This document shows positions 1-64,000 of a stretch of 64,000 bases of DNA, one piece after another; within the stretch, counting starts at the first letter, position 1, and the number at the start of each line of letters is the position of its first letter. The stretch is from contig NZ_BMKX01000004.1 of assembly GCF_014644555.1 (NCBI RefSeq), positions 124,001-188,000 on the forward strand, in the 5' to 3' direction. This DNA is from Glutamicibacter ardleyensis. GTDB lineage: Bacteria; Actinomycetota; Actinomycetes; Actinomycetales; Micrococcaceae. Both the position numbers and the translations under genes were made by a program. A model generated the notes under the pieces. That model was not told the DNA's origin, ran no database searches, and saw nothing but the letters and a program-made list of their open reading frames with translations.

Positions 1-2
1 TC

Positions 3-863
3 TTTGTGCCGCTGTGGGTTTCACTGGTCTACGCACCGGTGGCCTTCTGGATCTGGGGTGGCGGGATGCTGTCAGAAGACGGTTTCCTCGGAAGCATCTT
101 CGGTGAAGCCATCGACTTTGCCGGAGGCGCGGTGGTACACACCAACGCCGGTGTTGCGGCCCTGGTTCTTGCGCTCAAGCTTGGACAGCGTCACAACTTC
201 CATGACCGTCCCCAGCCGCACAACACCCCACTGGTGATGCTCGGCGCTGCACTGCTCTGGTTTGGCTGGTTCGGTTTTAATGCCGGGGCCGCCACCACCG
301 TCGAACAGGCCGGACTGATCTGGATCAACACCATGGGAGCTCCAGCCGCTGCGATCCTGGGCTGGATCTTTGTGGAGAAACTCCGCGGCCAGCGCCCGAG
401 CTCGGTCGGTGTGGCCTCCGGTCTCGTCTCGGGACTCGTAGCCATTACCCCCGCTTGTGCAGACGTGGCACCGTGGGCCGCCCTGCTGCTTGGACTGATT
501 GCCGGTGCCGGCTCTGCCTGGGCAGTGAACCTGAAATGGAAGCTTGGCTACGATGACTCACTCGATGTGGTCGGTGTGCACCTGGTCTCCGGCGTCATCG
601 GTACCTTGTTCCTTGGGTTCCTTGCCCTGCCTACCGAGTCGAACGCCGGCGGGTTGTTCTACGGCGGGGGAATGGGCCAACTGGTCGCCCAGTTCATGAC
701 GCTCCTGGTGGTGCTTCTCTTCTCGGCGGCGATGACCTGGGTCATCGCCACGGTCATCGAGAAAATCACGCCATGGCGTGTCTCGGCACAGACCGAAATC
801 GAGGGTATTGACGCCGCAGAGCACAACGAAAGCGGCTATCTCTGGGCAGAGAACAAAGCCTGA
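3..863 (+). CDS. amt: Ammonium transporter Amt, C-terminal part (5' end outside window)
   Basis: The open frame runs in from the window edge, so the N-terminus is missing; about 285 residues remain of a family that is usually 420-450 long. It carries the Amt hallmarks: a GGAVVHTNAG stretch, a WFGFNAGAA membrane segment, a DVVGVHLVSGVIGT segment with a pore-lining histidine, and several further hydrophobic helices. Amt proteins are trimeric inner-membrane channels for ammonium, normally gated by the PII protein GlnK/GlnB. A terminator follows the stop directly, so amt ends its transcript and no glnB or glnD follows, unlike the usual actinobacterial order. Function is confident from sequence; the missing neighbours are discussed as a finding. 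Confidence 0.95.
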   Translation, partial: FVPLWVSLVYAPVAFWIWGGGMLSEDGFLGSIFGEAIDFAGGAVVHTNAGVAALVLALKLGQRHNFHDRPQPHNTPLVMLGAALLWFGWFGFNAGAATTVEQAGLIWINTMGAPAAAILGWIFVEKLRGQRPSSVGVASGLVSGLVAITPACADVAPWAALLLGLIAGAGSAWAVNLKWKLGYDDSLDVVGVHLVSGVIGTLFLGFLALPTESNAGGLFYGGGMGQLVAQFMTLLVVLLFSAAMTWVIATVIEKITPWRVSAQTEIEGIDAAEHNESGYLWAENKA

Positions 864-881
864 GAAAATCTGGAACTATAG

Positions 882-917
882 GAAGCTCGCCGGTTGGATC
901 ATCCACCGGCGAGCTTC
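882..917 (+). terminator. Intrinsic terminator after amt
   Basis: A perfect 12-base inverted repeat (GAAGCTCGCCGG and its complement) encloses a 12-base loop, 18 bases after the amt stop. No long T run follows, as is common in high-GC actinobacteria. Confidence 0.85.
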
Positions 918-1037
918 TGCATGTTCGGCCGAAGATGTGAAAATCATGGGAATTAGTTGATGTACTGGCCAGCACTAGGAAGGTTCCCTAACGTGGCTGG
1001 CATCCACAGGCAATCTATTCGAAGCTGGGAACGTGAC

Positions 1038-3143
1038 ATGACTAATCAACCAGAACAGCCCTCGAAGCCGGCGCATCCGCCAGTACTATCGGGTCCCGGA
1101 CAAGACAGTGAAACTCTCACCACCACCCAAGGTGCACCGGTAAGCGACACCGACCACTCATTGAAGGCCGGCGAGCGCGGCCCCACCCTGCTGCAAGATC
1201 ACCATCTTCGCGAAAAGATCATGCACTTTGATCATGAGCGGATCCCCGAGCGGGTGGTCCATGCCCGCGGGGCGGCAGCTCACGGAACTTTTGTCAGTTA
1301 TGGCAATGCTTCGCAGCTGTGCCGTGCCGACTTCCTGCAGCCGGGAAAGGAAACCCGCGTTTTTGTCCGTTTTTCCAACGTGGTAGGTTCCCGCGGTTCC
1401 ATGGACACGGCGCGTGACACACGGGGGTTTGCGACCAAGTTCTACACCGAGGAGGGAATCTTCGATTTGGTGGGGAACAATATCCCGGTGTTCTTCATCC
1501 AAGATGGGGTGAAGTTCCCGGATCTGGTTCATGCGGCGAAACCGCATCCAGATGTGGAGATTCCGCAGGCGCAATCAGCCCATGATACGTTCTGGGATTT
1601 TGTGTCGCTGCATACTCCGGCGCAAGCGCATGCAATGTGGCAGATGAGTGACCGGGGAATTCCACGCTCATACCGGATGATGGAAGGATTCGGTGTCCAC
1701 ACCTTCCGGATGGTCAGTGACAGCGGTGAATCTTCGTTGGTGAAATTCCATTGGAAGCCTGCGCTCGGGGTGCATTCGCTGGTCTGGGAAGAATCCCAGC
1801 TTGCGGCAGGCGCCGACCCGGATTTTCACCGCCGTGATTTGGCCGAAGCTATCAGCGCGGGCCATTATCCGCAGTGGGAACTAGGTGTGCAGATCTTTCC
1901 CGATGATGGCACCTATACCTTTGAAGGCATTGACCTGCTTGATCCGACCAAGTTCATCCCTGAGGAACTGGCTCCGGTCCAGGCCTTGGGAAAGATGGTG
2001 CTTGACCGGAACCCGGAGAACTACTTTGCCCAGACGGAGCAAGTTGCCTTCCATCCGGGGCATTTGGTGCCGGGCATTGATGTCACCGATGATCCGTTGC
2101 TGCAGGCACGTTTATTCTCTTATCTTGATACCCAGCTAACTCGTCTTGGCGGACCGAACTTTGCGCAGATCCCCATCAACCAGCCGCAGTCGCCGGTCAA
2201 TGACATGTTCCGTGATGGCTTCCACGAACATCGTGTGCCGCAGGGCATTGCCCCATACCAGCCCAATTCCTTGGATGGAGGTTGCCCGTATATGTCACAG
2301 ATGGCTTCGGGGGAACATCCGCCGTTGGACTTTCCCCAAGCACTGGGGGATAGCGAGAAGGTGCGTGCCGAGCCGGCGAGTTTCTCCGATCATTACAGCC
2401 AGGCGCGGTTGTTCTACCTGAGCCTCACCGCGCAGGAGCAGGCCCACGTACAGCAGGCGTACTCCTTTGAGTTGGGTAAGTGTTCCGATGTTGCGGTTCG
2501 CCAGCGGCAGGTGGACTGCCTGACGCACATTGATCAGCAGCTGGCCTCCACCGTGGCCGAGGCCTTGGGACTGGAAGCACAGCGGGCCCCCGCAGACCTG
2601 CCGCAGCCACAGCCCAGTGCCGCACTCTCCCAGATTGGAGCGCGTTGGCCGGTTGACGGGCGCAATGTTGCGGTGATCTTCAACCGGGGCAATGAAGAGC
2701 ACGTGGCGCAGATTGCCCAGGACCTGACCGGATTGGGCATGAACCCCTTGTTGGTCTCATCGAAAGGCGGACAGGTAGCGGACGGGCTGCCGATTGACCG
2801 TACGTATCTGACCGCACGTTCCATAGAATTTGATGCGTTGGTGCTCATTGGACCGCTTCCGCCGGCCGATGATTCTTCGGTACCGCTTGATGCGAAGGCC
2901 GGGGCACCCAGCGCAGGATTCGTTCCGGTAGATCCAAGGGTCTCGTTGCTGGTCAATGAGGCTTACCGGCACAGCAAAGCCATTATCTGCATTGCCGGCC
3001 AGGGTGACGGTCTGCTGGATGCGCTTGGTATTGTCGATGACGCTCCGGGGGTCAGTACCGTTGACGTTGGCGCGGTCGCTCAAACGGCCGAGGACTCATT
3101 GGCGGAACATCGTGCGTGGGAGAGGTTCCCTGTCGCTGAGTAA
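1038..3143 (+). CDS. katE: Large-subunit (HPII/KatE-type) haem catalase
   Basis: A 701-residue cytoplasmic catalase that splits hydrogen peroxide to water and oxygen. The catalytic histidine lies in VVHARGAAAHG (about H75), the distal asparagine in VGNNIP (about N147), and the proximal haem tyrosine in RLFSYLDTQ. The FHPGH segment, which holds the histidine cross-linked to that tyrosine in E. coli HPII, is kept. The last 150 or so residues form the flavodoxin/DJ-1-like domain that marks the large-subunit clade. I chose the ATG at 1038; the frame is open to a TTG at 957, but those 27 residues are unlike the family. It stands alone between two terminators and fits a stationary-phase or desiccation role. 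Confidence 0.96.
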   Translation: MTNQPEQPSKPAHPPVLSGPGQDSETLTTTQGAPVSDTDHSLKAGERGPTLLQDHHLREKIMHFDHERIPERVVHARGAAAHGTFVSYGNASQLCRADFLQPGKETRVFVRFSNVVGSRGSMDTARDTRGFATKFYTEEGIFDLVGNNIPVFFIQDGVKFPDLVHAAKPHPDVEIPQAQSAHDTFWDFVSLHTPAQAHAMWQMSDRGIPRSYRMMEGFGVHTFRMVSDSGESSLVKFHWKPALGVHSLVWEESQLAAGADPDFHRRDLAEAISAGHYPQWELGVQIFPDDGTYTFEGIDLLDPTKFIPEELAPVQALGKMVLDRNPENYFAQTEQVAFHPGHLVPGIDVTDDPLLQARLFSYLDTQLTRLGGPNFAQIPINQPQSPVNDMFRDGFHEHRVPQGIAPYQPNSLDGGCPYMSQMASGEHPPLDFPQALGDSEKVRAEPASFSDHYSQARLFYLSLTAQEQAHVQQAYSFELGKCSDVAVRQRQVDCLTHIDQQLASTVAEALGLEAQRAPADLPQPQPSAALSQIGARWPVDGRNVAVIFNRGNEEHVAQIAQDLTGLGMNPLLVSSKGGQVADGLPIDRTYLTARSIEFDALVLIGPLPPADDSSVPLDAKAGAPSAGFVPVDPRVSLLVNEAYRHSKAIICIAGQGDGLLDALGIVDDAPGVSTVDVGAVAQTAEDSLAEHRAWERFPVAE

Positions 3144-3158
3144 AGCTTCAGGCATGAG

Positions 3159-3190
3159 GACGGGTAAACCCTGGACGGGGTTTGCCCGTC
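3159..3190 (+). terminator. Intrinsic terminator after the catalase
   Basis: An interrupted inverted repeat, GACGGG-t-AAACCC pairing with GGGTTT-g-CCCGTC around a six-base loop, starts 16 bases after the stop codon. Confidence 0.8.
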
Positions 3191-3308
3191 TGAGTGCTGT
3201 TCCTGATAGTTCCCGGGGATAGGTGGGTTGGCATCCCACGGTGCAGTACGTTCGAGGCATTAGTAACTTGGAGGAGAAATCTTTGAGATACGAAAGGATG
3301 GGTTGACT

Positions 3309-3800
3309 ATGAGCCAATCCCATAGCCGTCCTCGTGGTGCTGCTTTGATAGGCATGAGTCTGGTGCTTGGACTCGCTGGATGTTCGAAGGCGATTCCCGT
3401 GGATCCGGAAGGCACGCTTGACTCGGTACGCAACGACACCTTGCGCATTGGGCTTTCTCCCAATGAATCTCTGGTGGAAATCAAGGGGTCCTCCTACCAA
3501 GGCAGCGAAGTCCAGTTGGCCAAGGACTTCGCGCAGAGCCTAGGCGCCAAAGCTGAGTTCATTGTCGGGGGAGAAGAAAGTCTGGTCAAAAAGCTTGAAG
3601 AGGATCAGGTTGATTTAGTGGTGGGCGGGATCAGCAGTAAAACTCCGTGGTCCAAGAAGGTCGGCATGACCCGTCCTTACACACAGATCATTGATGAGAA
3701 GGGCAAGAAAGAAAAGTTGGTTCTGCTGGTTCCTCCCGGAGAGAACGCTTTTCTTGGCGAGCTTGAGTACTTCTTGGATCAGACTCAGGAGATGCCATGA
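3309..3800 (+). CDS. Short solute-binding-type lipoprotein (SBP family 3-like)
   Basis: A 163-residue protein with a lipoprotein signal peptide ending in the lipobox LAGC. The mature part (RIGLSPNESLVEI, then AKDFAQSLGAKAEF and DLVVGGISSKTPW) resembles family 3 extracellular solute-binding proteins, but it is well short of their usual 230-250 residues, so the second lobe seems incomplete. Its stop overlaps the start of the CDF transporter by four bases (ATGA), so the two are translationally coupled and probably act together at the membrane. The start is taken as the ATG at 3309; a TTG at 3303 in the same frame has a closer AGGA. Substrate unknown; no ABC permease is nearby. Confidence 0.75.
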   Translation: MSQSHSRPRGAALIGMSLVLGLAGCSKAIPVDPEGTLDSVRNDTLRIGLSPNESLVEIKGSSYQGSEVQLAKDFAQSLGAKAEFIVGGEESLVKKLEEDQVDLVVGGISSKTPWSKKVGMTRPYTQIIDEKGKKEKLVLLVPPGENAFLGELEYFLDQTQEMP

Positions 3801-4774
3801 AGCCGGAAGCTGGAACGCACCTGCCCGAAGAGCAACAGCAATTGATGCGCCGGGCGACCAAGCTGGAGTGGATCAGCATCGGCTATGCCGCCTGCACTAT
3901 TACTCTCGTCGCGTTGGTGGTCGGTAATTCCCAAGCAATGCGTACTGCCTGGGTTGAAGACATGCTCTCGGTTCTGCCGCAGGTAGCCTTCCTTACTGCC
4001 GGCATCTACGTTCGTAAATCCCGGCGTCCAACTCATCCCTATGGGTACCACCGGACCATGAGCGCCGGACACCTGGTGGCGGGAGTCGCCTTGCTGGCCA
4101 TTGGCGCGCTTTTGGCCTATGAAGCAATTTCAGCGCTGGTCAAGGTGGAGCATCCAACCATCGGAACCATGAACCTGTTCGGGTACACGATCTGGCAAGG
4201 CTGGCTGATGATCGCAATTATGACGATGCTAGCCATACCTGCGGTGATTCTAGGGCAGTTGAAAATCAAGACGGCCAAACCGCTGAACAATAAGTTGCTC
4301 TATGCAGATGCTTCCATGGCCAAAGCAGATTGGCAGACTAACGTCGCGTCCATTGTCGGGGTCGGCGGCATCGCGTTCGGCTTATGGTGGCTAGATGGCG
4401 TCGCAGCGCTGGTGATCTCGGTGGGCATCGTGCGCGACGGCTGGACGAATACCCGCTCGGCTACCGTGGATCTGCTGGACCGCCGGGCTACTTCCTATAA
4501 CGGAAAAGATCCGCACCCGCTGATCCCGGAACTAGAAGCGCAATTGCGGTCCTTCGGCTGGATCAAGGACTGCGGGATCAGGGCCAGGGAACTGGGCCAG
4601 GTCCTGCACGTCGAAGCGTTTATCGTTCCAGTAGCCGTGGACCTGACCATGTCCCAAATCCACGAAGTGCAAGCTGCCTTGGAAGATACGGATTGGAAAG
4701 CCTATGACGTGGTGGTGACGCCGGTACTTGAACTACCGGACTTCTTTTCTCAGCCGCGCGAAGTGAAGAAATGA
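3797..4774 (+). CDS. Cation diffusion facilitator (CDF) family transporter
   Basis: A 325-residue inner-membrane protein with about six hydrophobic helices and a soluble C-terminal domain, as in CDF metal/proton antiporters. The HPYGYHR motif after the second helix (residues 80-86) and the DASMAKADWQTN segment in helix five (about 171-182) match the family and include aspartates of the transport metal site. CDF proteins export divalent metals such as zinc, manganese or iron; which one cannot be read from the sequence. It is coupled by overlap to the preceding short lipoprotein and followed by a terminator, so the two form an operon. Confidence 0.9.
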   Translation: MKPEAGTHLPEEQQQLMRRATKLEWISIGYAACTITLVALVVGNSQAMRTAWVEDMLSVLPQVAFLTAGIYVRKSRRPTHPYGYHRTMSAGHLVAGVALLAIGALLAYEAISALVKVEHPTIGTMNLFGYTIWQGWLMIAIMTMLAIPAVILGQLKIKTAKPLNNKLLYADASMAKADWQTNVASIVGVGGIAFGLWWLDGVAALVISVGIVRDGWTNTRSATVDLLDRRATSYNGKDPHPLIPELEAQLRSFGWIKDCGIRARELGQVLHVEAFIVPVAVDLTMSQIHEVQAALEDTDWKAYDVVVTPVLELPDFFSQPREVKK

Positions 4775-4804
4775 ATCCTGCGCGGTCACCGATGCCAGGA
4801 AATC

Positions 4805-4833
4805 GGACCCCCGGAGCCATGCTCCGGGGGTCC
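4805..4833. terminator. Terminator between convergent CDF and TPP-enzyme genes
   Basis: Perfect 13-base inverted repeat (GGACCCCCGGAGC and its complement) with a three-base loop. It lies between converging genes and can serve both strands. Confidence 0.85.
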
Positions 4834-4878
4834 GCAACGTTTCCGCAACGTCAGGTCAGCAGATTAATGAGCTCGCGC

Positions 4879-6723
4879 CTAGTCGGAGCTCTTACGTGTG
4901 CTTTCCATGTCCGCGTAGACCTCAAGCAGCTGCAAGGCGCGCTCGCCGGCTGGTCCTTCTGATCTCAGGCCTTTGCGCATATTTTCCAGCGTGCTTTCTC
5001 CCTGCGGGAACGGCGCCAGCAATGGAACATTTGGATCGGTATGCATTTCCAACAGCATGGGGCGGTCGGATGCCAAAGCCTGCTCCCACGCGTCGGCAAT
5101 CGAGTCCGGGTTGGAAATGCTCAGAGCCGACAGACCCAGCATTTGTGCGTATTCGGCGAAGGGGAAGCCTGGAAGATCCTGGCTTGGCCGAAAGCGTGGC
5201 TCGCCTTCGGTTTCCCGTTGTTCCCAGGAGACCTCGGCGAGGTCCCGGTTATTAAAAACGCAGATAATGAAGCGCGGGTCCTCCCACTCTTTCCACAGCT
5301 CGGAGAGTGTCACCAATTCGGCATTGCCGCTCATCTGCATTGCCCCATCCCCAGCCAGGACAACCGTTGGGCGCCGCGGATCACGCATTTTCGCCGCCAG
5401 CCCATAAGGGACGCCAGCGCCCATGCTGGCCAGGGTGCTGCATAGATGCGCCGGCACCCCCGGTGGCAACCGAAGCTGCCGGGCATACCAATACACGCAG
5501 CTTCCCACATCCACGGCTACCTGCGCCTCGGATGGGATCAACCCGGATAGCTCATGCACCACCCGTTCAGGGTTGATGGGATGTGCCGGAGTCATTGCGC
5601 GCTTCACCGCCACGGACCGCCACTTGGCAACTTCCGCACGCACCTGATCACGCCAGGGCTTGCGCCGCGCAGGCGCCGGGGACAACCGTTCTTCCAATGC
5701 ACGCAAGGTATGTGCGGCATCGGCAACCAATGCCACGTCTACCGGATACCGGTTGCCCGGACACCGGGCATTGATATCAATCTGAATGGCCTTTGCCCGG
5801 GCACCTGGCGGATAGAACTCGGTCCACGGATCATTGGACCCGACAATCAGCAGCAAATCGCAGGCCTCCAGAAGGGCTGCGCTTGCGGTGCTGCCCATGT
5901 GGCCCATCACCCCGGCTGCCTGCGGCCAGGATTCGTCAACATAGGGTTTGCCCAGCAAACTCGTGACAATACCGGCATCCAGAAGCTGAGCCACGGAGTG
6001 AACTTCTTTTGTCGCACCGCGCGCGCCCTGGCCCACCAGCATCACGATTTTCTCGGACTCATTGAGCAGCTTGACCGCTTGCTTCAGTTCCGGCTCCCGG
6101 GGTACCACCAACGGCGCTTCCCACACCACCGCGGTGGGAATCTGCGCGTGTGTGGTTCCAGGCTGTGCAGCGTCGGCTTGCTGTACGTCGTGCGGCACAA
6201 TCACTACCGCTGGACCGGAGGAAGCCAGAGCGGTGCGGATTGCCCGGTCCAGCACGAGGTGCAGTTGCTCTGGCGCGGTAATTTGCTCGCAATAGACCGC
6301 AACGTCTTTGAACATCGCTTCCAGATCCAATTCCTGCTGGTATCCGCTGCCTAAGGCGGTGGTGTTCTGCTGGCCGACAATGGCAAGCACCGGCATTGAA
6401 TCCAATTTGGCATCATAAAGCCCGTTGAGCAGATGCACGGCGCCCGGACCTTGGGTTGCAAGCACCACTCCCAGATCCACTGCCGCGTTTTGGTCTGCCG
6501 TGTGCTCATCGGCGTACTGCCCGAGCCCGTATTTGGAATGGGCCACGGCCATGAACGCGGCATTTTCCTCGTGCCTGGCTTGGACAAAACTCATGCCGGA
6601 CTCGCTGCGCCGCAGGGCACCGAGTATCGGATTGATTCCGTCCCCGCTGTATCCAAAGAGCCGGGTAACACCCCAGGTGTGCAATCGTGCGATAAGTTCG
6701 TCGGCCACGCTCTGGCTGCTCAT
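4879..6723 (-). CDS. Thiamine-pyrophosphate enzyme, pyruvate dehydrogenase (quinone)/PoxB-like
   Basis: A 614-residue TPP enzyme with the three usual domains. The N-terminal pyrimidine-binding domain holds the cofactor-activating glutamate in QARHEENA (about E52) and the ATQGPGAVHLLNG loop; the middle domain runs to about residue 350; the C-terminal domain carries the metal/TPP motif GDGAMQMSGN with a downstream NN pair. It is closest to the PoxB-like group that oxidatively decarboxylates 2-oxoacids such as pyruvate, though acetolactate-synthase-type chemistry cannot be excluded. An insertion of about 15 residues rich in D, A and E (about 67-81) sits in the first domain where relatives are shorter. 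The gene is first upstream of nothing and stands near small stress genes. Confidence 0.88.
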   Translation of the reverse strand: MSSQSVADELIARLHTWGVTRLFGYSGDGINPILGALRRSESGMSFVQARHEENAAFMAVAHSKYGLGQYADEHTADQNAAVDLGVVLATQGPGAVHLLNGLYDAKLDSMPVLAIVGQQNTTALGSGYQQELDLEAMFKDVAVYCEQITAPEQLHLVLDRAIRTALASSGPAVVIVPHDVQQADAAQPGTTHAQIPTAVVWEAPLVVPREPELKQAVKLLNESEKIVMLVGQGARGATKEVHSVAQLLDAGIVTSLLGKPYVDESWPQAAGVMGHMGSTASAALLEACDLLLIVGSNDPWTEFYPPGARAKAIQIDINARCPGNRYPVDVALVADAAHTLRALEERLSPAPARRKPWRDQVRAEVAKWRSVAVKRAMTPAHPINPERVVHELSGLIPSEAQVAVDVGSCVYWYARQLRLPPGVPAHLCSTLASMGAGVPYGLAAKMRDPRRPTVVLAGDGAMQMSGNAELVTLSELWKEWEDPRFIICVFNNRDLAEVSWEQRETEGEPRFRPSQDLPGFPFAEYAQMLGLSALSISNPDSIADAWEQALASDRPMLLEMHTDPNVPLLAPFPQGESTLENMRKGLRSEGPAGERALQLLEVYADMESTRKSSD

Positions 6724-6764
6724 GAATCTGTGTTCCTTCTGGCTGACTGGGTTTCTCTGGGCGG

Positions 6765-7061
6765 CTATTCGCCTGACTGGGTTGGCTCTGGCTCGTCCGG
6801 GGTAGCTGCAGGATCATCGGTAAAATTCTCGCGCAGTGTCTGGTTCAGTTCTGCGGAAGATTCGGTGGCTACGGCAAGCGGATCGGTGGCTTGCTGGTCT
6901 TGGGCCATGGCCTCGTCGCTGCGCAGCGGATCGGATGCCTCCAAGGTCTGCGGGGCATCGGAGGAGCCTTCGGAGACCGGTTGGCCGTCGCGGCCATCTA
7001 GTGGTTCATCTTCCAGACCCTCTTGGTTCACGGCTTGGAATTCTGCTTCGTTGAACGACAT
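6765..7061 (-). CDS. Small acidic protein of unknown function
   Basis: A 98-residue protein rich in E, D, P, Q and S, with no hydrophobic segment, probably disordered. A good ribosome-binding site (AGGAG) precedes the ATG at 7061. It lies 41 bases upstream of the TPP-enzyme gene on the same strand, so the two may be co-transcribed. No known domain recognised. Its composition recalls hydrophilic stress proteins, but that is inference. Confidence 0.7.
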   Translation of the reverse strand: MSFNEAEFQAVNQEGLEDEPLDGRDGQPVSEGSSDAPQTLEASDPLRSDEAMAQDQQATDPLAVATESSAELNQTLRENFTDDPAATPDEPEPTQSGE

Positions 7062-7120
7062 TTTTTACTCCTAAGATTGAGGATGGACACCGGATGCAAC
7101 CCGGTTAGCTGGTCAATGTA

Positions 7121-7714
7121 CTAGATGCGCTTGCCGCGTGACATCGCCTTGAGCAAACTCCCAGTGTCTACCGCAGGCTGGCGGTGCAGTACTTCCAACT
7201 GGTGCAGCGTGGTTTGTTCAAAATCCGGGTCTGCGGAGGCTACGGCCTGACTGGCGATGGCTACGCGGTAGTTCGCTGCAAAGGCATCTGCCGCGGTGGC
7301 TGCGATGCAGGAATCTGAAGCCACTCCGGCCAGAATCAGCCCTCGGATCCTGTGGAACTGCAGAAGCCCGTCCAGACCGGTTTGCCAGAAGGCGCTGTCG
7401 CGATGCTTGACGACTTCCACCGCGCGGGATAGGTCCAGTTCAGCAAGGTTGTGAGTCTGCACTGTTCCTTCAAAGAGGAATCCTTGGTCATCTTCGAGCA
7501 TGCTCAACGTCCAGGTCGATTTATCGCGCTGGTGAATGGTGCGGATATTGACTATCAGCAGATCATGAGCGCGGGCTTCGGTCAGCAGCCTGTTGCACTG
7601 CCCGGCCACCTGCTGGCGCAGCTTCGCCAGTTCGGCAGTCTCGAAGAAAGCATTTTGCATATCGACAATGACCAGCGCCGGACTTGAGAAGTATTCTGGT
7701 TTCCACAGGCTCAT
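7121..7714 (-). CDS. Isochorismatase-family cysteine hydrolase
   Basis: A 197-residue enzyme with the full catalytic triad of the family: aspartate in ALVIVDMQNAFF (D18), lysine in VVKHRDSAFW (K103) and cysteine in GVASDSCIAATA (C136). Length and motif spacing match nicotinamidase/N-carbamoyl-hydrolase-like members, which cleave amides or related bonds; the substrate is not predictable. Cytoplasmic. It is preceded by a strong terminator, so it has its own promoter, and it may be co-transcribed with the small acidic gene that follows about 60 bases downstream. Confidence 0.88.
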   Translation of the reverse strand: MSLWKPEYFSSPALVIVDMQNAFFETAELAKLRQQVAGQCNRLLTEARAHDLLIVNIRTIHQRDKSTWTLSMLEDDQGFLFEGTVQTHNLAELDLSRAVEVVKHRDSAFWQTGLDGLLQFHRIRGLILAGVASDSCIAATAADAFAANYRVAIASQAVASADPDFEQTTLHQLEVLHRQPAVDTGSLLKAMSRGKRI

Positions 7715-7741
7715 TGTTTACTACCTTGGCTTCAGATATAG

Positions 7742-7780
7742 CTGACGATGGGGACAGGAAATTCCTGTCCCCATCGTCAG
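7742..7780 (-). terminator. Strong hairpin terminator
   Basis: A 17-base stem beginning CTGACGATGGGGAC closes on a five-base AAATT loop; it is a near-perfect 39-base palindrome. It lies just after the stop of the membrane-protein gene at 7804 and before the isochorismatase gene. Confidence 0.88.
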
Positions 7781-7803
7781 TGGGTTCTCGTTAATGGGTC
7801 TCA

Positions 7804-8055
7804 CTAGAGTCCCGCGTCACTGCCACCGCGCGGGTGGTCAAGACTGCTTGGACCCTTGATCATCCTGAACAGGCCCCAGATGGCCATCAGTGCGCCCCAG
7901 GCGACACCTATCCACATCGGGGAGAACGACCTGTCAGCATTCTGCGGGATCAGCAAGAACGACAAGAAAAAGGCCAAGATGATCAAACCGCCAATCAGCA
8001 GCCCCAATCCCAGGTGTTTCCTGCGGGGAGCTTTTTCAGGCTGTCGCGAAGTCAT
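7804..8055 (-). CDS. Small two-helix membrane protein
   Basis: An 83-residue protein with a short basic N-terminus (residues 1-13) followed by two hydrophobic segments at about 15-36 and 47-65, and a polar C-terminal tail. It should sit in the cytoplasmic membrane. No family recognised. It is the last gene of a short minus-strand run that includes the 51-residue protein at 8077 and the DUF7218 protein at 8256, ended by the hairpin at 7742. Confidence 0.75.
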   Translation of the reverse strand: MTSRQPEKAPRRKHLGLGLLIGGLIILAFFLSFLLIPQNADRSFSPMWIGVAWGALMAIWGLFRMIKGPSSLDHPRGGSDAGL

Positions 8056-8076
8056 GCTGGTACTCCTTACTGCCGG

Positions 8077-8232
8077 CTATCCGGCATCAAATCGATTGGG
8101 ATCCTCTGCTTCTTCAGCCGTGGATTCCCCGTCTTGGTCCGGGTCTGAAATCGGTCCCCGGTGAACCACGTTCTTTTCCTCCGGTTCGTCCGTCGGACCG
8201 GAACTGTTACCGTAATTTGCGCGTTCAGTCAT
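8077..8232 (-). CDS. 51-residue acidic protein
   Basis: Reading the minus strand from the ATG at 8232 gives a 51-residue protein (starts MTERANYGNSSGPTDEPEE, ends EDPNRFDAG) with a GAGG ribosome-binding site eight bases upstream. It lies between two convincing genes on the same strand with 21-23 base gaps, which supports it being real. It is strongly acidic, lacks hydrophobic stretches and resembles the other tiny acidic proteins of this window. Function unknown. Confidence 0.65.
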   Translation of the reverse strand: MTERANYGNSSGPTDEPEEKNVVHRGPISDPDQDGESTAEEAEDPNRFDAG

Positions 8233-8255
8233 CGTTGATACCTCGTTTCAGGCAA

Positions 8256-8525
8256 TTAGCTGTCTCGGAGCATGTCTATTAGTTCGTTCTTGCGTTTGTC
8301 TGAGTAGTTTTCCAGGCCGATTTCCTTGGCTCGTTCTTTGAGCTCCTGAACGGTCCAGTCCTCATAGCTGCCGGACTCACCACCGCGTTCGCCCACTTTG
8401 CCGCGGCCATCGCGGGCCGCGGCGTTGGCAATCCGAGCGGATTTCTGCTTGGAATTGCCCTCGTCGCGGAGCTCTTCATAGAGTTCTTCATCCTTGATTC
8501 GGTTGGAACTACTTTTCTCTGCCAT
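8256..8525 (-). CDS. DUF7218 / Rho N-terminal-like stress protein
   Basis: An 89-residue protein in two parts. Residues 8-40 carry the DUF7218-type pattern KDEELYEELRDEGNSKQKSA followed by RIANAAA; residues 53-88 form a Rho_N/SAP-like helical motif (WTVQELKERAKEIGLENYS). Such motifs bind nucleic acids, so a chromosome- or RNA-associated role is plausible but not shown. First gene of a minus-strand run with the two small genes downstream. A TAGCGT -10-like element lies about 60 bases upstream of the start (8583-8588). Confidence 0.8.
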   Translation of the reverse strand: MAEKSSSNRIKDEELYEELRDEGNSKQKSARIANAAARDGRGKVGERGGESGSYEDWTVQELKERAKEIGLENYSDKRKNELIDMLRDS

Positions 8526-8865
8526 CTCTTCTCACCTCTCTGCTGGCGGGGATCGATTGGAAGAACCTGCCAGGTACCGCACACGCTAGGCTTCCGCCGG
8601 ACGCTTCGCCAGTGCCGGCGCTTTTCTTTATGGTAAATCCCAGAAACTCGGACTGCACTGGGTATATGGCCTAGCACAGTCCGTCTTTTGGTGCGTGTAA
8701 AAGCAGAAAAATCCAGCTAATTGGGGGAGGTTTCCGAGTTGCTGGATCTTGAGTGGGGACCGGGCAAATGGCATTCTGAGGCTACAGCTGGACAGCTGAA
8801 CAGAAGGTCCGCATTCAGCACGCTAGGGAAATCATTGGCCAATGGCCCACTGAAGGGAGAGGAAC
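8526..8865. other. Divergent intergenic region
   Basis: It holds the upstream regions of the DUF7218 gene (minus) and the GCS2 ligase gene (plus). A TAGCGT element (minus, 8583-8588) and a ribosome-binding site before 8866 are visible. I see no gene in it; open frames crossing it lack family features. Confidence 0.5.
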
Positions 8866-9945
8866 ATGAGTACCTTCGGTATCGAAGAAGAATTCTTCAT
8901 GATCGATGCGGAAACCGGGCTACCGGCCGAACCGGATCCCAACCCGTTCAAAGAACTGCTCGACTCGCAGCGGCGTGGAGAGGTGCAGCATGAGCTACTG
9001 GCTTGCCAGCTGGAGTACGCCAGTGCCATCTGCGAAGACAGAAATCAGGCGCTGGCGGAACTGCGTGGTTTCCGTTCTGCTTTGGCCCACCAAGCCGAAG
9101 CGTCTTCAATGATTGTCGCCGGGCTCGGTGCGGCACCAATGATCGCGCAGAAAACTCCGACGGTGACCGATAACGAGCGATACCAAGACATCCATGCGCT
9201 GCTTCCGGGAATCACCTCGGAGCATTACATGTGCGGACTGCATATTCATGTGTCCATCCCTGATCGTGACGCGGGGGTAAGGGCATTAAATTTCCTGCGG
9301 CCGTGGTTGCCGTTATTCTGCGCCCTGGGCGCCAACTCGCCCCTGTGGCACGGAGCGGACAGCGGATTTTCTTCCTGGCGCACTATCCACTACCGCAAAT
9401 GGTCCGTTCAGGGGATCCCCCCGCATTTCAGCGACGCATTGGACTACGAGAGTAGGCTGCGTGTGCTGGTCGACACGGAAGCAGTCCCTGATCAAGGACA
9501 TATCGGATGGGCCGTACGGCTTTCAGAAACCCATCCCACCATTGAGCTGCGCGTCGCAGATTCGCAATTGCGTGCTCATGACTCAGTTCTCATTGCCGTA
9601 CTGGCCCGGGCGGTCGTGGATACGGCACTGAAACCCGGGGCAACGTCCTACGAGTATCTTCCTGAAAGACTGGACATTGCCTTCTGGCAGGCTGCCAAGC
9701 ATGGGCTTACCGGAAACCAGATCAACCCCGGTGACGGAAGTACCGTCAGCAGCAAGGACCTGATGAGCCGGTTGTTGCGGCTGATTGAACCGGCGCTGCG
9801 AGAGAGCGGAGATTATGACTTCGCCGTGCACTCCCTGCGCAATATCTTGGAAATGGGAAACGGCGCAGTCCGTCAGCGGGCAGCCTTTGAGCGTGGTTCC
9901 ATCAGCCATCTATTGGCCAATGCCCATAGTGAAATGCGTATGTAG
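8866..9945 (+). CDS. Carboxylate-amine ligase, GCS2/YbdK family (copy 1)
   Basis: A 359-residue member of the glutamate-cysteine ligase family 2. It begins with the typical GIEEEFF motif, has the metal/substrate loop MCGLHIHVSIPD at about 124-135, the GADSGFSSWRTIHYRKW segment, and the TIELRVADSQ strand near 225-235. These ATP-dependent ligases join a carboxylate to an amine; YbdK proteins have weak glutamate-cysteine ligase activity and their true substrate is often unknown. A good ribosome-binding site (GGGAGAGG) precedes the start. A diverged paralogue lies at 33164. Followed by a cysteine-rich small protein and Dps, suggesting a thiol- or metal-stress context. Confidence 0.9.
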   Translation: MSTFGIEEEFFMIDAETGLPAEPDPNPFKELLDSQRRGEVQHELLACQLEYASAICEDRNQALAELRGFRSALAHQAEASSMIVAGLGAAPMIAQKTPTVTDNERYQDIHALLPGITSEHYMCGLHIHVSIPDRDAGVRALNFLRPWLPLFCALGANSPLWHGADSGFSSWRTIHYRKWSVQGIPPHFSDALDYESRLRVLVDTEAVPDQGHIGWAVRLSETHPTIELRVADSQLRAHDSVLIAVLARAVVDTALKPGATSYEYLPERLDIAFWQAAKHGLTGNQINPGDGSTVSSKDLMSRLLRLIEPALRESGDYDFAVHSLRNILEMGNGAVRQRAAFERGSISHLLANAHSEMRM

Positions 9946-10059
9946 TGCTGCCGATTGCGAATGATCAAGCTGGGAGCGCCCGAAGAAAACCGCTACCGGG
10001 GTTTCCCTGCGACGGATAAAGGTCTAGAAAAGAAACACCAACCAGAAAGGAGTGCTTCC

Positions 10060-10293
10060 ATGGCTCTCTGCGACACGTGCGGTAACGAATACGACAAGAC
10101 GTTCACCGTGACGAGAGGCGAACAGACGAAAACCTTCGATAGCTTTGAATGCGCCATCCACCTGATGGCACCGAGCTGTGCCCATTGCGGGTGCCGAATT
10201 CTAGGCCACGGGGTGGAAAGCGGCACCGGAATCTACTGCTGCGCCAGTTGCGCCCGCCATTCGGGCGAAGCTCTACTTGCAGACCGCGCTTGA
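10060..10293 (+). CDS. Cysteine-rich metal-binding protein (prokaryotic metallothionein-like)
   Basis: A 77-residue protein starting MALCDTCGNEYD with an AAAGGAG site upstream of 10060. It has nine cysteines: C4/C7, C31, C40/C43/C45, C60/C61/C64, plus histidines H34, H42, H50 and H67, arranged like two zinc-ribbon-type knuckles. Similar small proteins in actinobacteria are often labelled prokaryotic metallothionein. It probably binds zinc or another soft metal in the cytoplasm; storage, buffering or a structural role are all possible. The start 105 bases further upstream in the same frame lacks family character. A terminator shared with dps follows. Confidence 0.78.
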   Translation: MALCDTCGNEYDKTFTVTRGEQTKTFDSFECAIHLMAPSCAHCGCRILGHGVESGTGIYCCASCARHSGEALLADRA

Positions 10294-10313
10294 GCGGCCT
10301 CGGGCAGCAAAAG

Positions 10314-10352
10314 GTACGTGGGACCAGTTCATAGTGAACTGGTCCCACGTAC
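10314..10352. terminator. Bidirectional terminator
   Basis: A perfect 17-base stem (GTACGTGGGACCAGTTC and its complement) with an ATAGT loop lies between the convergent metallothionein-like gene and dps, followed by TTTT on the plus strand. Confidence 0.9.
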
Positions 10353-10368
10353 TTTTAAAGCTCAGCGT

Positions 10369-10878
10369 CTAAGGCTTACGCGTTTCTGCGCTGATGAACC
10401 AGGCCTGCTGCTCGAGTAGGGCAATGTATTCATGCAGGATGTCGGCGGTGGTTGGGTCTGCCTCGTCCACCGGATCATGTACTTCACGCATGACGCCAAC
10501 CGTTGCTTCCAAGGCCTTGACCACGATATCTACAGCGGTCGTGGTGAGGATTTCACCATTGGTTGGTTGGTCCAGCTCCGTGTACTTGGTGATGGTGGCT
10601 GCCAGTCCGTCTGGGGTCACATGCACTGCACGCATGCGCTCGGCGATTTCATCGGAACCTCGGCGGGCAATGGCCACGATCTCATCGAGGTTCTGATGCA
10701 GGTCGCGAAAATTGGGCCCGACGACATTCCAATGAATCTGCTTGCCGACCAGCTGCAGGTCGAGCAACTGGATGAGCACCGATTGCAGCGAGTCGCGCAG
10801 AACTGCCGGGGCAATAAAGCCTCCCTCAGCATTTTCCTTGCGGGTCTTGCTTGCTGGAGTGTTTTTTGTGTTCGACAT
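10369..10878 (-). CDS. dps: DNA-protecting ferritin-like protein Dps
   Basis: A 169-residue Dps/ferritin-like protein. The family core is clear: LVGKQIHWNVVGPNFRDLHQNLDEI carries the inter-subunit ferroxidase histidine and acidic ligands, and the last helix contains LHEYIALLEQQAWFISA. Dps forms dodecamers that oxidise and store iron and can coat DNA. The lysine-rich N-terminal tail (residues 1-20) could contact DNA. I start at the ATG at 10878, directly behind an AAAGGAG site; a longer frame to 10995 has no support. Promoter elements are described separately. Confidence 0.93.
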   Translation of the reverse strand: MSNTKNTPASKTRKENAEGGFIAPAVLRDSLQSVLIQLLDLQLVGKQIHWNVVGPNFRDLHQNLDEIVAIARRGSDEIAERMRAVHVTPDGLAATITKYTELDQPTNGEILTTTAVDIVVKALEATVGVMREVHDPVDEADPTTADILHEYIALLEQQAWFISAETRKP

Positions 10879-11203
10879 ATTTTTCTCCTTTGCAGTGAAT
10901 CTGACATGTTCGGCGGTGGTCCCGAGGGGACACCAGCTAAATTGGACGCTACTACTGATGCCCTGTGGGTGTAAAACAGCAAGGGACATTCTCACCTCGC
11001 TCCAAGCTTTGCCCTGCGTGCGAAAAATTCATTCAGATCCGTGAAAACTGACCGACAAGCTTAAGCCCCATCAGCACCCGGCCGGAATCTGGGAAACCGC
11101 CGCTTCCATTAGCTGGCAGTATCCGGATAATGCTGGCGGACAGGTAGAACCAGCCGGTATCGTCCACCGCAGTACGTTGCCCCGAATGAATCCAAGGAGA
11201 AAC
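10879..11203. other. Divergent intergenic region between dps and a 49-residue gene
   Basis: It holds the dps promoter at 10946-10974 and the upstream region of the small gene at 11204, with a CCAAGGAG ribosome-binding site. I see no further gene. Confidence 0.5.
10946..10974 (-). promoter_or_regulatory. Probable dps promoter
   Basis: On the minus strand TTACAC and TAGCGT are separated by 17 bases, about 70 bases upstream of the dps start. The same TAGCGT hexamer precedes several other stress genes in the window. Confidence 0.5.
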
Positions 11204-11353
11204 ATGGTGCATGACCCAGCCCCTAACGATCCAGTCGAGCAGAATACTTCCCAGACGGAGAACACGGACGAAGAAATCTTGCAGAACGAAGAACTCGTCC
11301 GGGAGTGGGAAGATGAGTCGTTCCCGGCCTCTGACCCGCCAGCGAATTTCTAG
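11204..11353 (+). CDS. 49-residue acidic protein
   Basis: ATG at 11204, spaced three bases from AAGGAGA, opens a 49-residue frame that ends at 11353 and is followed 30 bases later by a terminator. The product is rich in E, D, N and P (segments DPAPNDPVEQN and REWEDESFPASDP), without hydrophobic stretches. The complete gene layout (ribosome site, short frame, terminator) argues that it is expressed. Function unknown. Confidence 0.65.
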   Translation: MVHDPAPNDPVEQNTSQTENTDEEILQNEELVREWEDESFPASDPPANF

Positions 11354-11382
11354 CCAGACTCCAGCTCCGGTAACCGCATGCT

Positions 11383-11412
11383 AAAGGCAGCGCCCTTGGG
11401 GACGCTGCCTTT
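11383..11412. terminator. Terminator
   Basis: AAAGGCAGCG and its complement enclose ten bases; the A and T runs on either side suit both directions. It lies between the 49-residue gene and the convergent DUF4383 gene. Confidence 0.85.
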
Positions 11413-11437
11413 AAAGTGCTAGACCCTTGGAATACGG

Positions 11438-11908
11438 TTAACGGGTCTCCAAGGAATTGCGGTGATCGGGATGCTGGCCGCGCCGTGTCAGCAACAGGCC
11501 AAGGGCCACCATTCCTACGCCGAGGACCAGATGAAGCCAATTATCTGCATCGTTGAGCGGGATGAAGTTGGCTGCGCTGTCAAAGTCGATGATCAGCCCG
11601 TAAATCCAGAGCAGCAGATAGATGATTCCGCCGACCACGAGGTAGCTTTTTGCCGCCGGGATGCTGCGCGCCATGATGAGTCCGGCAATGCCGAACAAAA
11701 GGTGCACTGCGTTGTGCAGGTAGGAGACTTGGAAAATCCCGAGGAGCTTCGCCTCGGAATGGTGCCCTGCTCCTGAAAGCGAATCGTAGTTTGTCGTGAC
11801 TCCCGGAATGAATCCCAGGACGCCGACGAGGAGGAAGACTATGCCTATCAACAGAGCGGCCTTCTCCACCGCAGATCGGACATCAGAGGGGGTGTTTCGT
11901 GTGTTCAT
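11438..11908 (-). CDS. DUF4383 membrane protein
   Basis: A 156-residue protein with four hydrophobic helices (about 17-38, 63-80, 88-108 and 125-145) and the family-typical segments SYLHNAVHLLFGIAG and DNWLHLVLGVGM, each with a histidine in the membrane. DUF4383 proteins are small actinobacterial membrane proteins of unknown function often found with stress genes. ATG at 11908 follows a GGAGAG site; a longer frame to 12034 is not supported. A TAGCGT -10-like element lies at 11988-11993. Confidence 0.88.
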   Translation of the reverse strand: MNTRNTPSDVRSAVEKAALLIGIVFLLVGVLGFIPGVTTNYDSLSGAGHHSEAKLLGIFQVSYLHNAVHLLFGIAGLIMARSIPAAKSYLVVGGIIYLLLWIYGLIIDFDSAANFIPLNDADNWLHLVLGVGMVALGLLLTRRGQHPDHRNSLETR

Positions 11909-12374
11909 GGTGGCTCTCCTTCGTTCTTGATCAGCAACAGAACGGATGACGCTCACGCGCCGCACGGTGTTTTCCCGCGTGTCAGACACGCTAGAGGTCT
12001 GGAGCGCGCGCGGGAAGCAAGAGCCTAGGTGCACAGGAAATACTCAGGTTTCAAGGATTGCCGGCAGCCCGGTGTTTAGGGCCGGGGACAGTTGCCTTCG
12101 GCAAATAGCTGAGGCCCGTGGCGCGATTCTGGGAATTCATCACTGGTGCGGCGGTCGCGCCAGCCTGATTTCTCCACGTAATGCCATCACACTCGATGGC
12201 AGTGTATTGGCTCTGCCGGGATTTTTCACAGGAAGCGTTGTCCCAGCGCTTCGACGAATGGACAGTCTCAAGGGAATCTGTGGATCTCACGCGAAGCCGA
12301 TGCTTGCTACTTGGCGGTGCGAGAATGACAGAAGGCCATAACGAGTAAGTGCAAAGACGAAAAGGATTCGGAAA
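11909..12374. other. Intergenic region, no gene seen
   Basis: It contains the DUF4383 promoter region (TAGCGT on the minus strand at 11988-11993) and the upstream region of the DUF2188 gene. Long open frames cross it on both strands but none shows a domain, a convincing ribosome site or family-like composition. Confidence 0.4.
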
Positions 12375-12575
12375 ATGAGCAGAAATCATCTGCATGTGCT
12401 GGTCAAAGACCCCGGACAATGGACTGTTTCCCTCGGCGGACAACACGTGACAACGAGCAAATCCCAAGCAGAGGCCTACCAGCAGGCGTTGGCCAAGGCT
12501 GAAAAACTCGGAGACGCGGTGATCTTTGTCCATGATGACGAAGGAGAGCTGGAGTTCGAGGAAACGTATCCGTAG
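12375..12575 (+). CDS. DUF2188 family small protein
   Basis: A 66-residue protein with the DUF2188 layout: a strand starting NHLHVLVKDPGQWTV, a polar turn, a helix (SQAEAYQQALAKAEKLG) and a final strand (DAVIFVHDDEGELEF). The family is widespread in soil bacteria, of unknown function, and often linked to stress or plasmid loci. AAAGGA lies about ten bases before the ATG. Stand-alone gene. A possible relic of a similar gene lies near 60.7 kb. Confidence 0.8.
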   Translation: MSRNHLHVLVKDPGQWTVSLGGQHVTTSKSQAEAYQQALAKAEKLGDAVIFVHDDEGELEFEETYP

Positions 12576-13149
12576 CCTGCCGTAAATTTCTGCAGCTGCG
12601 ATGTCGGCACTAAGCGTTCGCAGCACATTGCAGGGCTGTCAGATGACCCACACGTCCGCCAAGGAATTACTTCAAGGTATGCCGGATAGGGCGCTGGGTT
12701 GCCCGGCTCTGCTTCGACAGTTCGCTTGGGCTTGGATGGTGAAAGCAGTGTCCGTAAACCTGAAAGTCAGCTGAGCGTCCCGGTTTGTAAACGTGGGCTT
12801 TTGCGTTGCCACTCGTGAACTGACGCCAGCGGGGGAGCGCATTCGTAGCGGGTCCTCAAACTCCGTGTTCTCAGGCATGAAGAGCGGTTGAAGAGGGCAG
12901 TGCCTGCAGCCGCCAATAGTCCGCTACCGTGCAAGAGCGGATTTGGCAACATGGATCCGGTCTTGCGAAGTGGTGTAACGAATTGATAACTTGTGTTTAC
13001 TGACTTGGTCTTTTGGAATTTGTTGCATGTGTGGACATCGCGTGGCTGCAAATCCAGATTCTAATCAGACACGGTTTTCCGGAGCACGGGAACAGTGCGG
13101 CGTAAAGGGAGTACTCGAAGAGTTACGAACAAATATGGAGGTAGTGCAC
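12576..13149. other. Intergenic region, no gene seen
   Basis: About 570 bases between the DUF2188 gene and the first WKYSAVAH-family gene. The end nearest 13150 contains AGTACTCGAA and GGAGGTAGT, which recur upstream of a paralogue at 21.8 kb. Nothing else could be supported. Confidence 0.4.
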
Positions 13150-13578
13150 GTGGCGGGACGTATTGTGAGGTCGAAAACTGCCGAACGAGTAACTGAACTC
13201 TTAGGTTCCCGTGAAGGGCGCAAGCACTTGTCCCAGTATGGCTGGGTTGAAGGTATGCCTGTGGTGATGTCCGAATCCCAAGAGGCACTTGAGGACGTGA
13301 TGGCATTGGTATCCGTGCACGGGCGGGCAGTGCTCGTTGCCATGCTTGATCCACGCAGTGCAGACCCGTTGTTCTTGCATGTTTCAGCTCCGAACCCGGC
13401 GCTGAGCATTGTGAACAGTGTTGCGCAGGGGACCAGCATCGGCGCGCTCTTTGAGGCGGCCGAACACGAAGGAATGATGACTTTCCGGGTCAAGTACTGG
13501 AAATACAGTGCCGTGGCCCACCTCATTCCGGCCTATCGGGCAACTGCCACAGAAGCACAACTTTCTTACAGGAACTAG
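13150..13578 (+). CDS. Unknown protein, WKYSAVAH family (copy 1)
   Basis: A 142-residue protein of a family seen three times in this window. Shared blocks are IVRSKTAERVTELLGSREGR near the N-terminus, EDVMALVSVHGRAVLVAM in the middle, FLHVSAPNPAL, and FRVKYWKYSAVAHLIP near the C-terminus. No membrane segment or known domain; probably a small cytoplasmic alpha/beta protein. The start is set at the GTG at 13150 because the two paralogues begin at the same alignment point with ATG-Pro-Gly behind the same GGAGGTAGT-like ribosome site. Unlike the others, this copy has no 70-residue partner gene facing it. Function unknown. Confidence 0.75.
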   Translation: MAGRIVRSKTAERVTELLGSREGRKHLSQYGWVEGMPVVMSESQEALEDVMALVSVHGRAVLVAMLDPRSADPLFLHVSAPNPALSIVNSVAQGTSIGALFEAAEHEGMMTFRVKYWKYSAVAHLIPAYRATATEAQLSYRN

Positions 13579-13631
13579 ATGCCGCTCTAGCCACCTCGGC
13601 GCGGGAGGCCGCTGACAAGCATTGCCACCAA

Positions 13632-13663
13632 GTGGGGCATCTGCCTTCGGGCCGATGCCCCAC
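13632..13663 (+). terminator. Terminator with UUCG loop
   Basis: GTGGGGCATC and its complement flank an inner GCC-TTCG-GGC hairpin, giving a long stem with one mismatch and a very stable UUCG tetraloop. Confidence 0.85.
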
Positions 13664-13708
13664 ACTGCTTAATCCGGAGTTTAGTGAAGACCAAGAAATT
13701 TTGAGGCG

Positions 13709-13745
13709 CCGACAAGGGCCGGCATACTGAACCGGCCCTTGTCGG
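13709..13745. terminator. Terminator between convergent genes
   Basis: Perfect 14-base inverted repeat (CCGACAAGGGCCGG) with a nine-base loop, just after the stop of the DUF2382 gene on the minus strand. Confidence 0.85.
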
Positions 13746-13787
13746 AAGTGCATCCGCCAGCCTCAGCTGCGGCCGGCGAACATCAGT

Positions 13788-14585
13788 TTAACGGTTTGGC
13801 CCGTCATCCAAGCCGTCGGTTTCAATTCGTTCCTTGCGCAGTTGCTCATCGATACGCTCGTCCTCGACGACCGTTTCCTTGTCCAAGCGGACCCGCTCGA
13901 CGGGAACGGCTTCCTTGTCAACCACTGGACGTTCGGCATGGAGCGTGACTTCCTGTTCCTCGGAACCCAGATCGCCACCTGCCACTGTGTCCGAAGCCTG
14001 AGCTCCGGTAATCGGCTCGCGTTCGAGCCTGACCTCTTCGTGGCTGACGGGAACGGTTGTGGTCACGTCCTCGGTCACTACGTGCTTGCGCAACCGGACC
14101 TTGCCGGTCTGCACCTGCTCAGTGCCCACACGCAGCTGTTCTTCGGAACGGATCATGGACTGATCGGCTCCTGCAACTTCATCATCGAGACCTGGCCGCT
14201 GCAAATATCCGGTGGATGCCTCGCCTGCAGTCGAATCGGTGTCGACGCCGATTGGTTCCGCGAAGTCATAAGCCCGGCCGTAGTACTCGAAGAGCTCCTG
14301 CTCCTCGGAGGGGCTCAACTGTGTCTGGGCATCGACTCGCGGAGCCTCCTTGACCGTCTTCTTGTCGAAAGGAACATTCAAGGTGTCTCCGGCAACGCTG
14401 GCATCGGCCAGGGGGACGAAGTTTTCTGACAGGCCGAAGAACCCGGTGTTCACGGTAACCCACTCAGGTTCACCGGTTTGTTCGTCCAGGAAAACTTGGC
14501 CGAGCTTTCCAATCTTCTCCCCATCGTTTCCGGTGACGGTGCCGCCGATAAGGCTTAATTCGTGTAGCTGGTCTGTGTTGATCAT
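13788..14585 (-). CDS. PRC-barrel and DUF2382 (YsnF/AvaK-type) stress protein
   Basis: A 265-residue soluble, highly charged protein. Residues 1-85 form a PRC-barrel (GGTVTGNDGEKIGKLGQVFLD, then EPEWVTVNTGFFG), and residues 150-255 are the DUF2382 repeat region (EEQLRVGTEQVQTGKVRLRK and PVDKEAVPVERVRLDKETVV-like strands) found in YsnF-type stress proteins. PRC-barrels in such proteins are thought to be docking or surface-sensing modules. The sequence shows alternating charged beta-strands; the linker contains DAQTQLSPSEEQELFEYYGR. ATG at 14585 behind AAGGAG. Typical of actinobacterial general-stress loci. Confidence 0.9.
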   Translation of the reverse strand: MINTDQLHELSLIGGTVTGNDGEKIGKLGQVFLDEQTGEPEWVTVNTGFFGLSENFVPLADASVAGDTLNVPFDKKTVKEAPRVDAQTQLSPSEEQELFEYYGRAYDFAEPIGVDTDSTAGEASTGYLQRPGLDDEVAGADQSMIRSEEQLRVGTEQVQTGKVRLRKHVVTEDVTTTVPVSHEEVRLEREPITGAQASDTVAGGDLGSEEQEVTLHAERPVVDKEAVPVERVRLDKETVVEDERIDEQLRKERIETDGLDDGPNR

Positions 14586-15461
14586 GAGTTTCTCCTTCTG
14601 CTGCGTTCGTCAATGAAATCATCAAATCCAAACAGCCTGACCGGCTGTGGTGCCGGACTGCTGAAGCTGCGCCTCGATAGGGGCGTGACACGAGAAAACT
14701 TCTCTCAGGCGGCCATGACGTTGCCGCGCTGAGTCGACTATTGCATGGAATGCAAATGAGGATTTCCAAGCTTGTGCCTGCATACCCGCAAGCTCCGCAA
14801 TGCCTGTGAATCTCGCGGGTATCCTTACATTGGCCACTGGAACGACTCCACAATCCGTGCGGTCAGGCGAGTGGCTGGTAGGTTCAATCGGGAAAACCTA
14901 TGGCACCTGTGTGTGCAGGATGCACGATTCTTACACCGGGTCCTCCGGATTTGTTCCCTAAGGCGTCCAGCCCAAACGGCACTGAACGGTGCTGATCCGC
15001 ATTCCCAGCGAGTGCATAGCTGTGCCCGCGGAGGCTAGCTCTGGAGCGGCTGGAATCCGACGTATCTGCGGGTTGCCAGATGCCGAGACCGCGATGAGCA
15101 CCGGACCACCCTGGATAGAGCCTGGCAGCACAGTTGATTCTGCGCTGGATCTAAAATCCCAGCACAATCCGAGGCAGGAAAATCTGCCTATTTTGAAGCG
15201 TCAGTGCCGTTTGAGCCGATTGCTTGAGCCGGAATTGCCGCTGGCATGAAACATCTTTCAAGGAACGGAAAAACTGCCTGACGTGGCATGCGGCACCAAC
15301 ATGTCCAGCGCCGCGCGCACAGCGAGGAATACTTGTGCTCCGCAAAACCGGAAGAATGCTGGGAAATTCTGGGATCTGCGACACCGGGTATGGACGGAGG
15401 GATACTCTGCGGTGGATCAATACTCTCCGTGGGGAGAAGTCATAGAAAGGCGGCTAAGCAC
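14586..15461. other. Long intergenic region, no gene seen
   Basis: About 880 bases between divergently transcribed genes. Short open frames exist on both strands but lack family features. Near the right end a direct repeat of ATACTCT-sCGkTGG occurs at 15402 and 15420, upstream of the first glycosyltransferase. Confidence 0.4.
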
Positions 15462-16586
15462 GTGTCAATCCAGTTACTGGACGCGCCTGACCCACTTCGC
15501 ATTGCGGTTCTTGCGCATCTGCACCATCCAATCCGCGCACCTTTTGCCGGCGGGATGGAAGCGCATACCGCGCATCTGGTCTCGGATCTCAGTTCGCGCG
15601 GACACCGTGTCACTCTGTTCGCCAAAGCAGGCAGTGAAGCGCTTTCCCCGCGAGCCACGCTTCGGATCCATCCGGTGATCTCCGGGACTTTCGAGGTCCG
15701 GGGATATCCGGATGACCATCTTAAAAATGCGCAGCACCGGAAGCTGGACGGTGCGATGAAGTCAGCGGTAGAGCATGTTCGCGCCGGTGATTTTGACGTG
15801 GTCATCAATAATTCGCTCAGTCCAATACCGCACGCGCATTTGCAGGGAATGGCTGTCCTGCACATTCTCCACACCCCTCCGCTTCCTAGGATTACCTCGC
15901 TGCTGGACAAGCAGAAAACCGATGAGCGGCACCGTTTCGCTACGGTTTCGGCCGTTAATGCCAGGGCATGGCGCCGCTGGCTGCCGCAGCTGGAGATCAT
16001 CCCCAATGGAATTAACATGGAATTCTGGGGAAACCAGCCCCATGCCGAGGTCAGTGCGGGAACCGCGGCCTGGACCGGACGCATCACCCCGGAGAAAGGC
16101 ACGCATCTGGCCATCGCTGCGGCCCGGGCTAATAATCTGCGATTGGCAATGGCCGGGCCCATCCAGGACTGGGAATACTTTAATGAGCTGATCGCCCCGT
16201 CCCTGGCCGAGGACGCCAGATACCTGGGGCATCTGCCGCAAGAGGAACTGCGGCAGCTCATTGGCTCCAGCGAGGTGTTCATCTCCTCGCCGCTGTGGGA
16301 AGAGCCCTTCGGACTGACCACACTTGAGGCGATGGCCTGTGGCACCCCGGTCGCCGCCCTGCCGGCCGGGGCCATGGCAGAACTGATCGGAACGACCGGC
16401 GGCGCGCTCGCCACTGCGCGGACCGCCACGGCGCTTGGCCACGCAGTGGCAAGGGCCTTGGCCATGGACCGCCAGAAGGTGCGCGAACGTGCCGCGGGTT
16501 TTTCGCGTGAACTGATGATTGAAGCCTATGAATCCCTGCTCGCGCAGATCGCTTCGCCCCTTGCGCTTCGAGGCCGGGAATCATGA
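15462..16586 (+). CDS. GT4-type glycosyltransferase
   Basis: A 374-residue retaining glycosyltransferase of GT-B fold. The N-terminal domain has the acceptor-side glycine motif AGGMEAHTAHLVSDL; the C-terminal domain has IPNGIN, the sugar-nucleotide region WTGRITPEKGTHLAI, and the donor-binding EX7E motif in EEPFGLTTLEAMACGTP. It probably transfers a sugar from a nucleotide donor to a small molecule or lipid. The GTG at 15462 is preferred because the family N-terminus (PLRIAVLAHLHHP) follows it; the frame stays open upstream to 15288 without family character. Its stop overlaps the next gene by four bases. Confidence 0.88.
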   Translation: MSIQLLDAPDPLRIAVLAHLHHPIRAPFAGGMEAHTAHLVSDLSSRGHRVTLFAKAGSEALSPRATLRIHPVISGTFEVRGYPDDHLKNAQHRKLDGAMKSAVEHVRAGDFDVVINNSLSPIPHAHLQGMAVLHILHTPPLPRITSLLDKQKTDERHRFATVSAVNARAWRRWLPQLEIIPNGINMEFWGNQPHAEVSAGTAAWTGRITPEKGTHLAIAAARANNLRLAMAGPIQDWEYFNELIAPSLAEDARYLGHLPQEELRQLIGSSEVFISSPLWEEPFGLTTLEAMACGTPVAALPAGAMAELIGTTGGALATARTATALGHAVARALAMDRQKVRERAAGFSRELMIEAYESLLAQIASPLALRGRES

Positions 16587-17659
16587 GCGCACCGCGGATT
16601 TCCTACTATGCCCACCATGTGGGTTCCGGCCACCTGCGCCATGCCCGCAGGATCATCGACGCCTCCGTCTTCGAGGTGCAGGTCACCAGCACCGGGCCGA
16701 ACCACGGGACGCTGCTGCCGGCCGGGACAAATTACGTCTCCTTAACCGCAGATGTGCACCCGGAGCAAACGACCCAACCGGCCACGGGTGGATACCTGCA
16801 TTACGCGCCGGTAGGCAGACACATCACCGAACGATTCGCCACGCTGAACCAGGCGTGGAAGCGGTTTGCCCCCGATCTGGTGATGGTCGATGTATCGGTG
16901 GAAGTCGCACTCTTCGCCAAGCTCAGCGGCTACCGCGTGGCGATGCGGCGCATGCCCGGAAAACGCAGCGATAAGGCGCACGCCATGGCCTACGACATCG
17001 CTGACGCTCTTTTTGCCTACTATCCGCAGGAACTGGAAGATGCAGCTCATCTGGAGCGGTACGCGCATAAAAGCCACTACCTGGCGGTGCCGCGCCCCGC
17101 CGCGGCCTTGGCACAGAGCCAGGATTCCAGCGGATCTGCCGATGCTGGAACACTGCGGGGCAAAGTCGTGGTGCAGACCTCGCTCGGTTCTTCCATCGGG
17201 CAAGCGGACATTGTCCGGGCAGCGGCCTGCGCCAGTCAATGGACTTGGGAGGTGCTCGGGTCGGTAAACCCGGACGGTTCAAGGATCCCGGAGAATCTGC
17301 GATTCCATGGGCTAGTGCCGGATCCAGCACCCTTCCTTGCACAGGCCACGGTAGTAATCACCTCCTCCGGGCACAACGCGGTTTCTGCCGCGGCGGCCTG
17401 CGGCAGGCCAGTGCTGCTGATACCCGAAGAACGTCCCTTCGACGAACAGCGCTGCTATGCATCAATGCTGCAGCGAGCCACCGGGTGCTTGATGCTCGAC
17501 TCGTGGCAGAGCCCCGCAAACTGGAACATGATCCTCGAGCAGACGGCGCAGACCGACCGCTTCGCACTGGCCCGGGCCTTGTTCATTGACCCGGAGGAAT
17601 TCACCGGGCGGCTTCGGTCTATGGCCGGGGACCTAGTGGCAGGGGCAAGCAGATGCTAA
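16583..17659 (+). CDS. GT28/MurG-like glycosyltransferase
   Basis: A 358-residue GT-B-fold protein. It opens with ISYYAHHVGSGHLRHARRI, the typical N-terminal glycine loop of MurG-like enzymes, and the C-terminal half has the donor site (FHGLVPDPAPFLAQATVVITSSGHNA, then GRPVLLIPEERPFDEQ). Such enzymes transfer sugars from UDP-type donors to lipid or small acceptors. It is translationally coupled (ATGA overlap) to the GT4 gene. Its own stop overlaps by four bases the stop of a convergent glycosyltransferase. Substrate unknown. Confidence 0.83.
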   Translation: MSAPRISYYAHHVGSGHLRHARRIIDASVFEVQVTSTGPNHGTLLPAGTNYVSLTADVHPEQTTQPATGGYLHYAPVGRHITERFATLNQAWKRFAPDLVMVDVSVEVALFAKLSGYRVAMRRMPGKRSDKAHAMAYDIADALFAYYPQELEDAAHLERYAHKSHYLAVPRPAAALAQSQDSSGSADAGTLRGKVVVQTSLGSSIGQADIVRAAACASQWTWEVLGSVNPDGSRIPENLRFHGLVPDPAPFLAQATVVITSSGHNAVSAAAACGRPVLLIPEERPFDEQRCYASMLQRATGCLMLDSWQSPANWNMILEQTAQTDRFALARALFIDPEEFTGRLRSMAGDLVAGASRC

Positions 17660-18513
17660 TAGGGTTCCAGGCTCTGTGCCTGCTCGATTTCGCTCACGGT
17701 GGGATGGCGCAGGATCTGCAACGGCTTAGCCTCAGCGTTCCAATTGATCAGACCCAATTGCTGGAAGGAAGCGAGCCAGCCTTCCATAGGCCAGATTGCC
17801 CAGCGCTGCCGGAAAATCTTGGCATTCTGGACGATGTCCGCAAAATGGTTCAGCGGCGGCTTGTACACCGAGTGATGCTGGTGGAAGATGACCGCGCTGC
17901 TGAAAGTCACCGCAAGACCCTGTGCACGCGCGGCCAGGGCGAAGTCGGTGTCTTCGCCTCCGTATCCGCCGTAGCCGGTGCTGAATCCGCCAAGCCGCGC
18001 GAAGTCCCGGGCGTGGATGGCGAATCCCAAGGACCAGAACATTTCGTGATGCTCGCAAGGAGTGTTACGTGGAAGATCTGCCCGCGCGTGGTGCGCGACC
18101 GAAAGCTCCGCAAGCCGCTGATCGGCAGGCGTGGGCCCGGGTTCCAAAGGCTGGCGCAGATAGCGCGGTTCGGCCATCACCAGCCCGCGGTGCTCTGCCA
18201 AGGTTTCGAGCAGCTCGGACAAAGCAGGTTGCGCGGGGATGCAATCGACATCCAGGAACACCAGCCGATCCGAGCGTGCCGCGTGCGCTGCAGCATTGCG
18301 GGCGCGGGCCAGCGGAAGTCCGCTTTCGTGCGGCAAGGAAGGCAGATGGATAATCCGCAGTGGAAGCGTGCAGGCCACCGGCTCAGGCCGCGGATCATCC
18401 ATGTACACCACCACCACTTCCTGCGGCCGACAGGTGCTGCGCTGCACCCCGTCTAGCAGCCGCTGCAGGTGGCCGGCTCGGCCATGGGCAATGACCAAAA
18501 CTGAAAATTCCAT
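17656..18513 (-). CDS. GT2-type glycosyltransferase
   Basis: A 285-residue GT-A-fold enzyme. The N-terminus reads FSVLVIAHGRAGHLQRLL, the metal-binding motif is DVD in RLVFLDVDCIPA (about 95-106), and GFSTGYGGYGGEDTDFALAA near 190-209 matches the C-terminal galactosyltransferase-type motif (Glyco_transf_7C). It uses a nucleotide sugar and a divalent metal. It lies on the opposite strand inside the glycosyltransferase group, convergent with the MurG-like gene and divergent from the next one, with about 100 bases between starts. Confidence 0.87.
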   Translation of the reverse strand: MEFSVLVIAHGRAGHLQRLLDGVQRSTCRPQEVVVVYMDDPRPEPVACTLPLRIIHLPSLPHESGLPLARARNAAAHAARSDRLVFLDVDCIPAQPALSELLETLAEHRGLVMAEPRYLRQPLEPGPTPADQRLAELSVAHHARADLPRNTPCEHHEMFWSLGFAIHARDFARLGGFSTGYGGYGGEDTDFALAARAQGLAVTFSSAVIFHQHHSVYKPPLNHFADIVQNAKIFRQRWAIWPMEGWLASFQQLGLINWNAEAKPLQILRHPTVSEIEQAQSLEPY

Positions 18514-18617
18514 GTTGTTCCTCGGCTCCCTGGCACTTACCCGGCGCTGCCGGGCAGATGGACAAATCCGTACGGCTCGACATTACTCAAAAGAACACTC
18601 GCAAAGCAGGATCCACC

Positions 18618-19781
18618 ATGACTTCTCAGATTACGTCCAACATCATCCGCGTCGCTTCGGTACCCAGCGACCAGATCTACATCCGCCACCTGGAATCCTG
18701 CCACGGCCAGCGGCGCCCGCAGATTCTCCGGTTGCCGGATCCGGTGCCTGCCCGGGGCTCGCGCAGCAGACAATCCCCGTGGTGGCCGCCGGTCATGCTC
18801 AGCGCCCAATGGGTCCGGGACCATCATGACTCCTTTGACCTGATGCATGTCCACTTCGGTTTTGATGCGCTGGATCCCCAGCAGCTTCGCGAAACCATGG
18901 CAGAGCTGCGCCGCTGGGGCAAGCCGCTGGTATATACCGTGCACGACTTGATCAATCCGCACCAACCGGATTCGGCCGCGCATCTGGCCCTGCTGGATGT
19001 GCTCATCACCGGTGCAGATGAGCTGATCACCTTGACCGATGGCGCAGCGGCCGCAATTGCTGCCCAATGGGGCCGGCAAGCCCATGTGCTGCCGCATCCT
19101 CATGTGCTGGACTTTGCAGTGATGGAGCGGATTCGCCAGAGCCGGCGAACGCAGCGGGCACAGGATCCCCAGCGTCTGCGGCGGGTGGGTGTGCATTTGA
19201 AGGGGCTGCGCGCCAATATTTCCCCGGCGATCCTCGAACCGCTGGCGCGGATTGTCGCGGAAATCCCGAACGCGGTACTGCAAGTTAATATCCACCGCCA
19301 GGTGCTGGATCCAGATAGCAGCGAATACCGCGAGGAGCTGGCACGGCTGCTCACCGGCGGCCAGCTGAAAGGAAAATGGGAGCTGGTTTCCCATGAGTAC
19401 TTCAGCCACCAGGAGCTGTGCGAGTATTTTGCTTCTCTGGACGTCAACGTCTTGCCTTATCAGTTCGGGACGCATTCGGGCTGGCTCGAAGCCGCCTTGG
19501 ACGCCGGAACGGCGGTGGTTGTTCCCTTGTGCGGCCAGTATGCAGGACAGCATCCCTCGCTGGCCGCGTACCGCTGGAACGCGGACCAAGTCGAGGAGGA
19601 GTCGCTGCGTGCTGCAGTGCGCCGGCAGGTCGCCATGGAATTCATTCCGGGCATGGGGGCCGCCGAACGCCAAGAGCAACGCGAAGCGCTGGCCGAAGCC
19701 CATCAACGCATCTATGCGACTTTGCTGGGCAGACGCAAGACATCGCCTAAAACCGGCTCCAGTGCCGCCGGTGCCCGGTGA
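18618..19781 (+). CDS. Glycosyltransferase, GT-B fold
   Basis: A 387-residue protein. Segments DLMHVHFGFDALDP and KPLVYTVHDLINPHQPD are the N-terminal-domain elements of GT4-like enzymes, and YFSHQELCEYFASLDVNVLPYQFGTHSGWLEAALDAGTAVVVP corresponds in layout to the donor-binding region, with GTHSGWLEAALDAG as the glycine-rich part. The classical EX7E is weak, so it belongs to a divergent group. ATG at 18618 has AGGA six bases upstream; an in-frame ATG at 18558 lacks one. Fourth glycosyltransferase in a row; no transporter or polymerase accompanies them. Confidence 0.8.
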   Translation: MTSQITSNIIRVASVPSDQIYIRHLESCHGQRRPQILRLPDPVPARGSRSRQSPWWPPVMLSAQWVRDHHDSFDLMHVHFGFDALDPQQLRETMAELRRWGKPLVYTVHDLINPHQPDSAAHLALLDVLITGADELITLTDGAAAAIAAQWGRQAHVLPHPHVLDFAVMERIRQSRRTQRAQDPQRLRRVGVHLKGLRANISPAILEPLARIVAEIPNAVLQVNIHRQVLDPDSSEYREELARLLTGGQLKGKWELVSHEYFSHQELCEYFASLDVNVLPYQFGTHSGWLEAALDAGTAVVVPLCGQYAGQHPSLAAYRWNADQVEEESLRAAVRRQVAMEFIPGMGAAERQEQREALAEAHQRIYATLLGRRKTSPKTGSSAAGAR

Positions 19782-19939
19782 TCTGCGCGGTTAGCTTCCG
19801 AGCCATGCCGGCGGTTGCTTCGATGCGCAGCGGTGTGTGGACCTGCTAGCTGGCAATCCACTGAGTACGGCTTTGCACGGCGCTGAAAATCTGTAGCGTG
19901 GAAAGCGACCTGAACATCCCGATTCCAAGGAGCTGAAGC

Positions 19940-20416
19940 ATGGCCAACGAAGAGGTAGACAAAGTTATCGGCATCATCAACGATGTGCGCATCGGCATGG
20001 TCGCGACCCAGAGCCAAGGGCGTCTGGTCAGCCGCCCGCTGACGGTCATCGACGTGAAAGAAGACGGAGATCTATGGTTCTTCTCTACCGCGCAGTCGGA
20101 TATCGTTCGTGAATTCGAGACGCAGGACCTGGTGAACGTCTCGTTCTCCGGAAACAAGGAGTGGGTCTCGGTCAGCGGACGCGCATCGGTGGTGCGCGAC
20201 GTGGCGAAGAAAAAGGAACTATGGAATCCCATGGTGGAAACCTTTGCCACCGATGGCCCTGAATCGCCTGAGACGGTGCTGCTGCGCGTGGATTCCGAAT
20301 CCGCGGAGTACTGGAAGAATCCAGGTGGCGCAGCAAGCTTGGTCGCCGGGTGGGTGAAGCATAAACTCACCGGCAAGAATGCCGAGCCGGGGGATTCGAA
20401 TACCGTGCAGCTATAG
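19940..20416 (+). CDS. PNPOx-like general stress protein (GSP26 type)
   Basis: A 158-residue split-barrel flavin-binding-type protein. Typical blocks are IGMVATQSQGRLVSRPLTV, GDLWFFSTAQSDIVREF, NVSFSGNKEWVSVSGRASVV, and the tail ESAEYWKNPGGAASLV, which is characteristic of the B. subtilis YdaG/GSP26 group. Probably binds FMN or F420-like cofactors; physiological substrate unknown. AAGGAG precedes the ATG. A TAGCGT -10-like hexamer (19894-19899) lies 40 bases upstream. Followed by a strong terminator. Confidence 0.88.
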   Translation: MANEEVDKVIGIINDVRIGMVATQSQGRLVSRPLTVIDVKEDGDLWFFSTAQSDIVREFETQDLVNVSFSGNKEWVSVSGRASVVRDVAKKKELWNPMVETFATDGPESPETVLLRVDSESAEYWKNPGGAASLVAGWVKHKLTGKNAEPGDSNTVQL

Positions 20417-20457
20417 CCGTGTGAACACCATGGCACCGCATTGATCCATAACACTAT

Positions 20458-20490
20458 CGGCCTCCGATTCCCGCAAGGGTTCGGAGGCCG
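20458..20490 (+). terminator. Terminator after the PNPOx-like gene
   Basis: CGGCCTCCGA pairs with TCGGAGGCCG around an inner CCC-GCAA-GGG hairpin. Confidence 0.87.
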
Positions 20491-20589
20491 TTGCCGCTTA
20501 GTGCGGTAGGCAGTAGATCATCGCGCTTGAAGCCGTGGTGCCTTCGCCAAGGCTCAAAGGCTGGCTACCCAAGGGGTAAACATGCACAT

Positions 20590-20622
20590 GGCGCCCCATG
20601 ATCCGAAGATCCATGGGGCGCC
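20590..20622 (-). terminator. Terminator after the CsbD gene
   Basis: GGCGCCCCATG pairs with its complement, with an inner ATC/GAT pair and a CGAA loop, 13 bases beyond the CsbD stop. Confidence 0.85.
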
Positions 20623-20635
20623 AGGTGCTAGGCAA

Positions 20636-20830
20636 CTACTTCGTCAGGTCGTCTTTGACATCCTTGGCAGCGTCCTTGACGTTTTCGCCAGCCTGCTTGG
20701 TGTGCGCAGCAGCCTGGTCCTTGGCGCCCTCGGCCTGCAGACTTTCGTTGTCAGTTGCATCGCCAATCGATTCCTTGGCTTTTCCAGATACTTCCTGAGC
20801 CTTGTTCTGGATTTTATCTCCGATACCCAT
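20636..20830 (-). CDS. CsbD-family stress protein
   Basis: A 64-residue hydrophilic protein with the CsbD pattern: GDKIQNKAQEVSGKAKESIGDATDN followed by an alanine/lysine/aspartate-rich helical tail. CsbD-like proteins are among the most strongly stress-induced small proteins in many bacteria; biochemical function unknown. AGGAGG is placed eight bases before the ATG at 20830 (a GTG two codons earlier overlaps that spacer). Confidence 0.93.
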   Translation of the reverse strand: MGIGDKIQNKAQEVSGKAKESIGDATDNESLQAEGAKDQAAAHTKQAGENVKDAAKDVKDDLTK

Positions 20831-21089
20831 GGTCACTACCTCCTGTTTGGATCTGGTACTTACAATTGGAACTATAGAACTAATCGCACATCCGCTGTTT
20901 TAAACTGAATACCAGCTGGGAACCAGCGGCTCCCACGCCGGATAAGCCTGGTGATCTTTACTTCCGGTACTTTCACGCGCAACCCAAAACGTAGGCTTGA
21001 GCTAACCCTTTGCACCATCGGCACCTTAAAGGCGTAGGGTGTAAGCAAGTTTTATTTACCAGCATTCAACGCACGGCGGAGTCAACGCA

Positions 21090-21308
21090 ATGACCGATAT
21101 CAATCTCAACCTGGCGCTATCCAAGTCCCAAATTTCAGACCTTGTTAATGCCTTGGAAGATCACCGCGACGATTTTCTGCGCAAGGCCGTCGAAGCCCAA
21201 AATGGCTTCGGACTGGATCCCGAGTACTGGAAGTCCCGGGCAGGAGATATCGACGCGACATTGCTGACCGTGCGATCCGCTATCAGGATGAGCATCGGCC
21301 AGGACTAG
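21090..21308 (+). CDS. Unknown 72-residue protein, family B (copy 1)
   Basis: A small helical protein sharing the pattern L-x-L-(S/T)-K-x-Q-(I/L)-x-DLVNALED-(H/Y)-RDDF and GFGLD-x-x-YW-x-SR with the gene at 32208. GGAG lies 11 bases before the ATG. It faces a copy of the WKYSAVAH family at 21387, exactly as its paralogue faces another copy at 32468. No known domain; cytoplasmic. Function unknown. Confidence 0.75.
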   Translation: MTDINLNLALSKSQISDLVNALEDHRDDFLRKAVEAQNGFGLDPEYWKSRAGDIDATLLTVRSAIRMSIGQD

Positions 21309-21386
21309 CTTGTTGAGGTTCATGAGCAGCGAATTTCCGGCACGCGTGCTGGCGTTGCCTGCCGCGGATGCCGGTATTGCCAGGTT

Positions 21387-21830
21387 CTAAAGCCGTGTGG
21401 AGGTCCGCTGATACACGGTAGCCTGCTGGAATTCCGAGGTGTCAAAGACCGGCAGGATATGGGCGACCGCGCTGTATTTCCAGTAGCGGATTCTGAACGT
21501 CGCCATGCCGCCCAGTTCCAGAGCATCAACGAAATTTCCGAAGGACATACTGCGTGCCGATTCCTCGACGACCTGCAGCGCGGCGGAAGTCTCGGAGACG
21601 TGGATAAAACGCAGGTCTTGGGAATCCTCGTCGACCATCGCGACAAGTACGGCTCCCGGATGAACCGACACGAGCCCCATGACATCTTCCAATGGCTCCG
21701 AGGGCAGAGTCATCACGATCGCCATGCCTTCTTTCCAGCCGTGGCGTGCAAGATACTTCCGGCCCTCGCGCGAGTCCAGCAATAGGGTCACACGCTCAGC
21801 GGTTTTGGATCTGACGATATGTCCGGGCAT
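21387..21830 (-). CDS. Unknown protein, WKYSAVAH family (copy 2)
   Basis: A 147-residue paralogue of the gene at 13150, sharing HIVRSKTAERVTLLLDSREGR, EDVMGLVSVHPGAVLVAM, FIHVSETSAAL and FRIRYWKYSAVAHILPVFD. The start is ATG-Pro-Gly at 21830 behind GGAGGTAGT; an upstream in-frame extension to 22010 is not conserved among the copies. Convergent with the 72-residue family B gene. Function unknown. Confidence 0.78.
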   Translation of the reverse strand: MPGHIVRSKTAERVTLLLDSREGRKYLARHGWKEGMAIVMTLPSEPLEDVMGLVSVHPGAVLVAMVDEDSQDLRFIHVSETSAALQVVEESARSMSFGNFVDALELGGMATFRIRYWKYSAVAHILPVFDTSEFQQATVYQRTSTRL

Positions 21831-22142
21831 TAGAACTACCTCCACTTGTGAACGATATTTCGAGTGCTCCCCATGGTGTGCCGCGAAAACACCCACTGCC
21901 ATCGATGAAGGAATTCCTGCGCCGGCTATCGGTGAATCTGGCACTGCCTTGAATGTAGCAGGTGTGGCACGGTTCATATTTAAGTGGTTAATCCTTCTCA
22001 GATTATTCACAGCTATAGAGCGGCTCGTGACTGGATCGGCTTAAGGGCGACCCAATCGGAAGCACCTTATCAGGGGCCTATCAGCTTGCTCCATGACACG
22101 GGGGATTGCTCTACACTGGCCCGAAAGTGCAGGAGGATATTC
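21831..22142. other. Divergent intergenic region
   Basis: Contains the leader of the WKYSAVAH copy 2 (minus; conserved GAGCACTCGAA and GTGGAGGTAGT) and the upstream region of the acyl-CoA dehydrogenase-like operon, whose AGGAGG lies at 22131-22136. No gene seen. Confidence 0.5.
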
Positions 22143-23204
22143 ATGCGACACAGGCCAGTGAAATTCGGTGCAACGCCCGGATGCGCGGACTCGGAACCAG
22201 AAACTGCGTGGTGGCCAGCCGGGCCGTCAATACTCGAAGCCGCCGGCGAATGCCAAGGTGACCCAGCCACCGTGCTCCGGGCGCTGGCACGCGCGACGGT
22301 GGATCCGCCGGTACCTGGACAGGGAAGCACCGTTCAATTATGGGAATTCCTCGCCTCGCTTGGCGCCATCGACTTGGTGGCCGCGCGCAGCGTGGAACCG
22401 CACTTCGATGCCGCAGCCATCCTGGGCGAAGCGGGCAAGCCGTGGCAGCCGGGTCAAACGTGGGGTGTCTATGCGGCCGAAGGTCCCGGCAGCACACTGG
22501 AGGCCACCGCAGATGATCACGGTCAATGGGAGCTGAACGGTATTAAGCCATGGTGTTCGCTCGCAGGCCAGATTTCCCATGCACTGATCAGCGCGCACAC
22601 TGCCCAAGGGCGCAGGCTGTTCACCGTGCAGCTGGACCAGCCCGGCATCCATGCCGAAACCGGCAATTGGATCAGCCGTGGCATGGCCCGGCTGCCCAGC
22701 GGGTCGGTGCGCTTTGCCTCGGTGAAGGCAAAGCCGGTAGGTCCGGCTGGTTGGTATCTAGACCGGGCGGGCTTCGCCGTCGGCGGGGCCGGCGTGGCGG
22801 CCTGCTGGTTCGGGGGAGCAAGTGGAATCTTCCGCCACCTGCTGGAGAGCTCCGCCAAGAGAGAGCCAGATCAACTGGCGCTGGCCTGGCTCGGCGAAGC
22901 TGACCGGCTGCTGGCCGGAGGTGCCCAGGTACTTCATCATGCGGCCGGACTAGCCGACAGCGGTGCACTTGACGCAATGCATGCAGCCCGCGTGCGCGGC
23001 CACATCGCCCAGCTATGCGGACGGGTCCTGCAGATCAGTGCCGAAGCAACCGGGCCAGGTCCGCTGGCTACAGATGAAAACCACGCACGGCGCGTGGCTG
23101 ACCTGGGGATCTATGTGCGCCAGCACCATGGTGCCCGCGATGATGCGGCACTGGGACGGATGGTTCTTCAGCAGCATGCCCGAGCAGGTGCATTGCCATG
23201 GTGA
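22143..23204 (+). CDS. Acyl-CoA dehydrogenase-like protein
   Basis: A 353-residue protein with the acyl-CoA dehydrogenase fold: an N-terminal helical part, a middle beta-domain (WGVYAAEGPGSTLEATADDHG, then ELNGIKPWCSLAGQISHALIS) and C-terminal helices (VRGHIAQLCGRVLQISAEATG). The family catalytic glutamate is not obvious, so it may not be a classical fatty-acyl dehydrogenase. It should bind FAD and act on a CoA- or carrier-bound, or otherwise activated, substrate. ATG at 22143 follows AGGAGG by six bases. Its end overlaps the next gene by seven bases, and it begins a three-gene operon. Confidence 0.82.
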   Translation: MRHRPVKFGATPGCADSEPETAWWPAGPSILEAAGECQGDPATVLRALARATVDPPVPGQGSTVQLWEFLASLGAIDLVAARSVEPHFDAAAILGEAGKPWQPGQTWGVYAAEGPGSTLEATADDHGQWELNGIKPWCSLAGQISHALISAHTAQGRRLFTVQLDQPGIHAETGNWISRGMARLPSGSVRFASVKAKPVGPAGWYLDRAGFAVGGAGVAACWFGGASGIFRHLLESSAKREPDQLALAWLGEADRLLAGGAQVLHHAAGLADSGALDAMHAARVRGHIAQLCGRVLQISAEATGPGPLATDENHARRVADLGIYVRQHHGARDDAALGRMVLQQHARAGALPW

Positions 23205-24574
23205 CGTTCAGCCACACTGACCAAGGCACCGCGGCCGCGCAATGGAATGCCCATGGCTTGGGAGACCTGGAGCAGCTGGATCTTTCCCGGGTATTTACCC
23301 AAGGCACCAAGCTGGTAGTCCTGGCAGCGCATCCAGATGACGAGACACTCGGTGCAGGCGGCCTGATCCACCAAGCGGTGAAAATGGGCCTGGAGGTGAC
23401 GGTTTTGGTTTGCACGTTAGGCGAGGCGTCGCATCCGGAATCCGCCACGCATTCGCCGGCCCAATTGGCCGCCGTGCGTGAAGCAGAACTTGAGCAGGCC
23501 ATGGCGCTGCTGCGCGCTGAGGCCAAGGCAAGCGGTGCAGTGCACTTGCGCTGCCTTCGGTTGCCCGATGGGCACTTGCCTTCGCACGCCACCGAGATTG
23601 GGGCAGCACTGCGTGAAATCACCGAGGACGGACCCTTTGTGGTAGCCAGTACTTACCGCAGTGACGGGCACCCCGATCATGAGGTGCTCGGTCGCCTTGC
23701 AGCGAAAATCTGTGCAGAGCTGTCCTTATGCCATCTGGAATTTCCCATCTGGTACTGGCATTGGGCTGCCCCGGGCACCGAGGTGCGCTGGCGGCATTGG
23801 ACCCAGCTTGCATTGGATGAACAAACGGTGCAGGCCAAGCGCCGGGCGCTGGCCGCGCACACATCCCAAACGCAGCCGCTATCGAGCCTGCCCGGGGATG
23901 AGGTGCTGCTCGATAGCCAATTTCTGGAGCACTTCCACGGTCCGCGGGAAATCTTCCGGCTTACCTGGCCAGGCGACAAGGATGCAGCTGCCGCCTCCCA
24001 GGTGTTTGATGAGCTGTATGCCCAGCGGCCGGACCCGTGGAACTACAAGGACAGCCACTACGAGCAGCGCAAGCAAGAAATCATGATGGCCTCGCTGCCG
24101 CGCCGCCGCTATCGCTCCGTATTGGAATTAGGGTGTTCCATTGGAATGCAAACGGCCGCGTTGGCTAAGCGAAGCGGCCAATTGCTGGCTGTTGATGCCA
24201 GCGCCGAGGCACTGGCCCACGCAGGCGAGCAGGTGACCGGCATGGAACATGTGAGCCTGCGCCAAGCGACGTTGCCGGGGCAATGGCCGCACTGCGACCC
24301 CGCATCAATGGACTTGGTGGTGCTCAGCGAAATTGGCTACTTCTTGGCCGCGGATGAATTAGCCGAAGTTCTCCAGCACTGTGCCACGGTGCTTGAACCC
24401 GGCGGCGAACTGGTGCTGTGCCACTGGCTGCATCCCATTGAAGGCTGGCCGCTGGATGGAAAAGCCGTGCATCGTATGGCCGGCGCGTGGATTTGGGAAG
24501 CCGCAGTAGTTCATCAGGAACAAGATTTCTTGCTTGAAATACTGCGCAAGCCGGCAGGCCGCCATGGGTCGTAA
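23198..24574 (+). CDS. PIG-L deacetylase fused to SAM methyltransferase
   Basis: A 458-residue two-domain enzyme. Residues 35-255 are a PIG-L-type zinc deacetylase with the metal motif AHPDDE (44-49) and the downstream HPDH (158-161). Residues 278-450 form a class I methyltransferase resembling NodS-type enzymes: DPWNYKDSHYEQRKQEIM, SAM motif ELGCSIG (310-316), LLAVDASAEAL and MDLVVLSEIGYFL. PIG-L enzymes remove acetyl from N-acetylglucosaminyl groups; NodS N-methylates a deacetylated sugar. The fusion suggests deacetylation followed by methylation of the same amino sugar, which is inference. Overlaps both neighbours in the operon. Confidence 0.9.
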   Translation: MVTFSHTDQGTAAAQWNAHGLGDLEQLDLSRVFTQGTKLVVLAAHPDDETLGAGGLIHQAVKMGLEVTVLVCTLGEASHPESATHSPAQLAAVREAELEQAMALLRAEAKASGAVHLRCLRLPDGHLPSHATEIGAALREITEDGPFVVASTYRSDGHPDHEVLGRLAAKICAELSLCHLEFPIWYWHWAAPGTEVRWRHWTQLALDEQTVQAKRRALAAHTSQTQPLSSLPGDEVLLDSQFLEHFHGPREIFRLTWPGDKDAAAASQVFDELYAQRPDPWNYKDSHYEQRKQEIMMASLPRRRYRSVLELGCSIGMQTAALAKRSGQLLAVDASAEALAHAGEQVTGMEHVSLRQATLPGQWPHCDPASMDLVVLSEIGYFLAADELAEVLQHCATVLEPGGELVLCHWLHPIEGWPLDGKAVHRMAGAWIWEAAVVHQEQDFLLEILRKPAGRHGS

Positions 24575-25316
24575 TACGTTAGACGCCATCGCCGTCGTTG
24601 TTCCGGCGCACAATGAGGCTGACCATGTTGACGGGTGCCTTCGGTCGCTGGGATCTGCCATGGAGCGTTTTGCCTCAACCCATCCGGAAGTACTTGTGAC
24701 AGTGACCTTCGTATTGGATTCGTGCACCGATAAAACTTCGGAAATAATCCAGCGCCATGGCGCCGCCGACCCGCGGATTGCAGGACTTTGTGTCCAGCAT
24801 CGCAATGTCGGTGCCAGCCGTGCTGCTGGCGTGCGGCACGCGGTGAATGAACTGGCTCCGCTCGCCAGCGGCGGCTCACTTTGGGTTGCTTGCACCGATG
24901 CAGATACCCGGGTTCCGGAGCATTGGCTGGATTCCATTGCCAGATACCACGCGGCCGGAGCGGATGCAGTCACCGGAACCGTCGAACCGGATCGCCGAGA
25001 GCTGGATCCTGGCATCTTTGCGCTGTGGCAGGCAGCCTACCGTCCGGTCGACGGGCATCACCACATCCATGGAGCCAACTTCGCGGTCAGTGCCGCGGCC
25101 TATGAGGCGGTGGGTGGTTTTCAACCGTTGGAGGCAGGGGAGGATATTGCGCTGGTCAGCGCACTGCGCCACGCCGGGTACCGGGTGGATGCCTCGGCGT
25201 CGCTGCACGCGGTGACTTCAGGTCGGTTGCGCGGCAGGCTCCGCGAGGGTTTCGCGGATTATTTGGCCACCTTGGCGGGCCACGGCACCCGCGTCGGCTC
25301 GCGGGCCGGCAAGTGA
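24564..25316 (+). CDS. GT2 glycosyltransferase
   Basis: A 250-residue GT-A-fold enzyme: AIAVVVPAHNEADHVDGCL at the N-terminus, metal motif DAD in VACTDADTRVP, and a late GEDIALVSALRHAG region holding the catalytic acidic residue. ATG at 24564 overlaps the end of the fusion gene by 11 bases, so translation is coupled. No membrane anchor is evident. It is the last gene of the operon, closed by an 18-base-stem terminator. Acceptor and donor unknown; the nearby deacetylase suggests an N-acetylhexosamine. Confidence 0.87.
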   Translation: MGRNTLDAIAVVVPAHNEADHVDGCLRSLGSAMERFASTHPEVLVTVTFVLDSCTDKTSEIIQRHGAADPRIAGLCVQHRNVGASRAAGVRHAVNELAPLASGGSLWVACTDADTRVPEHWLDSIARYHAAGADAVTGTVEPDRRELDPGIFALWQAAYRPVDGHHHIHGANFAVSAAAYEAVGGFQPLEAGEDIALVSALRHAGYRVDASASLHAVTSGRLRGRLREGFADYLATLAGHGTRVGSRAGK

Positions 25317-25360
25317 AGGCTGGACGGGCGCCGGAAAATGATCCGGCGCCCGTCCAGCCT
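25317..25360. terminator. Strong bidirectional terminator
   Basis: A perfect 18-base stem starting AGGCTGGACGGGCGCC with an eight-base loop begins right after the GT2 stop codon and lies 11 bases from the stop of the convergent DUF4235 gene. Confidence 0.92.
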
Positions 25361-25371
25361 CAGGTCTTGTC

Positions 25372-25629
25372 CTAGTGCTTGGCAGCCTTGAGCTCCAAGT
25401 TCCGTGTCCAACGCTTCGTCAACGCCTGGATGCACGCGGCGCTCGCACCGGAGATCACCGCGAATGCCACGACCTTGCCCAGCGTCGCTTGCTGCTGTTT
25501 GTCCGGGTTTGCCAGCGACGGAGGCTGCTCGCCGGTGGCCTTTTTCCAGACGCTGCCCACCACTTTGGCACCCAGCCAACCGGTGATCAGCGAGGCGAGG
25601 GTTCCGAGCAATTTGACGATGATTTTCAT
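25372..25629 (-). CDS. DUF4235 membrane protein
   Basis: An 85-residue protein with two hydrophobic segments (about 5-24 and 50-66) separated by a charged loop (KKATGEQPPS), matching DUF4235, a small actinobacterial membrane family of unknown function. AAGGAA precedes the ATG. It lies 37 bases downstream of ligD on the same strand and may be co-transcribed. Confidence 0.83.
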   Translation of the reverse strand: MKIIVKLLGTLASLITGWLGAKVVGSVWKKATGEQPPSLANPDKQQQATLGKVVAFAVISGASAACIQALTKRWTRNLELKAAKH

Positions 25630-25666
25630 GAGTTTTCCTTCCGTAGGTTACTGATGGTCAAAATTT

Positions 25667-28120
25667 TTAGGGGTGCTCCCAGGTAACTTCGTCGGGAGAC
25701 TTCTCCGCACGCCAGCCGCGCCACACCGGATGGCGCAGCCGGCCTTCCCGGGTCAACTCGCTGTAGCGCACTTCGGCCACAAATTTCGGGGTGACCCAGT
25801 GGGCATCGCGGCGATGATCGGCAGGAATCTGCTGAACTGCCGGGGTCTTGCGGATCACGGTGTCGAGCCGATGACGTGCCGTTGACAATTGCTTGTCGCT
25901 GAAACCGGTACCGACGCGTCCCACATAGCGCAATTGTCCATTCTCAGGTACTGCCAGCAGCAGCGAGCCGAGACTGCCGGAGCGTGAACCGTTGCCTTCG
26001 CGCCAGCCGATGACCACAACTTCCTGATGCAGTTCATGCTTGAGCTTCAGCCAGCTGCGGCTGCGCTTGCCCATTTCGTACCGGCTCTTGGTTTCCTTGG
26101 CCATCACGCCTTCAAGGCCCAGCTCACGGCTCGTTTCCAGCGCAGCGTCCAGGGAGCCGGGATGCGCCTGCGGGATTTTCACATGATTGTCAACGGACAC
26201 TTGTGCTTGAAGCCGCTGGCGGCGTTCATGATAAGGAAGTCCCGTGAGGTCCTGCATCCGCCCTGACCCCGGATCGGGAAGCGCAATCGCGTCGAAGAGC
26301 AACAGCTGGACCGCAGGTAATTCCTTGGACGCCCGCAGCGACTTGCGGCTCGCGGAAAGCCGCTGCTGCAGCAAGGAGAAATCCGGACGGCCGGCAGAAT
26401 TGAGGGCTACTATCTCGCCGTCGAGAATGGATCCGGCAGGTGCCAAACGGGCCAGCTGCGCCAGCTCGGGGAAATGAGCACTCAGATCTTTTCCATTGCG
26501 GCTGGACAGGAAGACGCTGTCCTCACCCACGGTGGCCAGCGCCCGGTAACCATCCCATTTCATTTCAAAGCTCCAACCTGTGGCTGCGCCCAGCTCATTG
26601 GGTTCCCCGATGCTCGCCAGCATCGGGGCGGGCGAAAAATCCTTGCCCAGGTCTGCTGGCTTACGTCTGGCGGTTTCTTCGGCACGGACCGAACGTGGCG
26701 GCGCTACGCGGGTACCGGGCTCCGGTTGCTCACGCATCAGCTGCAGCAGCCAGTTCTTCTTCTCGCCCATACCCTGCGCGCGCACGAGCGCAAAGCGCCG
26801 GGGGACCCCGACCAGCCCGCCGTCTTCGCGCCCGTGAAGGACCGCGATGACTTCCTTGTCTTCGCACCATTTTTCTATGACGCAGCTGCCAGCATCCCAG
26901 ATGCTCACCTCTCCGGCACCGTATTCTCCCTTGGGAATGCTGCCTTCAAAACTTCCGTAAGACAGGGGGTGGTCCTCGGTCATGACGGCCAATCGCCGGA
27001 TGCCTTCGGCCAGCGGCGGACCCTTGGGAACTGCCCAGGAGACCAGCACACCGTCGTGTTCCAAGCGGAAGTCCCAATGCAGGCGGCGTGCGTGGTGTTC
27101 TTGAATCACAAATGCCTTGGCGGCATCGCCAGGATCCGCTAGCCGGTCTTCAAATTCGGGCACGGGTTCCGGAGTGAGCTGTGCATCGCGCTTGGATCGG
27201 TAGGTCTCCAACCTGTCGGTTGTCCGCGGGGCCAAGGCACCCAGTGGCGCCAGGGGTTCGAGCCCGGAATCCATGCGTTCAAGGACTTGGCGGAAATCAA
27301 GCTGTGCCAGCTTGGGGTCCGCAATTTCCTCCCAGGTACGCGGGGCGGCGACCGTCGGATGCAGCCTTCCACGCAGCGAGTAGGGGCAGATGGTAGTTTT
27401 TGCTGCGTTGTTCTGGCTCCAGTCCACCAGCACCTTGTTCTCGCGCAGCGAGCGTTTCACGCTGGACACCACCAGATCCGGAAGGTCGCGCTGCAAGGAG
27501 AGCGCCAGCTCTTTGGCGACCGCCGAGATCTGCTCGGAGGTGTGCGTTCCATCCAGTGCGGCATACAGGTGGATGCCTTTGGAACCGGAAGTGACCGGAT
27601 AGCATTCCATGTCCATGCCTTCCAGGATCTCCCGGCAGAGCAGCGCCACCTGGGCGCACTGGGCCAATCCCGCCCCGGGTCCGGGGTCCAAGTCCAAGAC
27701 CAGCCGGTCGGGGTTCTGCGGTTGCAGTGAGCTGTCAAATTTCCACTGCGGGACATGCACTTCCAAGGCGGCGACCTGGCCCAGCCACGCTAGTACGGCC
27801 GGTTCGTTGACCAGCGGGTAAACACTCACACCGCTCCTGTGGGTGATGCTGGCCGTGGGGATCCAGCTTGGGGCGGAATCTTCCAGATCCTTGCGGAAGA
27901 ACACAGCACCGGGAGCGGCTTCGGTGCCCACGCCATCAACCCAGCGTTTGCGGGTCGCCGGACGCCACATGGCATGAGGGATCAGTGAGCTCGCCACCCG
28001 GGCATAATAATCGAGCACTTCGCCCTTGGTGGTTCCGGTACTGGGATACATGACCTTATCCAGGCTGCTCACCTTCAAGGCGCGCCCTTGGACCGATACT
28101 GTTTGCCCGTTCTTGCCCAT
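25667..28120 (-). CDS. ligD: Multifunctional ATP-dependent DNA ligase LigD (NHEJ)
   Basis: An 817-residue NHEJ ligase with domains in the actinobacterial order. Residues 10-295 are the primase/polymerase domain with catalytic aspartates in VLDLDPGPG (D143, D145). Residues 335-470 are the 3'-phosphoesterase (EHHARRLHWDFRLEHDG, PKGEYGAGEV). Residues 498-810 are the ligase, with the nucleotidyl lysine in FEMKWDGYRA (K521). Together with Ku it repairs double-strand breaks without a template, which matters in desiccated or non-dividing cells. Encoded divergently from ku, with about 160 bases between. Confidence 0.97.
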   Translation of the reverse strand: MGKNGQTVSVQGRALKVSSLDKVMYPSTGTTKGEVLDYYARVASSLIPHAMWRPATRKRWVDGVGTEAAPGAVFFRKDLEDSAPSWIPTASITHRSGVSVYPLVNEPAVLAWLGQVAALEVHVPQWKFDSSLQPQNPDRLVLDLDPGPGAGLAQCAQVALLCREILEGMDMECYPVTSGSKGIHLYAALDGTHTSEQISAVAKELALSLQRDLPDLVVSSVKRSLRENKVLVDWSQNNAAKTTICPYSLRGRLHPTVAAPRTWEEIADPKLAQLDFRQVLERMDSGLEPLAPLGALAPRTTDRLETYRSKRDAQLTPEPVPEFEDRLADPGDAAKAFVIQEHHARRLHWDFRLEHDGVLVSWAVPKGPPLAEGIRRLAVMTEDHPLSYGSFEGSIPKGEYGAGEVSIWDAGSCVIEKWCEDKEVIAVLHGREDGGLVGVPRRFALVRAQGMGEKKNWLLQLMREQPEPGTRVAPPRSVRAEETARRKPADLGKDFSPAPMLASIGEPNELGAATGWSFEMKWDGYRALATVGEDSVFLSSRNGKDLSAHFPELAQLARLAPAGSILDGEIVALNSAGRPDFSLLQQRLSASRKSLRASKELPAVQLLLFDAIALPDPGSGRMQDLTGLPYHERRQRLQAQVSVDNHVKIPQAHPGSLDAALETSRELGLEGVMAKETKSRYEMGKRSRSWLKLKHELHQEVVVIGWREGNGSRSGSLGSLLLAVPENGQLRYVGRVGTGFSDKQLSTARHRLDTVIRKTPAVQQIPADHRRDAHWVTPKFVAEVRYSELTREGRLRHPVWRGWRAEKSPDEVTWEHP

Positions 28121-28278
28121 CTGCCGCTCCTTTGCCTACCAAGCCCAATGTGCCTTAGCCAGCGGCCATATTCCAGTATTCCTAGGAAGCTTTGTGTTTT
28201 GATCTGGAGTAATCCGCGGAAACTGGCAATACCGCGCAGCCATTGCCATGGCCGCGGGGTATCTGGTTCACTCGACCC

Positions 28279-29301
28279 ATGAGGGCTATCTGGACAGGAT
28301 CCATTGCATTCGGACTCGTAAACGTCCCGGTCAAGGCTTATGGGGCAACGAGCGACCACGATATCGACCTGCATCAGGTCCACGAGAAAGACGGAGGGCG
28401 GATCCGCTATCAACGGCGCTGCGAAATCTGCGGGGAGAAAGTCTCCTACAAGGACATCGACAAGGCCTATGACGATGGCGAGCAAACCGTGGTGCTAACC
28501 GATGAAGAGATGGATGCCCTGCCGGCGGAGAAGAGCAGAGAAATCGAAGTGGTCCAATTTGTTCCGGCCGCACAAATTGATCCGCTGACTCTGGAGCGCA
28601 GCTACTATCTGGAAGCCGATTCGAAATCCCCGAAGGCCTATGAACTGCTGCGGCGCACCTTGGAAGACACGGAGAAAACCGCGATCGTCAGGTTTACGCT
28701 ACGCCAGAAAACACGCTTGGGCGTGCTGCGCGTGCGCGACAAAGTGCTGGTGCTGCAGGCCATGATGTGGGCTGATGAAATCCGGGCCGCCGACTTTGCA
28801 GTGCCGGAAACATCGCCTCGGATCAGTGCCCAAGAACTGAAAATGTCTGCCTCGCTGGTTGAGCAGTTCAGCGCCGACTTCACCCCGGAAGATTTCGAGG
28901 ATGACTATCAGGTGCAGCTGCGCACGCTGATCGAGGCGAAGCTCGCCGAAGGCGAGGCACTGGACACCGATGCCACGTTCGGCCAGCAAGAATCCGGTGA
29001 GGATTCCGGGGGAGAGGTCATCGATCTGATGGAAGCACTCAAACGCAGCATCGACTCGAAGTCTTCGAAAAGCAGCCAGGCGAAACCGGCCAAGGCAAAA
29101 CCGTCCAAGGAAAAAACAGCCAAGGCCAAGCCGGCGAAAAAATCTCCGGCCAAAAAGTCCTCATCCAAGAAGTCCACGTCCAAGAAGTCCACGTCCGCCA
29201 AGACGGGCAGTTCCACGGCAAAGAAAACCGAGAAGGCCCCAACGACTCAAAAGAAGAAGAAGAAGGCCTCCTCGGCAACGGACAAACGCAAAGAAGCCTA
29301 A
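28279..29301 (+). CDS. ku: DNA end-binding protein Ku
   Basis: A 340-residue Ku homodimer subunit. The core starts MRAIWTGSIAFGLVNVPVK, as in nearly all bacterial Ku proteins, and includes RRCEICGEKVSYKDI and RSYYLEADSKSPKAYELL. Residues from about 255 on form a long tail of Lys, Ser and Ala repeats (KSTSKKSTSAK-type), typical of actinobacterial Ku and able to bind DNA. I use ATG 28279 on family grounds; there is no clear ribosome site before it, so translation may be leaderless. Its stop overlaps that of the convergent dehydrogenase by three bases. Confidence 0.95.
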   Translation: MRAIWTGSIAFGLVNVPVKAYGATSDHDIDLHQVHEKDGGRIRYQRRCEICGEKVSYKDIDKAYDDGEQTVVLTDEEMDALPAEKSREIEVVQFVPAAQIDPLTLERSYYLEADSKSPKAYELLRRTLEDTEKTAIVRFTLRQKTRLGVLRVRDKVLVLQAMMWADEIRAADFAVPETSPRISAQELKMSASLVEQFSADFTPEDFEDDYQVQLRTLIEAKLAEGEALDTDATFGQQESGEDSGGEVIDLMEALKRSIDSKSSKSSQAKPAKAKPSKEKTAKAKPAKKSPAKKSSSKKSTSKKSTSAKTGSSTAKKTEKAPTTQKKKKKASSATDKRKEA

Positions 29302-30470
29302 GGGGTCATAACCACCTTTATGCACTTGTCGTGTTTCTTCTGGAAGGTCTCGTACATCTGGGGACCCTGTTCCAAGGAGACCTGATGGGTCACCAGATCA
29401 TCGAGTCCCAGCGGATCCTTCGGGTCCTCGGTGAAAGGCATGAGCGTTTCGGTCCACGAGCGCACATTGCACTGGCCTTGGCGCAGCTGGATTTGCTTGT
29501 CGAACATTTCCAGCATAGGCATCGGAGTAGCCGCGCCTGAATAGACGCCGCTGAGCGAGACCGTCCCGCCGCGGCGAACCGCCGAGATCGCTGCATGGAG
29601 CACCACGGTACGGTCCACCGACATGTTCTCCATGGCTTTCTGCGCAACGACATCCGGCAGCAGCCCGGTGGCTGACTGCAGCAACGCCGCGCCGGGGGAG
29701 CCGTGAGCTTCCATGCCGACCGCGTCCAACACGGCATCCGGACCGCGCCCGGTGATTCCGCGCAATTCACCGACGGTGTCCTTGGCAAAGTCCAGCGTCT
29801 TGATGCCGTGGCGCGAGGCCATGGCACGGCGTTCGGCTACCGGATCAATGCCGATGACCTCGTACCCCAGATGCGTGCCAATGCGCGCGGCGAGCTGCCC
29901 TACCGGCCCCAGGCCGAAGACGGCCAGCGTGCCGCCGTCGGGAACATTGGCGTACTGCACGCCCTGCCATGCGGTAGGCAGAATGTCCGAGAGGAATAGG
30001 TAGCGGTGATCGGGCAGCTCGTGGCCGACCTTGATGGCACCGTAATCGGCATGCGGGACGCGCAGGAACTCGGCTTGGCCACCGGGCACCCGGCCGTAGA
30101 GCTCGGAGTATCCGAAGAATGCAGCCCCCTTGCCGAACTCGCGTACCTGAGTGGTTTCGCACTGGGACTGCAAGCCGCGCTGGCACATCCAGCAATGCCC
30201 GCAGGAAATATTGAAGGGAATGACTACGCGGTCCCCGGCCGTGAGGCCGGTGACCTCGTTGCCTACTTCCTCGACGATTCCCATGGCTTCATGGCCCAGT
30301 ACATCACCGGAATGCATGTAAGGTCCAAGCAACTCGTAGAGGTGGAGATCCGAACCGCAGATGGCGGTCGAGGTGATGCGCACCAGCGCATCTTTGGGGT
30401 CCTGGATCCGTGCATCCGGAACCTCGGTGTAGGAAACGCTGCGTTTGCCCTGCCAGGTCAGTGCTTTCAT
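29298..30470 (-). CDS. Zinc-dependent alcohol dehydrogenase (threonine-dehydrogenase-like)
   Basis: A 390-residue medium-chain dehydrogenase. The catalytic zinc site is TAICGSDLHLY with GHEAMGIV; the structural zinc cysteines are in CGHCWMCQRGLQSQC; the NAD(P) site is FGLGPVGQLAARI. It resembles the glutathione-independent formaldehyde dehydrogenase-like/threonine dehydrogenase group common in actinobacteria; substrate unknown. ATG 30470 follows GGAGG. The gene is convergent with ku and overlaps it at the stop codons. The small acidic gene at 30501 lies directly upstream on the same strand. Confidence 0.9.
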   Translation of the reverse strand: MKALTWQGKRSVSYTEVPDARIQDPKDALVRITSTAICGSDLHLYELLGPYMHSGDVLGHEAMGIVEEVGNEVTGLTAGDRVVIPFNISCGHCWMCQRGLQSQCETTQVREFGKGAAFFGYSELYGRVPGGQAEFLRVPHADYGAIKVGHELPDHRYLFLSDILPTAWQGVQYANVPDGGTLAVFGLGPVGQLAARIGTHLGYEVIGIDPVAERRAMASRHGIKTLDFAKDTVGELRGITGRGPDAVLDAVGMEAHGSPGAALLQSATGLLPDVVAQKAMENMSVDRTVVLHAAISAVRRGGTVSLSGVYSGAATPMPMLEMFDKQIQLRQGQCNVRSWTETLMPFTEDPKDPLGLDDLVTHQVSLEQGPQMYETFQKKHDKCIKVVMTP

Positions 30471-30500
30471 ATGTCTGCCTCCTAAAACTTCATGGGAAAG

Positions 30501-30692
30501 TTATTCGGTTTCGTATTGGTCTTTGGTTGAGGGATCCAGATCAGGATCAGCGCCGATAGCCGGCTCTTGATCAGCAGGCAGACCCGCTCCGGCGTCCGAG
30601 GACTCTTCTTCACCGACTCCTGGCTTGTCCGGGGCGTCGAACCGGTCCTTGATTTCCTCGAATTTTTCTTTTGCCTTATCCATGAACGACAT
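30501..30692 (-). CDS. 63-residue acidic protein
   Basis: Starts MSFMDKAKEKFEEIKDRFD (an amphipathic helix) and continues with an acidic, proline- and glycine-containing tail (AGLPADQEPAIGADPD). No membrane segment. Lies 30 bases upstream of the dehydrogenase gene on the same strand, so likely co-transcribed. Resembles small hydrophilic stress proteins; function unknown. Confidence 0.7.
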   Translation of the reverse strand: MSFMDKAKEKFEEIKDRFDAPDKPGVGEEESSDAGAGLPADQEPAIGADPDLDPSTKDQYETE

Positions 30693-30953
30693 GTTTTGTC
30701 CTTATCTTGAGAAGGGGCGTGCGCAAGCGCGCTAGCCGCTGGATATCACCGACACTTCCAGAGCTCGCGCACTGGCACAAGAGTGAACGCGTTGGCATTA
30801 CCTGTGAATTTCAAAGTCCGGAATTTCGGGGTTTTTTGGCCGGTTTTGGCCTTTGAATCTGCGAACTTGCTGGAAGTCTTTGGCTTGAGCCGGGCGGGAT
30901 CTCTAGGGTGTTGCTCAGCGCGCCCTAGCGCTCAAGCAATTCGGAGGTGCGCC

Positions 30954-32048
30954 ATGGACAAGACCGAGACTGATACACGCACAGTGGGTCTGCTTGCAGA
31001 TCCCGGCATCGCGCAATCGCTGGCGAACCGGGTGGCCAGCAGGCTGGAAACGGTGCTGAATGAAAAATATGAAGACGGGACTCGATGGGTGATCGAGGTC
31101 GATCCGGTGTCGCTGCCCATGAACGAATCTGGCCAGGTGATTGTCAATAAGCACGTGGCCAGGTTGCGCGAGAAGTACGGTTGGGAATTCGTGATCTACC
31201 TGACCGACGTGCCGCAGTATGAACGAGGTCAGCCCGTGCGCTCTATTATCAACGAGGCACACGGCGCCGCCACCTTGGTGCTTCCCAGCATGGGGGTGCC
31301 GCGGCGGCGTGCGGTAGTCAGATTTTTTGTGCAGGCCTTGCATGAGCTAGCCGGCGGAGGAAAGCCGCCGACCCGGCCTACCTCGCTGGGCCGGGTGTTA
31401 AGTGTTCAAGTGCGTATCGAGGACTCCGCTGACTCGGGGGACCACTATGACAGCATTGAAGGCTTGCGCGGACGGGTGCTGCTCGTTGTTGGCATGATCC
31501 TCAGCAACCGGCCGTGGCGCTTAGTGCCGCGGCTTTCCTCGGCGTTGGCGGGCGCGGCAGCCACTGGAGCATTCGGTGTGTTCTATACGAGCATCTGGTC
31601 CATGGCCGATTACCTCAGCTTCAGGCGACTGGTGCTGATTACGGTGGTGAGCATCTTGGTGCTCACCACTTGGCTGCTGTTCCACAACCGCTTGTGGGAG
31701 CGCCCCAAAGGGGCACGGCGGCGGGAGAAACTGCTGCTCTACAATATCGCCACGGTGTTCACGGTCGCGTTGGCGGCCGCGGCCATGTACGCCCTATTGT
31801 TCATCGCATTACTGGTCGGTTCGCTCGTGGTCATTGATCAGGCGTTCTTATCTTTTGAACTGGATCATGAAGCAACTATGAGCGAATACCTCAACCTTGC
31901 GTGGCTGGCGGCTTCTCTAGGCACCTTGGGCGGAGCTATCGGTTCAAGCTTTGATGAGGTCAAGTCGGTGCAGCGCGCTACCTTCAGCCACCGCGAATTC
32001 GAGCGGCGGAATATCGAGTTTGGATCCTTCGACGCTGAAGAGCCCTGA
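30954..32048 (+). CDS. Unknown membrane protein with soluble N-terminal domain
   Basis: A 364-residue protein. The first 175 residues look like an alpha/beta domain (VGLLADPGIAQSLANRVASRL, WEFVIYLTDVPQY, ATLVLPSMGV). The second half has four hydrophobic stretches, from about 195 to 340, followed by a short polar tail. Start ATG 30954 is preceded by GGAGG; the frame stays open upstream to 30783 without features. A TAGGGT -10-like element lies at 30904. Related uncharacterised proteins occur in actinobacteria as far as I recall, without an assigned function. Confidence 0.8.
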   Translation: MDKTETDTRTVGLLADPGIAQSLANRVASRLETVLNEKYEDGTRWVIEVDPVSLPMNESGQVIVNKHVARLREKYGWEFVIYLTDVPQYERGQPVRSIINEAHGAATLVLPSMGVPRRRAVVRFFVQALHELAGGGKPPTRPTSLGRVLSVQVRIEDSADSGDHYDSIEGLRGRVLLVVGMILSNRPWRLVPRLSSALAGAAATGAFGVFYTSIWSMADYLSFRRLVLITVVSILVLTTWLLFHNRLWERPKGARRREKLLLYNIATVFTVALAAAAMYALLFIALLVGSLVVIDQAFLSFELDHEATMSEYLNLAWLAASLGTLGGAIGSSFDEVKSVQRATFSHREFERRNIEFGSFDAEEP

Positions 32049-32207
32049 GTCTTTACGGGAAAATACCAGCGTCTTGGAGGCGAGCAACAGGAATCTGGCA
32101 ATCTCCTTAGTGTCCGTGCAGCGAGAAAATCGGGGGCGTAGCCTCGTATCTTGAAAGCGGGACGAAAGAATAACCCAGCAGGGCCCACACAGGCAGGAGG
32201 CAATCGC

Positions 32208-32420
32208 ATGCCTAATCAAATCCTTCATCTTTCCTTGACCAAAGATCAGCTCGCCGACTTGGTGAACGCACTGGAAGACTATCGTGATGATTTCCGCACC
32301 AAGGCGGCGGACGCTACGCGGGGATTCGGGTTGGACAAGGCTTACTGGGACTCCCGGGTGGCGGAGGTCCAGCTGGTTCTGGAACTGGTGTCAGTTTCTG
32401 GCAGGCTCAATAGGCATTAG
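32208..32420 (+). CDS. Unknown 70-residue protein, family B (copy 2)
   Basis: Paralogue of the 72-residue protein at 21090: LHLSLTKDQLADLVNALED, RDDFRTKA and GFGLDKAYWDSR are shared. AGGAGG lies eight bases before ATG 32208. Its stop codon is inside the stem of the terminator that separates it from the convergent WKYSAVAH copy 3. Function unknown. Confidence 0.77.
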   Translation: MPNQILHLSLTKDQLADLVNALEDYRDDFRTKAADATRGFGLDKAYWDSRVAEVQLVLELVSVSGRLNRH

Positions 32421-32448
32421 CCGCCGCAGACGACGGCTAATGCCTATT
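32409..32448. terminator. Terminator overlapping a stop codon
   Basis: A perfect 15-base inverted repeat (AATAGGCATTAGCCG) with a ten-base loop contains the TAG stop of the preceding gene and lies 20 bases from the stop of the convergent gene. Confidence 0.87.
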
Positions 32449-32467
32449 AAGCAGAGGCAGATGCCGC

Positions 32468-32914
32468 TTAGCTTTCTCCCGAAATTTTGGCCTGTTCAGG
32501 CTGAGGGAAAGAATGCGCCTCGTAGTCAAAGACCGGAATAGTGTGGGCCACCGCGCTGTACTTCCAGTACTTCACGCGGAACATCGACATTCCGGCACGC
32601 TCTGCCTGCTCGAACAGGTTGTTGATCGCGTGATCTTGTCGGCACGGTTCGACCACCATCAGGGCTGGCGACGGCTCGGAAATATGCAGAAATCTCAAGT
32701 CATCGGTGCTCGGCTCAGTCATAGCCACGAGCACAGGCCCCTGATGCACTGAAACCAGCCCCATGACATCATCCAGCTTTTCTGACGGCTGCGTCATGAT
32801 CACAGGCATTCCCGGCTTCCAGCCGAATGCCGCGAGATGTTCTCTTCCTTTTCTTGATCCCAGCAACTGTGCGACACGATGCGCGGTCTGGGACCTGACT
32901 AGCCGGCCTGGCAT
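32468..32914 (-). CDS. Unknown protein, WKYSAVAH family (copy 3)
   Basis: A 148-residue paralogue sharing RLVRSQTAHRVAQLLGSRKGR, DDVMGLVSVHQGPVLVAM, FLHISEPSPAL and FRVKYWKYSAVAHTIPVFDYE. ATG-Pro-Gly start at 32914 behind GTGGAGGGTAGTT, nearly the same leader as copy 2. The C-terminal tail is variable. Faces family B copy 2. Function unknown. Confidence 0.78.
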   Translation of the reverse strand: MPGRLVRSQTAHRVAQLLGSRKGREHLAAFGWKPGMPVIMTQPSEKLDDVMGLVSVHQGPVLVAMTEPSTDDLRFLHISEPSPALMVVEPCRQDHAINNLFEQAERAGMSMFRVKYWKYSAVAHTIPVFDYEAHSFPQPEQAKISGES

Positions 32915-33163
32915 GTGAACTACCCTCCACTTCTAGACGATACTTCCAAAAATACTTGAGCAGTGCTGCGCACGCTCCGGTTCACCGAGGCAGGACATGT
33001 GCCTGCAAAGGGAATCAACAGGAGCATGGCAAGAAATTATCACTTGCGACGCAAAATTTCTGACTCAGTTCCCGAATTCTCAGGTAATTTTCAGGTTGTA
33101 TCGCAACTAGTCAGCAGTGCGTTCAGTCCCAGAATAGTTTCGAGCTCGAATGATCCTGGGTAT

Positions 33164-34255
33164 TCACTGGCCGAAGTGCTCGCGAGCCAAATCCAGCACC
33201 GCTTTGTCGCCGCCTGATAACCACGCCGAACGCTGGCGCTGGGTCCCGGTGCCGTTTTCCTGCCACTTGGCCACCGCGGCCTGCACCCGGCTTTCATCCC
33301 CATTGGCCCGCAGGGCGCCGGAGGCATAGTCCAGCAGCGTTCCTACGTGATCCATGGCTGGGACATTTTCACCCGTACTAGCCTCAAGCAGCTTGCCCCG
33401 CAGCCCAGATCTGGCTGCCTGCCAGAGGGCAAGCTGGAGCGCCTCGGAAGAAGCTGTCGGCGGCACCGGCGGGTGATCGAGCACAGTATCCACCACCGCG
33501 CGGACTAGAACCGCCAGCGCCACAGCTTCACCGCTGGTCATCTGCACATCGCTGGCCCGGATTTCAATCGTGGGGAACTTCTCCGAGAGCCGTGCGCTCC
33601 AGCCGATATGCCCCGCGTCCAGCAGCGATTCCGAGCCAAGCAGCAGTTGTTGATGGCTTCGATAACTCGCGGCATCAGGAAAATGAGGCGGAATCCCATT
33701 GATGGACCAGCGCCGATACTGGATGGTGCGCCACGAGGCGAAGCCGGTATCCTGCCCGCGCCAGAACGGGGAATTGCTGCTCATCGCGATCAGTGCCGGC
33801 AGCCAGGGCCGAAGCCCATTGAGCGCGTGCACCCCGGATTGGAGATCCGGGATGCCGATATGGATATGCATTCCGCTGAGGTAGTGCTCGGCGGCCAGTC
33901 CCGGAACCAGTTGCTGGACCAAATCGTAGCGCCGGGCGTCCGTGATCCGTGCCGGCTGGGCAGGCAAGGCCGGTGGCGTACCCAGCGCCGCGGGAAAGAC
34001 CCCGATCTGCTGGCACCGTGCCTGCAGCAGCTGCCTGGTGGCACGCAATTGCTCCACAGCCAGCTCGGCATCCTGGAAGACTGCCGTCGCGATCTCGATT
34101 TGCGCCGCCAGGAACTCGGTCTGCACATTGCCCGGATGCACCTGCGCATTAAGTTCGAGCAGCTGTGTGGATTCTTCCGGGTTCAGTGGGGCCAAGCTGT
34201 AGGTGTGCGCGTCGAAGAGGAAAAATTCCTCCTCGATGCCAAAAGTTCTGGACAC
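33164..34255 (-). CDS. Carboxylate-amine ligase, GCS2/YbdK family (copy 2)
   Basis: A 363-residue GCS2-type ligase with FGIEEEFFLFD at the start, LSGMHIHIGIPDLQSG in the middle, the GQDTGFASWRTIQYRRW segment, and PTIEIRASDVQ. It aligns along its length with the copy at 8866 but is clearly diverged, so it probably has another substrate. It is the last gene of a minus-strand run (37589 to 33164) with an FAD oxidoreductase, a haem-oxygenase-like iron protein and a CDGSH protein, suggesting that it forms an amide in a small-molecule pathway with those redox enzymes. Confidence 0.9.
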   Translation of the reverse strand: MSRTFGIEEEFFLFDAHTYSLAPLNPEESTQLLELNAQVHPGNVQTEFLAAQIEIATAVFQDAELAVEQLRATRQLLQARCQQIGVFPAALGTPPALPAQPARITDARRYDLVQQLVPGLAAEHYLSGMHIHIGIPDLQSGVHALNGLRPWLPALIAMSSNSPFWRGQDTGFASWRTIQYRRWSINGIPPHFPDAASYRSHQQLLLGSESLLDAGHIGWSARLSEKFPTIEIRASDVQMTSGEAVALAVLVRAVVDTVLDHPPVPPTASSEALQLALWQAARSGLRGKLLEASTGENVPAMDHVGTLLDYASGALRANGDESRVQAAVAKWQENGTGTQRQRSAWLSGGDKAVLDLAREHFGQ

Positions 34256-34315
34256 TATGCGCCTTCGTTCCGGGGGACGGGCAATTGAGGTGCCGGCGTC
34301 GCTGCAGCGCGCAAC

Positions 34316-34522
34316 TTAGCTGTTCTTCTCGAAGCCATTGAGCTTGTGCGAACCATCGCAGTACGGCTTGATCGCCGAGGCTCCGCACCGGCACAGGGCA
34401 ACGGTGCCGCGGGTGCGCGGGACCGGTTGGCCCGCGGCATCAAGAATCTCAAAATCTCCGCGCACCAGCAACGGTCCGCGCGGGCAGACCACAATGCTTG
34501 CCTCCGGCTCGGACGCGCTCAT
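34316..34522 (-). CDS. CDGSH iron-sulfur domain protein
   Basis: A 68-residue protein with the three-cysteine/one-histidine [2Fe-2S] motif in CRCGASAIKPYCDGSH (C44, C46, C55, H59). CDGSH proteins are small electron-transfer or cluster-transfer proteins. Start ATG 34522 overlaps by four bases the stop of the upstream iron-oxidase gene and has GGGGAG eight bases upstream, so the two are translationally coupled and probably partners. No membrane anchor, as usual for bacterial forms. Confidence 0.92.
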   Translation of the reverse strand: MSASEPEASIVVCPRGPLLVRGDFEILDAAGQPVPRTRGTVALCRCGASAIKPYCDGSHKLNGFEKNS

Positions 34523-35541
34523 CTGGACAGCTCCCCGGCGCGCAGCGAGCTGCGCCCTTGGTCCCAAGCATCCATTTGCCAGCGGCCGAGCAGCTCGTCC
34601 ATGAAGCACACCGCGCGGGCTCCGAAGAACACGGCTGGGCCAAGCTGCGGATCGGCTTCAATCAGCCCGCCGGCCAGATCGCGGCCGGCGATCTGTTCAT
34701 GGACCGCGTCGGCCTCCACATGCTCGTCGAAATATTCGGTCACCTCGGTGCCGAACCCCAGACGGCGCAGCCCCCGCGCATAGCGCGAACTGGGAATCGA
34801 TGAAGTCATTTCGTAAATGGCCAGGTGTCCTGCAATGGCGCCGCGCAGCCGGCGGTGCAAACCGAAGAGCGACATCATGTTAACCGAAGCCAAGGTGATC
34901 GCCGGAATGGCGTTGATGTATGCGCCGAAGCCGGTGTCAAGGCCGAGCCCCGCCATGGTCTGGGCGAAGAGTTCGCTATGCATTTTGCCCGGCCGCCCAC
35001 TGCCGTACTCGTCGAATTGGATCTCCACCAGAGCGGACTTGCCCCGGCCAGTGAGCCGGGGGATGGCCCAGGTATGCGGGTCCGCTTCTTTCAACTGGTA
35101 AATGGACTTCTGGATGAGGAACTGCTGCACCTGCTCGATGCTGGCGTGACGCGAGACGAAGTCGGCGACTGAGGGTCCTTCCGAGGAATTTGCCAGCTCG
35201 AAGAGCTCCATCGCGATTTCCTCGGCCGTGCCGGGAACTTTCGGGATACTGCCGACGGCTTCGCGCAGCCGGGATTCAAAGGCGGCTTCCAGCCGGGCAC
35301 GGAACGCGAGTAATCCCGGATGCCACTCCCACCGGTCGCTGACCTCATCGAAGCCTGCATAGTGCAATTCGTACAGGGCAAAAAGACACAGCTGCAGGTC
35401 TTCGTCATAGAGGATATCGGTATCTGGCAATGCCAGCGTGGCTGCCTCATTGAGTCCCTGCAAATCAGGTGAGAGATCGTCCTGTCCGAGGATTTCGAAC
35501 AGCAGGGCGCTAGCCGGTCCGCGGTGCGCTGGAAGTTTCAT
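34519..35541 (-). CDS. Haem-oxygenase-like iron-containing redox enzyme
   Basis: A 340-residue protein of the iron-containing redox enzyme (Haem_oxygenas_2) family, an all-helical fold. Conserved acidic and histidine residues occur in FALYELHYAGFD, ALVEIQFDEYG with KMHSELF, and EYFDEHVEADAVHEQ, consistent with a non-haem di-iron site. Characterised relatives oxidise, decarboxylate or N-oxygenate small molecules; this substrate is unknown. ATG 35541 (after GAGGA) is preferred to the GTG five codons earlier. Coupled to the CDGSH gene, which could supply electrons. Confidence 0.85.
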   Translation of the reverse strand: MKLPAHRGPASALLFEILGQDDLSPDLQGLNEAATLALPDTDILYDEDLQLCLFALYELHYAGFDEVSDRWEWHPGLLAFRARLEAAFESRLREAVGSIPKVPGTAEEIAMELFELANSSEGPSVADFVSRHASIEQVQQFLIQKSIYQLKEADPHTWAIPRLTGRGKSALVEIQFDEYGSGRPGKMHSELFAQTMAGLGLDTGFGAYINAIPAITLASVNMMSLFGLHRRLRGAIAGHLAIYEMTSSIPSSRYARGLRRLGFGTEVTEYFDEHVEADAVHEQIAGRDLAGGLIEADPQLGPAVFFGARAVCFMDELLGRWQMDAWDQGRSSLRAGELSR

Positions 35542-35637
35542 GGGTCCATTCCTCACGTGCTACAGGGATTGTTGGAACACAGCCTAGAACAATGTGCCAT
35601 CACCGTTTGATTCCTCCCACCGGCTCCCGGAATTCTC

Positions 35638-37062
35638 TCAGCTTCGCCTCAGGTCTTTGAGTGCCTGGTGCGCCGCATGCCAGCCGGCCATGCCATGCAC
35701 CCCGCCTCCGGGCGGGGTGGAGGAAGAACACAGATACAGCCCCGGCACACCCAAGCGATAAGGCGATAGCGACGCGGTAGGACGCACGAACTGCTGCAGG
35801 CCGCTCAGCGATCCACCGCCGATATCCCCGCCCACCAGATTCGGGTTCCATGCTTCAAGCTGTGCCGGACTGGTTTCTGCCCGGCGCAGGATCCGGTCCT
35901 TGAATCCCGGTGCGAAGCGTTGAATCTGCGCGTCGATCAGTTCTCCCGCCTTGCCGGTATACCCTTGCGGCACGTGCGCGTAAGACCAGATCACCTGCTG
36001 CCCGGCGGGGGCTCGGGTTTCATCGGCAGAGGAGGGCTGAACCACCATCACGAAGGGGCGCTGCGGCATGCGTCCGGCCGCTACTTCGCGTTCAGCATCC
36101 GCTAGTTCGCCAGCTTCACCGACCACGTGAACCGTCCCCGCATTGGCCGTGCGCGGGTCATTCCACGGCACCGGGCCATCGAGCAGGTAGTCAACCTTGT
36201 ACACCGCCGTGCCATAGCGCCAGCGTTCGAGCTGCTTGCGGTAGTGCGCGGGCAATCGGGATCCGGCAATATCCAGTAATTGGCGCGGGGTGACGTCCAA
36301 GAGAGTCAGCTCTGCCGGTGGCAGCTGGGCAATATCGGTGATGTGCGTGCCGGTACGGATGCGCACGTCCAGTGCCTGGAGGACCTTGAGCAGGGCTTCG
36401 ATAATGCTGCCGGTCCCGCCGCGGGCCACCGGCCAGCCCCACGACTGGCCCAATGCGCCGAAAAGCGCTCCGAAGCCGGAGGTAAAGGGATGCTCGAGTG
36501 GCAGCATGGAGTGCGCACTGGAGCCGGCAAACAGCGCCTTGGCCTCGCGTGTACGAAATGCTGCGGCACCAAGCAGCCTGGCTGGTGGCAGCGAGCGCAA
36601 TCCGAAGCGCGCCATGAGCACCGGGTGCGGTGGAATGCCCAGCAGCGGACTGGTCGCATTATCCAGGGTGTCGTGCGGGCGGGCGATCAGCGGTGCATGA
36701 AGTGCCTGCCACGCGCGCGAGTCCTTTGGGAATTGCTTGACGGTCTCGGACAGGTCCTGATGCAGAAGCACCGAATCGGCGCCATCAAGCGGGTGGGCCA
36801 GCGGGTAGTCGTGGAATTTCCATTCCAGACCCTGCCCGGTCAGGTTGAAGTGCCTGAAGGCAGGGGATCCGAAGGCGAAAGGGTGGGCGGCGGCACCCAG
36901 ATCCACCACGATGCCATCACCTAAGGTATTGCCTGAGGCGGCAGCACCGCCGGGTTTGGCGTTGCGCTCAAAGACTTGCACCTCAAAGCCTTGTTCGGCA
37001 AGCACCGCCGCGGCGATCAGTCCGTTGGGTCCCGCGCCGACGACATTAGCCCTGCGCGTCAT
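35638..37062 (-). CDS. FAD-dependent oxidoreductase (phytoene-desaturase/PYROXD2-like)
   Basis: A 474-residue flavoprotein: the dinucleotide-binding motif is VVGAGPNGLIAAAVLAEQG (about 7-25), the second FAD contact is FERNAKPGGAAAS, and the C-terminal FAD site is GLYLCSSSTPPGGGVHGMAG. It belongs to the phytoene desaturase-like superfamily; carotenoid chemistry is not indicated, as no carotenoid genes are nearby. Its start overlaps by four bases the stop of the unknown gene at 37059 and it lies about 100 bases upstream of the iron-oxidase gene, so the run is likely one operon. Confidence 0.88.
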   Translation of the reverse strand: MTRRANVVGAGPNGLIAAAVLAEQGFEVQVFERNAKPGGAAASGNTLGDGIVVDLGAAAHPFAFGSPAFRHFNLTGQGLEWKFHDYPLAHPLDGADSVLLHQDLSETVKQFPKDSRAWQALHAPLIARPHDTLDNATSPLLGIPPHPVLMARFGLRSLPPARLLGAAAFRTREAKALFAGSSAHSMLPLEHPFTSGFGALFGALGQSWGWPVARGGTGSIIEALLKVLQALDVRIRTGTHITDIAQLPPAELTLLDVTPRQLLDIAGSRLPAHYRKQLERWRYGTAVYKVDYLLDGPVPWNDPRTANAGTVHVVGEAGELADAEREVAAGRMPQRPFVMVVQPSSADETRAPAGQQVIWSYAHVPQGYTGKAGELIDAQIQRFAPGFKDRILRRAETSPAQLEAWNPNLVGGDIGGGSLSGLQQFVRPTASLSPYRLGVPGLYLCSSSTPPGGGVHGMAGWHAAHQALKDLRRS

Positions 37063-37589
37063 TTGCCTCCTCCAGCGCTGCCCTCCGTGGGTTCGGGGGC
37101 GAAGCGGTCCTCCCAGGTTTCATCGCTGAGCAAAACCAATTGGCTGATCTGGGACACTGCACGTTGCTCCAAGTCTTCCAGCAGCGCCCGGTCCAGCCGG
37201 GGTTCTTCGCCAACCATCAATTGCAGCGTCTGCCACATGCGCAACTTGGCATTAAGCAGCCCGGTGAGCACGTCCAGCTGAACCTGCGCTGCCGAGATCT
37301 TGCGCTGCCTGAAGGGGTTGAACGGGTTGACCATTCCGGCAAGTTTCGCCACCGGAGCGGCGACTTGCGCCAGGGGTCCGCGGCTGAAACCTAAGCGGTC
37401 CATGAGCGATTCAAGATCCTGCTGGTCTTTTTCGACTTGCTTCCACAAGGAGTTGAAGCGCTCCTCATGCGCGGTTCCGGCCCAGGTATCTTTCGCGGCT
37501 TCAAAATGATTGAGCCCGGATTCGGAGCCCAGCAGATGCTGGCTTAGGTACCTGTGCAGTTTTTCCTGGTCGATTAGGTGGTGCGCCAT
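37059..37589 (-). CDS. Unknown helical protein, first gene of the redox operon
   Basis: A 176-residue mostly helical protein (LHRYLSQHLLGSESGLNHFE, DLESLMDRLGF, AKLRMWQTLQLM). The H-x(n)-E-rich first third and length are compatible with a small ferritin-like or helical-bundle fold, but I recognise no family. ATG 37589 follows AAGGA. Translation is coupled to the FAD oxidoreductase. A promoter with TTGGAA-17-TAGCGT lies about 50 bases upstream. Confidence 0.7.
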   Translation of the reverse strand: MAHHLIDQEKLHRYLSQHLLGSESGLNHFEAAKDTWAGTAHEERFNSLWKQVEKDQQDLESLMDRLGFSRGPLAQVAAPVAKLAGMVNPFNPFRQRKISAAQVQLDVLTGLLNAKLRMWQTLQLMVGEEPRLDRALLEDLEQRAVSQISQLVLLSDETWEDRFAPEPTEGSAGGGK

Positions 37590-37640
37590 CACGGTGTTCC
37601 TTCGCTCAGTGGGGCAGCTTGCGGCTGGCTGGTAGGTCGT

Positions 37641-37669
37641 ACGCTATGTTGCTTGCCGGATTATTCCAA
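37641..37669 (-). promoter_or_regulatory. Probable promoter of the redox/ligase operon
   Basis: TTGGAA and TAGCGT separated by 17 bases on the minus strand, 52 bases upstream of the first gene. Same -10 hexamer as dps and the SDR gene. Confidence 0.5.
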
Positions 37670-37728
37670 GGCCTCGCCTCGATTGCCCGGTAATTCCCAT
37701 AATTCTGGGAGCCTGGTCGTGCCGGTGG

Positions 37729-38343
37729 CTAGGAACTGGGGAACGGCTGGGATTTGAGCAACGCGGCGAGGTGCGCACTATTGCGCGTTGAAATATCGGT
37801 GGCGTTGGCGGTGACCTCGGGAGTCTGCTCGAGATCCTGGAAATCGGTGGTGTGCATCGCCTCGCCAACCCAATAGGTGGAGCCCTGCGCAGCGATGCTG
37901 AAGCCGACGTCGCTTAGTCCTTGGGACAAGTCCGCAATCACGTGGTGAGCCCCATCCTCGTTGCCCACCACCGCCACCATTGCGACCTTGTCGAACAGTA
38001 TCGGGCGTCCCTGGCTGTCCGTTTCGGAGAGTTCTGCATCGAGGCGTTCCAGCACCCGCTGGGAGACACTCGAAGGGTGGCCAACCCAGATCGGGGTGGC
38101 CAGCACCAGAATGTCCGCCGCCAAGATCTTTTCCCGGATTCCGGGCCATTCATCTCCCTCGCCCATGTCTTTGAGTACGCCGGGCATGACGTTATAGTCC
38201 ACAACCCGCAGAATCTCGGATTGGACGCCGTGTTCCGAGAACTTCTGCCCTACCTGCTGTGCCAGCAGATCGCTGCTGGATTTTTTAGGAGAAGGTGACA
38301 GGGTGCAGACGAGGATCAATGCGTTAAGGCTGTTCGAATTCAT
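37729..38343 (-). CDS. Flavodoxin-like NAD(P)H-dependent FMN reductase family protein
   Basis: A 204-residue flavodoxin-fold protein: ALILVCTLSPSPKKSSSDLLAQ forms the first strand and the FMN phosphate loop, LVLATPIWVGHPSSVSQRVLERLDA is the second FMN-contact region, and VAMVAVVGNEDGAHHVIADL the third. Members reduce quinones, azo compounds or iron chelates with FMN. ATG 38343 is used (AGGA 11 bases upstream); a TTG three codons earlier is in frame. Single gene. Confidence 0.85.
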   Translation of the reverse strand: MNSNSLNALILVCTLSPSPKKSSSDLLAQQVGQKFSEHGVQSEILRVVDYNVMPGVLKDMGEGDEWPGIREKILAADILVLATPIWVGHPSSVSQRVLERLDAELSETDSQGRPILFDKVAMVAVVGNEDGAHHVIADLSQGLSDVGFSIAAQGSTYWVGEAMHTTDFQDLEQTPEVTANATDISTRNSAHLAALLKSQPFPSS

Positions 38344-38396
38344 GAGAATCAATTCCTAAGGTCGGTAGATTCTTGAGTGAAGGTTAGCCGCTGCGT

Positions 38397-39059
38397 TCAT
38401 CGGCCATCGGTCGGGGCAGCTCGATGATCGATTGCCGCGGTGATCCGGTCGATTTCTTCCCGGGCGTCAGTGAACTGCTCAACCTTTTGCCACAGTTGCG
38501 GATGCGCCCGGTGCACCTCGGCGAGGCTGGTGCCGTCGGTTGCCAGTTTGGACAGGTCGAAGCTGACGTTGGTGCGCGCGCCGGTGACTGCGGCGCGCAG
38601 AGCCCCCAGCCCCACCGCCACGTCGGCGATCAGTGATGGATTGCCGTGTTCGGCAAGCCATGCCAGATCCGCGATGGCCGTGATAGCCAATTCACCTAGC
38701 GCGGCCGAAGCCTCAGCGGCCTGAACCGAGGCGGCTTCAACGGCCTGCTGCCTGCTGGGACCGGGCTCCATGCCAAACGCTGCCCCGAATGTGTTGGTAG
38801 CTGCCGCATCCTGGTCACCGAGTTCCAAGGCCTTGCTTTTGAGCTGTTGCGCCCGGGAATCGATCGAAGACAGCGCGTCTTGCTGGTTCTGATCGTCCGC
38901 GGTGGTGTATCCGCACACCATGGAGGTCAGCGAGGCCGCGATGGCCAGCATGATTCCGGAGGCCGCCCCGCCACCCGGAGCCCCGTCGGATATCGCCAGC
39001 GCATTGATCCAGCTGGCAATGGTGGAGTTCGCTGTCGAGGCGGTTTCGGTATTATCCAT
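38397..39059 (-). CDS. Cyclodeaminase/cyclohydrolase-family protein (FTCD_C domain)
   Basis: A 220-residue protein of the formiminotetrahydrofolate cyclodeaminase-like family: the N-terminal APGGGAASGIMLAIAASLTSMV is typical, followed by long helices (AQQLKSKALELGDQDAAATNTF, AALGELAITAIADLAWLAEHGN, and DVAVGLGALRAAVTGA). Family members handle folate one-carbon units, but stand-alone actinobacterial copies such as this have no proven role. Cytoplasmic. The small acidic gene at 39080 lies 20 bases upstream on the same strand. Confidence 0.83.
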   Translation of the reverse strand: MDNTETASTANSTIASWINALAISDGAPGGGAASGIMLAIAASLTSMVCGYTTADDQNQQDALSSIDSRAQQLKSKALELGDQDAAATNTFGAAFGMEPGPSRQQAVEAASVQAAEASAALGELAITAIADLAWLAEHGNPSLIADVAVGLGALRAAVTGARTNVSFDLSKLATDGTSLAEVHRAHPQLWQKVEQFTDAREEIDRITAAIDHRAAPTDGR

Positions 39060-39079
39060 GGCTCGGGATCACCGGCGGA

Positions 39080-39271
39080 TTATTCGCCATGTCCTTGGTC
39101 CTGGCTCATCGAACCTTCACCGGGCGGAGTTTCTCCGGGGGGAACGCCTCCACCGGGTTCCAACCCGGTGATCTTCTGCTCCACCGGATCAGGGTTGGAG
39201 CTTGCCGCAGCGTCTTCGTCTTCGGTGTTGGATTCAGGATTCGGGGACTTGTGAAGGTCAGGGGTGGTCAT
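39080..39271 (-). CDS. 63-residue acidic protein
   Basis: Predicted disordered: rich in P, E, D, S and G (NPESNTEDEDAAASSNPDPV, then GGGVPPGETPPGEG). The second ATG at 39271 has AAGG eight bases upstream; the first at 39280 is too close to it. It lies between the SDR and cyclodeaminase-like genes on the same strand and could be co-transcribed with both. Function unknown. Confidence 0.62.
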   Translation of the reverse strand: MTTPDLHKSPNPESNTEDEDAAASSNPDPVEQKITGLEPGGGVPPGETPPGEGSMSQDQGHGE

Positions 39272-39334
39272 TGAATTCATCCTTGCAGCTAATGGATCTG
39301 GACATTGTGGCTGGTGCTTGGGACGCAGCAGCTC

Positions 39335-40258
39335 CTACGGGGTGGATTTGCCGCCGTTGACGTTCAGGGTTTCGCCGACCACGTAGCTCGATTCGGCCGA
39401 GGCCAGGAATACGTAGGCGGGAGCCAACTCGACCGGCTGTCCGGCACGTCCCAGAGGGACGTTGTGGCCGAACGTGGGCAGTTTGTCTTTCGGCTGGCCA
39501 TCTGAAACCTGCAGGGGTGTCCAGATCGGTCCGGGTGCTACGCCATTGACCCGGATGCCGCGCGGAGCCAGCTGGACCGCGAGTCCTTTGGTGAATGCGT
39601 TAATTGCAGCCTTGGTCGAGGCATAGTCCAGCAATGTCGGCGAAGGATCGTAGGCCTGCACGGAGGTCGTGTTGATGATGCTTGCGCCGTCGGGTAAATG
39701 CTTGAGCGCCGCGCGCGTGATGGTGTACATCGCCAGGATATTGATCTGGAACGTTTCCATAACCTGCTTATCGCTGAGATCTTCCAGCTTTTCAATCGCA
39801 ATTTGCTTGCCTGCGTTGTTGACCAAAATATCCAGTCCACCAAGTTTTTCGGCAACCATATCGGCCAGTGAATTGCGGTAATCTTCATCGAGCAGATCGC
39901 CGGGCAATCCAATGCCCACACGTCCTTCGGCTTCGATCAAGGAAATGATCTTCGCGGCATCTTCCGCCTCGGCTGGAAGGTAGGCGATGGCAACGTCGGC
40001 TCCCTCACGGGCAAAGGCGATGGCCACTGCGGCGCCGATACCCGAATCACCACCGGTGATCAAAGCCTTGCGGCCCTTGAGCCGGCCGGTGCCGACGTAG
40101 GAGGTTTCTCCATGGTCTGCGGTCGGTTCAAGTTTTGCGTCTAGCCCGGGTTCAGGCTGATCCTGCTTGGGCGGTGAAATCTTCGGGTGGCGGGTTACCG
40201 GGTTATCCAGCGAAAGCTGTGCCTCGTTACCTTGGGAAGCGGATTCGGGCGTAGTCAT
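39335..40258 (-). CDS. SDR-family oxidoreductase (general stress protein 39-like)
   Basis: A 307-residue short-chain dehydrogenase. The NAD(P) motif is TGGDSGIG (68-75), NNAG is at 146-149, and the catalytic Ser-Tyr-Lys are S198, Y211 and K215 in YASTK. The extended N-terminus (about 60 residues, P- and D-rich) and the segment EGADVAIAYLPAEAEDA are typical of the GSP39/YhxC group induced by general stress in Bacillus. Substrate unknown. GGAGGA precedes ATG 40258. Confidence 0.92.
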   Translation of the reverse strand: MTTPESASQGNEAQLSLDNPVTRHPKISPPKQDQPEPGLDAKLEPTADHGETSYVGTGRLKGRKALITGGDSGIGAAVAIAFAREGADVAIAYLPAEAEDAAKIISLIEAEGRVGIGLPGDLLDEDYRNSLADMVAEKLGGLDILVNNAGKQIAIEKLEDLSDKQVMETFQINILAMYTITRAALKHLPDGASIINTTSVQAYDPSPTLLDYASTKAAINAFTKGLAVQLAPRGIRVNGVAPGPIWTPLQVSDGQPKDKLPTFGHNVPLGRAGQPVELAPAYVFLASAESSYVVGETLNVNGGKSTP

Positions 40259-40300
40259 CAGAGATCCTCCTACTCGTGCGCGGAACTGCTCGAATCTCTC

Positions 40301-40329
40301 ACGCTAGGACACATGAGAGCAGGTCTCAA
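40301..40329 (-). promoter_or_regulatory. Probable SDR promoter
   Basis: TTGAGA and TAGCGT separated by exactly 17 bases on the minus strand, 43 bases upstream of the SDR start. This is the clearest of the TAGCGT promoters in the window. Confidence 0.6.
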
Positions 40330-40441
40330 GGCATTGGCAAGACTCACGGAGAACGTTCGGGAAACGGGTTTGATCCGTGTCCGCGGTACGGCGCACTTGC
40401 ATGATTAAGAGGGCATAAACCCCCGGTTTTCAGGGGGATGG

Positions 40442-40867
40442 CTAACCTGGCGAATCCAAATGTTCTCGCACTACCTTTTTCAGCTGCTGATCGTTGAGCA
40501 AACGGAAGTGGCCCATGGTGGGCAGCCTGACATTGCTTACGCTCCAATGCCACCTCGTGCAGACCGCCATCTGCCATATCTTTCGAGACGTTATCGGACC
40601 GGGTGCTAGGTCGCCCCGGTTGTTGGGCAAGGCTGAGACCCGAAGCATCCGATGTCCTGACTGCTTCACCTAGCCTGCGATGAGAATCATGAACCACCAG
40701 CTTTCCCGGATGCCATAACGCAGAACAACATGCCCGGCATGCGCATCGGTAGTCGCGCTCAATTGCTTAGCCAACTTCCACGGGAGCAGAGCGCGCAATT
40801 GCCTAGTATTGGCATAGTCGCAGTTCACCAGTCATACAAATGCTTGCTCTGCGCACATCAAGGCACA
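40442..40867 (-). pseudogene. Decayed copy of the lipase-like gene at 42407
   Basis: The minus strand encodes remnants of the alpha/beta hydrolase found intact at 42407-43099. The C-terminal stretch TMGHFRLLNDQQLKK with REHL is almost the same as in the intact copy, and further DNA blocks align around 40546-40600, 40640-40700 and 40745-40830 with the intact gene's promoter-proximal half. About 265 bases of the middle, including the nucleophile-serine region, are missing, and frameshifts and stops break the rest. The copies are well diverged, so this is an old duplicate, now dead. It lies just left of the helix-turn-helix / nucleotidyltransferase pair, while the intact copy lies just right. 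Confidence 0.8.
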
Positions 40868-40912
40868 TATCAACACGATCTGATTTTGGGTTGACTGGCG
40901 CTGCTTCTCATC

Positions 40913-40942
40913 TTACATTTTGTATCCGATCGGTGTCATAAT
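40913..40942 (+). promoter_or_regulatory. Promoter and palindrome before the HTH gene
   Basis: TTACAT and CATAAT are separated by 18 bases, and the start codon (40949) lies only seven bases after the -10 hexamer, so the mRNA is probably leaderless. The perfect 8-base palindrome CCGATCGG (40926-40933) lies within the spacer, a good place for autoregulation by the HTH protein. Confidence 0.5.
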
Positions 40943-40948
40943 GTTTAT

Positions 40949-41536
40949 ATGAAGATCATTGATTCAGCGCAAGCTCTTGGCCAGGCTATTCGCGGCGCGC
41001 GTATCGCGCTCGGACTAACTCAGCAAGCTCTGGCCGAATCTAACGGACTGTCGCGGAAGTTCATCGGAGAGCTCGAATCGGGTAAGGGTTCGATTGAGCT
41101 TGGTTCGGCGCTCAAGGTCGCGAAATCGTTGGGAATAATCTGGGGAGCTCCCGATCCAACCCCGCAGATGGTTTTAGACAAAGCTGCCCGCGACATTGCC
41201 GAGGAGCTGTCCGCCGGTGATCGAGAATTCGCCTTGAGACTGGCTATGGACGCACTCAAATACCTGAAAACGATGAAGCCAGAGCGTCTGAAGAAACCTC
41301 GGCCCACTGGCAGCGAGCAATTCGACGCTCTGCTCGCTGCAGGTGCACGGCTCGTGATAGAAGGAAGCTCACCACATATGCCGCGCTGGGGCAAAAAGCT
41401 ATCCGCTGCCTGGTTCCCTGGCAGTGACACCCGGAACATGGGGGAGGCGTTCCGTCGCCTGACCATAAAACGTACGCCCAAGATGTTTGCTGATTTCAAC
41501 ATTTACATTAAAGACAATTCCTTGGAAATCACATGA
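40949..41536 (+). CDS. XRE-type helix-turn-helix protein, probable antitoxin/regulator
   Basis: A 195-residue protein. Residues 8-62 form an HTH_3 domain (LGQAIRGARIALGLTQQALA, then SRKFIGELESGKGSIELGSAL). The C-terminal part, from about 70 on, is a separate domain with RLTIKRTPKMFADFNIYIKDN and no family I recognise. Coupled by a four-base overlap to a nucleotidyltransferase gene, as expected for a two-gene toxin-antitoxin or defence module. Probably represses its own promoter at the CCGATCGG palindrome. The region is less GC-rich than its surroundings, suggesting acquisition. Confidence 0.82.
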   Translation: MKIIDSAQALGQAIRGARIALGLTQQALAESNGLSRKFIGELESGKGSIELGSALKVAKSLGIIWGAPDPTPQMVLDKAARDIAEELSAGDREFALRLAMDALKYLKTMKPERLKKPRPTGSEQFDALLAAGARLVIEGSSPHMPRWGKKLSAAWFPGSDTRNMGEAFRRLTIKRTPKMFADFNIYIKDNSLEIT

Positions 41537-42081
41537 GCCGGGAGCTGACATTAGACGAGATTAAAAGCCTCTTGAGGGAGCTCAGTTCCAGGCTCGAGAG
41601 CGCTGGACACAATGCAACCTTTCGACTTGTCGGGGGAGCCGCCATGGCTCTGTCTGGTAGGGATCGGCGCGTAACGCAGGATATCGATGCATCCTATTCA
41701 TCGGCTGCTGATGTGGAACGGGTTGTCCACCAGATTGCTGGTGAGCGAGACTTGGACCGAGACTGGTTGAACTCTTCCGCCCAAGCATTCATCCCGGTCG
41801 GAGCCAGCTGGGTTAAGGTCAGCCTCGGTGAAGGACACAATGCATATATTGCCTCTCCGGAAACCCTGCTGGCGATGAAGCTCAATTCGGCGCGAGAGCG
41901 CGACATAGAGGACCTCAGCTTCTTAGTTGCCAAGATGGGCATTGAGGATCCTGTTGAGGCTGCAAAGATCGCCGATGATCTGTATGGTGACGACGATATT
42001 GCCTATTCACCGCTCAGCCGTGAAGACGCCCAGATCGTGGCTTCAGAAGCTATAGGGCGGGCGCGACAAAAACGACTCTAG
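41533..42081 (+). CDS. Nucleotidyltransferase-fold protein (DUF6036/AbiEii-like), probable toxin
   Basis: A 182-residue protein with the nucleotidyltransferase signature: VGGAAMALSGRDRRVTQDIDA (about 36-56) holds the GG and D-x-D residues, followed by SPETLLAMKLNSARERDIEDL, typical of AbiEii/DUF6036-type proteins. AbiEii toxins inactivate tRNAs or other targets by nucleotide transfer; here toxicity is inferred. It overlaps the HTH gene by ATGA. The pair probably forms a toxin-antitoxin or abortive-infection system. Confidence 0.8.
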   Translation: MSRELTLDEIKSLLRELSSRLESAGHNATFRLVGGAAMALSGRDRRVTQDIDASYSSAADVERVVHQIAGERDLDRDWLNSSAQAFIPVGASWVKVSLGEGHNAYIASPETLLAMKLNSARERDIEDLSFLVAKMGIEDPVEAAKIADDLYGDDDIAYSPLSREDAQIVASEAIGRARQKRL

Positions 42082-42406
42082 ACAGGATCTGTCAGGACGC
42101 AGCCTCCAAGAACCGGCCCCGTCCTTGTGCTTGGTATTTGACTTCACGAGGCCTTCCTTATATTCATTGGTGGTGAAGGGGCTATAGCAATAAGCCAGTT
42201 CTATCTGATCTAGGCCTGTGCGCTCAAGCCACGGGGAACTCTGCGAGAAACACTTCGGGATTCAGGAATTCCACGCCGTGGCGCGCTTCGCGATCTGCCA
42301 GCACCTACGCAACAGCAAGATCGTAGTCCACTGCGACATTCTTCTTCATTAGGAGTCAGCTATTCCCAAACAACCCGGAGCTGCGACATAAAAGATTGAG
42401 GTAGCT
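42082..42406. other. Gene-poor stretch with degraded sequence
   Basis: No intact gene. It contains a possible PIN-domain remnant on the minus strand (42224-42349). The rest shows broken frames on both strands. Confidence 0.4.
42224..42349 (-). pseudogene. Possible remnant of a PIN-type toxin gene
   Basis: ATG 42349 opens a frame broken by TAG at the fifteenth codon; beyond it the translation reads VLADREARHGVEFLNPEVF and then LAEFPVA before a TGA. The GVEFLNPEVFLAEF ending resembles the C-terminus of PIN-domain toxins. Only about 40 codons are readable, so the call is weak. Confidence 0.25.
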
Positions 42407-43099
42407 CTACGCGGGGCCCGTCGAACTGAGATGCTCGCACACTGCCTGCTTGAGCCGCTGATCATTGAGCAAACGGAAGTGGCCCATGGTTTCGAGTTTG
42501 ATATTAGTGGCGCCTGCGAGCTCGCTACCGCCGGGAATATGCGGATCGAAGCGGCTGAAGATGGAAATGATCCGCGCATTCACGCTCAAGTTAGCCGCCA
42601 GTTTCAGTACCCCGGTGTCATTGGGGGATAGTGCCCGCAAGCTGCGAATCGGCGCGTACCGGGCATAACTTGATCCAGAAAATGGGGTGCTAATCGCGAT
42701 CATCCGGTTGATCCGGTACCCCTGGGTGGAGGCCGCCATCAAGTGTTTGCCAATGAGACCGCCTTTGCTGTGCGCCACGAGCACCACCTCCTGCAGGTCC
42801 GCCTTCGCCAGATACTGAGCGACGACTTCGGACATCGCCGGTACCGTACCTCGGTTGTAGCCCAGGGCCGGAACCACATGCACTCGATGTCCTGCCTGAT
42901 GCAAATCCCGGGCCAGCGGAAGCATGAACTGCCAGCTTTCCCAGATACCCGGAACAAGAACAATCTGCTCAACCTGCGCATCGCTACTCGTGGGCAACTG
43001 CTTTGCAAGCTTCGAAGGCAGCAGCGCACGCAACTGCCAAGCGCCGGCATATAAGTAGTCAAGCAGCCACGCGAAAGCCTGCTCGCCGCGCTGCAGCAT
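42407..43099 (-). CDS. Lipase-like alpha/beta hydrolase
   Basis: A 230-residue alpha/beta hydrolase. The oxyanion region is IVLVPGIWESWQF, the nucleophile is in LVAHSKGGLIGKHL (S111), and the histidine lies in ETMGHFRLLND near the C-terminus. Similar to small triacylglycerol-lipase-like proteins of actinobacteria; no signal peptide, so probably cytoplasmic and acting on small esters. ATG 43099 has AAGG eight bases upstream. A decayed copy lies at 40442. Confidence 0.85.
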   Translation of the reverse strand: MLQRGEQAFAWLLDYLYAGAWQLRALLPSKLAKQLPTSSDAQVEQIVLVPGIWESWQFMLPLARDLHQAGHRVHVVPALGYNRGTVPAMSEVVAQYLAKADLQEVVLVAHSKGGLIGKHLMAASTQGYRINRMIAISTPFSGSSYARYAPIRSLRALSPNDTGVLKLAANLSVNARIISIFSRFDPHIPGGSELAGATNIKLETMGHFRLLNDQRLKQAVCEHLSSTGPA

Positions 43100-43428
43100 G
43101 CTTTTCACCTTCTACTCCTACCGTGGTTGTCGGGGCGGAATCACTGTGAGCTGGCAACCGATGCCGATTGAGTCTCATACCAAACAAGCCTTGCGAGCAC
43201 ATCTGGCAATTTTATTGTGGCACGCACAACGCCGGGGGCTGAGAGGCATGCCGGTATTCCCAGTTTGCTTTGGAAACGAGAACCAAAGCACAGTGATCTT
43301 CGAAGAAAATCCAGGTGTTGGTGTGGGAGCGGTTAGTCGCTGGCCCGATTGTTGATATTCTTATAAGTCGAGTCCTGTGCGGTTTTTTGATACGCACCAT
43401 ACGACCTATCGAAAGAAGTGCCCGGCAC
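43100..43428. other. Upstream region of ffh and of the lipase-like gene
   Basis: Divergent spacer without a gene. TATAAG near 43362 (within TTGATATTCTTATAAG) is a reasonable -10 for ffh, which would give a leader of about 60 bases. Confidence 0.4.
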
Positions 43429-44994
43429 GTGTTTAATTCACTTTCCGATCGCCTGACAGCTACCTTCAAGAACCTGCGTGGCAAGGGTCGCCTCACCGAG
43501 GCAGACATTGACGGTACAGCCCGCGAAATTCGTCGCGCCCTGCTGGATGCCGACGTCGCAGTACCGGTGGTTCGCGCCTTCGTAGCCCAGGTGAAAGAAC
43601 GCGCACTGGGCCTTGAAGTATCCGAGTCGCTGAACCCGGGCCAGCAGGTAGTCAAGATCGTCAACGAGGAACTCGTTGGCATCCTCGGTGGGGAAACCCG
43701 CCGACTAAACCTGGCAAAGAACCCTCCGACGGTAATCATGCTCGCCGGCCTGCAGGGTGCTGGTAAGACCACTCTTGCCGGTAAGCTCGCAAAGCACCTG
43801 AAGGCCGAGGGTCACACCCCTTTGCTGGTGGCCTGTGACCTGCAGCGCCCCAACGCGGTTAAGCAGCTACAGATCAACGGTGAACGCGCTGGCGTTCCCG
43901 TCTACGCACCGCACCCGGGTGTCTCTTCAGAATTTGATACCGCCACCGGTGACCCGGTATCCGTAGCCCGTGACGGTATCGCCGAAGCCAAAGCAAAGCT
44001 CCATGACATTGTCATCGTGGATACCGCCGGTCGACTCGGTGTAGACACCGAGATGATGAATCAGGCTGCGAACATTCGCGCCGCCATCAACCCAGATGAA
44101 GTCCTCTTTGTTATTGATGCAATGATCGGTCAGGACGCGGTTAATACCGCGCTGGCCTTCCAAGAGGGCGTCAACTTCACCGGTGTAGTCCTGTCCAAGC
44201 TTGATGGTGATGCACGTGGTGGCGCCGCCCTGTCGGTAGCCTCGATCACCGGCAAACCGGTGATGTTCGCCTCCACCGGTGAGAACTTAGACGACTTCGA
44301 GATCTTCCACCCGGACCGTATGGCTTCACGCATCCTGGACATGGGCGACGTGATGACGCTCATCGAACAGGCTGAGAAGAACTGGGACAAGGGCGAAGCC
44401 GAGCGGATGGCGAAGAAGTTCGCTGACCAGGAAGACTTCACCCTGGACGACTTCCTCGCCCAGATGGCCCAGATCAAGAAGATGGGCTCCATGAAGAAGC
44501 TGCTGGGCATGATGCCCGGTTCGCAGATCTCCCGTCAGCAGCTAGAACAGTTTGACGAACGTCAGATTGACCGGGTTGAGGCCATCGTTCGCTCGATGAC
44601 CCAGCACGAGCGTGTGGCACCAAAGATCATCAACGGTTCGCGCCGTGCGCGTATTGCCAAGGGTTCCGGTGTTGCGGTTTCCGAGGTCAACCAGATGCTC
44701 GAACGCTTCACCGAAGCGCAGAAGATGATGAAGAAGATGGCCGCCGGCGGCGGCATGCCAGGTATGCCAGGTTCCGGCAAGGGTGCCGCTCGTAAGGCGA
44801 AAGCCAAGGGCAAGGGCAAGAAGCAGCAGCAGAAGTTCGGTAACCCAGCTAAGGCCGCACAGGCCGAGCTTGAGGCGAAGAACAAGAAAACTACCTCACC
44901 AGCCGGAGCCGCTTTTGGTCAGGGCGCGCAGGAGGACTTTGATCCTTCGAGCTTGAACCTGCCAGCAGGTTTTGAGAAGTACCTGGGTAAGTAG
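43429..44994 (+). CDS. ffh: Signal recognition particle protein Ffh
   Basis: A 521-residue SRP54. The N-domain starts FNSLSDRLTATFKNLRGKGRL; the G-domain has GLQGAGKTT (107-115), the DTAGRLGVD loop and TKLD-type VLSKLDGDARGG; the methionine-rich M-domain includes SMKKLLGMMPG and the SRRARIAKGSG RNA-binding signature. A basic and glutamine-rich tail (KAKAKGKGKKQQQK) is longer than in most bacteria but usual in this family. GTG 43429 is the family start. It binds 4.5S RNA and FtsY to target membrane proteins. Codon use is more biased than in the preceding accessory genes. Confidence 0.98.
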   Translation: MFNSLSDRLTATFKNLRGKGRLTEADIDGTAREIRRALLDADVAVPVVRAFVAQVKERALGLEVSESLNPGQQVVKIVNEELVGILGGETRRLNLAKNPPTVIMLAGLQGAGKTTLAGKLAKHLKAEGHTPLLVACDLQRPNAVKQLQINGERAGVPVYAPHPGVSSEFDTATGDPVSVARDGIAEAKAKLHDIVIVDTAGRLGVDTEMMNQAANIRAAINPDEVLFVIDAMIGQDAVNTALAFQEGVNFTGVVLSKLDGDARGGAALSVASITGKPVMFASTGENLDDFEIFHPDRMASRILDMGDVMTLIEQAEKNWDKGEAERMAKKFADQEDFTLDDFLAQMAQIKKMGSMKKLLGMMPGSQISRQQLEQFDERQIDRVEAIVRSMTQHERVAPKIINGSRRARIAKGSGVAVSEVNQMLERFTEAQKMMKKMAAGGGMPGMPGSGKGAARKAKAKGKGKKQQQKFGNPAKAAQAELEAKNKKTTSPAGAAFGQGAQEDFDPSSLNLPAGFEKYLGK

Positions 44995-45021
44995 AAAACT
45001 TACGGCCACAACAGTGACCGC

Positions 45022-45065
45022 AAACCGCGCCTTGAGAGCTGGAAACAGTTCTTAAGGCGCGGTTT
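45022..45065 (+). terminator. Terminator after ffh
   Basis: AAACCGCGCCTT pairs with AAGGCGCGGTTT, with an inner AGA/TCT extension, followed by a T run: a classical intrinsic terminator 28 bases after the stop. Confidence 0.93.
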
Positions 45066-45336
45066 TTGCTTTCTACCCAAAGACCATCACCGGTTATTTG
45101 ACCCAGGTTTTGCGGCCCAGTTCAGAAAGCTTTGCGCAGGAACCTCGTTGAAAACTAGGAATGGAGACGGCTATGCAACATCGCAGGGTCTCGTCTGCCC
45201 GGGTCGCGATTTTCAGGCAGGTTTCTGTGGGTCCAGAGCAGGGATTGATGACAAAAGACAGCCGACGAACAGGACACGGATAGTGTTGCTTTCACGTGGC
45301 TGGACTGACGCGAGCTGATGGTCTAGCGTCTGAATC

Positions 45337-46140
45337 ATGTCCAAGGCTGAGACCACTGCAAAAAAACAGAATCCACTACTGGTGCTGGGAAAAATCAGTG
45401 CCATACTGGATTCATTTTCACTGAGACAGCCAGTGATGACCCTGTCCGATATTCGGCAGTCCACCCAGCTACCGGTCTCAACCGTGCAACGCCTTGTGGC
45501 GAACCTTGTTGAACAGGGTTTTCTGGATCGTGACGGTGACGGGTACCGAATCGGCATGAAAATGGCCTACTGGGCCGCGCCGGCCACACGAGGTAAAGAA
45601 GTACTCGATGTCATCAGTCCATCGCTGCCAGAACTTCGCGATTTCACTGGCGAAACTACCTGCTTATTCCGTGCCGAACAGCAGTACCGGGTGTGCGTGG
45701 GGATTGCTGAAACTCGTCATGCGCTGAGGCGCGAAATGCATTTAGGTGCATTGGCGCCATTACATGCCGGATCGGCTGGGCGAGTGCTCTTGGCTTGGAA
45801 ACCCGGACTGATGCAGAGCTTGGTTGCTTCATCCTTGGAATCCCTCACTGAATCCACGATTACCGGAATGGCAGAACTCAAGTCAGCCGTGGATCAAACG
45901 CGTGCTGATGGATTTGCCATCACCACGGGGGAGCGTGAAAGCGGCGCGTCAGGGCTTTCTGCGCCCGTGTTTGACTCGGCGGCCGGGCTAGTTGCGGCGG
46001 TGACAATCAGCGGACCTACATTACGTATGACACGCCAGGTATGTGAAAGCTGGATTGAGCCGCTACTGGAAACCGCGGAACGGATGACGCGGCTGATCGG
46101 CGGGCGTTTTCCGGGAGAAACCCACAGACCGGCCGCGTAA
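45337..46140 (+). CDS. IclR-family transcriptional regulator
   Basis: A 267-residue regulator. Residues 14-75 are the winged helix (LVLGKISAILDSFSL, then TLSDIRQSTQLPVSTVQRLVANL), and residues 90-255 the IclR effector domain (LRDFTGETTCLFRAEQQYRVCV, APLHAGSAGRVLLAW, and SGASGLSAPVFDSAAGLVAAVTISGP). Such regulators usually control nearby catabolic genes in response to an aromatic or organic acid. The convergent operon 46297-49924 is the obvious candidate target; a palindrome at 49977 may be its site. No clear ribosome site. Confidence 0.92.
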   Translation: MSKAETTAKKQNPLLVLGKISAILDSFSLRQPVMTLSDIRQSTQLPVSTVQRLVANLVEQGFLDRDGDGYRIGMKMAYWAAPATRGKEVLDVISPSLPELRDFTGETTCLFRAEQQYRVCVGIAETRHALRREMHLGALAPLHAGSAGRVLLAWKPGLMQSLVASSLESLTESTITGMAELKSAVDQTRADGFAITTGERESGASGLSAPVFDSAAGLVAAVTISGPTLRMTRQVCESWIEPLLETAERMTRLIGGRFPGETHRPAA

Positions 46141-46296
46141 CTCTAGCCATGGAGAAGCTAACTGCTGCCCACCGCGTACTCGGTGATTGCACTGATGCTA
46201 GCTAAGTTGCCACTGGTGCGGCACTATCTTAACTAGTTTTCTGCCGAATCGCCTTCCCGAAAGGCATCACTACCGAGCTCAGAGGTTTGGCGCGCA

Positions 46297-47241
46297 TTAC
46301 GAGATCGTTTCGGAGGGGATAACCCATTCGAAAGCTTCTGCCTTAGAGCGAGCGCCCTGGGCAGACTTCGAACGGTTCGGTTCACCCAGCTCACCGAGCA
46401 AGGATGCGGACAGCTCAACAAGACCGGCAAAGTTCGTCGGTGTTAGCCAACTAGGCTGAGTCGCAAAAAGGATATCTTCGCTGGAGGTATTGCCGCTGGC
46501 GCCGGGGGCAAACGGGCATCCACCTAGACCGCCGAGGGCACCATCCACCAAGGTGGCTCCGGCCGAGATAGCCGCCAAGGTATTGGCAACCCCTAAGCCC
46601 CACGTATCGTGGCCATGAAAGACGATGCGTCGTGTTGGAGAAGTTTCGCGTACTTGCGAAATGAGTGAGGAAACCTGTGCCGGTACGGCCTGGCCCAGTG
46701 TGTCGCAGATGACGATGTCGCAGGTGCCTTCGGCACGTGGATCATTGGCAATTTCTAAAACGCGCTCCGGCGAAACTTGGCCCTCAAAAGGGCATGTAAA
46801 AGACGTGGCGAGACACAGCTGGATCCTGCCGCCGGCTTCTTGCGCATAGCGAATAGCTTCGGGGAGGGCATCCAAGCTGGCTTCGGTACTGCGCCCAATG
46901 TTCGCCTGGTTATGCGCTTCGGATACCGAGAGGCAATATTGGAAATTTCGGATCCCAGCCTTGACAGCCTTGGCGACATGCCCCGGAGTCGCGACCCAGA
47001 TCCAGCAGCGTTCCAGCTCTTCTGGAGTCAGCCCCTGAGCAACTTCAAGGGTGTTTGCCATCGTCGGGACCAAATCAGCACGTGCCATAGAACCAAGTTC
47101 GATTTCCTCGACGCCGAGTCGAATCAATTCTCGTACGGTGCGGATTTTAGTTTCGGTGGAAAGCATTTTTCCTGTGAGCTGCAATCCATCACGCAAGGTG
47201 ACGTCACGCAGGGCGGCAACAGGGGTAAATGAGTAGCTCAT
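46297..47241 (-). CDS. Hydroxymethylglutaryl-CoA lyase-like enzyme
   Basis: A 314-residue TIM-barrel lyase: the metal-site motif RDVTLRDGLQ (12-21), the HGHDTWGLGVANTLA region with two metal-binding histidines, and the catalytic-cysteine loop GLGGCPFAPGASGN. It cleaves a 3-hydroxy-acyl-CoA such as HMG-CoA into acetyl-CoA (or pyruvate) and a keto compound. Start overlaps the CoA-transferase gene by four bases. With the CoA-transferase and GntP permease it implies uptake, CoA activation and cleavage of a hydroxy-dicarboxylic acid; 3-hydroxy-3-methylglutarate or citramalate are candidates. Confidence 0.9.
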   Translation of the reverse strand: MSYSFTPVAALRDVTLRDGLQLTGKMLSTETKIRTVRELIRLGVEEIELGSMARADLVPTMANTLEVAQGLTPEELERCWIWVATPGHVAKAVKAGIRNFQYCLSVSEAHNQANIGRSTEASLDALPEAIRYAQEAGGRIQLCLATSFTCPFEGQVSPERVLEIANDPRAEGTCDIVICDTLGQAVPAQVSSLISQVRETSPTRRIVFHGHDTWGLGVANTLAAISAGATLVDGALGGLGGCPFAPGASGNTSSEDILFATQPSWLTPTNFAGLVELSASLLGELGEPNRSKSAQGARSKAEAFEWVIPSETIS

Positions 47242-48482
47242 GAGACCGTCCTTTCGGATGCAGTGGCCGCATCGATTTCAGATTTATCCATCCCCAGCAA
47301 TTGGCCGAGAACCTCTTCGGTGTGTTCGCCAAGATCAGGGCCCAGAGACCTGATGGGCAGTGAGGCACCTCCGATGACCGGAACGATTCCAGGGAATCCG
47401 ACGTTCTCCAGTATTTCCTCGCCGGTGGACACATCAAATTTCTGAATCATGTTGCGGGCCGTGTATTGCGGCTCGGCGGCGATATCTTCAGCGGTATATA
47501 TCGGACCCGCAGGAACCCCTGCAGCATCAAGAATTTCCAAAGCATCGGCTGAAGTATGGTTGGCGCTCCACGCTCCGATAGCTGTGTCCAGCATTTCGCG
47601 GGCTTCCCAACGTTGGGAATTGCTCTGCAGGTTCGGATCGATACCCAGCTCTGGGCGACCAATAGCCTCCATATAGCGTCGGTAGATGGCGTCGCCATTG
47701 CCGGCCACAACAATGCTGGTGCCATCCGCGCAGACGTACGCGTTAGACGGAGCAATGCCTTCCATACGTCCACCGGTGCGGGTCCGTGATTCCCCGTAGG
47801 CACTTTGGTCAGGTACCAATGACTCCATCATGGAAAACATTGCCTCGTGAAGTGCGACATCAATAATTCTATGATCCAGTGCCAGCGTTGCTTGATCTCC
47901 GCGTGTAATTTCCCGTTGATAAAGCGCCACCACAGCGCCGAAGGCAGCGTACAAACCGGCAATTGAATCTCCGATAGATACGCCTACCCTCACGGGTGCG
48001 CGGTCGGGGTCTCCCACTAGATTACGGAATCCACTGAATGCTTCGGCGACGGCTGCAAACCCTGGTCGTTGAGACATTGGCCCGGTCTGGCCGAATGCCG
48101 AAATTCGGGTAATAATCAGCTCAGGGTTGGCTGCGTTCAGTACTTCAGGCCCCAACCCCCACCTTTCGAGGGTTCCGGGTCGGAAGTTTTCCAGCAAGAT
48201 GTCGCACTCCTTGACCAGTGCGAGAATTGCGGCTCGGCCGGCTTCGCTACGCAGGTCTAGGACAACAGACTTTTTATTGCGGTTGATGGTTCGGTAGAGC
48301 ATGGAGACGCTACCCTTTTTTAGCCTCCAGTTGCGCAGTTCATCTCCGGTGCCGGGGCGCTCGATCTTGATGACTTCGGCACCAAAATCGGCCAACAGCC
48401 TTCCTGCGGTCGGTGCAGCAATGTAGTTTCCCAGTTCAAGGACCCGCACGCCACGAAGCGGAGCGATTTGTTCTTCTTCCAT
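47238..48482 (-). CDS. Class III (CaiB/BaiF) CoA-transferase
   Basis: A 414-residue family III CoA-transferase: GVRVLELGNYIAAPTAGRLLADFGAEVIKIE at the N-terminus is diagnostic, and the catalytic aspartate lies in VSIGDSIAGLYAAFG (about D172). It moves CoA between carboxylic acids by a ternary mechanism. The gene sits between the lyase (four-base overlap) and the permease (26-base gap), so it probably activates the acid imported by the permease. Confidence 0.92.
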   Translation of the reverse strand: MEEEQIAPLRGVRVLELGNYIAAPTAGRLLADFGAEVIKIERPGTGDELRNWRLKKGSVSMLYRTINRNKKSVVLDLRSEAGRAAILALVKECDILLENFRPGTLERWGLGPEVLNAANPELIITRISAFGQTGPMSQRPGFAAVAEAFSGFRNLVGDPDRAPVRVGVSIGDSIAGLYAAFGAVVALYQREITRGDQATLALDHRIIDVALHEAMFSMMESLVPDQSAYGESRTRTGGRMEGIAPSNAYVCADGTSIVVAGNGDAIYRRYMEAIGRPELGIDPNLQSNSQRWEAREMLDTAIGAWSANHTSADALEILDAAGVPAGPIYTAEDIAAEPQYTARNMIQKFDVSTGEEILENVGFPGIVPVIGGASLPIRSLGPDLGEHTEEVLGQLLGMDKSEIDAATASERTVS

Positions 48483-48508
48483 GATTTGTTCTTCCTTATG
48501 CTCTGGTA

Positions 48509-49924
48509 CTAGATAAAGATGTTGAGGATCATGACCATGCCCAGGGCCACGATGGACGCTACAGAGACTCCGACGCTGACCGTCTTCAGTGCCCCTCGCA
48601 CTGTCTGCCCGAACAGGGATTGCAATAACCAGAAGGTGTTTGAGGTGACATGGACCATGAACAATGCCCCGGAGCCGGCTGCCAGAGCGATCAGTACCGG
48701 GTCAATGCCCAGCGTTGGAGCAATGGGAGCAAGTAGGCCGGCCGCCGTGATCCCGGAGAGGGTTACGGAACCAACGGCGATGTGCAGCAAGGCAGCAATG
48801 CCCCAGACAACGACCAGCGGGGCGACGGTGCTGGCCGAGAAGAACCCGCCGAGAATGTTACCGAGCCCTGCAGTGGATACGGTGGCTGCTAGTGAACCGC
48901 CAACACCGGTCAGCAGCAGAATCTGCCCGCTTTCTTTGAATCCGCTGGCGATACCGCGATCTACGCCCTTCTGGCCTACGGCAGAACGTGCAACCAAGAT
49001 GGTCCCGATTAAACCGATGAGCAACGCGACGACGGGATTACCGATGAGCATGATCCAGCCTGCTTCGTAGCCCAGCATCTCGGACACGGCGCCACCTGCG
49101 ATCAGCACTAGCGAAGTCAGCAACGGGACAAAGAGGAGAAATAGTGGGGTTTCGCGTTGCTGCTGAGTCTGCACGTTAACGGCTGCCGGCGCGGTACCGT
49201 TTGAGCCGGTGCTAACTTCGTCGTCTTGCCCAGCGGCCTCTAACTTCCGGGCGCCGGTGCCGGTTTCCTCGCCGAGGACCAATTGCTCATCACTCTCGGC
49301 TTTCCAGAAGCCGCGGCTGAAGAAGAAGGACATGATGGCGACAGAGATCAGTACCGTAGGAACCACGACGAGAAACCCGAAAATCATCATCTTGCCAAAT
49401 GGCACGCCGAGCAGTCCGGCTAGCGCTACAGCACCGACGCCAGGGACCATGAGCACGATGCCAACTTCGCCGGCGATGGCCATAGCGGTCGCGATGCGAG
49501 CGGTACCGTGCTGCCCGATCTTGGGAGCAATCCGACGGGCCAGCGGAGCGGAGATGACCAACAGTACATCCAAGAAGATGGTTTGCAGCGCGGTACTCAC
49601 CGCAAGTGCCATCGTGTAAGGCAAGCGTTTGGGTCCGAAGGTCTTAAGTAGGTGTTCAACGAGTCGACTGATAGCCCCCGTCTCGTTGAGAATTGAACCC
49701 ATCAGCACGCCGAAAGCCACGAGCAGCCCAACTTCGACCATGATGTCGCCGAAACCTTGGGTAATGGTTTCAATGGTCTTGGTGACTCCCAAGCCGGTGG
49801 ATAGGCCCAGATAAATGGAGCCGATGATCAAGGCGATGACGGGGTTCACCTTAAATCTCACGATCAGCAGCACTGCTGCCAGTACTGCCACCGCCGTATT
49901 TATCAGTATCGCGGTATCAGACAT
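48509..49924 (-). CDS. GntP-family permease
   Basis: A 471-residue inner-membrane symporter with 12 or so hydrophobic helices. Typical GntP features are FKVNPVIALIIGSIYLGLSTG near the start, GEVGIVLMVPGVGAVALAG, and AVGSVTLSGITAAGLLAPIAP near the end. A charged cytoplasmic loop lies at about 215-255. GntP permeases take up gluconate or related hydroxy acids with protons. First gene of the operon, starting 53 bases from a palindromic site. Confidence 0.9.
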   Translation of the reverse strand: MSDTAILINTAVAVLAAVLLIVRFKVNPVIALIIGSIYLGLSTGLGVTKTIETITQGFGDIMVEVGLLVAFGVLMGSILNETGAISRLVEHLLKTFGPKRLPYTMALAVSTALQTIFLDVLLVISAPLARRIAPKIGQHGTARIATAMAIAGEVGIVLMVPGVGAVALAGLLGVPFGKMMIFGFLVVVPTVLISVAIMSFFFSRGFWKAESDEQLVLGEETGTGARKLEAAGQDDEVSTGSNGTAPAAVNVQTQQQRETPLFLLFVPLLTSLVLIAGGAVSEMLGYEAGWIMLIGNPVVALLIGLIGTILVARSAVGQKGVDRGIASGFKESGQILLLTGVGGSLAATVSTAGLGNILGGFFSASTVAPLVVVWGIAALLHIAVGSVTLSGITAAGLLAPIAPTLGIDPVLIALAAGSGALFMVHVTSNTFWLLQSLFGQTVRGALKTVSVGVSVASIVALGMVMILNIFI

Positions 49925-49976
49925 GCTTGATCCGTTCTTAGGGGAGTGCGAGAAGTAGTGACGACCGCCACATTCT

Positions 49977-49999
49977 AGTAACCCATCTTATGAGTTACT
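49977..49999. promoter_or_regulatory. 23-base imperfect palindrome before the permease operon
   Basis: AGTAAC-c-CAT and ATG-a-GTTACT flank a central CTT. Its place, 53 bases upstream of the permease start, suits an operator for the IclR regulator or another protein. Confidence 0.5.
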
Positions 50000-50176
50000 A
50001 CTCACAATGCAAACAACGTTTCAGTGGTGCTCGAATTCGTGACGGACCTTGAATTGCGGGCATCATGCACGGATGAACGCGACCGCTAAACTGCGTGAGG
50101 TGCGCGAAAGTGGCGTATTTTCGCAAGCAGCGGGCGGCGCCTCTGCGTTAGATCCTCGCCGGAGGGTAGGGGCCCG

Positions 50177-50923
50177 ATGGAATGTCGCGAACTCTTCTAG
50201 GGCTTGCCGCTGAGTGGTTCTTTTACGAAATCACCCACGCCGTATCGCGGAAACCCATTGGCTGTTGTTCAGGGAGCGAAAGGGTTGAGCGAGGGCGAAA
50301 TACAGCGCTTCGCAAAATGGACAAACCTGGCCGAAGCTACTTTTCTGCAACGGCCAACAGATCCTGCGGCCGATTACCGGGTACGGTTTTTCACCGCTTC
50401 TCAGGAGTTGCCGTTCGCAGGGCATCCCGCCCTGAGAACTGCCTTCGCGGCGCCACCTTTAGCCCGCTATGAATCGGTTGATGAGCCGTTGGTTCAGCAA
50501 ATTGCTCAGGCCATAGGCGCAGCCCGGGAGGGCATCATTGACAGCTCGTGGCTAGTCAACGGTCCACAGTGGATTGGCGTTAGATTATCTACCGCGCAAG
50601 AAGTGCTGGCATTAAACCCGGACACGGCTGATCTGGGGTCACTCGCGGTTGGAGTAGTCGGGCCGCATGAACCCGGACACGATGCGAACTTCGAGGTACG
50701 TGCCTTTAGCGGCGGGGACTCGGTATAGGGCCCGGTGACTGGGAGCCTGAATGCCGGGTGAGCGCGGTGGATGATTGATTCTCAGATTGCCGGTCAGCAT
50801 TACAGCGCCGCGCAAGGTACTGCTATCGGGTGCGAGGGCCGGGTGCATGTCGACGTTGAGGACGGAACCATCTGGGGTGGCGGGAACGTCATGAGCTGCG
50901 TTAACGGCGAAGTGCAGTTCTAG
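50177..50923 (+). pseudogene. phzF-family (isomerase-like) pseudogene with three in-frame stops
   Basis: One frame from ATG 50177 to TAG 50921 encodes a PhzF-family protein: PYRGNPLAVVQGAKGLSEGE, FAKWTNLAEATFL, YRVRFFTASQELPFAGHPALRTAF, then PVTGSLNAG and the C-terminal YSAAQGTAIGCEGRVHVDVED. It is broken by TAG at 50198, TAG at 50726 and TGA at 50759, all without frameshift. The readable frame is also somewhat shorter than the usual 280-300 residues, so part of the middle is probably deleted. The remaining long open part (50204-50728) would lack both ends, so the gene is most likely dead. Confidence 0.85.
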
Positions 50924-51106
50924 CTAGAACGGGCACTAGGTATGCAGATTAGGGCAGCGGCGTTCGGGGTCTGGGAAGTTCGGGTTACTATATTGCGCCA
51001 GTGGCCGAACTATGGAGAATTTTTCAGAGCTAGCCTAAGGTAGACCTTAAGGGGTACTCTCCCCACATTTGGAAGTGCTGAGCATTTCCGGCAAGGACGG
51101 CACATT

Positions 51107-51235
51107 ATGTCGAACAAGTCACCACGCAAAAGCGACGCGAAGAAACCTGGCAAGTCCATCAAGGAAAAGCGTGCAGAGAAGAAGCTTAAGCATGCAGAGA
51201 CCGTGACTGATCCGGTTCGCAAGTCAGCTAAGTAA
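51107..51235 (+). CDS. 42-residue lysine-rich protein
   Basis: ATG 51107 with AAGGA nine bases upstream opens a 42-residue frame beginning MSNKSPRKSDAKKPGKSIKE and ending in PVRKSAK. Nearly a third of residues are Lys or Arg. Very similar small basic proteins recur in Micrococcaceae in my knowledge, without a known function; nucleic-acid binding is plausible. A terminator follows. Confidence 0.7.
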   Translation: MSNKSPRKSDAKKPGKSIKEKRAEKKLKHAETVTDPVRKSAK

Positions 51236-51281
51236 AAACTATCTACATTAGTCAACACCCTCACCGGTAGTTGATGCCGAT

Positions 51282-51322
51282 CGAGCCCCTGTCCGCAGCG
51301 TTAGACGCCGGATGGGGGCTCG
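51282..51322 (+). terminator. Terminator after the small basic gene
   Basis: CGAGCCCC and GGGGCTCG enclose a loop with further partial pairing (GTCCG/CGGAT-like). Confidence 0.65.
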
Positions 51323-51531
51323 GTCGCGTTTAAGGGACGAGTATTTAGTACGGCACCACGCATCTCTGAGGTAATGTGCAGATCCCGCTACTTTTCGGCA
51401 ACGCGGCCTCCTCCTTTATGCCTACAAAGCTCCGGTTGTTGCCTCCTGTTAGTGAGCACTGAGGGCGATTCCTTGTCTGCCTGAAAATCATAGGATGGGA
51501 GCAGTAGATAAATTCCTAGCGAAAGCGGACT

Positions 51532-52713
51532 ATGAGCACCGAATCGTTTGACCTCGTCTCCCTTGGGTTTGAGTTCCACGCCCGCGACAGTGACGCTGCA
51601 CAAAAAGTCTTCGACGCGCTAGATTCCCGTGGCCTGATTGGTTACCTGGGGGCGCCACAGCTAAGTGATCAACTGACCTATGTGCCTGTAGACGTAGCCA
51701 CCGACAAGCAAGGTTCCTTGCTTATGGCAACCGAGGCCGGCGAGTTAGCCAAGCACGACCTGTCTACGGAGAAGCTGACTACCGAGTTGCTGGAAGCCGC
51801 GGGTGCTCAGGCACTGAGCCTTGATGGCATCATAGTGGCCGGGACTGAGGTGGAAGTTACCGGTGACGGTGACGCGGCAGAGACAAACTCAGGGAATCAA
51901 GTAGTGGCCGGAACCCACGTGATGGCCAGCGAGTTGGTGATGTCCTCGCTGGGGCAACCAGGAGTATGGAAGGTGCGGCAAACCCAGGAGAGGCTCCTAG
52001 CCGTCCGCGAAGGAGAACCAGTTGAAATCAGGCTCGGGCAGAAGCACCTTCGTGCCATCGAGCTGAAGAGCTCCGACGGTTACATTCAGCTCAGCGTCCA
52101 TGCCAGCGCAAAAGCCTTCCAACTGCAGGACAGTAACGTCTTCGATTATTGGATGCCCACCGAAGACCGTCCTGTACCCATGGCCGCCACCGGCAGCGAG
52201 GTTGCCCAGCTCCAAGGAAAACTCGGCGCGCAACTGTACGCCGCGGATTCCGAAGAGCTGTTGGAACTAGAAAGATTCTGGCCCGAGGCGGCAACAGGTA
52301 TCGTGCGATTAGCTAAGCTACGCAGTCTGGACGGGCTGCGACTCTTCCTGAAGGGGCTGGGGCTGCCGGAAGAAATGGTCGACTACATGCGTGGCGAACC
52401 GCTAGCGGACGGATTCACCGAGTTGCCACGCAGTCTGCCAGCAGGTCTAGACCTCGCGGTAGAAGAAGAAAGGGCTAAAGCCAAGGGAGTGATGAAGCTG
52501 GTGTACCGCACCGGCTGGAGTCCTGCAGCGCTCATTTCCTCATCTTTAGCGGTCATCGGGGCGGGAGTCCTATTTAATCGCTGGATGAAAACTTCGGGCA
52601 AGCCGGGTACCGGATGGCGCCGAACCATCATGTTCTTTTGGTATTCAGATGCAGGCTACTACCTGGCACACGGGGTACGCCAGGTACTTAAAGCGAAGCT
52701 GAAAAACCGTTGA
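51532..52713 (+). CDS. Unknown protein with C-terminal membrane segment
   Basis: A 393-residue protein. The N-terminal 110 residues look like a small alpha/beta domain (FDLVSLGFEFHARDSDAAQK, then TYVPVDVATDKQGSLLMAT); the middle is rich in short strands, and one hydrophobic stretch near residues 330-350 (SSLAVIGAGVLFNRWMK) could be a membrane anchor, leaving a basic tail. Ribosome site weak (AAAGCGGA). Neither family nor function recognised. Single gene between terminators. Confidence 0.72.
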   Translation: MSTESFDLVSLGFEFHARDSDAAQKVFDALDSRGLIGYLGAPQLSDQLTYVPVDVATDKQGSLLMATEAGELAKHDLSTEKLTTELLEAAGAQALSLDGIIVAGTEVEVTGDGDAAETNSGNQVVAGTHVMASELVMSSLGQPGVWKVRQTQERLLAVREGEPVEIRLGQKHLRAIELKSSDGYIQLSVHASAKAFQLQDSNVFDYWMPTEDRPVPMAATGSEVAQLQGKLGAQLYAADSEELLELERFWPEAATGIVRLAKLRSLDGLRLFLKGLGLPEEMVDYMRGEPLADGFTELPRSLPAGLDLAVEEERAKAKGVMKLVYRTGWSPAALISSSLAVIGAGVLFNRWMKTSGKPGTGWRRTIMFFWYSDAGYYLAHGVRQVLKAKLKNR

Positions 52714-52727
52714 GCTGATCAAGGAAA

Positions 52728-52773
52728 ATGGTTCCACCGGTGCTGCGCCTGAGCGTGGCCCCGGTGGAACCAT
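52728..52773 (+). terminator. Terminator
   Basis: ATGGTTCCACCGG and its complement enclose 20 bases; the T-rich end on the plus strand and the nearby stop at 52795 on the minus strand allow use in both directions. Confidence 0.82.
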
Positions 52774-52794
52774 TTCTAACAATGTGAGACGGAG

Positions 52795-54510
52795 CTATTT
52801 CTTTTTCGAGCGTAGCGAGGGAAAGTCTGTATCTCTGAACTCAGTACCCGAGACTTGACCTGAGCTGTGAAGCTCTTCCTCGGCCTTGCGCAGTTCAACA
52901 CGGCGGATCTTCCCGGAGATCGTCTTTGGAAGGTCGGCGAATTCGAGTCGGCGAATGCGTTTGTAGGCTGCCAGATGCTCTCGACAATAGGTTAAAATGC
53001 TTTCGGCTAGCTCGGCGGTAGCCTCATAACCGTTGGCTGGCACGATGTAAGCCTTAGGAACGCTGAGGCGTAATTCATCGGGCGCCGGAACTACCGCGGC
53101 TTCACCGACACCGGGGTGCTCAATGAGCACTGATTCTAGCTCGAAGGGGCTGAGCTTATAGTCGCTGGATTTGAACACATCATCCGCGCGGCCCACATAG
53201 GTCAGGACACCATGCTCATCACGTTCGGCGATATCGCCGGTGTGGTAAACATTGTCGCGAAAAACTTCGGCAGTCTTTTCTTCGTTTTCGAAATAGCCCT
53301 TCATCAAACCTAGCGGACGCGGGGTGGTCACCAAACAGATTTCGCCAAGATCACCCTCCTGGCCGGACGCTGGGTCTCGAAGAATGATGTCATAACCGGG
53401 CATGGGGCGTCCCATGGCGCCGATGGTGATGCGTTCACCCGGAGGGTTGGCAATCTGCACGGTGGTTTCGGTCTGGCCAAAACCGTCTCGAATGACTTGA
53501 CCCCAAGCTCGCTGTACCTGGTCTATGACTTCGGCGTTTAATGGTTCGCCAGCTGAAACAAGTTTGGCTGGGGGAGTCTTGAGCAGTGCGAGGTCTGCCT
53601 GAATAAGTAACCGCCAAACCGTTGGTGGCGCGCAAAAGCTCGTGACATGTTCCTTGGCCATCTGGTCCATCAGAGCAGCTGCATCAAAACGTTCATAGTT
53701 GTAGATGAAGACCGTGGCTTCGGCAATCCATGGGGTAAAGAGATTTGACCATGCGTGTTTGGCCCAGCCAGGAGAGGCAACGTTGAGATGAACGTCCCCA
53801 GGTTCTAAACCTATCCAGAACATGGTGCTGAGGTGCCCCACCGGGTAGGAAGTGTGCGTATGTTCTACGAGCTTCGCCTTAGAAGTGGTCCCGGAGGTGA
53901 AGTAACGTAGCAGAGTCTCATCTGCGCGAGTTGGTTCGCTGAGTTTAAAATCAGTGGGCGCGGTAAAGGAATCCGCATAGTTCAAATTGTCGCCACTGGG
54001 AGTTCCGCCAATTTGAATGAGCTTGTAGTCCCCGGGGACCGTCTCAAACTTTGGAATCTCAGCTTCGTTGGTAATCATCCATGAGACATGTCCGCGGTCA
54101 ATGCGATCTTCTAGATCTGTTGAGGTTAGTTGCGTGGTGCAGGGAACAAGAATGGCTCCGAGCTTGATGCCGGCGAGCATGGTCTCCCATAGCTCTACCT
54201 GGTTACCGAGCATCACCGCGATGGAATCGGATCGTTTGACACCTTGGTCGCTGAGCCAGCGTGCCAGTTGTGTTGAGCGCTGTGAAAGTTCTTGCCATGT
54301 CCGCCGGGTGGAGGTGCCATCAAGTTCGGTGATGATCAGTGCAGGCGTGTCTGAACGCTGAGGGTCAAGGGCTACCTGATCAAACCAGTCAAAACCGAAG
54401 TTAAAATGCGTGAATTGTGGCCACGAGAACTCTTCGCGGGCCTTCGAATAGTCTTGGCGCAAATCCAATAGCTGATTACGGACGGAGCGAAATTCTTCGG
54501 TGACGTTCAT
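52795..54510 (-). CDS. Acyl-CoA synthetase (AMP-forming, medium-chain type)
   Basis: A 571-residue adenylate-forming ligase: the phosphate loop is YFTSGTTSKAKLVEH, the adenine motif DGFGQTETT, the ATP motif YHTGDIAERDE, and the C-terminal lysine lies in TISGKIRR. It activates a carboxylic acid to its acyl-CoA with ATP. The first 40 residues (LLDLRQDYSKAREEF, FTHFNFGFDWFD) are like the acetyl/propionyl and medium-chain acyl-CoA synthetases. Single gene, followed by a terminator shared with the unknown gene at 51532. Confidence 0.92.
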   Translation of the reverse strand: MNVTEEFRSVRNQLLDLRQDYSKAREEFSWPQFTHFNFGFDWFDQVALDPQRSDTPALIITELDGTSTRRTWQELSQRSTQLARWLSDQGVKRSDSIAVMLGNQVELWETMLAGIKLGAILVPCTTQLTSTDLEDRIDRGHVSWMITNEAEIPKFETVPGDYKLIQIGGTPSGDNLNYADSFTAPTDFKLSEPTRADETLLRYFTSGTTSKAKLVEHTHTSYPVGHLSTMFWIGLEPGDVHLNVASPGWAKHAWSNLFTPWIAEATVFIYNYERFDAAALMDQMAKEHVTSFCAPPTVWRLLIQADLALLKTPPAKLVSAGEPLNAEVIDQVQRAWGQVIRDGFGQTETTVQIANPPGERITIGAMGRPMPGYDIILRDPASGQEGDLGEICLVTTPRPLGLMKGYFENEEKTAEVFRDNVYHTGDIAERDEHGVLTYVGRADDVFKSSDYKLSPFELESVLIEHPGVGEAAVVPAPDELRLSVPKAYIVPANGYEATAELAESILTYCREHLAAYKRIRRLEFADLPKTISGKIRRVELRKAEEELHSSGQVSGTEFRDTDFPSLRSKKK

Positions 54511-54681
54511 CTAAAACCTTTCAGTACCGATGACTCTAAAGTGGCCTGCATCACTGGCAAATATACTTTGATGTCCTACCTTTTGGAAAGGGGCAAGCCG
54601 TGAAGATCCTCCCAATAAAAGATGTTTGACTTGCGAATTGGATCCGCGTCGTTAGTGGGCTTATGTTCCATGCAAGACAAA

Positions 54682-54720
54682 AGCCACCTTCTTGGCCAAT
54701 GAGTTGGCAAGAAGGTGGCT
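54682..54720. terminator. Strong hairpin terminator
   Basis: AGCCACCTTCTTGGCCAA pairs with TTGGC-AAGAAGGTGGCT with one bulge and a TGAG loop. It lies 37 bases beyond the nuclease stop on the minus strand. Confidence 0.88.
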
Positions 54721-54756
54721 GAAATCTTTGTGGTCGGAATTTAGATAGTTAGCCGG

Positions 54757-55848
54757 TTACGGGCAAGGCTTCCAAGACTTTCCGCCCGGTGCGTAGCAGC
54801 GTGGTCCGGTGTAATTACGCGGAACGGACTTGGTGCGAGGCTTGGGTGCCTGCGTACGCGGTTTCTGCACCTTGGGTGCCTGGTAAGTCGGCACCTTTTG
54901 CCTTGGCTTGGATTGCTGTTCAATGCGACGGCGCTCTGCGGCCTTTTGTTCTGCGACCTCGCGTTGTTGCTTCAACTGTGCTTGGCGCTTAGCTTCAGCT
55001 GCTTTCTTCTTAGCCGCTTCCTTTTTCTTGCGCTCTTCATCCTTGCGCTTTTCTTCGGCTTTAATGAGCGCCGTTTTGGTGTCTAGGTGAGCCTGTTCGA
55101 CTTGATTCGCGTGAAGTACTGAGCTGTCGAGCTTGCTGATGTGCTTTTTAAAGTGGGTTGTTAGCAGCGCGTAGGTCACCGGATGCATGTCCGGGGTGAT
55201 CTTGCTTAGGGCGCTCTTGGCTCCATGGCCAAGAGCTATTGCCGCGGCTGCTTCCCCCGCAAGGCTTTCGGCTTCCTTGACTGATTCTGCCGGCGCTTCA
55301 CCAAGCTGTTCAAAAGCCTGCGTGGCTTCTTCGAGTTGCGCTGGGATAGTGCACGCGGCGCTAGGGTCGAACAATCCGGTGGCCTTAGCTGCCGCCTCGT
55401 TCTGTGCCTGAAGTACCTCGTCGTAGAATCGCACGTTTGGTTCGTACTTCACTGCAATGCCCAGCCCCGCGGCGGCGATATCGGCGTTGACTAAGCTCTT
55501 GTCTTTGTACACGCCAGCAAGGGTGCGTCCATATTTATCCGTGCGCTCAATGTCGTATTCCAAATCAACTTTATCGCCGGGCGCGAGTAGCGATTTGAGG
55601 TGCTCCGAGGCCTCGGGCCCCATGCACTCTACTGACTTATTGGGATCAACGGTTTCCGGGGTATCGATGTTCAGTAGGCGTACGCGTGTATCCTCACCCG
55701 CAATGCGGATGTCTACAGTATCGCCGTCGACTACTTTAACTACTGTTCCGTTGGAGTCATTTCCGGGCAGGATTGAACAGCCTGTGGCCCCAAGTGTTAG
55801 CGCCGCGGTTAAACCCACGGAAAGCCAAGTTAGCTTCTTCGTACTCAT
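54757..55848 (-). CDS. Lipoprotein SNase-type thermonuclease
   Basis: A 363-residue secreted protein. A lipobox (GATGC, C24) ends the signal peptide. Residues 33-165 form a staphylococcal nuclease-like domain with the catalytic arginines in TRVRLLNIDTPET and ERTDKYGRTLAG. Residues 255-335 form a very basic K/E/A-rich coiled coil, and the end (NYTGPRCYAPGGKSWKPCP) resembles a cysteine-containing repeat seen in actinobacterial secreted proteins. It probably degrades extracellular DNA or RNA; the basic stalk may bind nucleic acid or wall polymers. Single gene. Confidence 0.9.
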   Translation of the reverse strand: MSTKKLTWLSVGLTAALTLGATGCSILPGNDSNGTVVKVVDGDTVDIRIAGEDTRVRLLNIDTPETVDPNKSVECMGPEASEHLKSLLAPGDKVDLEYDIERTDKYGRTLAGVYKDKSLVNADIAAAGLGIAVKYEPNVRFYDEVLQAQNEAAAKATGLFDPSAACTIPAQLEEATQAFEQLGEAPAESVKEAESLAGEAAAAIALGHGAKSALSKITPDMHPVTYALLTTHFKKHISKLDSSVLHANQVEQAHLDTKTALIKAEEKRKDEERKKKEAAKKKAAEAKRQAQLKQQREVAEQKAAERRRIEQQSKPRQKVPTYQAPKVQKPRTQAPKPRTKSVPRNYTGPRCYAPGGKSWKPCP

Positions 55849-56046
55849 GGTGATGATTCCTTCAAGCGTGCGAGTGAGTGGAGTGATGAGTCTCCAAGGC
55901 TAATTGAAGGGAGGAAAAGTTGAACTGTCAATCTGTGTGCGGTGATGCGTCCAGAAGTGCTCTTCGCCTCATTGCTTGAAGCTTCAACTAAAAAGGAGTA
56001 GGCTGATATTCAAGAGCTACAGATACACGTTGAAAGGTAAGGAATC

Positions 56047-56916
56047 ATGACACTCATCAAAGAAGACAAACTCTCCGCCGAACTGCAGATGAATGCGGTC
56101 CAGCTCAAAGTTGGCAACATGAAGGTCATGAGCGAGTACTACCAAAAAGCGCTGGGTCTTGAACTCCAAGACGAAAATGCTGGTGGAACCCGACTAGGCC
56201 GCGGGGCTCGAACGTTGGTCAACCTCACTCCATCACCGGGTTTGCAGCAACCAGCCCGCGGCGAAGCCGGACTCTTCCACACCGCACTGCTCTTTGATAC
56301 CAAGGCAGACCTGGCTGCCACGGTGCTTTCTGCCGCACAGTTTGACCAGAGCCGCTTCGTCGGCAGCTCGGACCACCTGGTCTCCGAGGCCTTCTACTTC
56401 ACCGACCCGGAAGGCAACGGCATCGAGCTGTACTGGGACCGCCCACGCGAGAGCTGGAGCTGGACCAACGGTGAAGTTGCTATGGATACGACTTATCTTG
56501 ATCCCAACGTTTTCCTCAACGAACACCTCAATGAGCAAGCTATTGCTGGGCAGCGCAGTGCCGAGGCTGAAATTGGCCACGTCCACCTGCAGGTAGGTGA
56601 CGTAGACACCGCGCGTTCCTTCTATGTGAACACCCTCGGCTTTGACGAGACCACGGCACTAGGCGATCAAGCATTGTTTGTCTCCGCCGGCGGCTACCAC
56701 CACCACATGGCAATGAACGTGTGGAACTCCCGCGGCGCAGGTCCTCGCAAAGACACCTTGGGACTCGGTGAAGTGCTGATCAACGTGCCGACCGCGGACG
56801 AGGTCGGCAAGCTCGCCCAACGCCTGGACTTCGCGAAGGTAGCAAACCATCACACCGGAGCGGAACTGCGCTTCATGGATCCATGGAATAACCAGCTGCG
56901 TGTCGCAGTCAGCTAG
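56047..56916 (+). CDS. VOC-family (glyoxalase/dioxygenase-like) protein
   Basis: A 289-residue protein with two vicinal-oxygen-chelate modules. The first is MNAVQLKVGNMKVMSEYYQKALGLE to the FTDPEGNGIELYWDRP strand (about residues 15-138), and the second is GHVHLQVGDVDTARSFYVNTLGF to LRFMDPWNNQLRVAV. The metal-ligand pattern (H/Q...H...E) is kept in part. The closest groups are catechol-2,3-dioxygenase-like proteins; ring-cleavage activity is not shown and no aromatic genes are adjacent. GAAAGGTAAGGAA precedes the start. Confidence 0.88.
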   Translation: MTLIKEDKLSAELQMNAVQLKVGNMKVMSEYYQKALGLELQDENAGGTRLGRGARTLVNLTPSPGLQQPARGEAGLFHTALLFDTKADLAATVLSAAQFDQSRFVGSSDHLVSEAFYFTDPEGNGIELYWDRPRESWSWTNGEVAMDTTYLDPNVFLNEHLNEQAIAGQRSAEAEIGHVHLQVGDVDTARSFYVNTLGFDETTALGDQALFVSAGGYHHHMAMNVWNSRGAGPRKDTLGLGEVLINVPTADEVGKLAQRLDFAKVANHHTGAELRFMDPWNNQLRVAVS

Positions 56917-56926
56917 GAGACGCCAC

Positions 56927-56961
56927 AAAATGCCACCTTGTACTCGCAAGGTGGCATTTTT
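56927..56961. terminator. Bidirectional terminator
   Basis: A perfect 14-base stem (AAAATGCCACCTTG) with a six-base loop and flanking A and T runs, between the convergent VOC and acyltransferase genes. Confidence 0.92.
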
Positions 56962-56979
56962 ACGTGAGGCATCAGAGGG

Positions 56980-57771
56980 TTAACTGCCAGTGATTTTGCC
57001 AAGTTTCTGTGCCGCACGCTGCACCAGTCCCTGTGGTTCGGCCATCTGCACCGCTGGCATCTGCGTGGCCGTATTCTCATGCTCACTGTCGGTGTAGTTC
57101 CAGTATTCTTCGGTTTTGGTGATCGCCGAGGCATCGGGTTTGTACGGTGGCTTATGGAAAGACAGATGGGGCCGTTCCCACGCAATATTCTTGCGTACCA
57201 CCTTCGCCGGGCTGCCCACGGCAATGACGTTGTTGGGGATTTTCCGGTTGACCAGGCTGCCAAAACCGATCACCGAGCCGTCGCCGATCTTCGCGCCGGC
57301 CAGCAAGGCGGCCTGCGCGCCGATCCATACGTGGTTGCCCACGGTAATGTCCTTGGCCGGGTTCACCCGCTTGCCGGACTTCACGTCAAAGATTGCATGG
57401 CCATCATCGGCGCGGATCTGGTTGCCGCTGGCAATCATCACGTCATCGCCCAAGCTGACGGTCACGCCCTCCACGGCGCTGATCAAACATCTGCCGGTGG
57501 TGGTCACATCCCGGCCGATGCGGACCGTGGCATCTTCGCCCACGCGGATGGTGAAGTGGCAACCCTTCTTCTGGCTGGGGCCAATGATCAATGTGCCATT
57601 GTCACAATCGAAGACCAGATCTAACCGGGTAATCTTTGCTTCGGGGTCCACAACAACCCGGTTGCTCTGACCACGGAACTTGACCGTGATGTTCTTTGCG
57701 AATTCGGTGGGGGAGGCAATGGTGTTCCCCTGCTCGTCTTCGTAATCGCGCAATGCGGTAAGTTCGATCAT
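56980..57771 (-). CDS. Left-handed beta-helix (hexapeptide) acyltransferase
   Basis: A 263-residue protein whose middle (about 65-195) has isoleucine/valine hexapeptide repeats (TVRIGRDVTTTGRCLISAVE, and DITVGNHVWIGAQAALLAG) ending in the typical IPNNVIAVGSPAKVVRKNIAW. Such enzymes O-acetylate sugars or antibiotics with acetyl-CoA; the histidine-containing GNHVWIG loop is at the expected place. I use ATG 57771: the upstream extension to 58101 has no family features and overlaps the start region of the divergent gene. Confidence 0.85.
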   Translation of the reverse strand: MIELTALRDYEDEQGNTIASPTEFAKNITVKFRGQSNRVVVDPEAKITRLDLVFDCDNGTLIIGPSQKKGCHFTIRVGEDATVRIGRDVTTTGRCLISAVEGVTVSLGDDVMIASGNQIRADDGHAIFDVKSGKRVNPAKDITVGNHVWIGAQAALLAGAKIGDGSVIGFGSLVNRKIPNNVIAVGSPAKVVRKNIAWERPHLSFHKPPYKPDASAITKTEEYWNYTDSEHENTATQMPAVQMAEPQGLVQRAAQKLGKITGS

Positions 57772-58014
57772 TGCACCGACTGTAGTCGCTGGAAATGAGT
57801 TCCCGGCTGCTACGCCCAGGATTTTCAGGCGATTTTCAGCGCTTTTTGACCTCCTGTTTAGGAGAGGTGCGCACCGCCCCATGTGTATCATTTGGGTGGC
57901 CCCCGCAAATATAGTTGTAAATCTGATCCGGTATGCATTACTTAGCCCTATCGGCGTTGTCGTATAGCTGATACTGTCCAAAGACGGTACTTGAATGGGA
58001 GTTTGGGGCTCATA

Positions 58015-59280
58015 ATGGCAAATAGTGATGGGGATAGTTTGCGTAGCATGGTGATTGCTTCGCCTAAATGGGTGCACCGTCGAATCCAGACCATCGACCA
58101 CACGACCCCGGGCCGAATTCTGCTTAAAAATTCGTTGGATGTGACCGCGCCGATCTCGGCAAAAATTGCTGGCACCAAGTCCCGGGTAATTATTCCGATA
58201 GCTGTTCTTGATAAGCGAGTGTTGTCCGGCTGGTGGGTCACGGATTCAGCGGGTTCCCCGCTGGCGGTTATTAGCCAGGACAGATCGAGAACCTTGGTTC
58301 AGGACATGCTGGTAAGCTTCCTTGCTCAGTTTGGCATCATTCTCTCAACGAATAGCGCGGTACAAAAGAGACTGCTTAGCTTCATAAATAATTCAGAAGC
58401 CATCGCTGCAGTCGCTCCGAACGCGTTGCTGAACGCGTACCCACAACTTCATGATGTGAATCCGGAGGCCCTCTTCATTAAGGATTTCATCCAATTGCTC
58501 TCACGCTCCTGGGTGGTACTGGTCGAAGTTCCTGAAGACGTCCTCGGACGGCGAATTATCATCAACTACGGCTATGATTTGCCCTCCAACGAAGTTCGTC
58601 GTCCAAGCATTTGGAGTAGTACAGATAATGATGTTTATAGCCTAGATGTACCCGACCCAGGTTTTTCACGTAGTCTGCATCTTCAAGTTTTGGTCCCACC
58701 GGAACTTACTATTTTCGAGATGAGCCTCGAACATGGAAGTGCTAGCGGCGAAGTAAACAGGGCCATCTCCTCAGCGGCCAGGCTAGGCCCGATTGCGCAT
58801 GTTCAAAATATGAATTTCATTCCGCGTTTCGCCAAAGCCGCAGTTGAATTTCGTCTTCGCCCGGCTCGCGGAGGCATTAGTGCATTTACCCGTTGGTCAC
58901 TCTTCTTCTCATGGGCTCTAATCTTCTTTAGCCTGAGCATCTGGATTGGCCCAACTGAATATTATTTGAACGATGATTGGAAAAGTTCAATCTCTTCATC
59001 CGTGATCCTTGTAGCTCCAGCCATATTCATGTCGTGGATAGCCAGGGCCCCCGAGCCAGGAGTTTTGGCTACCGCGCTGGTCAGACTCCGCCGAATAAAT
59101 ATTCTGCTGGCCTTGTCGATGCTGACCATGGCGGGGGCGCTTTCAGTCGCTTGGTCTCCGGTGATCTGGGCAGTGCTGTGGGTTCTGTCTTACATGTTAG
59201 GTGGTTTTGCGCTGGCCATTTGGTTGGCTGAGCATAGCGCCCGAAAGCCAAGGAAATTTTCTACGTCAACTAATGGTTGA
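58015..59280 (+). CDS. Unknown protein with C-terminal membrane helices
   Basis: A 421-residue protein. About 300 residues are soluble (DVTAPISAKIAGTKSRVIIP, then LHLQVLVPPELTIFEMSLE), followed by four hydrophobic helices in the last 130 residues (WSLFFSWALIFFSLSIWIG, SSVILVAPAIFMSWIA, ILLALSMLTMAGALSVAW, WAVLWVLSYMLGGFALAIWL). It could be a membrane-anchored sensor or enzyme. ATG 58015 lies after GGGG; an in-frame TTG at 57991 exists. It and the 82-residue protein that follows are the last genes before the gene-poor stretch. Confidence 0.75.
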   Translation: MANSDGDSLRSMVIASPKWVHRRIQTIDHTTPGRILLKNSLDVTAPISAKIAGTKSRVIIPIAVLDKRVLSGWWVTDSAGSPLAVISQDRSRTLVQDMLVSFLAQFGIILSTNSAVQKRLLSFINNSEAIAAVAPNALLNAYPQLHDVNPEALFIKDFIQLLSRSWVVLVEVPEDVLGRRIIINYGYDLPSNEVRRPSIWSSTDNDVYSLDVPDPGFSRSLHLQVLVPPELTIFEMSLEHGSASGEVNRAISSAARLGPIAHVQNMNFIPRFAKAAVEFRLRPARGGISAFTRWSLFFSWALIFFSLSIWIGPTEYYLNDDWKSSISSSVILVAPAIFMSWIARAPEPGVLATALVRLRRINILLALSMLTMAGALSVAWSPVIWAVLWVLSYMLGGFALAIWLAEHSARKPRKFSTSTNG

Positions 59281-59326
59281 ATCTAGTAAATGCTCGTATG
59301 CTGAAGATTCAGGGAAGGAGTAGGCC

Positions 59327-59575
59327 ATGACCGTTCCAGCGAACACCGAACCGGAGACCAATCTGCCGCAAAGCACCAACCAGCGTGTCATCAGTTATGC
59401 CGTATCTTCGTTGAACAACGATGCGGCTTATCTCGTTGACAGCTACCGCAGAATGCCAATCGTCGGCGTTTATGAGGGCTTGGACAAGGTGGAAGACTAC
59501 GTGAAACTCATGGAGAAGTTTGGCAAGCTTTCGGACGATGAACCATCCGATGCCGAGGACTGGTCCGTCGAATAA
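59327..59575 (+). CDS. 82-residue protein of unknown function
   Basis: A soluble acidic protein (start MTVPANTEPETNLPQS, then RVISYAVSSLNNDAAYLVDS) with AAGGAG nine bases before the ATG. It lies 46 bases after the unknown membrane protein and may be co-transcribed with it. No family recognised. Confidence 0.65.
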   Translation: MTVPANTEPETNLPQSTNQRVISYAVSSLNNDAAYLVDSYRRMPIVGVYEGLDKVEDYVKLMEKFGKLSDDEPSDAEDWSVE

Positions 59576-61348
59576 GTAACCGAAGGGTTAGGATTCGTAA
59601 GACTTCTAAGACAGTTGACTGAACGCGGCGGATCATTATCGGGCCGAGAGGCGAGATTTTTGATCCGGGAGCCAGCACCACCATTATGGACATCAAAGTG
59701 GCAATCATGAACGGTCGACTATCGAAGACTTCGAAGATCGACTCGAAGCCACCACTTGCCGTCGCGCTCGTGAAACCATCGCCTTGGTCTGCCCATTGTT
59801 GACCGCTAAACGCTCCGAGTGGGTCTTTTGACCTGCCGCCGATCGCCATGAATTTCACGTAGCACCGTGTGCCTATCTCTCGATATTCCTGCCGACATTT
59901 GACGGAGGGCGCTTTCCCGACCGTAGTCGCTGAGGCAAGAATCGATAGCGCAATTGAAAGAGACTGAAAACCGAGTTGCTGGTTTTGTGGCATTGCTCCA
60001 CGTACCTGTACCAACTGATGGGTGGGTAGTACTTCCGGCTACAGTTCGGGCAGGGACTCGATCCAGGTCCGTGGAATTTATGGTCTCGGGTCCAACGGGA
60101 GCACGTTGTATGAATGGATACCTGGCTAACGACGACATTCGGTACAACATGGGTGTGACAATTGCCCGCAATGTGTGCGAGTTGCCTGGTATCGTCCAAG
60201 CAGCCGGTCAGCAATGGGCCACTAACAGGGTAAGTTTTTGGTGGAAAGTGTGGTGATAGCTAGCGAGCGCATGGTGGAGGGCGAATCAGTTTGAATAGTT
60301 GGTCCTCCGTCTTTACCGTGACGATACCAACGAATCATCACTGGCGGTTTGAAGTGCCAGTCCGTTGCCACCTTTTACGGTGGAAGGTGGATGCTCGGCA
60401 CTGGGCCGAACTGTTCCCTGCGCGAGCGGTTGGACTCAAGCCGCGACGAGGCATTGAAATGTGAAACCGGCTTCCGTGTCTTGTGGAACTACGATCAAGC
60501 CAATCGAGGAATACGGGTAACCCACACTGAATGGGAGGAAATTTCTAGACCCAAGCAAATAACTAGCCAGTTTTGACGTCGATACTCGGCGAAAATCGAC
60601 GTACGCTCGCACCTTCTAGGTGATACTCAGTCAAACGTCGACACCGTCAACGTCATCTACTTTTGGCGTTAGGGGCAACCGGTGAATCAACCTTTTTTGT
60701 AACCAACGTTGCCGTCGCGATCGAAAAACCCCGGACAGTGGACGGACAATGCATCTAAGGTTGACGCTCACGTTGCTCTGTATAAAGCAATGTACTTCTG
60801 TGCGATGCCCCAGAAACCGAAAATTTGTAGTAGAAACTCTCATGTTTCCTGTAATTTTCGATGTTTTTAGGGCGACTTTCTTCTACTCGGAATAGAAATC
60901 TCAGGGCCAAGCTCAGCTCTCCCTTAAAGAGTCAGTTATGACTTTATGTGGAGGGTTTAGAGCGCGAGTGTTCAGAGATTGCTGGTCTCGCTGCATCGAG
61001 GCTCTGGACGTTGCGAACCTATTGCTAGATGACATGTCCAAAGCAGCTCGCGCTGGGCAGCACGCAAGCAATTGGTTTGACGTAATGGCCACTTAAAACG
61101 AAAAATGGACCCTCTCCCGAGCATTATGATTCGAAGCTGAAATTACATTTCTGGTAAAGCCGGTCTCTTAGGACCGTTCGGCTACGGACAAGTTCTCCTT
61201 GGCATAAAAGTCTGTAGTCGGGTGACTCGGAGTGCGTTCTTTTCGAAAGTGACAAGATCGGATAGATAACGATGAAAACCGTCGGCAAGACACACTTATG
61301 CGTTTCTTGAGAGTTCTTACGAAAACTAATCTCTAATTCGGTGTGGTG
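59576..61348. other. Gene-poor, more AT-rich stretch with relics
   Basis: No gene is supported in nearly 1.8 kb. Weak open frames exist, for example 59508-60014 (minus, a possible signal-like N-terminus, but it overlaps the 82-residue gene by 68 bases) and 60349-60576 (plus). Around 60724-60800 the plus strand in one frame reads NPGQWTDNASKVDAHVALYK, similar in pattern to the DUF2188 protein at 12375 (DPGQWT), broken by stops upstream. From 60850 to 61340 stops occur in all frames. This looks like decayed or foreign DNA. Confidence 0.5.
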
Positions 61349-62629
61349 CTACACCGTTTCAAAAAGTTGCTGGCCCAGATACTGGCCGGCTTGGATTCCC
61401 GGTGGAACTGCGTAGAGGCCCGAGCTGGTGTGACGCAAATACTCATTCATCGCGTCATTGGCGCTCATGGCACGCTGAATCGGCACAAAGTGGGTGCGAG
61501 CATCGTTCACAAAGGCGATAAAAAACAATCCAGCGTCTAACCGGCCGAGGCCATCTGAACCGTCGGTGTAATTAAATCCACGGCGCAGCATCCGTGCTCC
61601 ACCGTGCGCGCTGGGGTGAACCACCGCTACGTGAGAGTCCTTCGGGATGATCGGTCCACCACGTCCTGGCATGGCAAAGTCTGGCGGTGTAAATTCGTCC
61701 CCGCCAGACAGTGGAGCGCCGCTGCTTTTGAGCCTGCCCACCACATTTTCCTGCTCGCCTAGGGTGGAACGGTCCCAGGTTTCAATATGCATTCGAATCC
61801 GCCGTGCTACCAGGTAGCTGCCACCTACCATCCACGCTTGGTCGGTGCCCTCCTTGGTGACCCACACATTTTCTTCCAGTGCTTGGGAATCTTCGGCGAC
61901 GATATTTTCGGTGCCATCTTTAAAGCCAAACAAGTTGCGCGGGGTGCTCTGCTGCGCGGTGGTCTTTGAGGTTCGCCCAAAACCAATTTGGGACCACCGC
62001 ACATTTGCTTTGCCAAAGGCCAGGCGGGCCAGATTACGGATCACATGCACCGCCACCTGCGGGTCATCGGCGCAGGCCTGAACGATGATGTCGCCATAAC
62101 TGCGCTGCGCCTCGATCATGTCGCCACGAAAATGCGGGAGTTCGATCAGCGCTTCGGGTAATTTACCGGCTAGTCCAAAGCGCGGTGTCTCGCCGTCCAA
62201 GAACAGCGAGCGGCCAAAGCCTATAGTCACGGTGAGCCGGGAGGCCGGAAGCCCCAGCGCTTCACCGGTATCCGTGGGCGGGGCATTATAGGAACCGGCG
62301 AGCGCACCGCCTTCACCAATTTCCTGTCCTTGGGTCATCGCCAAAATTGCTTGGGTCCACGCTTGGAGCAGCTCGATCAGTTCTTGGCGGTCCTCGGTTT
62401 GCACGTCAAAGGCGGCGATGTGCATGCGGTCCTGGGACTCGGTAACGATCCCCGCCTGATGCTCCCCATAAAAGGGTATCTGATCACTTGGTGCCGGTTC
62501 GCTGACCTGTCCGGCATAGGCTAAGTGGCCCAGCGCCCCCAAAGCTAGCCCCGCGCCGCCGGCCCCGGCCGCGGTGAGCAGTAACCGGCGGCTGAGGTTC
62601 ACGCTGGTTTCTTCCTTGTCCTGGCGCAT
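61349..62629 (-). CDS. efeB: Deferrochelatase/DyP-type peroxidase EfeB
   Basis: A 426-residue haem peroxidase of the EfeB group. The N-terminus has a Tat signal (NLSRRLLLTAAGAGGAGL, twin arginine at 14-15) for folded export. The DyP signature is GFKDGTEN, and the proximal haem histidine lies in HPSAHGGARMLRRGFNY. EfeB is proposed to oxidise ferrous to ferric iron, or release iron from haem, for uptake by EfeU. Starts three bases from the end of efeO in the EfeUOB operon. Confidence 0.95.
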   Translation of the reverse strand: MRQDKEETSVNLSRRLLLTAAGAGGAGLALGALGHLAYAGQVSEPAPSDQIPFYGEHQAGIVTESQDRMHIAAFDVQTEDRQELIELLQAWTQAILAMTQGQEIGEGGALAGSYNAPPTDTGEALGLPASRLTVTIGFGRSLFLDGETPRFGLAGKLPEALIELPHFRGDMIEAQRSYGDIIVQACADDPQVAVHVIRNLARLAFGKANVRWSQIGFGRTSKTTAQQSTPRNLFGFKDGTENIVAEDSQALEENVWVTKEGTDQAWMVGGSYLVARRIRMHIETWDRSTLGEQENVVGRLKSSGAPLSGGDEFTPPDFAMPGRGGPIIPKDSHVAVVHPSAHGGARMLRRGFNYTDGSDGLGRLDAGLFFIAFVNDARTHFVPIQRAMSANDAMNEYLRHTSSGLYAVPPGIQAGQYLGQQLFETV

Positions 62630-62631
62630 TT

Positions 62632-63786
62632 TTACTTCACCGCGGCGGCGGTCAACTGGGACAGTGGTTCGGACAAGGCATCCACCCCGGCGGCCAGGTC
62701 TTTGATCTGCGTGGCGGTCAGCTGGTTGTAGTACTTAAACCCGTCGCCCACCCGGTGCTCATCAAGTTGTTCCTGCAGCGCGGCGAAGTTCTTCTTCAGC
62801 TGTGCATCTAACTGATCATCGGTGCCCACCAATAAGGGCTGCAGATCCTCATAGGCAATCTTCGCTCCTTCCAGGTTCGCTTGGAAGTCCCACAGGTCGG
62901 TGTGGGAGAACAGTTCCTCTTCGCCGGTCACCTTGCCGGTGGCCACCTCGTCGAGTAGTTCCTTCGCACCATTGGACAGCTTGTCGGGGGTGAAGGTCAG
63001 CTCGGTGGTCCGCCATTGCAGTTCCTTGGTATCTTTGACCATCTGCTGCGCTAGTGTGGTGCGCTCGTCCTTGGACAGTTTGGTGTATCCGGTGGGGGAC
63101 CAGAGGTCTTTTTCTGCCCGGTGCCAGCCGGTAAATGCCTCACCTTTTTCGAGGTCTGCTTCGCGGGCATCAAGGATCGGGTCAAGGTCCCCAAAGGATT
63201 CGGCCACCGGTTCGATCCGCTCCCAGTGCATCCGGGTCGGGGCGTAGAGCTTCTTGGCAAGCTGCTCATCGCCGGCGGCAAAGGCGGTGGCAAAGTTTTG
63301 GGTGCCGCGCACCAACTGTTCGGACTGATCCTTCACATATGCGCTATAAAGCTCGGTCGCGTTCTTTTGCAATGAGGCCCGATCCGCCGAGACGCTGGGG
63401 CCCTCGGCGGATTCGGTGACGCTAAACGGCGCACGAATCCCCTCGCCGACCATTCCCGGCTTACAGGCGGTGTAGTAAGAGCCGGCCGGTGCGATCACTA
63501 CCAGGTCTCTAGAGACCCCGGGGCCGATGTTTTCTACCTCACCGGCGATGCGCAGCCCGTCTTCGGCCAGCAGGTAAAACTCGGTGACCGCGCTACCCTC
63601 ATTTTTGACATTAAACTTCAGCGTGCCGCCGGGGACCTGGTTACTTGACACGGTGCAGGCCTCGGCGGTGGACACCACGTTGATGGTGCCGTCGCCGGCC
63701 GTCGTGCCGGTGGTGTTATCGGTGCAGCCGGTCAGGGTCAGTGCTGCCAGGGAAATCAGGGCTGCCGGGGCGAGGAATTTATTCAT
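62632..63786 (-). CDS. efeO: Iron uptake lipoprotein EfeO
   Basis: A 384-residue lipoprotein (lipobox LTGC, C21). Residues 30-125 form a cupredoxin-like domain, and residues 140-375 the M75 peptidase-like helical domain with the conserved HxxE of TRMHWERIEP, proposed to bind metal. It captures iron outside the membrane for EfeU. Lies 35 bases after efeU and three before efeB, in the usual EfeUOB order. Confidence 0.94.
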   Translation of the reverse strand: MNKFLAPAALISLAALTLTGCTDNTTGTTAGDGTINVVSTAEACTVSSNQVPGGTLKFNVKNEGSAVTEFYLLAEDGLRIAGEVENIGPGVSRDLVVIAPAGSYYTACKPGMVGEGIRAPFSVTESAEGPSVSADRASLQKNATELYSAYVKDQSEQLVRGTQNFATAFAAGDEQLAKKLYAPTRMHWERIEPVAESFGDLDPILDAREADLEKGEAFTGWHRAEKDLWSPTGYTKLSKDERTTLAQQMVKDTKELQWRTTELTFTPDKLSNGAKELLDEVATGKVTGEEELFSHTDLWDFQANLEGAKIAYEDLQPLLVGTDDQLDAQLKKNFAALQEQLDEHRVGDGFKYYNQLTATQIKDLAAGVDALSEPLSQLTAAAVK

Positions 63787-63821
63787 CGTTATGCCTTCGT
63801 TGTCAGAAAAAAGAGTGAGAA

Positions 63822-64000
63822 TTATCCGCGCACTGCGGTTTTCGGGGCGAACACGGTGCGCAGGTAAAGGAACATCACCGGCACCACGTACAGCACCCAG
63901 ACGGTAGCTTCGAGCCAGGTGGTGGCGGGGGAGAAGTTAAAAACACCCTTGAGCAGCGTGCCGAGCACCCCGCCCGGGGCGATCACACCGGAGACATCAA
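63822..64000 (-). CDS. efeU: Iron permease EfeU, C-terminal end (rest outside window)
   Basis: The last 59 codons of an FTR1-family permease: GGVLGTLLKGVFNFSPATT and the final membrane segment WVLYVVPVMFLYLRTV are typical of EfeU C-termini. The gene is cut by the right window edge. EfeU carries iron through the cytoplasmic membrane after oxidation by EfeB. It is the first gene of the operon, so the operon promoter is outside the window. Confidence 0.9.
   Translation of the reverse strand, partial: DVSGVIAPGGVLGTLLKGVFNFSPATTWLEATVWVLYVVPVMFLYLRTVFAPKTAVRG

What the first reader, a model, noticed from the sequence alone, without database searches (positions are those of the whole stretch)
33164..37589. 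Five-gene run: unknown protein, FAD oxidoreductase, haem-oxygenase-like iron oxidase, CDGSH, GCS2 ligase
The genes are on one strand with two ATGA overlaps and short gaps, and a promoter lies upstream. An amide-forming ligase with a di-iron-type oxidase, an [2Fe-2S] electron carrier and a flavoprotein looks like a small biosynthetic route to a modified amino-acid conjugate, or a redox-defence pathway. I know of no characterised pathway with this set.
Basis: partly seen in the sequence, partly recalled or inferred. Interest (0 to 1): 0.7.

Follow-up and report, generated by a model that had tools for sequence, protein, structure and literature searches.

The report
Iron oxidase with paired iron-sulfur partner
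The five genes are really there, but they are separate units that happen to lie together; the interesting one is an iron enzyme that, in many actinobacteria, keeps the gene of a tiny iron-sulfur protein beside it and may draw its electrons from it during stress.

Summary
The five genes, their strand, coordinates and two ATGA overlaps are confirmed; the promoter is not. They are not one conserved pathway: all five lie together in 5 of 41 family-level loci examined (window included), in differing orders. HP+FAD is its own pair: in 10 of 16 genomes compared, HP lies far from the oxidase. The conserved core is oxidase + CDGSH. [quoted passage not shown] it keeps the seven residues expected for the SznF-type (3H/4C) site, each in at least 170 of 172 loci. 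A type-4 CDGSH [2Fe-2S] gene lies within 3 kb in 32 of 50 HDO-bearing genomes (296 searched), in changing orientation; 12 of the 50 lack it altogether. A SznF homologue in Azospirillum overlaps a small Rieske [2Fe-2S] gene likewise. GCS2 ligases, a GT2 or a HemK2-like methyltransferase recur beside the HDO in parts of the tree. The window also holds a catalase, Ku and LigD. Best reading: a stress-associated, N-oxygenase-type HDO with a dedicated [2Fe-2S] partner; substrate unknown. My searches of open-access papers found no report of an HDO-CDGSH pair.

The parts
34519..35541 (-). [quoted passage not shown] putative ligands E152, E178, H188, E244, H274, D278, H281
   Evidence: PF14518 4.1e-59; AF2 pLDDT 91.5; Foldseek best match HrmI, TM 0.78-0.83; ligands kept in 170-172 of 172 loci
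34316..34522 (-). Single-CDGSH [2Fe-2S] protein, 68 aa, type-4 CISD; candidate electron-transfer partner of the HDO
   Evidence: PF09360 9e-20; best solved match 3tbm 4.5e-17; 3Cys-1His kept in 152-153 of 153, K or R after the His in 147 of 153
34519..34522 (-). ATGA overlap of HDO stop and CDGSH start
33164..34255 (-). GCS2 / YbdK-family carboxylate-amine ligase, 363 aa, GTG start
   Evidence: PF04107 2.9e-42; TIGR02050 232.6 bits, cut-off 176.4; nearest solved YbdK 1r8g 1e-38
35638..37062 (-). FAD-dependent CrtI/CrtO-like oxidoreductase; belongs to the separate HP-FAD pair
   Evidence: HP next to FAD in 15 of the 20 best HP loci, 10 of these 15 away from the HDO
37059..37589 (-). Unknown protein (HP), 176 aa, predicted helical bundle; partner of FAD
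   Evidence: AF2 pLDDT 81.8; Foldseek best E 9.4e-3, ferritin-like chains; no family above cut-off
37059..37062 (-). ATGA overlap of HP stop and FAD start
35542..35637 (-). 96-bp gap that separates the HP-FAD pair from the HDO-CDGSH-GCS2 run

Best explanation
The run is two modules side by side. Module 1 (HP-FAD) is inherited independently and is not explained here. Module 2 is an N-oxygenase-type diiron HDO with the SznF-like 3H/4C ligand set, made together with a dedicated small [2Fe-2S] CDGSH protein that passes single electrons to the diferric site so that it can turn over with O2. In this lineage a YbdK-type ligase is added, which would join the gamma-carboxylate of glutamate to the amine substrate before oxidation or to the product after it. 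The module sits in stress-protection islands and probably makes, under drying or oxidative stress, a small N-oxygenated, possibly gamma-glutamylated metabolite. Shown: the genes, the linkage, the ligand conservation, the stress setting. Inferred: electron transfer, N-oxygenation, the ligase step, the physiological role. My odds: HDO and CDGSH work together 0.75; CDGSH is the electron donor 0.5; the reaction is N-oxygenation 0.4; GCS2 acts in the same pathway 0.4.
For: The HDO's nearest solved relatives are HrmI, RohS and SznF by profile (E 6.5e-14 to 3.5e-11) and by fold. The extra Fe1 Glu of SznF (E189; RohS E93, per PMC11611611 passage) aligns to E152; the seven expected ligands are kept in 170-172 of 172 loci. 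CDGSH lies within 3 kb in 32 of 50 HDO genomes (33 loci: 12 same-strand downstream, 6 same-strand upstream, 14 convergent, 1 divergent). CDGSH is present in 38 of 50 HDO genomes against 56 of 246 others (Fisher 1.5e-12), GCS2 in 38 of 50 against 96 of 246 (1.8e-6) (not corrected for phylogeny). Independent parallel: a SznF homologue (6e-117) in Azospirillum overlaps a 111-aa Rieske gene. Precedent: MboA needs the flavin/Fe2S2 partner MboB (PMC13185094 passages). GCS2 genes beside the HDO fall into several separate, supported clades. Stress setting.
Against: 18 of 50 HDO genomes have no CDGSH within 3 kb, and 12 of these none anywhere at E<=1e-8, so CDGSH is not indispensable; four of the 18 unlinked cases keep a GT2 beside the HDO (L181, L183, L187, L189). 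A review states that HDOs studied so far need no protein effector (PMC13108848 passage), although MboAB is a counter-example for electron supply. Of five HDO relatives looked at outside actinobacteria, four show no annotated [2Fe-2S] neighbour; one of these four is a HrmI relative. GCS2 is near the HDO only in a minority of loci, and on the tree the label 'adjacent' is no more clustered than shuffled labels. None of the chemistry is tested.
Confidence: 0.42

Rival explanations
1. The HDO is a protective O2/peroxide-handling oxidase rather than a biosynthetic enzyme: with electrons from CDGSH it disposes of H2O2, organic peroxide or O2 in dried or stressed cells, perhaps as DtpC does beside KatE.
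For: DtpC, an HDO-like protein co-transcribed with katE, limits H2O2 in dried cells and needs residues aligned to HDO ligands (PMC13232832, abstract and passages). The window holds a long catalase, Ku and LigD. Relatives lie near CsbD and STAS genes, SigB-type sigma factors and DUF3618/holin/DUF4235 genes. Mn-catalase-like genes, named by eye, are in 4 of 41 family-level and 6 of 80 named loci (cl20).
Against: Conserved non-ligand residues (R230 in 172 of 172, R233 and N221 in 167 each) and recurrent ligase, glycosyltransferase or methyltransferase neighbours suggest a specific organic substrate. Homology of P0003 to DtpC was not tested (its sequence was not at hand).
Confidence: 0.25
2. CDGSH is an iron or cluster donor/repair factor (or redox sensor) for the labile diiron site, not an electron donor in turnover.
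For: Many HDO diiron sites are labile (PMC13108848 section 4); that CISD proteins can transfer clusters is recalled.
Against: The parallel partners of other HDOs are a Rieske protein and a flavin/Fe2S2 reductase, which are electron carriers.
Confidence: 0.18
3. Island hitch-hiking: HDO, CDGSH and GCS2 are separate members of general-stress islands, and their proximity reflects the island, not a shared reaction.
For: Neighbourhoods hold stress genes; GCS2 copies number 1-8 per genome in 244 of 245 family members, and another GCS2 lies elsewhere in this window. The uniform-placement expectation does not allow for islands.
Against: HDO-CDGSH adjacency survives changes of orientation. In the 40 phylum-level loci CDGSH is within 4 kb in 25, against 3 for sigma factors, 1 each for cl20, holin and STAS and none for CsbD, DUF3618, DUF4235 or GAF-ANTAR (single short queries, so these markers are undercounted).
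Confidence: 0.1
4. One reading: one five-gene biosynthetic operon with the flavoprotein and the unknown protein as pathway members.
For: All five co-locate in 5 of 41 family-level loci including the window; same strand and short gaps here.
Against: HP-FAD is a pair of its own: FAD is adjacent in 15 of the 20 best HP loci, and in 10 of the 16 of those genomes that also have the HDO, HP lies 60 kb or more away or on another contig. In L052, L055 and L057 HP-FAD is on the opposite strand.
Confidence: 0.05

Closest known systems
SznF (streptozotocin N-oxygenase; HDO + cupin)
   Same: Aligned 3H/4C ligand set; HDO fold TM 0.68-0.73; a SznF homologue also carries an overlapping [2Fe-2S] gene
   Different: No cupin domain; about 20% identity; substrate unknown; partner is CDGSH, not Rieske
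HrmI (L-lysine N-oxygenase, hormaomycin)
   Same: Best profile and fold match (E 6.5e-14, TM 0.78-0.83)
   Different: HrmI is 3H/3C per PMC13108848, ours has the seventh carboxylate; about 20% identity
MboA-MboB (mangotoxin acetylenase and redox partner)
   Same: HDO with a dedicated iron-sulfur partner and amino-acid ligases in one cluster (PMC13185094 passages)
   Different: MboB is a flavin + Fe2S2 reductase using NAD(P)H; CDGSH is a 68-aa protein with only that domain; MboA desaturates a peptide and is 3H/3C
DtpC (Acinetobacter desiccation-tolerance HDO)
   Same: HDO-like protein in a stress setting beside a catalase gene
   Different: Co-transcribed with katE there; the paper's main text does not mention CDGSH; homology beyond the superfamily not tested
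YbdK/GCS2 carboxylate-amine ligases
   Same: TIGR02050 above cut-off; YbdK 1r8g nearest solved
   Different: Substrates of this clade unknown; not EgtA (26.3 bits, cut-off 370.8)

Membership tests
Heme-oxygenase-like diiron oxidases (HDO) | PF14518 domain and HDO helical fold | tested here: met
   199.8 bits, cut-off 28.9; Foldseek to HrmI/SznF/RohS
Heme-oxygenase-like diiron oxidases (HDO) | Core ligands: Glu and His on alpha1, Glu on alpha2, HX3(D/E)X2H on alpha3 | tested here: met
   E178, H188, E244, H274-D278-H281; 171-172 of 172 each. Alpha2/alpha3 motif from PMC11611611 passage. In one search E178, H188, H274, D278 and H281 align to Glu, His, His, Asp, His of SznF; E244 falls one column beside the SznF Glu because of a gap. 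SznF numbers other than E189 are recalled or counted from the alignment
3H/4C (SznF-like) HDO subgroup | Extra Glu ligand from auxiliary helix alpha2 (SznF E189, RohS E93) | tested here: met
   E152 aligned to SznF E189; Glu in 170 of 172, gap in 2
N-oxygenase (functional class) | Oxygenation of an amine nitrogen | not testable with these tools
   No assay; homology only
SznF proper | C-terminal cupin domain | tested here: not met
   Only PF14518 found in P0003; the Azospirillum homologue has Cupin_2
BesC lysine desaturase-lyase | NF042919 above 500 bits | tested here: not met
   14.3 bits
Type-4 CISD (CDGSH) proteins | One CDGSH motif with 3Cys-1His and Lys/Arg after the His | tested here: met
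   C44, C46, C55 in 153 of 153, H59 in 152 of 153, K or R60 in 147 of 153; type definition from PMC3174974 passages
MboB-like HDO redox partner | Flavin and Fe2S2 reductase using NAD(P)H | tested here: not met
   68 aa, only a CDGSH domain; so 'works like', not a member
Dedicated HDO redox partner (function) | Electron transfer needed for HDO turnover | not testable with these tools
   Linkage only
YbdK-family carboxylate-amine ligase | TIGR02050 above 176.4 bits | tested here: met
   232.6 bits
EgtA | TIGR03444 above 370.8 bits | tested here: not met
   26.3 bits
CrtO/CrtI carotenoid enzymes (FAD gene) | NF045689 above 1000 bits or TIGR02734 above 238.1 bits | tested here: not met
   96.3 and 53.3 bits
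DtpC | Sequence homology to DtpC beyond the superfamily | not tested
   DtpC sequence not at hand; only the paper's passages were seen

The most novel reading that the evidence does not exclude
Actinobacteria have a widespread stress-linked enzyme system in which a SznF-type diiron N-oxygenase is powered by its own CDGSH [2Fe-2S] protein, a new kind of HDO redox partner (and, as far as I know and did not search exhaustively, a first catalytic electron-transfer role for a bacterial type-4 CISD), to make an unknown N-oxygenated, lineage-decorated (gamma-glutamyl, glycosyl or methyl) protective metabolite.
Probability: 0.25. Interest if true: 0.78.

Novelty: new variant of a known kind. Interest (0 to 1): 0.55.

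Why it matters
HDOs are a superfamily of more than 10,000 members of which about a dozen are characterised (PMC13108848 section 4), and MboAB is described by its authors as possibly the first characterised dedicated HDO-redox partner pair (PMC13185094 passage). A second, structurally different partner, found by linkage across many actinobacteria, would show how an N-oxygenase-type HDO gets its electrons, would give bacterial type-4 CDGSH proteins a concrete job, and would hint at a common but unknown stress metabolite of soil actinobacteria. It can be tested with two soluble proteins.

Tried and rejected
One five-gene operon: rejected as a conserved unit. Promoter upstream: not supported by the scan. 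BesC-like or EgtA-like assignments: rejected on scores. Ferritin-like diiron function for HP: the AF2 model is a helical bundle, Foldseek hits are weak (best E 9.4e-3), and the invariant columns hold no Glu, so no claim. Dimethylargininase as part of the system: within 4 kb in 1 of 173 loci. Phage families: none for HP or HDO at E 0.01. CDGSH as a universal partner: rejected (12 of 50 HDO genomes lack it). A whole-genome or complex-structure test was not available.

Limits of the counts. The 40 family-level loci come from 39 of the 101 matching genomes, chosen by hand for score and spread. The 40 phylum-level loci come from 39 of the 50 HDO genomes. L071-L150 are the best 80 of 554 and partly repeat genomes of L031-L070; 161 of 172 HDO stretches are distinct. 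The 16 genomes of the HP comparison are those among the 20 best HP matches that also have the HDO; weaker HP homologues were not compared. One search takes GCS2 numbers and assumes uniform placement. Fisher tests are not corrected for phylogeny. The label count sets 24 adjacent rows against 5 loosely linked ones only and leaves out 21 rows. ORFs were called by a crude script, and cluster names such as Mn-catalase are by eye. GT2 and HemK2-like names rest on one representative each and on PLSDB annotation. Five of the 19 hits H14-H32 were inspected as outgroups; the PLSDB gene table is incomplete. Paper search listed 15 of 232 papers, one search listed 6 of 37; I did not open the others, and 'haem' spellings were not searched.
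Full report
OBSERVATION. The five genes are present as described. HP 37059-37589, FAD 35638-37062, HDO 34519-35541, CDGSH 34316-34522 and GCS2 33164-34255 are all on the minus strand. ATGA overlaps join HP to FAD and HDO to CDGSH; the FAD-HDO gap is 96 bp and the CDGSH-GCS2 gap 60 bp. Pfam and NCBIfam support the four named families; HP matches nothing above cut-off. The promoter claim is not supported: the only promoter-like site in 32900-38500 is on the other strand and no more than shuffles give. The window lies in a 3.94-Mb genome, contig C4; the HDOs nearest by identity in named genomes are from Arthrobacter sp. MYb213 (79%) and Glutamicibacter protophormiae (67%).

TWO MODULES. The HDO was found in 101 of 245 genomes of the family. 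I fetched 40 loci from 39 of these genomes. tblastn of the window's proteins shows CDGSH in 39 of 40 (not L037), GCS2 in 19 of 40 anywhere in the fetched stretch (up to about 7.5 kb away), and HP or FAD in 5 of 40. All five genes occur together in 4 of the 40 (L051, L052, L055, L057; two genera); only L051 keeps order and strand. A search with the HP family found it in 114 of 245 genomes. In the 20 best HP loci FAD is adjacent in 15. Sixteen of these 20 genomes also have the HDO: HP is within 3 kb of it in 6 (in one of them without FAD) and 60 kb or more away, or on another contig, in 10. HP-FAD is therefore its own pair, and the five-gene run is a local juxtaposition.

THE CORE PAIR. In 296 genomes drawn across the phylum, the HDO profile matches 50 genomes and the CDGSH profile 94. 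In 32 of the 50 HDO genomes (33 loci) a CDGSH gene lies within 3 kb: 12 downstream on the same strand, 6 upstream on the same strand, 14 convergent, 1 divergent. Adjacency that outlasts inversion is hard to explain by operon inheritance alone. CDGSH occurs in 38 of 50 HDO genomes against 56 of 246 others (not corrected for phylogeny). Against this, 18 of the 50 have no linked CDGSH, and 12 of these have no CDGSH at E<=1e-8 at all. With a 4-kb limit, CDGSH is beside the HDO in 40 of 41 family-level (window included), 78 of 80 named, 25 of 40 phylum-level and 11 of 12 plasmid loci (the first two sets overlap).

WHAT THE HDO IS. The profile's nearest solved relatives are HrmI (6.5e-14), RohS (7.9e-13, 9.1e-12) and SznF (3.2e-11 to 3.5e-11); BesC is at 0.061. 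The AlphaFold2 model (pLDDT 91.5, pTM 0.90) matches HrmI (TM 0.78-0.83), SznF (0.68-0.73), RohS (0.64-0.68), FlcD, CADD and more weakly BesC. The phmmer alignment places E152 on SznF position 189, which PMC11611611 (passages) names as an Fe1 ligand from auxiliary helix 2. E178, H188, H274, D278 and H281 align to Glu, His, His, Asp and His of SznF; E244 falls one column beside the SznF Glu because of a gap. SznF numbers other than E189 are recalled or counted. Each of the seven is kept in 170-172 of 172 loci (E152 has two gaps, H274 is Met in L257, where the annotated gene is short). So the enzyme has the 3H/4C set that PMC13108848 (section 4) assigns to about a quarter of HDOs. R230, kept in 172 of 172, is a candidate substrate residue. 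Whether it N-oxygenates anything is not tested.

WHAT THE CDGSH PROTEIN IS. A 68-aa single-motif CISD; the best solved match is 3tbm (that this is the type-4 Ralstonia protein is recalled and fits its length). It keeps 3Cys-1His in 152-153 of 153 and K or R after the His in 147 of 153, the latter a type-4 mark (PMC3174974, passages). The aligned HDOs are strongly acidic (mean net charge -20 in 22), the CDGSH proteins about neutral (+0.5 in 21), which is compatible with docking but weak.

PARALLELS. In Azospirillum a full-length SznF homologue (6e-117 to SznF) overlaps by 4 bases a 111-aa Rieske [2Fe-2S] gene. In the mangotoxin cluster the HDO MboA needs MboB, a flavin/Fe2S2 reductase, described as possibly the first characterised dedicated HDO-redox partner pair (PMC13185094, passages). 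Four other plasmid HDOs looked at (Sphingobium, Komagataeibacter, Novosphingobium, Nostoc) have no annotated [2Fe-2S] gene within 4 kb, so 1 of 5 outgroup loci does; the small gene after the Sphingobium HDO matches a response-regulator domain only below its cut-off. Three unlike iron-sulfur proteins beside three HDOs suggest, but do not prove, convergent recruitment of one-electron partners.

THE LIGASE AND OTHER NEIGHBOURS. GCS2 lies within 4 kb of the HDO in 17 of 41 family-level, 9 of 80 named, 5 of 40 phylum-level and 1 of 12 plasmid loci. For the phylum set 0.10 loci are expected within 2.5 kb under uniform placement and 5 are seen. GCS2 is present in 38 of 50 HDO genomes against 96 of 246 others. 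In a 50-row tree the GCS2 genes next to the HDO fall into separate supported clades: four phylum-level rows (100/100), three Cellulomonas rows (100/99), a Leifsonia row with a loosely linked one (100/99), and the window's clade of 25 rows, 13 adjacent and 12 not (96/87). So ligases of several clades have come to lie beside the HDO; the label itself is no more clustered than shuffles (500 of 500 as low). Other neighbours differ by lineage: a GT2 glycosyltransferase (9 of 41, 24 of 80, 10 of 40, 1 of 12), directly downstream of the HDO in 31 of the 33 members of one cluster, and a HemK2/MTQ2-like methyltransferase (0 of 41, 0 of 80, 10 of 40, 9 of 12). A Kitasatospora plasmid carries YbdK ligase, dimethylargininase, HDO, CDGSH and HemK2-like genes in a row beside CsbD, STAS and SpoIIE genes.

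STRESS SETTING. The window holds a long catalase, Ku and LigD. HDO loci elsewhere lie near CsbD, STAS and SpoIIE genes, SigB-type sigma factors and GAF-ANTAR genes and DUF3618/holin/DUF4235 genes; Mn-catalase-like genes, named by eye, are within 4 kb in 4 of 41 and 6 of 80 loci. PMC13232832 (abstract and passages) shows that another HDO-like protein, DtpC, limits peroxide in dried cells and is co-transcribed with katE. [quoted passage not shown]

MECHANISM. Most likely the CDGSH protein gives electrons to the diferric HDO, which activates O2 at a 3H/4C site and oxygenates an amine nitrogen; in this lineage a YbdK ligase adds or prepares a gamma-glutamyl group. Linkage, ligands and setting are shown; electron flow, substrate, product and role are inferred. 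Rivals are a peroxide-handling oxidase (DtpC-like), a metal or cluster donor role of CDGSH, and island hitch-hiking.

LITERATURE. In the held open-access library no paper combines CDGSH with 'heme-oxygenase-like' or with 'iron-containing redox enzyme'. The titles and abstract openings listed by broader searches show none on such a pair, but one search listed only 15 of 232, and most subscription journals are not held. This is not proof of absence.

VERDICT. Not a five-gene pathway; a new variant of a known kind (HDO with a dedicated iron-sulfur partner), common in Actinomycetota and directly testable.

Noticed in passing
window 8866-9945 (+): A second GCS2/YbdK-family ligase in the same window; the genome has 4 GCS2 matches in all.
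   Followed up: partly
window 957-3143 (+), 25667-28120 (-), 28243-29301 (+): Long KatE-type catalase, LigD and Ku: the window looks like a stress-protection island.
   Followed up: partly
L259 (Azospirillum argentinense plasmid p5) 3539-5286: Full-length SznF homologue overlapping a 111-aa Rieske [2Fe-2S] gene and followed by an amino acid permease: a candidate N-oxygenase cluster with its own redox partner.
   Followed up: partly
L249 (Kitasatospora sp. NBC_00039 plasmid) 3884-7942: YbdK ligase, dimethylargininase, HDO, CDGSH and HemK2/MTQ2 methyltransferase in a row; the arginine-type hydrolase hints at an arginine-derived substrate.
   Followed up: partly
L260 (Sphingobium yanoikuyae plasmid pKN1) 3770-5004: HrmI-like HDO overlapping a small gene with a sub-threshold response-regulator match, between two Crp/Fnr regulators.
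   Followed up: no
window 35638-37589 (-): HP-FAD: a pair of unknown helical-bundle protein and CrtI/CrtO-like flavoprotein in Micrococcaceae, function unknown.
   Followed up: partly
window 40949-42081 (+): HTH_3 protein overlapping a DUF6036 nucleotidyltransferase-like gene, a possible toxin-antitoxin-like pair.
   Followed up: no
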